The notes under the pieces are model-generated. The model did not search any database, was not told where the DNA came from, and worked only from the letters and a program-made list of their open reading frames with translations. This document shows positions 1-31,701 of a DNA stretch of 31,701 nt, one piece after another. Within the stretch, counting starts at the first letter, position 1, and each line of letters starts with the position of its first letter. Made by a program: the position numbers and the translations under genes. Source of the DNA: Chromera velia (taxonomy: Eukaryota; Sar; Chromeraceae); assembly GCA_018398765.1 (NCBI GenBank), contig JAHBMJ010001379.1, positions 1 to 31,701 on the forward strand. The letters are read 5' to 3'.

Positions 1-45
<45 letters not shown>

Positions 46-62
46 AAGAGAGAAAGAGAAAG

Positions 63-103
<41 letters not shown>

Positions 104-115
104 CGAAGGAAGGAA
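1..115. repeat. (GA)n microsatellite
   Basis: Almost pure GA dinucleotides with occasional AAAG interruptions. It grades into purine-rich GGAA and ACAG repeats up to about 150. The purine-rich tract continues to about 320 and gives open frames of low complexity that I do not believe are coding. Confidence 0.95.
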
Positions 116-399
116 AAAAGAAGGAAGGAAAGACAGACAGACAGACAGAAAGGGGTGGATGGCAGGAAAGAGCCAGAAAATTGACAGACAAAGAAAGAGG
201 CATGGAAGACGGGAGGGAAGGAGAGAAGTAGACGGAGAAAACGGGCGAGAAAGTGTGCATGAGAGACACTGTCACGCAAAATGGTGTGAGTACAAAAACA
301 AAGGAGGACGCCAGAAGGAGTTCAAAGAAGAGCCGTGCACAGACAACACAGTACCTGTTTCCTTGAAAGTTGCACATTTTTTATGGATATAGGTGGCAG

Positions 400-793
400 T
401 CAGACCGGCTTGCGAACAGCATGAACGGAGGAGACAGGATGTTTGGAAGGAGCTGGAAAACGGGGCAATCAAAGACAAATATTCCACCGAAGAGCGCAGA
501 AGTATTCTCAACATCGCCAACAAAATCCTTTGGGGGAATTTCAAGTGGATAGCTGAGAAAAAAAATACACACACACGAACTCACCGCTTCATAGTACAAG
601 GCGATCTCCAGTTTTTTGTTTGCCTGCATGTAGACGGCAAAAATCCAAAGAGAATTGGAGTACAAACAGACGACGAACGACAAACACCCCGATACATGCC
701 AAGAAGAATATTCTATGCCTTTCCGACCTGCGCTTCAAAGAGCTGAGCCCCCGCAAGGCCCAGACCACACAGGCCACCGAACGCTGCCGATAG
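400..793 (+). CDS. 3' end of a small unknown gene, two exons (partial)
   Basis: Two exons, 400-544 and 634-793, joined over an 89-base GT-AG intron (545-633). The first follows the acceptor GGTGGCAG. The second follows a pyrimidine-rich stretch ending GCATGTAG. The first ends with two bases of a codon and the second supplies the third, so the frame is kept. The product tail is about 100 residues, charged and helix-like (it contains the stretch EERRSILNIANKILWGNFK), then basic, ending in TAG at 791-793. No family is recognised. The 5' part is not visible: upstream sequence is purine-rich and probably intron or intergenic. If the TAG were read through, the frame would stay open for about 38 more codons. 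Evidence is only splice signals, phase agreement and residue composition. Confidence 0.35.
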
Positions 794-1086
794 GAACTTC
801 ATCGTAGCTACCCAAGGAGGCAGGAGACGGCAAGTTTGCGGTCAAGCGTGAGCAGAGAGACGTTCACCAACAAGACGGTAGAAGTGCTGACGCTTTGACA
901 AAGGTCAGCTTCAGCACAATGCGTACATGCAGGGCTTGGTTCCCGGTCTGTTCCAGCCCTGTCAGAAGTGCCTGCTTCGTCCGAAAATTAAGTGATTGTC
1001 ATGTCGACGGATTGCGACGAGACGGAAAGATGTTTGAAGGAGCCAGACCGAGCTAGGGACTAAAAAAAATCAAAGCATCATGCAGA
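794..1086. other. Stretch without a convincing gene
   Basis: Mixed-composition DNA between the small gene tail and the next ORF. I see no long frame, no repeat and no recognisable signal. Confidence 0.4.
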
Positions 1087-1329
1087 CTAAAATTCCGGGG
1101 CCTGACTTGCCTCGGTTGAGCGCCCACAAACGCACTTTTGTCTCTTTTCGAGCCATTCGCACAATTTCGCACTGAGACGGCCTTCTCGAAGAATTAAGCT
1201 CTGAGCATGTTCTGAGAATCCTTGAGATGCTCTAAAAACGCTTGAGTGATCCTTTTTGCTCGACAAATATTTGTTGCAGAGGACACGAACTTCGTCTGAC
1301 TGAAGGGCGCAGAAGGAAGCAAACGCCAT
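1087..1329 (-). CDS. Possible small unknown protein, divergent from the next gene
   Basis: An intact 80-codon ATG-to-TAG frame with mixed, protein-like composition. It contains an LREGRLSAKLCEWLEKRQK stretch that would form an amphipathic helix, followed by CVCGRS. Its ATG lies 93 bases from the ATG of the plus-strand gene at 1423, so the two would be divergently transcribed from a shared spacer. No family is recognised. It could equally be a chance frame or one exon of a larger gene. Confidence 0.3.
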   Translation of the reverse strand: MAFASFCALQSDEVRVLCNKYLSSKKDHSSVFRASQGFSEHAQSLILREGRLSAKLCEWLEKRQKCVCGRSTEASQAPEF

Positions 1330-1422
1330 TCGTCTAATTCTGCTATACTGGGTGACAGTTGACTACTGGGTGAGAGGTGACTTAGCGTGCAGAGTTTGCA
1401 ATTCAGGAAGAGTTCCCCAAAG

Positions 1423-2356
1423 ATGCTGGCTGCTCACCTTGTTGAAAGACTCCGTCCGGTGTGCACTCGGTGCCCTGACCCCCCCAGAAAAAAAGCCCTG
1501 AACATCAGCATTGCGTGGCCAGTGATCGAAGGGGTTCTCAACGAGACGGTCGGGTCGCTGCTCTTCCAGAACAGGGAGGGCTGGGCCTATGACATTTACG
1601 TCTCCGGGAACAAGTTCTTCGCTGTGGTGGTTGACATGCATAAGCTTCCAAACTCGCAGCGCTCTCTCGAAAACCCCATGTGTGGTTGGGGCTTCAAAGC
1701 GTATGCTGGTACGGTGAGAAAGAGCAGCCTTGAGGCTCTGCTTGCGGGATATCCGTTCCCCGAGACGGTCAAGGTGAGAGGGACTACTTTGATGATCCTC
1801 ATCCTCATCGAGAGCTTCAAAGTCACACCAGACGGGGGTTTCGAGCTTGTCTTCTCGCTCGACGGGGCCTGAAAGGGTCGCACAGATGCGAGAAAGCGAC
1901 TCGATCAAGCCCTTGCAGACCCCAAAACTCGGGGGGTTGCTGTGTACGCCGCGAAGGTCTTCGAGACAGGGTACCTGCTCGAGACGCACAGGGCTCGTGG
2001 GTCATCCTTGCCCCTGAGTCAGTTGGATTTTTTTTTCTTTTTTTTGAGAATGTGATCAATTGTGAACAGGAAAGTATGAAGGGTCAAGAAAGGCGTGCTT
2101 GGACTGAGAAAGATCTGCCACGTGGCTGCGGCTGGCTGGATGGATGGATTGAATTCTTCTTTGCACGTGCATAAGTTTTCTCTCGGTGTGGCTCTTCCTT
2201 TTTGGGGCTCCAGAATCCTCAAACATGCACAGTCCGTTTTGGCCTTTTCCCACTTCCATCCTTGGCCCCCTACCCAATCCAATGGACTCGAAGTGCCGTC
2301 ATCGTGATTCGTGCTTTGAATGTTTTGGCTTTCTCTCTCTCGCTCGCTCTTTCTCT

Positions 2357-2398
<42 letters not shown>

Positions 2399-2436
2399 CT
2401 CGCTCTCGCTCTTGCTCTTTCTCTTTCTCTTTCTCT

Positions 2437-2479
<43 letters not shown>

Positions 2480-3292
2480 CCTCTCTCTGCTTTCGACTCA
2501 CCGTCTCCTTTTGTGCTTACCCCCGCGCTCCTCTGCAGTGGAACTCCCGCCCGTCAAGTGCTCGTGGGAGATGAGATCGACAGGTTCAACAGACCGGAGG
2601 GGTACCACCCATCCGTCCTCGGGGGTGCACCCCTGGAGCGTGTCGGTGAGGCGGGGTCCTTGTCTCTCATGCACGAGAGTGTGAGTGAAGGCGACACTGC
2701 AAGTGTGGGGGGTGAAAGTGGAGATGCCGGTGTTCCCGCTGTCGGGCATTTCAATGTGCTGGGCACTGAGAACCATGGTAACTTCGACTTTCCTCCCATC
2801 CCACCAGACGACGACCCTTTCATGGCCCCCCCCCTGCCCATCCAGGCCCCCCCTTTGACGAACGACCCCCATCAAATGATCGATTACCCTTTTGTGGGGG
2901 GGAACGGTCTTCCCATCCAGGCCCCCCCTTTGACGAACGACCCCCATCAAATGATCGATTACCCTTTTGTGGGGGGGAACGGTCTTCCCATCCAGGCCCC
3001 CCCTTTGACGAACGACCCCCATCAAATGATCGATTACCCTTTTGTGGGGGGGAACGGTCTTCCCATCCAGGCCCCCCCTTTGACGAACGACCCCCATCAA
3101 ATGATCGATTACCCTTTTGTGGGGGGGAACGGTCTTCCCATCCAGGCCCCCCCTTTGACGAACGACCCCCATCAAATGATCGATTACCCTTTTGTGGGGG
3201 GGAACGGTCTTCCCATCCAGGCCCCCCCTTCGACCAGCGACCCATGGACCGGGGACCTTTTTTCGATGGACGCGTCCTCCCTTTCCGGATGA
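1423..3292 (+). CDS. Unknown three-exon protein with 25-residue tandem repeats (399 aa)
   Basis: Exons are 1423-1773, 1876-1970 and 2539-3292. Intron 1 (102 bases, AAG/GTGAGA to TGAAAG/GG) removes an in-frame TGA. Intron 2 (568 bases, ACAGG/GTACCT to CTCTGCAG/T) removes the CT microsatellite. Phases agree (0, then 2). The ATG follows an in-frame TGA at 1378-1380, so 1423 is the first usable start unless an upstream exon joins at the CAG ending at 1392. Residues 1-148 look globular (with an aromatic-rich WAYDIYVSGNKFFAVVVDMH segment). The middle is acidic and disordered. Residues 248-372 are five identical 25-residue units (LPIQAPPLTND...), then a partial unit. The stop is TGA at 3290-3292. 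No domain is recognised. The donor of exon 2 is the least certain boundary. Confidence 0.72.
2337..2480. repeat. (CT)n / TCTTTC microsatellite inside an intron
   Basis: Pyrimidine-only CT and CTTT repeats lying within intron 2 of the 1423-3292 gene. They create long but meaningless Ser/Leu/Phe and Arg/Glu frames on both strands. Confidence 0.95.
2834..3233 (+). repeat. 75-bp coding minisatellite, five full copies
   Basis: Units start at 2834, 2909, 2984, 3059 and 3134, with a truncated sixth from 3209. The copies are essentially identical at the nucleotide level (the first differs at its third base) and keep the reading frame, coding a proline/aspartate-rich 25-residue unit. Such identity indicates recent expansion or ongoing homogenisation. 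Confidence 0.97.
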
Positions 3293-4352
3293 AGGATGGC
3301 GTCTTTTCGGTTTGAAAGAAACGTTGTTGCAGTCGTTTGAGTCTCGTCGGTCTGCTTGCTTTTATCCACCACATTTGTGTTACTTTCCTGGATGTGTGAG
3401 GAACAAGGCGGCTCGTTCAGACAGAAAACTCTCTGGGCGAACGCCTTCCGTCTTTTTCATTGGTTATCCCGCGCTCTTTGCACCTTTTTCCTCTTCTGCC
3501 GAAACGGAAGAGTTCAATAAGGATGGAGAGCGTGTCAACCAGAGGTACTTTCCTCATACGTTAGAAACACTGTGCATTGTATTGCTTCTCTCTGTATTGG
3601 AACCCATGAAGGTCCCTTCGTTCTGTGAATATTTCTCCCTAAAAGCGCAAATCGTTGCTTGTTCTCGTGCAGCCACTGTAACCCTTCTCCTGTGTTCAAA
3701 AAGGGGGTTTGTGACGAGACTTCTTGCCTGCTGGGGGGCTGTTTTGCTCAAAAGGATGATGTTCAATAAAGCAGGGAGGGAGGGAGGGGGGGTACAAAGG
3801 AATTAATGCAGTTTCTCTCACGACGTCCGCCTCCCACCATTTCATGTTTTTTTGTCCGACAAAAAAAGCGAGTGATTGCTCTCTAGTAAGTGAGGGAGGA
3901 CAGAGATTGCCCCCTCTTGACAAGTGCTGATCAGTGTCGAAAGACCTGGCAGACCCATACTGTCTGACTGCCAAGAGAAACTTTTTCTTTCTTTTCAAGT
4001 TTTTTCTCCTTCTCTTCGGGTGCCGCTCTTTTTTCTCTTCCCGTCTTTTCTCCCTTTTTCCCTCCATCTGACGTGTGGGAGTGGGGGAAACTGGGTGCGT
4101 GCTTTTCTTTTTTCGTCTTCTTGTGTGCGCACACGAAGGTGTGCAAAAGAAGCTGTACTCTCCGGGGGGACGCTTGGGGTGTGGCTCCTGTCAGGTGGAT
4201 CTTTTTTTCCTTCTATGCTGCTTGCAAATGAGGGGCTCCGACCCCCAAAAGGGAAAGAGTACTTTTCTGCTTTCATTTGTGCATTTACATTGAAAGCATC
4301 TGTATCTGATTTTCTCTCCCCCTCTCTTCCACACACTGGCGCAAACCTTCAG
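3293..4352. other. 3' flank and intergenic stretch
   Basis: Follows the TGA of the three-exon gene. There is an AATAAA at 3765-3770, which could be a polyadenylation signal. The rest is pyrimidine-rich with poly-T runs near 3840 and 3990-4070. The long plus frame here is of low complexity and I do not call it. Confidence 0.4.
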
Positions 4353-4620
4353 AGAAACGCACCAAGATGTGCGTATGGATTGAGGGGGGGGGACAGACAG
4401 AAAGAGCTGAGCCGAGACATGGTAAGGTCACTGAGGGTTCACAGGCGCCAAAGGAGAATGGACAAAACAGAAAGGCACGCGGGTTCGTGTGTTCTCTGTG
4501 AAATTTCAGATCGACCTCGACTACTCCGATGGCCTGATGTCTCTGGGCAGCGTCATGTTGTTAATATCCATGCGATTCGTCGGTCAGAGAAGCACCGTCC
4601 TGTCTGCTTTGGAGACGTAA
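4353..4620 (+). CDS. Last two exons of a small unknown gene (partial)
   Basis: Exons 4353-4421 and 4510-4620 flank an 88-base intron with strong signals (GACATG/GTAAGG and AAATTTCAG/ATC). The acceptor before 4353 follows a long pyrimidine tract ending CCTTCAG. Both junctions are phase 0. The 59-residue tail ends with a hydrophobic, possibly membrane-spanning segment (LMSLGSVMLLISMRFVG) and a TAA at 4618-4620. The upstream exons are not identified. A run of nine G at 4384-4392 lies in the first exon, so a length error there would change the frame. Confidence 0.42.
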
Positions 4621-5222
4621 CGCTGGTCTCCGTTTCTCTCTGATGTCATCTAAAATTAAAAGGTCAATTGCCCACTTAACAACCTTTGCACGTGCTTGCA
4701 AGCATCTTTCTCTCAACGTGTTTCCATTGATTCTTTTTTCTGGCGTTCTCTCCTTTTTCTTGCTGTTCGATCCGCTCTCTGTGTGCCCCTCCCTTTTCCT
4801 CTGTCTCTTTCTCTTTCTCCCTCTCTCCTTTTTCTCTTCCTCTTTTTCTCTCTGTCTTTTTTTTTCGGGGAAGGGGGGGGGTTTGGAATGGCGGACTTCT
4901 TCTCCTTGACGGGGCCGACACTAGGGGGCGATAGGGCTTAGAAGAAGCCTTGACTCTGAGTGCAAATGCATGAATTGATGGATCTATATTGGGGTGCACT
5001 CACCATTGTTTTATCTGCATGTTGAGTCTGCTGTACCATTCCCTGCGTGCTTCTTACTTATTTGAGTCTTTAGTAGTAATGAATTGACTGACACTTGAAC
5101 GGACAGAGCGCCAGAGAAGCAGCGATGGACAGCCGTTCGAATCACACATGGTTCGATCGAGAAGGAGAACAGTTGACAACAGTTGTGCAACACATGAACC
5201 TAAATATGAACCACACTTGTGT
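4621..5222. other. Pyrimidine-rich then mixed non-coding stretch
   Basis: 4730-4870 is a CT-rich tract. 5070-5222 contains several short ACACTTGAAC/ACAACAGTTG words that lead into the inverted repeat at 5223. No gene is seen. Confidence 0.4.
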
Positions 5223-5242
5223 AACACTTGAACAACAGTTGT
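5223..5242 (+). repeat. Left copy of a 20-bp inverted repeat
   Basis: AACACTTGAACAACAGTTGT here is perfectly reverse-complementary to 11819-11838. Flanking bases are also loosely similar (TGCAACAC words and A-rich runs on the inner side). The pair could mark the ends of an older element of about 6.6 kb that encloses the DNA transposon and the dioxygenase copy. Confidence 0.45.
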
Positions 5243-5659
5243 TCACCTGAAAAAGAAAAAAAATAAAGGGTTTGGGGGGATTTCTTTCTTTTTTTTTTTC
5301 TTAGCCGACGCTTAGGCATGGGCTGCTAATGCCTGCCAGTGCCCTACAAGCACTTCTTAGGAGAGAGTCTCTTGTATTGGAGACTTTATAGGCTAAACCA
5401 TATTTTGAGTAAGTCTAGAAGTAAGTATAAGTCAGTAAGTGATTTAATTGTATTTAATCGATAAAGTCTGACCCTGAAGTTTAAAGTTTAAAACTGTTTT
5501 AACTCTAGTTTTAACTTGAAAACTTTACTGTTCAAGCTTCAACTTAATGTCAGTTAATGATATGACTCATATTGTTAGGCCTCAGAGGCAAGCGGACCGG
5601 GGTGACGCTCTGGGGCGAGGAGTGCGGTCCCAGAGGAACAGAGTAATTGACGTACGCCA
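5243..5659. other. AT-rich stretch without a gene
   Basis: A and T homopolymers and AAAGTTTAAA-type words (5480-5540) typical of decayed transposon DNA. No coding frame is seen. Confidence 0.4.
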
Positions 5660-5667
5660 GATATGCG

Positions 5668-5695
5668 TACCTCCCTGAACCTAATGTCTACTTGA
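5668..5695 (+). repeat. Left terminal inverted repeat of the DNA transposon
   Basis: Reverse-complementary to 9253-9280 with one C/T mismatch, and preceded by the 8-bp duplication GATATGCG. Confidence 0.9.
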
Positions 5696-5710
5696 AAAAA
5701 AAATATTAAG

Positions 5711-5735
5711 ATCGTCCGCGCCTGCGGCGCGGCCA
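5711..5735. repeat. Subterminal GC-rich hairpin repeat, left copy
   Basis: CCGCGCCTGCGGCGCGG is a 7-bp stem with a 3-base loop, followed by CC-ATCAAG. The same unit occurs twice near the right end (about 9166-9190 and 9200-9220, the latter with a mismatch). Subterminal repeats of this kind often bind transposase, which is inference here. Confidence 0.65.
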
Positions 5736-5960
5736 ATCAAGTCTATCCCAATTTGCGGCCTAGCAAATCTTATTCAAAGAATATAAAAAAAAATTAAAAA
5801 ATAATAACGTATAAATAAATCGATATATTGCCTTTAAAATACTATTCATACCTAGGTTTTGTACATTTCATCATATATAATCATACAATATCAATATTAC
5901 ATCCTAGATTACATCATACATAGCTCGGTGCCAATATATGGTCATATATAACATCTCTAT

Positions 5961-8819
5961 TCATTCATCTTCTGAATCAGAATCAGCAAGATTGCTCAAC
6001 CTGCAGATTTCACAGGCTTGCACCTGCGTTTGGCGAGCTCGCACTCTGAGACCACGCGCTTGAGAAAGAGCAAGCCTTTTTTGTTGCTCTTGTCTCTCTG
6101 CCTCTCTCTGTTGGGCCTCACTCTGTTCCTCCCCAGCTGCTACCAGAAAATTTAAAGACGAAGAAGCTTGGGCAGAGCCTGCAAGCGGAGAGGCAACTTG
6201 TTGTAATAAAGACACAAGAAAGGGGGAAGGTGCGGAGACCGTTCGCGAAAATCTGTATTCAAAATTTATCTGCAGTGTCTCTCCTGAGCGGGGAGACCAC
6301 TGCTGTCTCGCATCTGCGTACAAGTCAAACACAATTGCCCTTCCCACTTCTTCAACAGGATTTCTTCCCTCAGTGAGGGTGAGAAAGCGGGCACGAAGCT
6401 CATTTCTGGCCTCCTGCTTGCTCAGTGAAGACAGGCCGTTCACTGAAATTGCTCTCTGTCTCTCTCACCTTCTCTGCCTCACTGCATTGGACTGCTGAGT
6501 GCGTGCTACAAATTGATCTCCCCATGAGACCATATGGGAGCGAAGTTCAAAATTAAAGAACAAAGATGCAGGCTTCAACGTCCCCCCTCCGACTTCCTAA
6601 TTGAATTTCACGATGTACCCTCCCCAAAACTCAACAGCACAACCAAAGTCTGACAGAGGGACGAGGTCCATGCAGTGCGCGACTCCGTGGTCGAGGAAGA
6701 ACTTCCCGTCTCTATCTCTTCCAAGAGGTATGATCACAGCGTATCCTTTCTCAACATCTGATTTTTTGATTGACTGTCTGCGATACAGTCTTCCTGCTGA
6801 TGACCCTTCCTGGCGTGCGATACGGAGCTCTTCAACATAAGCGAACATGCAATGCACTGCTGCTTTTTTTCCATCTGTGAGTTCAATTGACATCAACTCG
6901 TACACACCATGCACTTGAAACCCATTCCCTTCTCTGTCGTCTTCGATCACAGCTTGCTTTGTCTGCGACCGAAAACGCAGGCGTCCTTGCTGCTGTCTGT
7001 TTGTGGAGGAGACGGGTCAAAACTTCCGAAAGCCCCTCGCGGCAATGGTGCCGAGGTGCATTCCCTCACTATTGTGCAGCGGTGAGCTTTTCTTTTCTCT
7101 CCCTTTGCCCCCCTTTCCTTCCTCTACGGCCACCTGTCTGAGAACTTGTTGCAAAAGAAGGAAGAGATCAAAAAGGTGGGGAACCAGCTCATCTTCTCGC
7201 GATTCTTCCGAGATTATTTCGTCCTGATCATCTCTTTCTTCTGTCTCGTTCTCTTCCTCTTCTTCTCGGCTCTTCTCCTCTGAACCAAAGAGGTGAGCAG
7301 AGTTAGCAGAGTCAAGCTCGTCAACAACGGAGTCGAGGGACTGTACAAGATAGCCGTCACTGAACGACTCGACAGGGGGGAAAACAGACAGACCGTGCAT
7401 ACCAAACCCTTCAAGCGTAGCACGAAGCGCTGCTCGCTCTTCTTCCATCACCTGCTCCAACTCTGCATCCGTCGGATAGGCTCCCGCACACTTCTTACAC
7501 TTGCACGCCTGAGAGTCTTTCTTCTGTCTGACTGGCCGGCCATCTCTACGTCGGAGGAGTTCAAAAAAAGGGCCCAAACGTGCAGCATGGATCTTTCGGA
7601 CTGTGTCCACAAACTGCTTGACAGAGAGTTCTGTCTTTGCACGAATGCACATTCTCACAATTCCAAACATGTGTTCAATGCAACGATCGGAAAAAATCGA
7701 ACGATAGAAGAAGTGGGAGGGGAAGTGCTTGCGATAAATTAAGAGGGCCCAGATGAAGAACTGACAACAGAGCAAAACGTCCACCATTGTTTGCAATGTC
7801 AGACCATGGATATGCGATGGAAGTCCCTCCTTCCGCAACCATTCTGTGTGCTACCGTACAAAGAAGAGCATGCGCACAATGAGACGAAAACGATCAATCT
7901 TGGTCAGTTCCTCCTGCTCTTTTCCGATGGTTCCGTCTCCACCCTTCAAGTTGTCTTTATCTGGAGAATTCTCGTCGTCGTTGTCACCCTCAGGACCCTC
8001 AACATCGATCAGACGCACCTGCAAGCAGGGTACAAAAAGGAGAGAGAGGAAACGAATGAAAAAAGCGTGTTTGAAAATCTGTCAGTCTTAGTGCGGTGCT
8101 GGAAATTTGCTGACCTGAATAGCATCTGTGCAGAAGCGCTGAGAGACCGCGAGCTTCCCACAGTCAATCAACCATCCCCTTAGTTTCTCTATGTCCGTCT
8201 CCGAAAGAACCTCATCTGCAGAGGGAAACTCAATCGGGTTGCTAAGCTCCCCTCTCTGTTGAGTCCCTTCTGCCCTCGCTGCTTCTCGTTCCATGGTTTT
8301 TTCCTCTTGCTTCTGCAGCAACGCGTGACTCTCTTCCTTTGACACAGGCTTGAAAAAACCCATGATTGACTGTGATTGCTTTGGCTATGGTTTTGCAGGT
8401 CTGGGGTGTTGGGGTGCAGTTGCAGCAGAAGAGGGAGCTTTCTTTGGAGGGCTGGCAACAGCAGAGGGGGGGGCAGAGGAAGGAGACGGCCCGGTGGCTG
8501 CCTTTGCCTTTGCAAAGACAGGGTTCTCACCCTTGGAAATAGGGGGAGCGTTGTTGTTTGTTGCGGCGGGGGCTTGTGAGGCCGGGACAAGGCACTGTAG
8601 ACAGCATGCGACTGCCCTTGCTTAACTTCTGTCTGAAAGGCCGACGAGGGATCTATCGTCGGGATTCTCGGGATCAAACTCCCTCACCGACTCAGCATTC
8701 TTCACGCCGACTGCTTCTTTAAGCTTGGTGTACACCTCCTGCCGCTTGTCGGCCTTTCCGAGAGGCCTTTCCAGAGCCTTGAACATGCTCTGCAAGAAGG
8801 CCGGGTCTTTTTTCGACAT
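5961..8819 (-). pseudogene. Transposase-like gene in one frame with six internal stops
   Basis: Reading minus from the ATG at 8819, one frame runs to TGA at 5961-5963. A 96-base intron (8114-8019, CAG/GTCAGC to TTGCAG) is the only splice. Internal stops are TAA 8622-8624, TAG 8385-8387, TAG 7851-7853, TGA 7017-7019, TAG 6597-6599 and TGA 6465-6467. Convincing coding sequence flanks each one in the same frame, about 921 codons in all. The N-terminus (FLQSMFKALERPLGK) is followed by an Ala/Pro-rich linker. Near residues 340-365 is DRCIEHMFGIVR...SVKQFVDTVRK, like the last catalytic block of P/THAP9-type DDE transposases. A CKCKKC cluster lies near residue 410, then an acidic stretch and a Gln/Glu-rich C-terminus. 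The first catalytic aspartates are not identifiable. The frame may begin farther upstream (ATG at 9137), but a better frame appears around 8880-8990, so that part is uncertain. Confidence 0.75.
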
Positions 8820-9163
8820 GTTGAAGGAGTAACCCCGAGGGTGGAGTTGGGGGTCCGGGTGTCGCACGAGGAGTTTCCTGCCAGAAAGCCTTCTACAAGT
8901 CTCAGTTTTTCTTAGACTCCGGCAAAGCAAGATCAACCACCAACACTTTGTAGGCAATCCTTCTGATGCTGTGAATCTTTCTTCTGTTGGGTCACGTTGG
9001 GTACTCTGAGAGGTAAAGTAATTGAACGAAAAGTCTAAAAGTCCGTCAATCTCGTCGATTTTTTCTTCTTCAGGGTTTAGATACACTTGCACTTTGAGAG
9101 ACGGGTAGACACGCATGCAGCTGCGATTCTTTAGCATGCAGCTGCATGCTGCCTTTCAAGACA

Positions 9164-9225
9164 CCGCCCGCGCCTGCGGCGCGGCCGGTCAAGACACTGT
9201 CCGCGCCTGCGGCACGGGCGTTCAA
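9164..9225. repeat. Two subterminal GC-rich hairpin repeats, right end
   Basis: Two tandem copies of the unit GCGCCTGCGG-CGGC...TCAAG, the first an intact hairpin and the second with GGCACGGG in place of GGCGCGG. They match the single copy near the left end. Confidence 0.65.
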
Positions 9226-9252
9226 GCCTATCTAAAAATGCGGCCCCACCAT

Positions 9253-9280
9253 TCAAGTGGACATTAGGTTCAGGGAGGTA
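9253..9280 (-). repeat. Right terminal inverted repeat of the DNA transposon
   Basis: Mirror of 5668-5695, followed directly by GATATGCG at 9281-9288. Confidence 0.9.
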
Positions 9281-9288
9281 GATATGCG

Positions 9289-9650
9289 AGCCATGCAACA
9301 CTTTCCAAACAACACTTAAATGCGTTGTACGGAAGTAAACAAACAAACTGTATTGCAATAAATAAAAAGAAGTTATATAGAAATGACGATACAGATTCCT
9401 TTTCTGTATTGGACAGAGGAAATACAGATGGTTCGAATTAAATGCAAATAAATGAGATGGGAAGATGAACAGCAAGATGTATGACAGTTTTGCGATGCAA
9501 AGTTTGAAGACTCAAACTGGAAGAAAGAACCGAACCAGTGATACACAGACTTTACACGTAAGTTGATAGTCATTACGCTGCCGTCACTCTAGCCATTCTA
9601 ACAAAAGTGTTAAGCAGAGCACGTTCTTTTTTCATGGCCTCTGTTTCTCT
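9289..9650. other. AT-rich spacer outside the DNA transposon
   Basis: No convincing frame. It lies between the transposon's right target duplication and the Gln-rich remnant. Confidence 0.4.
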
Positions 9651-9989
9651 TTCGTTGCAACCATCTCCGGAACCACACGATCGGGAAGGGCTTACCTCAA
9701 CCCTTCCTTACCAGCCAACCAGGCAGTCAATCAGTGGTTCCAAGAGCTCTTCGAGGGAGGCAAGAAGGAGATGGCAGACGGCCAGCAACTGCAGCAGCAA
9801 ATTGCTAACTTGTAGTAACAGCTTGCACAGTCGCAGACAGATCTGGCACAGGCGCAGGCAAACCTTCGGACGGTACAGCAGCAGGCACAACAGGGCCTGG
9901 CACAACAGTAGGCGCAGTAACAAGCCCATATCTCAAATCCATGTATACCACCCACCCCTAGGCAAAAACAGCCTTTTGATTGTTATTGA
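9651..9989 (+). pseudogene. Gln-rich coiled-coil ORF broken by TAG/TAA at Gln positions
   Basis: One frame contains a globular-looking start (AYLNPSLPANQAVNQWFQEL) and then a Gln-rich heptad-like segment (LAQSQTDLAQAQANLRT). The frame carries TAG 9813-9815, TAA 9816-9818, TAG 9909-9911 and TAA 9918-9920. All four sit inside runs of CAG/CAA, so each is readily explained as Gln codons changed by one C-to-T step. There is no frameshift. The frame ends at TGA 9987-9989. Family unknown. It may be the 5' part of the same ancestral gene as the following dioxygenase copy, or an unrelated transposon protein. Confidence 0.55.
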
Positions 9990-10075
9990 CTGTCCTCTAG
10001 CTGCGAAAAACTTTGCTGTGTGGCCACCAATGAACACATATATTAAAGTGTTAGTTCGACGTAAAAGCCCATTCG

Positions 10076-11119
10076 ATGACTGAGGCAGGCCACCCGTACC
10101 GTTTTTTGTTTAAAGACAAGCGCTGGCAGAGCCACCTTGCTGAGCACGGCTACGTTGTGATCATTCAGGTTCTAGGACCCAAAGCCATCGACTCTGCTCA
10201 TGAGAAGTACTGGACCTCCTTCGAAGCCGTCTACCCAGGCGTCAAACGAGAAGATCCCCACACGTAGAACCTCTTTCTGAAAGACCCACGGGGGTTCCTG
10301 CTCGATGGCCAGATCACCCACTCAGAGGCTGCCTGGGGCATCCGCACCAATCCGGCCGTCAAGAAAGTTTTCGCCCACATTTAGAAGACCGAGGACTTTC
10401 TCGTCTCTATGGATGCAACCATTGCGTGGCGGCCCTGGTGGCTATAGGAGCAGCTGACAGACAATTGGCTCAGAGTCTACCCGCTTGCCGAGTGGCTTCG
10501 AGAGACCGAGGGTCTTCACATCGACCAGAACCCCTTCTCCAAGCCGGACTTTGAGTGTATGCACGGAATAATACCACTGTATTCCGTGAATGAATGTACT
10601 GGAGGTCTGGAAGTCGTCCCAGGATCTCACTCCCCTGACAGCGGTGTAAAGAAAGAAATCATGACTTTCTGCAAGCACTGGTTGGATGACTGGTGCATGC
10701 TGCATCCCCATATTGACACCTCCACATATGCTAATGACTCATCTGTTGCAGGCAGACGGCTGGTCCTTGGGGACTCACGGACTGTCCATGGGGGGGTCGT
10801 GGGCACTGGCCACCCTTCTGCGGAGGTTCACGGGGGTGGACGTGTGGACTTTGCCCGTCTGTCCTTAACTGTCTGCATGACCCCAGCCTGCAAGGCTGAG
10901 CCCTCCGTCCTAGGTGTGAGGCGGCGAGGGTTTGAACGCGGGTCGACGTTCATGCACTGGCCTTATGAAACACGTGTGGCCAGGAGTGGACGTGGAAATG
11001 TTATGCCGCCGGAGCTGACCCCGCAGCAGCTTTCCCTCGTTGCACTTGGTGGTCTACCGGAGGAGGCAGTCCGTCAGGTAATTGCCAGACCAGGTATGGG
11101 AGGCAACCTAAGCCATTGA
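10076..11119 (+). pseudogene. Intronless phytanoyl-CoA dioxygenase-like copy with three TAG stops
   Basis: A 348-codon frame from ATG 10076 to TGA 11117-11119 is interrupted by TAG at 10265-10267, 10382-10384 and 10445-10447, with no indel. It carries the hallmarks of the Fe(II)/2-oxoglutarate PhyH family. The HxD iron motif is in LHIDQNP (His148, Asp150). A GGLEVVPGSH turn follows, then the distal His238 in DSRTVHGG and Arg261 in ARLSLTV, which would bind 2-oxoglutarate. In related proteins as I recall them, the first two TAG positions (DPHT-stop and FAHI-stop-KTED) are conserved tryptophans, so TGG-to-TAG (G-to-A) is likely. The copy is intronless although host genes nearby are split, which suggests a retrocopy or a transposon-carried gene. 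A dioxygenase of this group would hydroxylate a lipid or other small substrate. This copy is presumably dead. Confidence 0.8.
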
Positions 11120-11963
11120 GATACAGCAGCAGCAGCAATAGAAAAAGATGCCTCAAACCGAGTTTCCGTTGGTTAAAAGGGCGGCGGGGATTGCCTAGGG
11201 GATTGCAGAGTCACCTCTGAAAGAGAAGGGGAAGTAGCAAAGAAACATAGGGGCAAGCTCTGGTATGGGGAGCCCCTATAGACACCACAGGCGTGGACAC
11301 ATAATAGAGAAAGTCTAAAAAGAAAAAAGATGACAGGGAGAGTGCAAAAACTATATTCAGACCATATAGGATTCCCGATTACAGGCAATTAAAGCTCGGA
11401 GATAGTAAGAGAAGGTTATACGCTATAGTAGCGGCTGTAGACTACGCTATTATGCCAAAACTTTAAGAGTTACCCAGATAGCGCAGTAACTTTACGGTAG
11501 AGTTGTTCAATGTCATTAGTGTCGTGTGTTGACACTTTCAATTACTAAAGTGTCAACATTGATACTTATAGCAACACTTTTAAGTAAAAACGGCATTTTT
11601 GCTAGTATTTAATACGTTTTTCACACCAACCGTCATCAACCGTCCCCAACCGTGCATGCAGCTCTTTAAAAACCCATAAAAAACCAGTCAACTACAGTCA
11701 ACTTTAATCATAAAACGTTTTATCACTAGGCTCCGCACTACATTAAAAAAAAAAAAAAGAGAAAAAGTTTTTTTTTTTATAATCTTTTTTTTATTTATCA
11801 TGGCATTCAATAGGCACACAACTGTTGTTCAAGTGTTGTAAGAGTGTTGCACGGGGTGTTGCATAATACTTGCATTGAAAACCATATACTTTTCAATTAA
11901 TAAATAAAAAAAACAAAGATTGGAAACTTTCTTTTTTTTTTCTTTTTTTTTTTATTTATGGAG
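11120..11963. other. Left arm of a long inverted-repeat element and AT-rich spacer
   Basis: No gene. About 11175-11740 is imperfectly reverse-complementary to about 16602-17212 (see that entry). 11740-11960 is AT-rich with poly-A and poly-T runs and holds the right copy of a 20-bp inverted repeat at 11819-11838. Confidence 0.5.
11819..11838 (-). repeat. Right copy of a 20-bp inverted repeat
   Basis: Perfect reverse complement of 5223-5242, with diverged similarity continuing outward. Confidence 0.45.
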
Positions 11964-12238
11964 TGTTAGCGTTCTATACGGGGCTAAGAACTCTAAATAC
12001 GTTGATGTGCATTCAGAGATTCCTTGACATATAAGTTTGACCTAGAAGAGTTCACACAATGTTCAGTCAAACAGATTAATCAGTCGCTAGAAGGCAGGCT
12101 GATGCTTTTCTGACGTCAGTCCACGTTAGATTGCTACATGATGCCAGAGCGGCCAGTGCCACATAAATCACACGCGTGCTTCATGGCGCCACCATTCTAC
12201 AGGCCCGTCGCATGCCCGCCGCTCATAGCCGGCCTACA
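11964..12238 (-). repeat. LTR (3' LTR relative to gag-pol)
   Basis: 275 bp, TGTTAGCG...GCCTACA as written on the plus strand. Compared with the other LTR by eye it has 24 substitutions (23 transitions, one C/A transversion) and a 2-bp TA insertion. Confidence 0.93.
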
Positions 12239-12491
12239 CCTGCCTGCTGCTTAAAACCGACGACCATGCTTGGTTCCAATTTTTTCAGACAAACGCGGAC
12301 ACATAAACTCTGCAAGGTATATACATAAGTAGGCAATACAAGCTAACACGGATGCCGACGGACGCGTACACATGAACGAATCATGAGTGAAGACAGAAGT
12401 CGGAATGCTGAGCCCGACCACGCACACGCTACCCTACATCAAGGAAGATGCACGACTGACTCATTTCTTTTTCTTAATCCTTTTCATCTCT
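12239..12491. other. Internal 3' untranslated part of the retrotransposon
   Basis: Lies between the end of the gag-pol frame and the 3' LTR, where integrase would be expected. A weak purine-rich stretch (AAGCAGCAGGCAGG on the minus strand) touches the LTR and could be the polypurine tract. Confidence 0.45.
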
Positions 12492-15400
12492 TCAGAACTT
12501 ACATGCATACATTCCACTCCATAAACCTGTCATTTGTGCCCAAATAAAGTTTATCTTTCTACTCCTCAACTGCCACCTACACCCATCTGGCTGCATTCTT
12601 AATTCCAACAACAACAACTGACAGACCTCTTTTCTTTCTTTTTCTTCTGCTGGCATCGACGTCTGAGGGTGTCCAAGACGACGGCTCAGCGCATCCGCCA
12701 CATGATTGCGGGCGCCAGGCACGTATCTCGGAGTGATCTCCAGCTCGTTGAAAGTCAAGACAAACCTGTGCATACGTGGAGACATCAAGGTGCAATCAGC
12801 AGACACATTCACATACTTTAAGGTGCAATCAGCAGACACATTCACATACTTAAGAGACTTATGATCCGACCACACCTTTATTATATAACTCACGTACGGC
12901 CTCCACGTCTTCACTGCAAATACATACGAGAGGAATTCTTTGTCTCTAATCGGGTACTTTAACTCTGTCTGCATCATTTTTTGAGAGGCGAAAGCACATG
13001 GACGCAGCTATCCAGTCTCAAGGTCTTCCTGCATGAGTACAGCAGCGAGCGTCTCTGTTGACTCACATGCATCCACAAAAATTTTAAACGGACGCGCAGG
13101 GTCAGGAATATACAGTTCGACAGTATTTCTCACTGCCTCTTTCACTGCCTCAAAGCTTTCTTCTTCTTTTTTCCCCCATTCAAACGCTTTGTTCCCTTTC
13201 GGTAACGCATATAGAGGACCTGCTTTTTCACTAAAGCGAGGTACAAAGCGTTTCACCCAGTTCGTAAAACTAAGGAAAGAAAGCACATCGTTCTTGCTCT
13301 TTGGAGTGGGCCACTTACTCACTTCCTCTGTCTTGCTTTTCTCCGGCCTCACTCCCGTTCATAAAATCTTCAGTCCCAGAAAGACGACCTCAGTCTGCAT
13401 GAAATAACATTTTGAGAGCTCTGCATACAGCTTTGCCTCACCCAGCAATCTGAGTATAGTCCGGATATGCTTTTTATGTTCTTCTCTTGTGCGTGAGTAA
13501 ATGAGAATCTCATCCAAAAAAACAGATACAAAACGATCGAGACACGAACGAAGAACATATTGAATCACCCTCATTCCATGTGGTGGTATATTCGTCAAAC
13601 CAAAAGAGACAACCAACCACTTAAAAGAGCCATATCGAGTAGTGAAAGCAGTCTTTAGAATGTCTTCCTCCCTCATATGCATTTAATGGTAATACTGATG
13701 GAGGTCAAGTGTCGTGAAGTAACGGGCACCATGCAGTCGATCAATCAAACCCTGAGGGTGAGGAAGAGAATATTTATCTTTGATCGTGATTTTGTTCAGG
13801 CCTGTGTAGTCACAACACATGCACATGGTTCTGTCCTTCTTCTGGACAAACAAGATCGGAGCAGCATATGGAGATGCAGACGGCCGGATGAATCCCTGCT
13901 CGATGTATGCGTCTATCTGTCTTCTCAATTCATCCAGTTCTCCGATCGACAAACAATAGGGCAGGTGAGCGGGAGGAGAGTGACCTGGTTCAAGTTCAAT
14001 CTTGAAATCCAAATCAGGTCCCCTCGAGGGAGGCAATTCCTTCAACTGATCAGGAAAAAGAGTCGCACGATCAGCCACAATTTCCTTCACATCAGGCGAA
14101 ACCTCAACATCCGGTCGAGAGAGAAATTTATACACATCTGACAAGTCAAAGGCCGACCGAGCAGGATGATCAGACGGGAGAGAAGAGAGAAAGTCAGAAC
14201 CCAAAATCCCCCCATCATTCATTCTCCCCTTTCCTTTTCCTTCACTGACTTCAGTTGCATGAGCAGAACACTCAAAGTCGCAGACACTGTCAGGCCGATG
14301 TGCCGTCTCCAGACATATGATATGACAAACGGCACCCCTTTTGATTGCTTGCTTGGCCTGCAGATGTGATACAATGGGAGGGCAAGGTCTATTTTCTATA
14401 CACGCACCCCCCTGAAGATTCACTTCCTTGCCGTTGAAGAAGAAGCAAAGGGAACGAGACCAGTGACTGAGTTCAGGTTGGTGAACATCACTCCACTTCC
14501 GTCCAAGAATGATGTCATGGCCACTTCCGTCAGCAAGCAATGCACCCGGTCCGACTGTTTTCTGATATCCCTGAATTCGAAGGGGCACAGCAGGTGCATA
14601 CTCACTAACCTCTTATCTCTTCGGCTCCTTCACGGCGACCTGGCAGTGAAGGGGAAATTCAATATCAAACCTGCGAATATGCAACTACCGATGGTGTGCA
14701 AACTTGCTATCGATGAAAACATCATCGGCTCCAATGTCATACAAGACTCTGACTGGAGTACCCATACCCGTGCCATGATAGACAAAACCAGTCTCAAACG
14801 AATCATCCTCATCCTCATTATCTGTCTTACATGATCCTTCCTTTCTTCTCTGTCTTTCTTCTTCTTCTTCAACCACACTACGTACCGCTTGGTCTCCTTC
14901 GACCACGACATCATCATTCTCGCTTCGGTTTCGGATCGTCCTCACCCCGGCAATCCTCTTTGATTCCGCCTTGCATGCTGGAGATCTACTGTGATGGGGC
15001 TGAGGCGATCCACCAAAGGACGGAGATTGCGTACGCCCCCTTCCGCCTAAGCCAAAACCTTTGCCAGGCGACATCGATGAACTTGGGCTGTCACCTTATC
15101 GACCAGGCCTGCCTTTCCCTCCCCAAGACTGGGCACCCTGATCGCCGAAAGAATACGGACTCCAAGACGGGAAGGGAAGGAAAGGCTGCCAGGGGTAGCC
15201 GTGCATCCATAGAAAAGGCTGAAAAGGTCTTGTTTGGGACGTCTGAATGGCTCGCATGTGTGGGGGCAACTGGGGTCCGTTGCTATACTGCCTGACTTGA
15301 TGGTCCAGCTCTCCGCACAGCAAACAACGGTGCAGTCTCCGTCTGTTGTCCCACACATTGTCAACCTGCAAAATTGCAGGGTGACGTGGTGGCAACCCCG

Positions 15401-16244
15401 TAGGCCTCCAAGGAGCACTAAACCCACATAATTCTATTGGCACTGGTCCTGTCGGGTCAATCGGGTCCAACGCTGTAGGCGTGTGCATGTTTTTCCGACT
15501 CCAGTGGCCCTTGCGAGAGTTGACATCCTGCAGCCAGAGCTCATTGTCAAGGGCCTTCTCCATCGCTTCCTCCAGAGTGATAGGTTCCGCTCGCTCCGTC
15601 TCGTACCTGACAACAGGAGGCAATCCTTTGATGTAGTCATCAACCAAATCCAACTCATTCGCTCCTGGGATCTTCAGAGCGAGTGTGGAGAACTCTTCGT
15701 TGTAGTCGGTGATGGACCCTGTGCACATGAGGGTGAAAACCTTCCTCCTCGCCTTCCTTCTCTCATGCTTCTCTTTGTACCTCCCTTTCAGCATTTCACG
15801 CAGTGCTGGCCAATCTGCAAAACCCTGTCCATGCTTCACCCTCAAGTCAAACCAGTTCCTCAGGGGTGCAGACAGAAAAGTCTTAGCGATTCCCAGTTGA
15901 CGATGACAAGGGACTTGGGGGTTAGTGAAGTAATCATCCGTGTCCGTGATGAACCTCTCTGTTTAGTCGCGGTGTCCAATAAACGTCTCCGGCTTCACCA
16001 GAGTGATGCGAGGCACCTGTTCGTGTTCTTCAACTTCAGGGCCCTGAGGTGCAGCAGAGGGAAATGCACCTTCTTCTGTAGGGAACACAGGTGGTGCAGC
16101 AGCATTGGTTTGAGCTGTAACTACACCTTCGAGGATCTACTGGAACTGCTGCTAGTTTTGTTGCAAGGCTAGCATGCCCTGCTAAAGGTTGTGCAAAGCA
16201 TTGTCAACTTGCTCCAATGTCCGTAGAATAGGAAGTTGTTCCAT
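12492..16244 (-). pseudogene. gag-pol polyprotein frame with ten internal stops
   Basis: One frame of 1251 codons runs from ATG 16244 to TGA 12492-12494. Internal stops are TAG 16182-16184, TAG 16152-16154, TAG 16137-16139, TAA 15963-15965, TAA 15096-15098, TAG 14685-14687, TAA 14613-14615, TAA 13683-13685, TGA 13359-13361 and TAG 13008-13010, with no frameshift. Gag has a Gln-rich start, then a retrotransposon gag core (ITLVKPETF...LRNWFDL) and a zinc knuckle near residue 308 whose last Cys is Tyr. Protease, near residue 501, reads DIGA instead of DTGA. Reverse transcriptase keeps FGLTN but has FLDE instead of YLDD near residue 911. RNase H follows and contains an 11-residue duplication. The TAA at 13683 sits exactly where gypsy elements have Gln (YH-Q-I.V). 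This copy cannot be active. Confidence 0.92.
12787..12852 (-). repeat. 33-bp in-frame tandem duplication in the RNase H region
   Basis: Units 12787-12819 and 12820-12852 are identical except for the last base. They duplicate 11 residues (LKYVNVSADCT). Near-identity means the duplication is younger than the transitions that separate the LTRs, or it was copied from the source element. Confidence 0.9.
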
Positions 16245-16307
16245 GACAGACAATTGCAACCAACAGGGGATTCAGACTGAACAAAGTTGGAAATCCCTGT
16301 TCAAAAG

Positions 16308-16326
16308 CTTGCTCTGGTAACCACAC
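16308..16326 (-). promoter_or_regulatory. Probable primer binding site of the retrotransposon
   Basis: Just inside the 5' LTR the minus strand reads GTG then TGGTTACCAGAGC. This resembles the complement of the initiator Met-tRNA 3' end used by many gypsy elements (TGGTATCAGAGC) with one inserted or changed base. Position and TGGT start fit. The tRNA identity is inferred. Confidence 0.5.
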
Positions 16327-16599
16327 TGTTAGCGTTCTACGGGGCTAAGAACTCTAAATACGTTGATATGCATTCAGAGGTTCCTTGACATATAAGTTTG
16401 ACCTAGAAGAGTTCACACAACGTTCAGTCAAACAGATTAATCAGTCGCTAGAAGGCAGGCTGATGCTTTTATAACATCAGTCTACGTTAGATTGCTACAT
16501 AATGCCAGAGCAGCCAGTGCCACATAAATCACACGCGTGCCTCACGGTGCTGCCACTCCGCAGGCCCGTTACATACCCACCGCTTGTAGCCAGCCTACA
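16327..16599 (-). repeat. LTR (5' LTR relative to gag-pol)
   Basis: 273 bp with the same ends as the copy at 11964. The transition-only divergence is concentrated in the 100 bases nearest 16599, where C/T and G/A differences alternate. Confidence 0.93.
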
Positions 16600-16604
16600 T
16601 GGAG

Positions 16605-17420
16605 TGCAGAGCCTAGTTTTATCAGTTTCAATTTCTGTTTATCACGTTTAAAAATCAATAAATGATTATAATTTGAAGGTTTGGGTGATAGGGGGTTTGA
16701 CTTAGCAAACTTTTGATCTCATTATTGCCTGGAAAGTTCAAGCATTAGGTGATAACAAATAAAAAAAAAACAAGTGTCGACATTGTACTAAAATATAAAT
16801 GTCATTGATACTTAATGTCATTCCAAGCTCAAGTGTCGACACTGATGTTTATCGCCTGTGATATTTAACAACTCTACTTTATGGTTTACAACCCCCTAAA
16901 GTTACTCTTAAAAGTTATCGTGCTTTACAAATTTTAACAGATGTAGACAGATGCCCTGAACTTACTAAAAAACAGTAGAAATGTTATGCTATGATATAAT
17001 TAAAGCTACTAAACTATAAATTAAACTAGTTTTTTATATAGTGGCATTAGCTGTGATGTAGAAAATTTTAAAGAGGAACGATCTGAATAGTTACGGTAAA
17101 ATTAGTTACAAAAAAAATGTAACTTCATGTTTTCGTGAAATGAGTCTATAATATCTTACGTCAAAAACCTTACTTTAAGATTTTAAGGCCTATAGTCCCC
17201 CACTCGCCGCCTTTATCGCGCGCGTATCGATCTCTGTATGCATGTATGCATATATATGCATGCACGCGTCCACGATTTATGCATGCATGCATGCATTAAT
17301 TATCGATATATAATTAATTGCATGCATGCAGTCTCGGAATCCTACGTACAATAGTAGGACACCGGCCTCTTCGATCATTGCAAGAGACTTCACTTCAGTG
17401 ACTTCACGACCTTGACTTAA
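16605..17420. other. Right arm of the inverted-repeat element, AT-rich, no gene
   Basis: 16605-17212 mirrors about 11175-11740. 17213-17340 is a cluster of ATGCAT and TGCA words with overlapping palindromes. Confidence 0.5.
17213..17330. repeat. Cluster of TGCATGCA palindromes
   Basis: Repeated GCATGC/ATGCAT words, a CGCGCGCG-like run and TTAATTATCGATATATAATTAA make almost the whole stretch self-complementary. It lies at the outer edge of the right arm of the inverted-repeat element. Confidence 0.6.
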
Positions 17421-17927
17421 CTTCATATCACTTCAGTATACATAACACGTAACTTCACCACCGGAGACGATGAGGTAAAAGAATGTAAAAGAGAAAGCTT
17501 GGTCCACACCCATCCCAGACTCAAGTCCTTGGGCACAGTGGCACCCAAGAGAAAGAAACCATTTGATATTTTGATAAAGTAGCAGAGTCTCGTAGCATAT
17601 CCGGACGCCAAAGACAAAGACGAAAACTATCTACTACAACTTGATGACTTTCTAATCATTAAAAAAACAGAGTACTTGATAAAACACAGAAAACTGAAGA
17701 CAAAGACAGAGTTGTATGCCATTGATCCCGCCAAACCAACAGAGAAGTGAGCAATCGCGTGCTAGAGATGTGAGAAGCAAGGGTTGAAACTTCATTTCCT
17801 CAACCATCGCACAGGAGAATTCGTCTAACACGTAGTTGGCTGTCGAGCTTTTGCATCTCGTATGCCGTTCACCAAGAGCAAAGGGGTCAATGCTTGCCTC
17901 ATCGCCCAAGATGCTGCCTTTTCACAG
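17421..17927 (+). pseudogene. Broken unknown ORF with in-frame stops and a clean splice donor
   Basis: A single plus frame reads convincingly across TAG 17580-17582, TGA 17748-17750, TAG 17763-17765 and TAA 17826-17828. It ends at CAG/GTACGTG (donor at 17928). A TAA at 17418-17420 precedes it, and the same frame looks coding upstream of that too (from about 17382). The product is basic, with LQLDDFLIIKKTEYLIK and then a C..C-like segment (AC-stop-RCEKQGLKLHFLNH) and GCRAFASRMPFTKSKGVNA. The TGA and TAG beside the Cys pair would fit Trp codons changed by G-to-A. No family is recognised. It is probably a transposon protein exon. Confidence 0.5.
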
Positions 17928-18152
17928 GTACGTGTTCTTAAGTATGAGACGCATTCTGGTACTTTTACCCTTTTGTAGTGTATAAATGCATTTGAATTGA
18001 TTGTGTTTGAATGAATTATACAAACTACGATTGTTGCATTGAGTTCGTGTTCGCAGGTGCTTTCCTACCTACCTAAGAATAGCTTTGCATAACTTACGTT
18101 CTTAACCGTAACATATATATTTTAGCTTATGTTACGCACCACAAAAAATGTA

Positions 18153-18173
18153 ACATGGCCCTTTGGGCCATGT
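18153..18173. repeat. Perfect 9-bp hairpin, 3-base loop
   Basis: ACATGGCCC-TTT-GGGCCATGT, flanked by GTAAC/GTTAC words that also pair. It lies in the AT-rich transposon tract. Confidence 0.7.
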
Positions 18174-18414
18174 ATATGTAACGAAGTTATATTAGTTACG
18201 GCTAATGCTACTGTGTATAGTTTTTACACTCAGTGTACTTGCGGAACGCTAGACGCCTATTATAGGCCGATGGTGAAGTAGAAGGAACCTTAGACAATCC
18301 CAGCAGCAGTCATCCGAAGGAGGTAGGAAGTGCTAGCGGTGTTAAAGATGTTTAATCATGGAATATATTTATTCACTAGTTACTCACTTCAAAAGTAATA
18401 TAATCACAAATATA

Positions 18415-18471
18415 TTTAGGAATATATTCCTAAATTAATTAAGGGGGGATCCGGGGGGCAGAGCCCCCCGG
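18415..18471. repeat. Paired palindromes: 20-bp AT palindrome and GC hairpin
   Basis: TTTAGGAATATATTCCTAAA (18415-18434) is a perfect palindrome. CCGGGGGGC-AGA-GCCCCCCGG (18451-18471) is a perfect 9-bp hairpin. The short spacer AATTAATTAAGG... joins them. A GGGGGGCAGAGCCCCCC core is the kind of hairpin often seen at transposon ends. Confidence 0.7.
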
Positions 18472-19748
18472 GCTACATTTTTGATTTTTTTTAAAAACAC
18501 AGTTTATGACTATAAAAAATTGGTTTTGAAAAAGATGAACAGGGGAATTACATGTATACGATTCTACAGGTTTGCCAAGCGGTGGCTGAACTGCTTTGAA
18601 GAAGTCTTGTACGTCCACTTGACTCATTTTCAAACTATAGAGTTAATCGTCTGAACATATCAGGCCTCAGTCATCTCAGACTGGTATCATGGCTTGCTGT
18701 GACTTTAAGTTTGCATCTTACCTTATGTTTGAAACTCATGCATGAAGACCCGATTTTTGATATAACCTGTACAATCGGCTATTTGGCTCCGAATGCATGC
18801 ACCGATGGCTGCGGCCACTAGTAAGAGCGGTGGGCCGCGCCGGCGCATGCATGGCTGGCCCGGGCTGTATGGGCTGGGCCATGCATGCAGTACACTGGAT
18901 GTGCACAAGCCTCTAAGCTACTCCCAACACATTTGTTTTTATAACATAAAAAAAAAACCACACACCATTAGAATGACCAAAGGTATTAAAGACTAGTAAA
19001 AATCGGACTTTGGCTAATTAATCACTTTATTCAATCACATTCAATCACTTCATGGGATAATTAAATATACTCTAATCACAAGTGACTAAACACCTTTGGG
19101 CGGTGTGGAATAGCACGAGAGCCAGCACAAGTACATTGGCATCCTCATAGGTCTTCCCTGAATACGACCTGCATGAACAGACTTCCACATGTACGTAGTG
19201 AGTGTGTGTCCTCCTAATATCATCTCCTAGCCTCCCCAGGTCTGCGCTACCCTGAGCCATTACTGGTGATAGCGTACTATGATGATGATGATGATAATGA
19301 TGCCACATCATATGGATATTGCTAGTTAGGATTTTGGAATGAATGTATAAAAGAAAAAAGGATTAAATTTAGGATTAGGATTAATGTCCACTGTCAAATT
19401 TATATTGGTGTATATAGTTTTTTTCTATATCACTTTACACTGACTCCATCTGACTCCCAATTACTCCTAGCTGATTATTACTAATTATACAAAGTTAAAC
19501 TTTAAGTTATTACTAGTCACTGTTAGTCACCGTCATGATTATAACCGCAAAGTTTAACCTGAAAAGTCTAGAAAGTCTCTGCCTCCTTAACCCTGCCGTA
19601 TCTGTGAGGGAAGACCTATTGTCCCCAGTCCGATGATGCAGGCGAACGGACAGCAATACTCACGAGTCGAAAGCAGGCGGATGTCATTCACCCTTTCACT
19701 ATTTCACTTTCACTTCCCCAACCCCAACCCCCCCACTCCCCCCCAAAG

Positions 19749-19975
19749 GCACATGGATCGAGCGCTGCCTGTCAAACGCAGAGCATCCGAATCATCAGCC
19801 TCCAGGTTCGGATGCAGGACAGAGCTCTGCTGAATTAAGAGGAAATGTACAAACCGATGCGAAGGGATACAGACTCTTCAGGTGGGACGATGAAATTCAA
19901 TGCACTTCGTATCACCCAAGACGCCAGAACCGCACTCCTGTGATCGGCGAGAAGACTGAAGAACGAGAAGACTGA
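19749..19975 (+). CDS. Candidate exon of an unknown gene, reads to TGA
   Basis: After a pyrimidine-rich tract ending CCCAAAG (19684-19748) a frame opens with protein-like composition (TWIERCLSNAEHPNHQPPG, then GYRLFRWDDEIQCTSYHP) and reaches TGA at 19973-19975. It begins with two bases of a codon. An upstream exon may lie at about 19637-19675, after the acceptor GTCCCCAG, but the phase works only with a weak donor. GTGATC at 19940-19945 could instead splice it to the frame at 20060-20164. No family is recognised. Confidence 0.38.
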
Positions 19976-20059
19976 AGACTGAAGAGACTCAAAAGCCCCG
20001 ACGGTTGAGCTGGAAGACGGATAGAGGAAGAGGGGAATGTGAGCGTGGCACAGGGGTGG

Positions 20060-20164
20060 ATGGAGAGAGATGCAGAGGCAAAGAGAGCAATCCCAAAACT
20101 GATGTATGGTTCACATGACGAGTTGCGTCTAATGATAATTGAAACAGCCTCTCAAAAGAGATGA
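20060..20164 (+). CDS. Candidate terminal exon or small ORF, unknown
   Basis: ATG 20060 to TGA 20162-20164 in a frame open from about 20000. The product is helical and mixed-charge (MERDAEAKRAIPKLMYGSHD). It could be the last exon of the gene tail at 19749. It is short and could be chance. Confidence 0.28.
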   Translation: MERDAEAKRAIPKLMYGSHDELRLMIIETASQKR

Positions 20165-20947
20165 ATGAAGCGAGCCAGCCTCATCTCTGAGAAGACCATC
20201 GCAAGAAATCAAAAGAGAACAACCATCCAACCATGTGACGACTTCTCGCCAACTGCCTGCCTGACTATCACCGCTTGCCCGAAGAAAGTAGTCTCAGATG
20301 TCTGAAATGATGACGCACGGATTTGAGGTGCAAAGTCCTCATCTGTTGCCCATCACCCCGAACCATGGATCTACAAAAGAGGTGTGAAAGAGATCTGTCT
20401 GTTCACTCACCATCCAGCTTGCGAAGTCCACTTCAACTTCGTCACAGCTTGGTGGTGGTGTAGAACAGAGAAACGGAAAATGAAGAAGGAAAGAAGCGTG
20501 AAAGCGGAGACTCCCCTACCCCAAAAGTCTTGAATTCCGCCGCGACAGACAGCGGCCACAAGACCCGGAGAAGTTATGCATTCCACATCTCTTCGCGCGA
20601 AACAGAGAAGAATGCACACCCCCCTCTTGAGTCTTGAGCCTCTTCGCAAAGGAAAAAAAGGCAACAAGACTCGGAAGAGGTTTCCCACAACATCCCGCTG
20701 TTCTCTCTGCCGTCGGCTGCTTCTTTTGAAGGATATCGCGCAGACCCCTGCCACGCATATCGCTTGCGAGAGGCCGCATCTTGTACACCACCATGACTGT
20801 GTGCTGTCATCTTTCCGCATTACAGTAAAGTGCTCACCCCACCACCCCAACAGTACATTTAGTTCTTTCCCACCCGCAAGACGACGACTTCCTTCATGCA
20901 AAGATAGATCGATGAAAAAACAGTTCTGTTTCTGTAACTTTGGTCAG
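20165..20947. other. Stretch without a supported gene
   Basis: The longest frames are of poor composition. 20610-20700 shows diverged similarity to 21140-21220 and 22715-22790 (CTCTTGAG.CCT...AAGG.ACAA words), so it is probably part of a duplicated block. Confidence 0.35.
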
Positions 20948-21329
20948 CGTATTTCGGGAGGATCAGCCAGGTAATGGTGCACAAGCGCTCGATCCTGCAA
21001 TGAAGAAATCCGTCGCACAGTCCCAGCAACTCTTTCTCCTCCTCATGAGAGAAAAGACGGAACGGTGAGCTTGCTGTCGTACTGTTTGTTGCACCGACAG
21101 TGGAAAAGAACGAACAGAGGAATACCACCCAGCCAAAGCTCTTGAGACCCTTCGAGAAAACGGGGCACAAGACATCATTCGTGGAATTCACACGACAAGA
21201 TGCTGTTCTGTTTGCTGTTCTTCTTTCTATTGGACGCACAATCCTGAACGCCGAGGCCATGTGCTGCTGTCTTTTCTTTCTTTCACCAAGCCAGGAAGTG
21301 CACCACCCCCCGCAACCCCTACCACCCAG
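20948..21329 (+). CDS. Three candidate exons of an unknown gene
   Basis: Exons 20948-21064, 21101-21180 and 21295-21329. The first follows TTTCTGTAACTTTGGTCAG, ends ACG/GTGAGC, and codes a helical segment (LDPAMKKSVAQSQQLFLLLM). The second follows TTGCACCGACAG, completes the split Arg codon and continues KERTEEYHPAKALETLREN. The third follows a TTTTCTTTCTTTCACCAAGCCAG acceptor and is Pro/Thr-rich. Phases agree across both junctions (2, then 1). The donor of exon 2 (GTGGAA) is weak. No family is recognised. Related but damaged sequence lies about 1.6 kb downstream. The gene's start and its continuation after 21329 are not settled. Confidence 0.42.
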
Positions 21330-24106
21330 GTCTGTTGAAGATTCATTCTATTCTTCAAGTTCGAACGTTTTTGTGTGCTTCAAATGAAGCGAAAAAGCGG
21401 GGCGAAAGACGGGCGAGAAAGGGAGACAAAAAGCGCATGAGTCGAAAAGACAGATAAAAGAAACAGCCTTGCAGTGGCACACCGTACTGCATTCACAGAC
21501 ACACTCACACAAAAACACACAACTTGCTGGGAAAATGGAGTTGCGCGAGACAGTGGTAGACGGGGAGGAAAGGAGGGAGAAGAGGGAGGCGAAGGCGAGG
21601 GAAGTGAAGAAGACAAGTCCAACGCTCCACAGACAGGCGACCCAGGTCAACAAAAAGAGATGAAGAGAAAAACAGAAACCAGTCCCACCACACTTCCGTC
21701 GTCCTTGATGCCTATCAATACCGTCTGGCGCGCCGTCGACAGTACAACAGATGAGCCATGGAAGCAGAGAAAGAGAAGAGAAAGGCGGAGGAAGAGGGGG
21801 ACAGGAGAAGAAAACAGCACGATGACGGGCCAAGGAAGCAAAGAAAAACGCCCATAAACATCCGTCGCAACCCCGTGTCTATAGAGAAGGAAGGTGACCT
21901 ATTAATGGATCACAGAGACCAGACGGGTAGAAAAAAAACAGAAAATGCGGGAAGTCTCTGTGGCTGAAGCAGGCGGAGAAAGAGGGGGGGCGATCAGCAG
22001 ACAGGCAGAGAGAAAGATTACCCAGACAAAGCTGGTGTTTTCTTCACACGTCCGTTGACGTTCCAACACGGTCCCACAGAAAGCCGGACTGTAGAAGCAA
22101 ATTTCCGATCACTGCACATTTGTCAAATGCGCAGTGCACAACCCATCTGTAGTCCGACCCTCTGGAACCGAAGCAAATGACCAACTACGACAAGGACTTC
22201 TCCCCTGCTGCTTGCCTGTCACCACCACCAACCTCAAGAAAGAAGCCTTTTTTTCACAGAGACGCTTATTACACACAGTGGATTTTCAGGGTGAAGTCTC
22301 TTTATCAGTGGGTGAAGCAACCTGAAGGTCAGGAATCAGGATGAAAGTGAAAAAAGAGTTCCGTCGACAAGCAGATCACCGATTGCCGAACACAAGCAGA
22401 TCACTTGAAACCCATCGCCTTTACCAGAAGAAAATTAACAACAGTTGACATTCCGTCCAAAATGATGTACTTCTTCCATTTGCCCTCTACCATTCGACGG
22501 CTTGAATCCTTTCCTTCATGCTTTAGTGAAGAATGAATTGAATGACGGTGGACATCGATCTTACAGCAAAAACAACGAGTACCATCAGCAGGAACTTTTT
22601 CTTCCTGGGTATAGACGGGACGGGGATCTTCCCTTGCTGTTGCATTGCTTGGTAGTGCCAAAAGGAGAAAAAAAAGCAGGCTCACGTGAGAACGGAGAAA
22701 CCCCCAGTCAAGACTCTTGACCCCCCTCGTAAAGAGAAGGCACAAAGGCTCGACAGGGTTTCACACGACAACACGCTAATCTCTTTGTTATTCTTCCTTT
22801 CCTTGGACGTACAATCCGATCACTTGGACGTACACGCACAGAGACCGTGTGCTGTCCTCTTTTCTTCTTTCGCCAAGCAGGAAGTGAACTATCCCGCCAG
22901 CCCTCCGAATGCCTGTTCATCTCGCAGCATCCTGCCATCCGTTTTATCGACACACGATTTAGTGTAGATCTGTGAATGTCTCTCTGCTCACTTTAGGTTT
23001 TCCCTTTAATCTTTAAAAAAAGGGCGGTGCATTGATGGGCAAAAACCCACCACGAAAAAAGGTATTCTCATTCAACACCAGACAGAAATGCATTCAGACA
23101 TCCAAACATGCACTTAGACTCATTTGTCACCGAGGAGGAAGGAAGAATTGAAAGAGTGGAAGAGAAGGCGAGGGCAGGCTGTCAAGAAGAAAACGAGAGA
23201 GAGAGAGCAACGGGGACGAGGAAAGAGAAGGGACGGCCTGACGACAGAACATAGACAAATACATGCCTTCGCTCCTCAAACAGACCATCCAGGTCAAAAG
23301 AAGTGATGCGAAAAACAGCCACTCTCTCCTCTTTTATCAGTCGTATGATGCGTATCAATGAAGTCTGTCACGCCACAAACAGAGGAGGAGGTGAGAGATG
23401 GTAAATTGGAAAGCGGTGGAAGCAGAAGAACGCAGCAACATTGCCGAGTCAAGGGACGGACCGAGGAAGGAAAACGACACGCGGACACCAGAACGATAGA
23501 AAAGAAGAAGAGAGGGACAGCTGGAAGTCGCGCTCTCTTTCTTCCTTCCTTCCTTCCTTTCTTTCTTTCTTTCTTTCTTTGCTTGCTTTTCCTTTCTTCG
23601 TTTTTTCTTTCTTCCCTTCGTCTTTCGTGCCCTGTCTCCTGCTCTCCTCACTGCTTCGGCCAGGAAGGAAAGTGAGGAAGGCGAGAAAAAGGCACCCCAG
23701 ACAGCCAACCCAGGCCAACAAAAACGCGAGAGGATGGAAACCAGTCCCCCCAACTCTTTCTGCCGTCCTGAATGCGTATCAACGAGCCACTGACTACGCA
23801 ACAGATGCGAAATAGGGAGGCGAAGAGGAGTGGACAGAAGGGTAGAGAAAGAAGGTGGGAACAGAAGCAAATAGCAAAGTGGCAGGCCACGGAAAGACCG
23901 AACAACGTGCATGCACACCCGCAGCCCACCCCATGTCTGGAGAGAAGAAACACACGCGCCTGACGTATCACACAGACCACAACGGCAGCAAAAAAACAGA
24001 AAACGTCCGAGATGACGCGCTGCCGGACCATTCTGCTCTGATGAGACCATTTGCATGTTTCTCTTCTTGCGAAACGCAAAAACGTCTCGCTGAAGTTGAG
24101 CGATAG
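21330..24106. other. Duplicated, low-complexity stretch without a firm gene
   Basis: Two or three diverged copies of a purine-rich block recur: about 21540-21960, about 23130-23420 and about 23650-24015. They share CCCAGGTCAACAAAAA, AACCAGTCCC-CC, CGTATCAA-G and AAAAAACAGAAAA words. 22550-22930 resembles the exon block at 20950-21310 but has lost the splice consensus. A TTCC/TTTC microsatellite lies at 23541-23582. Long minus frames across 23355-24301 are open but fall mostly in this repeat. Confidence 0.45.
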
Positions 24107-24238
24107 CCGCAACGGGTGATTGCGGGTATCGACAACATTCAAGTGGACGTCTCTGATTTCGCAAGGGCAGCCTTGCTTGCCTTCATCGAGGAGCAATACC
24201 GTCTGCCGGACTGCTGGCAATGCAACGTGGAGGCATGA
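24107..24238 (+). CDS. Candidate terminal exon of an unknown gene
   Basis: A 44-codon frame opens at CCG after an AG and ends in TGA 24236-24238. It codes a compact hydrophobic helix-like tail (VDVSDFARAALLAFIEEQYR, then PDCWQC). The upstream frame is also protein-like (ETQKRLAEVER) but separated by TAG 24104-24106, so either TAG/CC is the acceptor or the stop is real and this is not an exon. It could belong with the exons at 20948-21329. The minus strand is also open here. Confidence 0.33.
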   Translation, partial: PQRVIAGIDNIQVDVSDFARAALLAFIEEQYRLPDCWQCNVEA

Positions 24239-24539
24239 TAGAGAAAGACGGGGTGAGAGAAGGCAGCGGTAGTGTAACACGACAAATGCACGCATACACA
24301 CTTGACGTCAGATGGCTCGAGGAACGAAAAATGACACTCTAAAGGTACAAAAAAACGCCAGGATTTCTTGCATCGACTACCAGAAGGACGGAGCTTGCTG
24401 TTCGATCACCGAAAGAAAGAAAGAAAGAAAGAAAATAACAGAATTGCACAGAACTTCACCACACACAGCTCCCCTTTCAAGACAATTTTAAATCCACCAT
24501 TTGAATTTTCCGGCGTTCCCGCTCCCCGCCCCCCCGTTT

Positions 24540-25821
24540 TCAACTAGTCTTGTCCGGTGTTTTTTCGTTTCCCCTAGATTCAACCCTCACGTTGTCCCCC
24601 CCCCGGCCACAATTTAAGTTGGCAGGGACGCTATTGAGGACCAACTCGATCGCGTTGAGGGCCTCGTTGAGGGAATCCTTCGAGTCGTCCCCATCTTCCG
24701 CTCCCCCCAGACGCATGCCCCCCTCTCCCGAAGAGGCAGAGCTAGCGGCCAGAGACCCCCCCTCAGGAGGTGTGCCGTTGGATCGTTGGAAGAAGCCGGT
24801 GGAGGTCCGGTCTTGGGAAGTCGGGGAAGGCCCGAAGAAGGGACCGGCCTGAATGGCTACAGCTGTGACAGCAGGAGGGAGACCGGGACCATTTTCGGTC
24901 TCCGGCCTCCTGGCGGGAACACCTGAAGGAACGCCTACTCTACCAGCCGAGTGGAATGGGGCTGTCGCCCCCTCTCTGCGTTTGTAAATTCCCGCAGGCT
25001 CCTTGGGAGCTTCGCTGGGGGTGCGCAGGCACACCATTCTGGTGTTGGGCTTCACTTCGAACACCTCTGAAAAGCACTGTGTGAGGAGTGCGGGGATTTT
25101 CTTGGGATGCGGGCCAGGGATTGTGTCGAGAAGGTTAATCACGTCTTTTTGGTGCTTTTTCATCAGCTCTCCAACCACGGCAACGGAGAGAGCGGAAATT
25201 CCTTCACTGATGAGAGTCTCTCGGAAGAGGCAGTCGATTCGAAACCTGCATACAAGGACACTCATCCTTCTTTTCTGATCGTTGGGTACCATACAGAAGA
25301 AACAAGTGGATAGACACAGAGACACACAGAGGCCTGCCGTGCGACACATAAAACCATACATACAGGAATGAAGACACTCAAGCACGTAAGTAGGTAAGCG
25401 GACAGTCAAGCAGGCAGGTAGGCAGGCAGGCAGACGTAATGACAGACAGACACGCAAAAAAACAGATAAGTGACAGACGGATAGTCTGCGTTTCTTGTAG
25501 CGCAGCGCGGAAAGGCAAGAGTGCATGCAAGGAGCCATGACACGTACAGAACAGCTGCTCAATTTGTTCCTTCTCTCAGACAGTTCTTTTCAGGGCTTCC
25601 GCTTCTGAATCATATTACGCCCCCTCGACTCAGCTTGTCAACAACCCATTTCTACCTCGTCTTTTGTTTTGAGTTTCGAACAGTCTCTCTATCTTTTTTT
25701 CAGCGTATCCTTCTTGCTTTGTCATACTCAGCACACACAGGCTTCTCTTCGTCCGAAGTCTCTTCTTGTCCCCGTGCGTCTAGAAAGAAAGGCAGTCCTG
25801 TTTCACATTGTGCTGAAAGTT

Positions 25822-25866
<45 letters not shown>

Positions 25867-28800
25867 AAGATAGAGAAAGAGAGAGAGAGAGAAAGAGAGA
25901 GATAAAGCGAGACACAGAGGAGAGAGGGAGAGAGATAAAGCGAGACACAGAGGAGAGAGAAAGAGAGCGCACGGAGAAGGCAAAAGCCCAACAGGAAAAA
26001 TGCCAGAGCCGACTCACTGACTTGATGTACGTGTAGATTTTTTCACGTCCTTCTGCAGTGTTGGGGTCCACAAGGATGTCGTGGACGTCGGGATCGATGC
26101 GTTCAAAGTCCGGGGGCGGGGCAATGACGGAAGGGCCCTCGGGGGAAGGGGAGGGACGCGAAATTCCGGAAGAGGAGCTGCTGGAAGACTGCCCTGCGCC
26201 TCTGGGGATAGAGGCAGACGGGGCACCCCTCTCGGAGGAAGCGAAGCCTGAGAGAAGACCTTTACCCGTGGAAGGTTTACCACTGTCTGAGACAGCAGAG
26301 CTTCCCTGCAAGAGCTTGTTTCCTGGAGGGGGGGTCGGCAGGAGATGACCGCCTGGCTGAGAGGACAGAGCGGTGGTCTCGGAATCTTCGCTGTCGAGAG
26401 CGAAAAATTCTCTAGGGAAGAGGGCCAGACCCTGCGAAAGAGAGAGATTCTCCAACTGGGACATGGTCCACGCTCCGCCGAACGGCTTCGAGGTCTTCTT
26501 ATTTTGCTTCTTCTTCAGCTGGCGGAGGTCATCCTTCAGGCAGACGTCGAAAAGAAGCTTCACCTGAGACGAAGAGAAATGAAGTGTGCCCAGACTGACT
26601 GAATGTAGCAAGCAAAGCCTTGAAATCTGAAAGAAATTACTTGGTGTAGCGGAAGCTCAAGATGAGGGGTTTGACATGCCGATGCGAATGCAAACAACTT
26701 CTTCATGGGAAGTATAAGAGGCGGAAATGCAGAGAGGAGTCCCATGCATCACAGAAGGCAAGCCCAAACTTACCGGCAGCTGTTCGAGAAGTTCATCCTG
26801 TGTCAACCAGGAGTGGGGCACGGCGTCGCGTTGTTTGAGGACTCTCACGGCCTCCAGGCACTGACGGACCTGCATTCCAAAAGGAAAAGCAGAAGCGACG
26901 AAATTCAGTTGGGTCCTCACTTCCGCGAGCTGACCTCTCTTTTGTTCCCTCACTACTTTTTTTGCCCAATTGGTTACGAGTCGGTGGTGCTGGCTTTCGG
27001 CAAAGTATAAATTCATGCGAGCCTACGAACTTTGCACTCCGTTTGAAATTTGAAGCAAACGACTTGTCAATGAGAGCCCAAAGCACAAAAGACAGCTTTC
27101 CTTTCGCGCGAGCTTCTATGCTGCACGAAGAACGCATGGAAGCTGGTACGCCCAGCCACCGACCTCTTTACGAAGTGTCCCCAGACGCTGCTGGACTGCG
27201 GCAGGAAGCTCGTCGAAACGGGACACCTGTCGATGACAGAAACAAAAAGAGGATCACGAATTGGGAGGGACGACAAACACATTTGCGCAGGCAATGCGAC
27301 AGTCGACATTACGAGAAGCGAAATGAAGTTCTCGAAAACAGACCAGTACTGGGTGGACGGAAATTGGGGCATCACTCGCTCGTGTCTTCTCTCTCTTTCT
27401 TCCCGAACTCTTCTCCTCAAAACCAGCCCCTTCCATGCGAGAGGACTAGCTACAGACAGAAGCAGCAGACCTGTTGCTGGAGGCAGTAGATCACTCTAGT
27501 CTTCTTCAACTGCTCGTCGTTTGCGTCCTGTTTGAGGATCCACCGGATCTGCATACACGGGCACAAAAGCAATGAGGACGCTTCAACCTCCAACACACTT
27601 ATGCACACAAGAAGAGACAAAAGAGGAAGGTCGACACCAGGGAGGCGCACTGCAGCCGCGGCATCTGGGTCAGTTCGGGAACTTTTCTCCTGTCGATGGT
27701 GAATTGAAAGCTAAGCAGGGCAACCGGAAGTACCGACTGACCTCACTCATCGGCCTCATGATTTGGCGATTTCGGTCGGCGTCGTTCACGGGTGGACCAG
27801 CTGTGTTGCTGTCTCCTGTGTCAGACGTCGCGTCATCCACGTCCCCCGGGGCTTTCGGCTCCCTCTGCATGAGACTCAATCCACCTCCAAGAGCCCCGTC
27901 GGTTCCCTGTCTCGCCCCCCTTCCGAGGTTCTCAAAAGAAACCCCGCTGAGAATCGCGTGGAGGTTTGCAGTGTGCCCAGTCCCAGTTTCAAGAGAGGCA
28001 GAACCACTCAAATTGCTCTTCCCCTCTACGTCAACGAAATCCTCTCCACGCAGAGACAGACCACCGATGCCACCCTCTGAGTCTCCCCAGAGACCGCCAC
28101 CGGAGGAAAGCCCCCCCCAGAGCCCTCGAGTTACGTCAGAACCTGCACAGACGCTCATTTCGATACACTTGGTTTGTTTCTTCCTCCTCTCTACATTTCT
28201 CTTGTGATAGCGAGACAGGTGCTTCTGTGTTACCAGCAGACGTAAACGCCCAAATCAAATAGACCCCTACCCGCCGAAGATGTCACTCTGCGAGACAACC
28301 GTCAAGCGAATTCTTCCAGACACTCCATCCATATCCACTCGCCCTTTTCCCTTCAAACAAAACAAGAATCCAATGACAGACTGACCAGTCAGATCGTCAT
28401 CCGCGGGCAGTTGCCACAAGCTGCCTCTACCCACTGCTGCATCTGCGTTTGGTGCCCCCAACCCCCCCGCCGCAGGTTCAAGAGACCCGTCCTCCTCCAA
28501 TCCCCCCAAGCACTCGCCGTCATCCATTCCGGGAGGAGGCATGAAACGGCCAGACTCGAAGGAACCGTCCTCCATATCGGCCATCGCCTTTGAAGGAGCA
28601 ACGTCCTCAAACCCCGGAGGGGGTCCGTCAAATCCTGGATCATCTAGAGCCGTCAGTAGTGCCCCCTTCTTTTCAGGGGGACCCCAACCATCACCACCTC
28701 CAGAATCTCGCCAAATGCCCCCCTGATCAACAGGGAAGGGACACGTCTTTACAATAGGGGAGCCGCTTGGAGACTGGGCAGGCTGTCGGTCTGACGAGTT

Positions 28801-31024
28801 TCTGCCCCACACATTGATCTCCTCCACCGTTGCCCCCCTCGCTTGGTCGTCTACTGAGTTCCCTCCCCCACCACCTTTGAGAATGCCAAGAAGAGCATTT
28901 GATGGCTTGACGGGGGGTAATCGGGTGGGTGTTGTTTCGGTCAATTTTGGGGCTAGCAGAGGTGTCTGTTTTGGTTCCAGTGTTGAAAAGCTCCGGCCCT
29001 CCTGCTCTTTGCCTAGGCCTGACAGGTATGACGAAGACGATGCTTCCTGCCTCTTCAACTTCTCTCCTGCTTTTGACGACGTAGCCGTGGAGGCCGTCTC
29101 CTTCTGACTGTCTGCACCCTTCGACTTTGAAGTCTGTCGGACCCTCTCGATTTGCACACGCCTCTCTTCTGCAGAAGAAGAGAAACAGAAGGAGAAGGAG
29201 ATGGAGACATCAAGAGGTATTGAAGGTGCTACAAGCCAACGGACGCACGCGAGCCGCAAAGAAACAAGAGGCAAGTCGAGAAACTCTGCTCGGAAAGGCC
29301 AAAAGTACACTGTATTGTACAGAGACGGAGAAGGTGAAGGAGATGGAGACATCAAGAGACGTTGAAGGAACTGCAAGGCAACGGATGAAAGCGAGCCGCG
29401 AAGAAACAAGAGGCAAGTCACCGAAAGGCCGACAGTCACTGGCTTTCGACAGGACTTAGGAGAAGCTTCACTGACCGAAGACTGTCTTCTTCAACCACTC
29501 AAAGGGAGAATCTTTGGGTAAGTTCTTCTTCTCCTTTGCGAGGTCAGAGGCCCACTGGATCATCGGAGGGTCAACGTTCTTCACAAGCGTCGCCTTCAAC
29601 TGCAAAGAAAATCAACGAAGAATTCCTGCGTGCACAATCGAGAATGACAAACAACTTTCGTTCAAAAGAAAAGTGCAAGTCGGCAGACAGCACAGAGAGA
29701 GAGGGATGGAGGCAGGGAGAAAGCGACAGAGACTGACCAGTCCACACGCCCCCATCACCCACAGTACCACTTGACAAAACAGACGAGCCTCCACGTTCCT
29801 CTCCGCGTTCTTCAAGTTCTGTGGCGTGATGGAAGTCATCTCCTTCTTCTCATCTACCAACTGCACGACGCCAGGACACAACATGGAGGGCATGAAAAAA
29901 AATGGGAGGCCACCGTGCAGCCTCTCTATTGTCGAGTAGGCATCGTAAGATGACGGAAACAACAGTCAAAATGCTTCACGGCTGTACTGTTTGACAGCTG
30001 CTTCACTTGAGAAAGGCGTCAATCAGGCTGTGAAGGGAAAAATCATCCAAGACCGTCACAAAACGAAGAAATTGCAAATTCCTTTCTTCACTTCCCAACA
30101 GACCTCTGCCTTGATCCTGTCCCACTCAGTCCCATAGTAAGACCGCGCATCCTCCCGAAGCAGATACCCGTAGTTACCGTCAGCAGTCGGAATCGCAATG
30201 AAATCGATAGGGGTGTGATCCCCACCGATGACTTTCCCAAAGAATTCCCACCCACATGTCTCCTTCCACTGCGGCAAATCGGGTTTCAGCTGCGATCAAC
30301 AAAATGGGAAAGCATACAGATATTTACAACCCAACTCTGTATCGACAATATGATCCTCATTGTGTCCACCGAATCTTCGTTGAAAGCGAGAAACCATACA
30401 TTCCGATGGTATTCAAAAAACATGCAAATGTACTCCCATGATGTATCTGGGTCTGCATCCTCACGAAACGAAACATCTTCTCGACTTATGACTTAGGCCT
30501 CTCCACCCGCTCAAAAGGTTCTTCTCTTCCATCCCCCCAGACCCCCCTGAGTCCTGTGTGTCCCTTCTTTTGATTTACCGCGTTGCATTTGTAGTCTTCC
30601 CGGGTGGTGTATTGCATCTTCTTTCTCTCTCTCTGCCCTACATCACTTCCCTCTCCGACTCTGATGCTGACCAAAACCTTCTCCATCCAGCAAAGAGAGC
30701 TGCCCCTCACAAAGCGCCCCATACCAACATCGATTTTGCATGCCTGCATGGCCATTCGGGACAGATCTGGTTCTTCAAGAGAGTTTTTCCAATCCTTTGC
30801 CTCACCTGTTCAAGGAATGTGATGAAGACTTCTACTGCTTTGTCCACCGTGATCTGGGACCTCGCTTCCTTCTTGATGAACACCAACCTCCCCTGCTCTG
30901 AGAGGAAGATTGGATCTGTGCATCTGTGCTCATCCGCCAGGAGGAACCTCAACTTTCGAGGAGCTCCGTCAACCCCCAGCAACAGCTTTCTCAAGGGGGA
31001 ATCAAACAGCAGTGCAGCGGACAT
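24540..31024 (-). CDS. Large 12-exon gene, unknown protein of 1122 aa
   Basis: Exons on the minus strand are 31024-30806, 30743-30672, 30289-30104, 29860-29738, 29599-29476, 29168-28386, 28142-27742, 27548-27495, 27226-27164, 26869-26774, 26563-26022 and 25245-24540. All acceptors are AG after pyrimidines, all donors GT, and every intron phase matches, giving an uninterrupted frame ending TGA. The ATG at 31024 sits 14 bases inside an exon that begins after CCCGCAG at 31038, so a 5' leader intron is likely. Residues 1-240 are globular (e.g. FFGKVIGGDHTPIDFIAIPT). 245-635 are disordered Gly/Pro/Ser/Asp-rich. 636-740 are helical and charged. Another disordered block follows, then a helical segment near 890-960 (ISALSVAVVGELMKKHQKDV) and a disordered tail. 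No domain is recognised. Function is unknown, possibly a scaffold given the layout. Confidence 0.83.
25825..25980. repeat. (CA)n(GA)n microsatellite with a 33-bp duplication, intronic
   Basis: CA repeats at 25825-25852 pass into GA repeats. Within these a unit beginning GATAAAGCGAGACACAGAGG occurs at 25901 and again at 25934. It lies in the last intron (25246-26021) of the large minus-strand gene. Confidence 0.92.
29187..29420 (-). repeat. Tandem duplication with a 142-bp period, intronic
   Basis: AGATGGAGACATCAAGAG at 29199 recurs at 29341, and GAAACAAGAGGCAAGTC at 29261 recurs at 29403. The copies are roughly 85-90% alike by eye. The unit lies in the intron 29169-29475 and abuts the acceptor of the 783-base exon. 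Confidence 0.85.
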
Positions 31025-31038
31025 CTCGGCAGTCCCTC

Positions 31039-31510
31039 CTGCGGGAAAGCAGAGTTTTTCTTTTTTTCACGGATTTGTACGTCACACACGTGGAGATTCC
31101 TAGTTCTGAACCTCCTGAACGGGCTTCAGAAAGCGAGGAGGATGCTCAAGCTGCAAACCCGTCAGTCATGCAATGTCATGCAGTAATTTGAGTGGATTTT
31201 TGTGCATGGCCCGTGAATGCCCGTGACACAACATTCAATTACGTGCCCCTCAAGTCGGCTCACGGGCGGCTCGCCGCTCGCACGACTTTGCATTAATGTT
31301 GGAATCTGGTCCGGATGAGAATCCGGATTCACAACCAGTACGTCCCCAGAGCTGAATAAGGTATCGTTGCCATCAGGACACATCCCCTGATTGACTGTCA
31401 GTGCTCTTTTGTAGAACGGACTGGTGTGTGGAGTTCTGGGAGTGACCCGGTATTTTCTGTATCTTGGCGTGCACGTAGCCGTCTCCTTCTTCTTCTTCGT
31501 TTTCTATCAG
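31039..31510. other. 5' flank of the large gene
   Basis: Holds the presumed leader intron and promoter. A minus ORF at 31383-31162 has protein-like composition, but its possible donors are all phase 0 and do not fit the phase of the exon at 31038. Short CCCGTGA/TCACGGG words recur at 31208-31268. No promoter element can be named. Confidence 0.35.
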
Positions 31511-31513
31511 AGT

Positions 31514-31701
31514 CAGCCTGTAAGCCAGTCAGTCAGTTAGTCAGTTAGACAGTCAGCGAGTCAGTCAGCCAGTTAGTCAGTCAGAGTCAGCCAGCCAGCC
31601 ATCCAGCCAGTCAGTTAGTCAGTCAGCCAGTCATTCAGCCAAGTCAGCCAGCCGGTCAGTCAGTCAGTCAGTCAATCAGCCAAGTCAGCCAGTCAGCCAG
31701 T
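31514..31701. repeat. AGTC/CAGT tetranucleotide satellite, runs off the window
   Basis: Degenerate CAGTCAGT, CAGCCAGT and AGTTAGTC units continue to the last base, so the array extends beyond the window. Confidence 0.95.

Follow-up and report, generated by a model that had tools for sequence, protein, structure and literature searches.

We found that the stop codons interrupting the clearest coding remnants in a 31,701-nucleotide stretch of the Chromera velia genome (the window, which is the complete contig C1377) derive from C:G-to-T:A change, as comparison with genomic copies makes plain. Aligned copies directly showed the spectrum, polarity and context of these changes, and also how few of them occur in the intact dioxygenase sister and in the limited part of a duplicated host gene that was sampled. 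These findings support a C:G-to-T:A process that acts on mobile-element DNA but not on the host gene, to the extent that the latter could be read. We think it probable, if far from assured, that mobile-element chromatin is the target of this decay, the likeliest cause being cytosine methylation at CpA and CpG followed by deamination.

Organization of the window

The genome searched for copies comprises 177.8 Mb in 4040 contigs; the published assembly (PMC4501334) is given as 193.66 Mb in 5953 scaffolds, of which transposable elements make up about 30 Mb. The features compared are listed in Table 1.

Table 1. Mobile elements, gene duplicates and repeats of the window
Feature	Coordinates	Strand	Description
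DNA transposon	5668-9280	-	29-nt terminal inverted repeats at 5668-5696 and 9252-9280; the transposase-like frame, also on the minus strand, is broken
Second LTR element, 5' part	9290-9928	+	LTR at about 9290-9603, then Gln-rich, putatively gag-like start
Decayed dioxygenase duplicate (phytanoyl-CoA-dioxygenase-like)	9919-11372	+	1.45 kb; intact sister in C336
LTR retrotransposon	11964-16599	-	LTRs at 11964-12238 and 16327-16599; stops interrupt its gag, RT and RNase H pieces
Dispersed repeat containing the 17.4-kb ORF	17032-18222	+	15 other genomic matches; C>T context skew as in the other elements
Host gene region (control)	24500-31100	.	close collinear paralogue at C3744:19679-25829

The DNA transposon is bounded by an 8-bp target-site duplication, GATATGCG, at 5660-5667 and 9281-9288. 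Since a Pfam search of its transposase pieces returned nothing above cut-off, "transposase" is used here as a label taken over from an earlier, sequence-only reading of this DNA. The LTR retrotransposon is flanked by a 5-bp target-site duplication (TGGAG) and contains Retrotrans_gag (PF03732, E 1.2e-7), RNase H and RVT_1 (E 3e-17) domains. The second LTR element, whose Gln-rich start appears to be gag-like, is truncated after about 640 bases at the start of the dioxygenase copy; it has 43 genomic matches including itself (42 others), and on several contigs its first 314 positions are repeated about 6 kb away. The host gene aligns with its paralogue in seven main pieces, which have 85-96% identity and together cover about 3.7 kb of a 6.15-kb span, and in one further piece at 71%.

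In-frame stops arose by C:G-to-T:A change

The sequence-only reading held that four unrelated remnants (the transposase, a Gln-rich ORF, the dioxygenase copy and the 17.4-kb ORF) each keep one frame through their stops, as gag-pol does. We compared the number of stops in the best frame with that in the other five frames and with 400 Markov simulations, and found that this is so for two of the four and for gag-pol. The best frame of the transposase stretch contains 9 stops over 996 codons, whereas the remaining five contain 21-47 each, and none of the 400 simulations was as low; the same was true of gag-pol, with 11 stops against 22-86. For the dioxygenase copy, 3 internal stops compare with 9-15 in the other frames, a value reached in 9 of 400 simulations. 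The least-stop frame of the Gln-rich ORF, with 0 stops, was matched in 56 of 400 simulations and is no better than chance; the Gln-rich frame itself (22 Gln in 106 codons) has 4 stops and differs from the least-stop frame of the same stretch. The frame of the 17.4-kb ORF is likewise no better than chance (192 of 400 simulations). As reading frames, these two are indistinguishable from chance, although their DNA is repetitive.

It had also been noted that every stop could come from CAG, CAA, CGA or TGG by a single C:G-to-T:A change. While true, this is uninformative on its own: such a change can yield any stop codon, which makes the codon argument circular. Direct comparison with copies supplies what that argument lacks. 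In the frame of its sister, 4 stops are read in the dioxygenase copy, and all 4 correspond to CAA, CAG, CGA or TGG codons of the sister. For the transposase, 6 of the 9 stop positions are informative; the non-stop homologous codons at these positions belong to the same set in 51 of 51 cases when one locus is counted per place (62 of 62 with overlapping loci included), and 14 further homologous codons are also stops. Of the remaining three positions, one lacks coverage, another is a stop in every one of 14 copies, and the third, with a stop in 22 of 23 copies, is likely the natural terminator. The description of the damage as confined to stops was nevertheless too strong, since indels of 1, 6 and 24 nt are also present inside the ORF of the dioxygenase copy. 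The 1-nt indel shifts the frame, and the fourth stop lies upstream of it.

Spectrum of C-to-T changes in repeats

Repeat copies, compared using one best match per locus, differ mainly by transitions, with transition/transversion ratios of 2.8-8.7 across elements. The counts of transitions and transversions were 546 and 63 for the LTR (21 loci), 1351 and 155 for the DNA transposon (24 loci), 90 and 15 for the dioxygenase (1 locus) and 527 and 190 for the 17.4-kb repeat at full extent (15 loci), or 316 and 60 over 17300-18000. Expressed as the CpA rate divided by the transversion rate, the excess is 23.1 for the LTR, 20.7 for the DNA transposon, 15.2 for the dioxygenase and 8.2 for the 17.4-kb repeat, identical overlapping loci having been dropped by hand, as they were in the family comparison below. 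Private changes could be polarised in 26 transposon rows with one locus per place, a count that leaves out the overlapping loci L054, L063, L067 and L068 and that we prefer: 354 of 463 were C:G>T:A, 49 were T:A>C:G and 60 were transversions (340, 50 and 55 with some overlapping loci counted).

The base that follows the cytosine matters. Polarised C>T changes in the transposon numbered 132/2690 at CpA, 72/1025 at CpG, 89/4287 at CpT and 60/3071 at CpC, and C>T at CpG and CpA was 2-6 times that at CpC plus CpT. Bootstrap intervals over loci for the CpA/CpY ratio were 4.2-6.3 for the LTR, 1.7-2.1 for the transposon and 2.1-2.6 for the 17.4-kb repeat. By trinucleotide, with overlapping pairs pooled, C>T was 0.18-0.20 at CAA, CAC and CAT, 0.11 at CAG, 0.20-0.23 at CGN and 0.06-0.11 at CCN and CTN; 5' of CpA and CpG there is a mild preference for A. 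Three familiar sources of C>T change do not fit this context. UV damage raises C>T at dipyrimidines (CpC and CpT), and the opposite was observed, CpY being low. Plant-type CHG methylation was ruled out by CAG being the weakest CpA context, and pure CpG decay by C>T being highest at CpA as well as at CpG.

The same pattern is found between LTRs on the same contig. The LTR pair of the window retrotransposon differs by 20 CpR transitions, 3 CpY transitions and 1 transversion, and the five same-contig LTR pairs that include it (spacing 1.2-10.5 kb, with the target-site duplication checked in the window pair only) have 14-25 CpR and 2-10 CpY transitions against 1-3 transversions, with T on both LTRs. 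Of 13 repeat families, 11 had at least 15 substitutions and were compared (the other 2 fell below 15), and in 8 of these, comprising all 4 queried families and 4 of the 7 others, CpA and CpG rates exceeded those at CpC and CpT, whereas 3 (families 3, 5 and 9) lacked the skew. The equilibrium GC content implied by the repeat spectrum is 0.12, and 1-kb stretches of the window are 38-56% GC. Run forward, the transposon spectrum gives a CpG observed/expected ratio of 0.41-0.44 at 35-38% GC. Since the AT-rich 500-bp windows of the loci compared (101 windows, 31-38% GC) keep a ratio of 0.77-0.93, the transposon spectrum does not look genome-wide. A single 500-bp window at 24% GC has a ratio of 0.29.

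The host gene and the dioxygenase sister as controls

The large host gene of the window had been said to show none of this damage. This holds for CpA: in 425 aligned bases, the gene and its paralogue differ by 20 transitions and 21 transversions (a ratio of about 1), with 1 transition at CpA, and when one poorly aligned piece of 77% identity is set aside, the remaining 353 bases have 13 transitions and 13 transversions, again with 1 at CpA. Divided by the transversion rate, the CpA rate is 0.6 (353 bases) versus 8-23 in repeats, and CpA transitions stand to transversions as 1:21 in the host gene (425 bases) versus 34:15 in the dioxygenase (Fisher 2.3e-7). It does not hold for CpG, where transitions are raised in the host gene too (5/39 to 8/42); therefore, only the CpA part of the process is clearly repeat-specific. 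C:G>T:A change is thus concentrated in repeat families, while this duplicated gene has no CpA excess in its 353-425 readable bases, a control that consists of one, partly coding, pair. Since most of this damage is missing from the readable part of a duplicated host gene, its target looks to be mobile-element DNA and not, as in fungal RIP (repeat-induced point mutation), duplication.

The dioxygenase pair offers a second control, in which a duplicate lying in the transposon cluster was hit and its intact sister was largely spared, including in the flanks outside the frame. The window copy is 89-90% identical to the copy in C336, which has an open frame of 325 aa matching PF05721 (PhyH, E 1.4e-7). 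Taking T as the derived state, as the pair has no third copy to polarise it, T at CpR was found 53 times in the window copy and 12 times in the sister. The two copies share the same age. Outside the 325-aa frame, the window copy has 19 CpR changes and the sister 1, versus 4 and 3 at CpY (Fisher 0.042). With third codon positions added, the contrast is 33:8 versus 6:5, which is not significant (0.116).

Cytosine methylation machinery

We searched the whole genome in six frames with the C5-methylase profile PF00145, a search in which split exons can be missed. Three loci were above cut-off and are probably DNMT2-like genes: for C3982 and C1092 the nearest PDB match is DNMT2, and C675, represented by C-terminal pieces only, has a CFT-type motif that we take to mark it as DNMT2-like. 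Below cut-off, C788 has a DNMT-like motif-I exon (E 0.014 on its protein) whose downstream sequence lies in a run of N, and C1422 has a weak PF00145 match. The search that the sequence-only reading had proposed for a Masc1/RID-type methyltransferase was thus carried out and found none among genome-wide PF00145 matches, the weak C788 and C1422 matches being left unclassed. At C2797, an SRA domain extends over two exons (E 2e-14 and 7.6e-12), with a bacterial SRA endonuclease and UHRF2/UHRF1 as best PDB matches. The genome search gave no TET/JBP match above cut-off. Species with only RNA-type DNMTs (DNMT2/6) are reported to have undetectable 5mC (PMC12344493), which is why the SRA gene at C2797, an indirect pointer to 5mC, and C788 matter.

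Weighing the explanations

The sequence-only reading had raised the possibility of a repeat-directed defence like the repeat-induced point mutation (RIP) of fungi, in which long near-identical duplications would be recognised and C>T changes introduced in bursts in both copies. RIP is triggered by duplication, strikes both copies and belongs to the premeiotic sexual phase. The polarity of the changes, the place of CpA among the preferred contexts and the number of repeat families hit are all consistent with it, as are a few youngest pairs that differ almost only at CpR: the youngest, with 98-99% identity over at least 250 bp, has 15 CpR changes, 1 CpY change and 1 transversion, and the CpR/transversion ratio, computed on non-independent pairs, is 15 and 10 in the two youngest bins, which contain 1 and 5 pairs, and falls to about 6-7 in the bins between 97 and 85% identity. 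However, the host-gene duplicate, with its 3.7 kb of alignment, has escaped CpA damage in the part read, and the 19-to-1 asymmetry of the dioxygenase pair, with T taken as derived, shows that both members of a duplication were not struck alike, although selection for survivors with intact genes could account for spared gene copies. Single RIP cycles leave strand-coherent runs of changes within one copy, and in 20 transposon copies we found none (77 of 170 neighbours on the same strand versus 84.1 expected, z -1.09), although repeated cycles could blur such runs. Nor were CpR hits overdispersed between copies (index 0.79 for 15 copies over one 283-bp segment; 1.09 when 3 of 19 rows were overlapping duplicates), and a RID/Masc1-type enzyme was not found in the genome-wide search. 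The proposed scan of RIP indices was not RIP-like either. Customary thresholds are TpA/ApT above 0.89 with (CpA+TpG)/(ApC+GpT) below 1.03; the latter index was at least 1.03 in all 32 windows of the contig, with a borderline minimum of 1.03 at 11001-12000, the only place where the composite index is positive. These indices would, however, miss a process acting on CpA and CpG, because they were built for CpA-only targets. Overall, duplication sensing in the manner of RIP seems unlikely.

Three other explanations were weighed. Plain deamination without methylation in silent, poorly repaired chromatin, with transcribed genes protected by transcription-coupled repair and selection, would suit the changes on both strands, the DNMT2-like appearance of the methylases above cut-off and a CpY rate over the transversion rate of 3.6-10.9 in repeats versus 1.6 in the gene; it gives no reason for the 2- to 6-fold preference for CpA and CpG over CpC and CpT, and we regard it as rather doubtful. 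Ordinary pseudogene decay under a genome-wide transition bias, untargeted, agrees with the remnants being old repeats with few indels and with CpG being raised in the gene pair too. It is quite improbable given a gene duplicate with equal numbers of transitions and transversions and a lone CpA transition, when repeats reach ratios of 2.8-8.7, and given an equilibrium GC so far below that of the window. Direct editing of element DNA by an APOBEC/AID-like or other DNA deaminase could produce a heavy C>T load with few other changes, but strand polarity is missing, the 5' context at CpA and CpG mildly prefers A rather than being TC or CC, and not only retroelements but also the DNA transposon and a gene duplicate are affected, so that this is the explanation to which we give least credence.

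The excess at CpA and CpG, its presence on both strands and the lack of overdispersion between copies form the pattern of 5-methylcytosine deamination. Methylation-driven deamination, which the sequence-only reading had named as the simpler alternative, is the explanation we favour, with the difference that changes at CpA are almost as frequent as at CpG. Under it, mobile elements and sequence embedded among them would be in a chromatin state with a raised C-to-T rate, greatest at CpG and CpA and smaller at CpT and CpC. The likeliest chemistry would be 5-methylcytosine deposited on repeats by an enzyme preferring a purine 3' of the cytosine and guided, we infer, by chromatin rather than by sequence identity, followed by deamination. 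Both strands would decay gradually, without a premeiotic burst. Codons for glutamine, tryptophan and arginine (CGA) would become stops, while the frame would mostly stay open because indels and transversions are comparatively rare. Several observations count against this explanation: the DNMT2-like look of the methylases above cut-off, a C788 exon that is below it and runs into N, near-equal CpA and CpG damage, which is unusual for plain 5mC decay, the small host-gene control with its raised CpG, the three families lacking the skew, a dioxygenase contrast that loses significance once third codon positions are added, and the lone window at 24% GC with a low CpG ratio. A bolder possibility, which we put forward tentatively and do not expect to hold, is that this non-fungal eukaryote, a chromerid alga, has an active element-directed mutator of CpA and CpG, a mitotic RIP-like defence that writes stops using a non-RID methyltransferase.

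Relation to known systems

In vertebrates and plants, methylated transposons decay by ordinary 5mC deamination at CpG. The decay described here resembles this in being a gradual C>T decay of silenced repeats and differs in that CpA is nearly as mutable as CpG; the weakness of CAG sets it apart from plant CHG methylation as well. With fungal RIP (RID/Masc1) it shares C:G>T:A changes in repeats, a preference for CpA and in-frame stops. Unlike fungal RIP, it spares the part of a gene duplicate that was read, hits the dioxygenase sister little, leaves no strand runs and acts on CpG as strongly as on CpA, and the genome search found no RID-type enzyme.

By analogy, the nearest described case appears to be the Dim2-dependent CpA mutator of Zymoseptoria tritici, in which transposable elements likewise carry a C>T load and CpA is a target; that load is described as linked to a cytosine methyltransferase and as arising outside meiosis (PMC8016269). 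In Z. tritici, however, more than 98% of C>T changes are reported at CA, with CG untargeted (PMC8016269), whereas in the present elements changes at CpG are no rarer than at CpA. CpG and CpA C>T signatures are also described in element copies of Tuber melanosporum and in Aspergillus transposons, with the differences that both are fungi, that in T. melanosporum the signatures were scored as fractions of transposable elements and that this species has Dnmt1-family genes (PMC4352252). According to a 2022 review, RIP is the sole known case in which the mutagenic side of cytosine methylation is put to use, and it may well have evolved outside fungi too (PMC9246332). Among the matches listed in a search of open-literature titles and abstract openings, which is not proof of absence, there was no report of such decay in alveolates. 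If correct, our favoured explanation would point, in a testable way, to DNA methylation in a group for which the literature search listed little on the subject. The comparison of CpA transitions per transversion between repeats and gene duplicates is, moreover, a cheap genomic assay that works where RIP indices fail.

Candidate methylation genes elsewhere in the genome

Three separate methylase loci (L087, L088, and L090) are carried by this single genome. Two of them are DNMT2-like by PDB comparison, and we take the remaining one to be DNMT2-like as well from a CFT-type motif. A DNMT-like exon locus (L092, C788:24100-26000) is a candidate for a fourth, unclassified DNA methyltransferase, where motif I (DFWAGIGGLSLG) is preceded by a long low-complexity N-terminal part and followed mostly by a run of N. 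In addition, the genome encodes a two-exon gene with an SRA domain (L093, C2797:69300-71000), which in PDB matches a bacterial SRA endonuclease, UHRF2, UHRF1, and SUVH proteins.

Origin of the dioxygenase duplicate and other features of the window

The junction between the LTR/gag fragment and the dioxygenase duplicate could represent either a captured gene or an insertion. The LTR found at this junction is absent beside the intact sister gene on C336 in the readable 5 kb of that locus (L091, the last 2.5 kb of which are N), since comparison of the window with L091 matched the dioxygenase alone. Within the DNA transposon, a 283-bp piece (7908-8190) has more copies than most other parts of the queried stretch, 92-97% identical, an excess which suggests that a family of related or truncated elements exists.

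Repeats and junction in the window
Feature	Position	Details
75-bp tandem repeat	2837-3243	5.4 copies, 99% alike; within a 379-aa open frame
LTR/gag fragment meets dioxygenase duplicate	9919-9929	overlap of ~10 bp
Perfect 33-bp tandem duplication	12787-12851	in-frame; within the retrotransposon RNase H piece
(ATGC)n run	17235-17330	also genome-wide

Genome-wide, the (ATGC)n run ATGCATGCATGCATGC occurs 1513 times in forward and 1484 times in reverse orientation, as against 29 and 24 times, respectively, for its backwards-read control. Finally, when the window was divided into 1-kb stretches, the observed/expected ratio of TpA was 0.17-0.45 in most gene-like stretches, which probably include introns, and about 0.83-1.06 in AT-rich ones.
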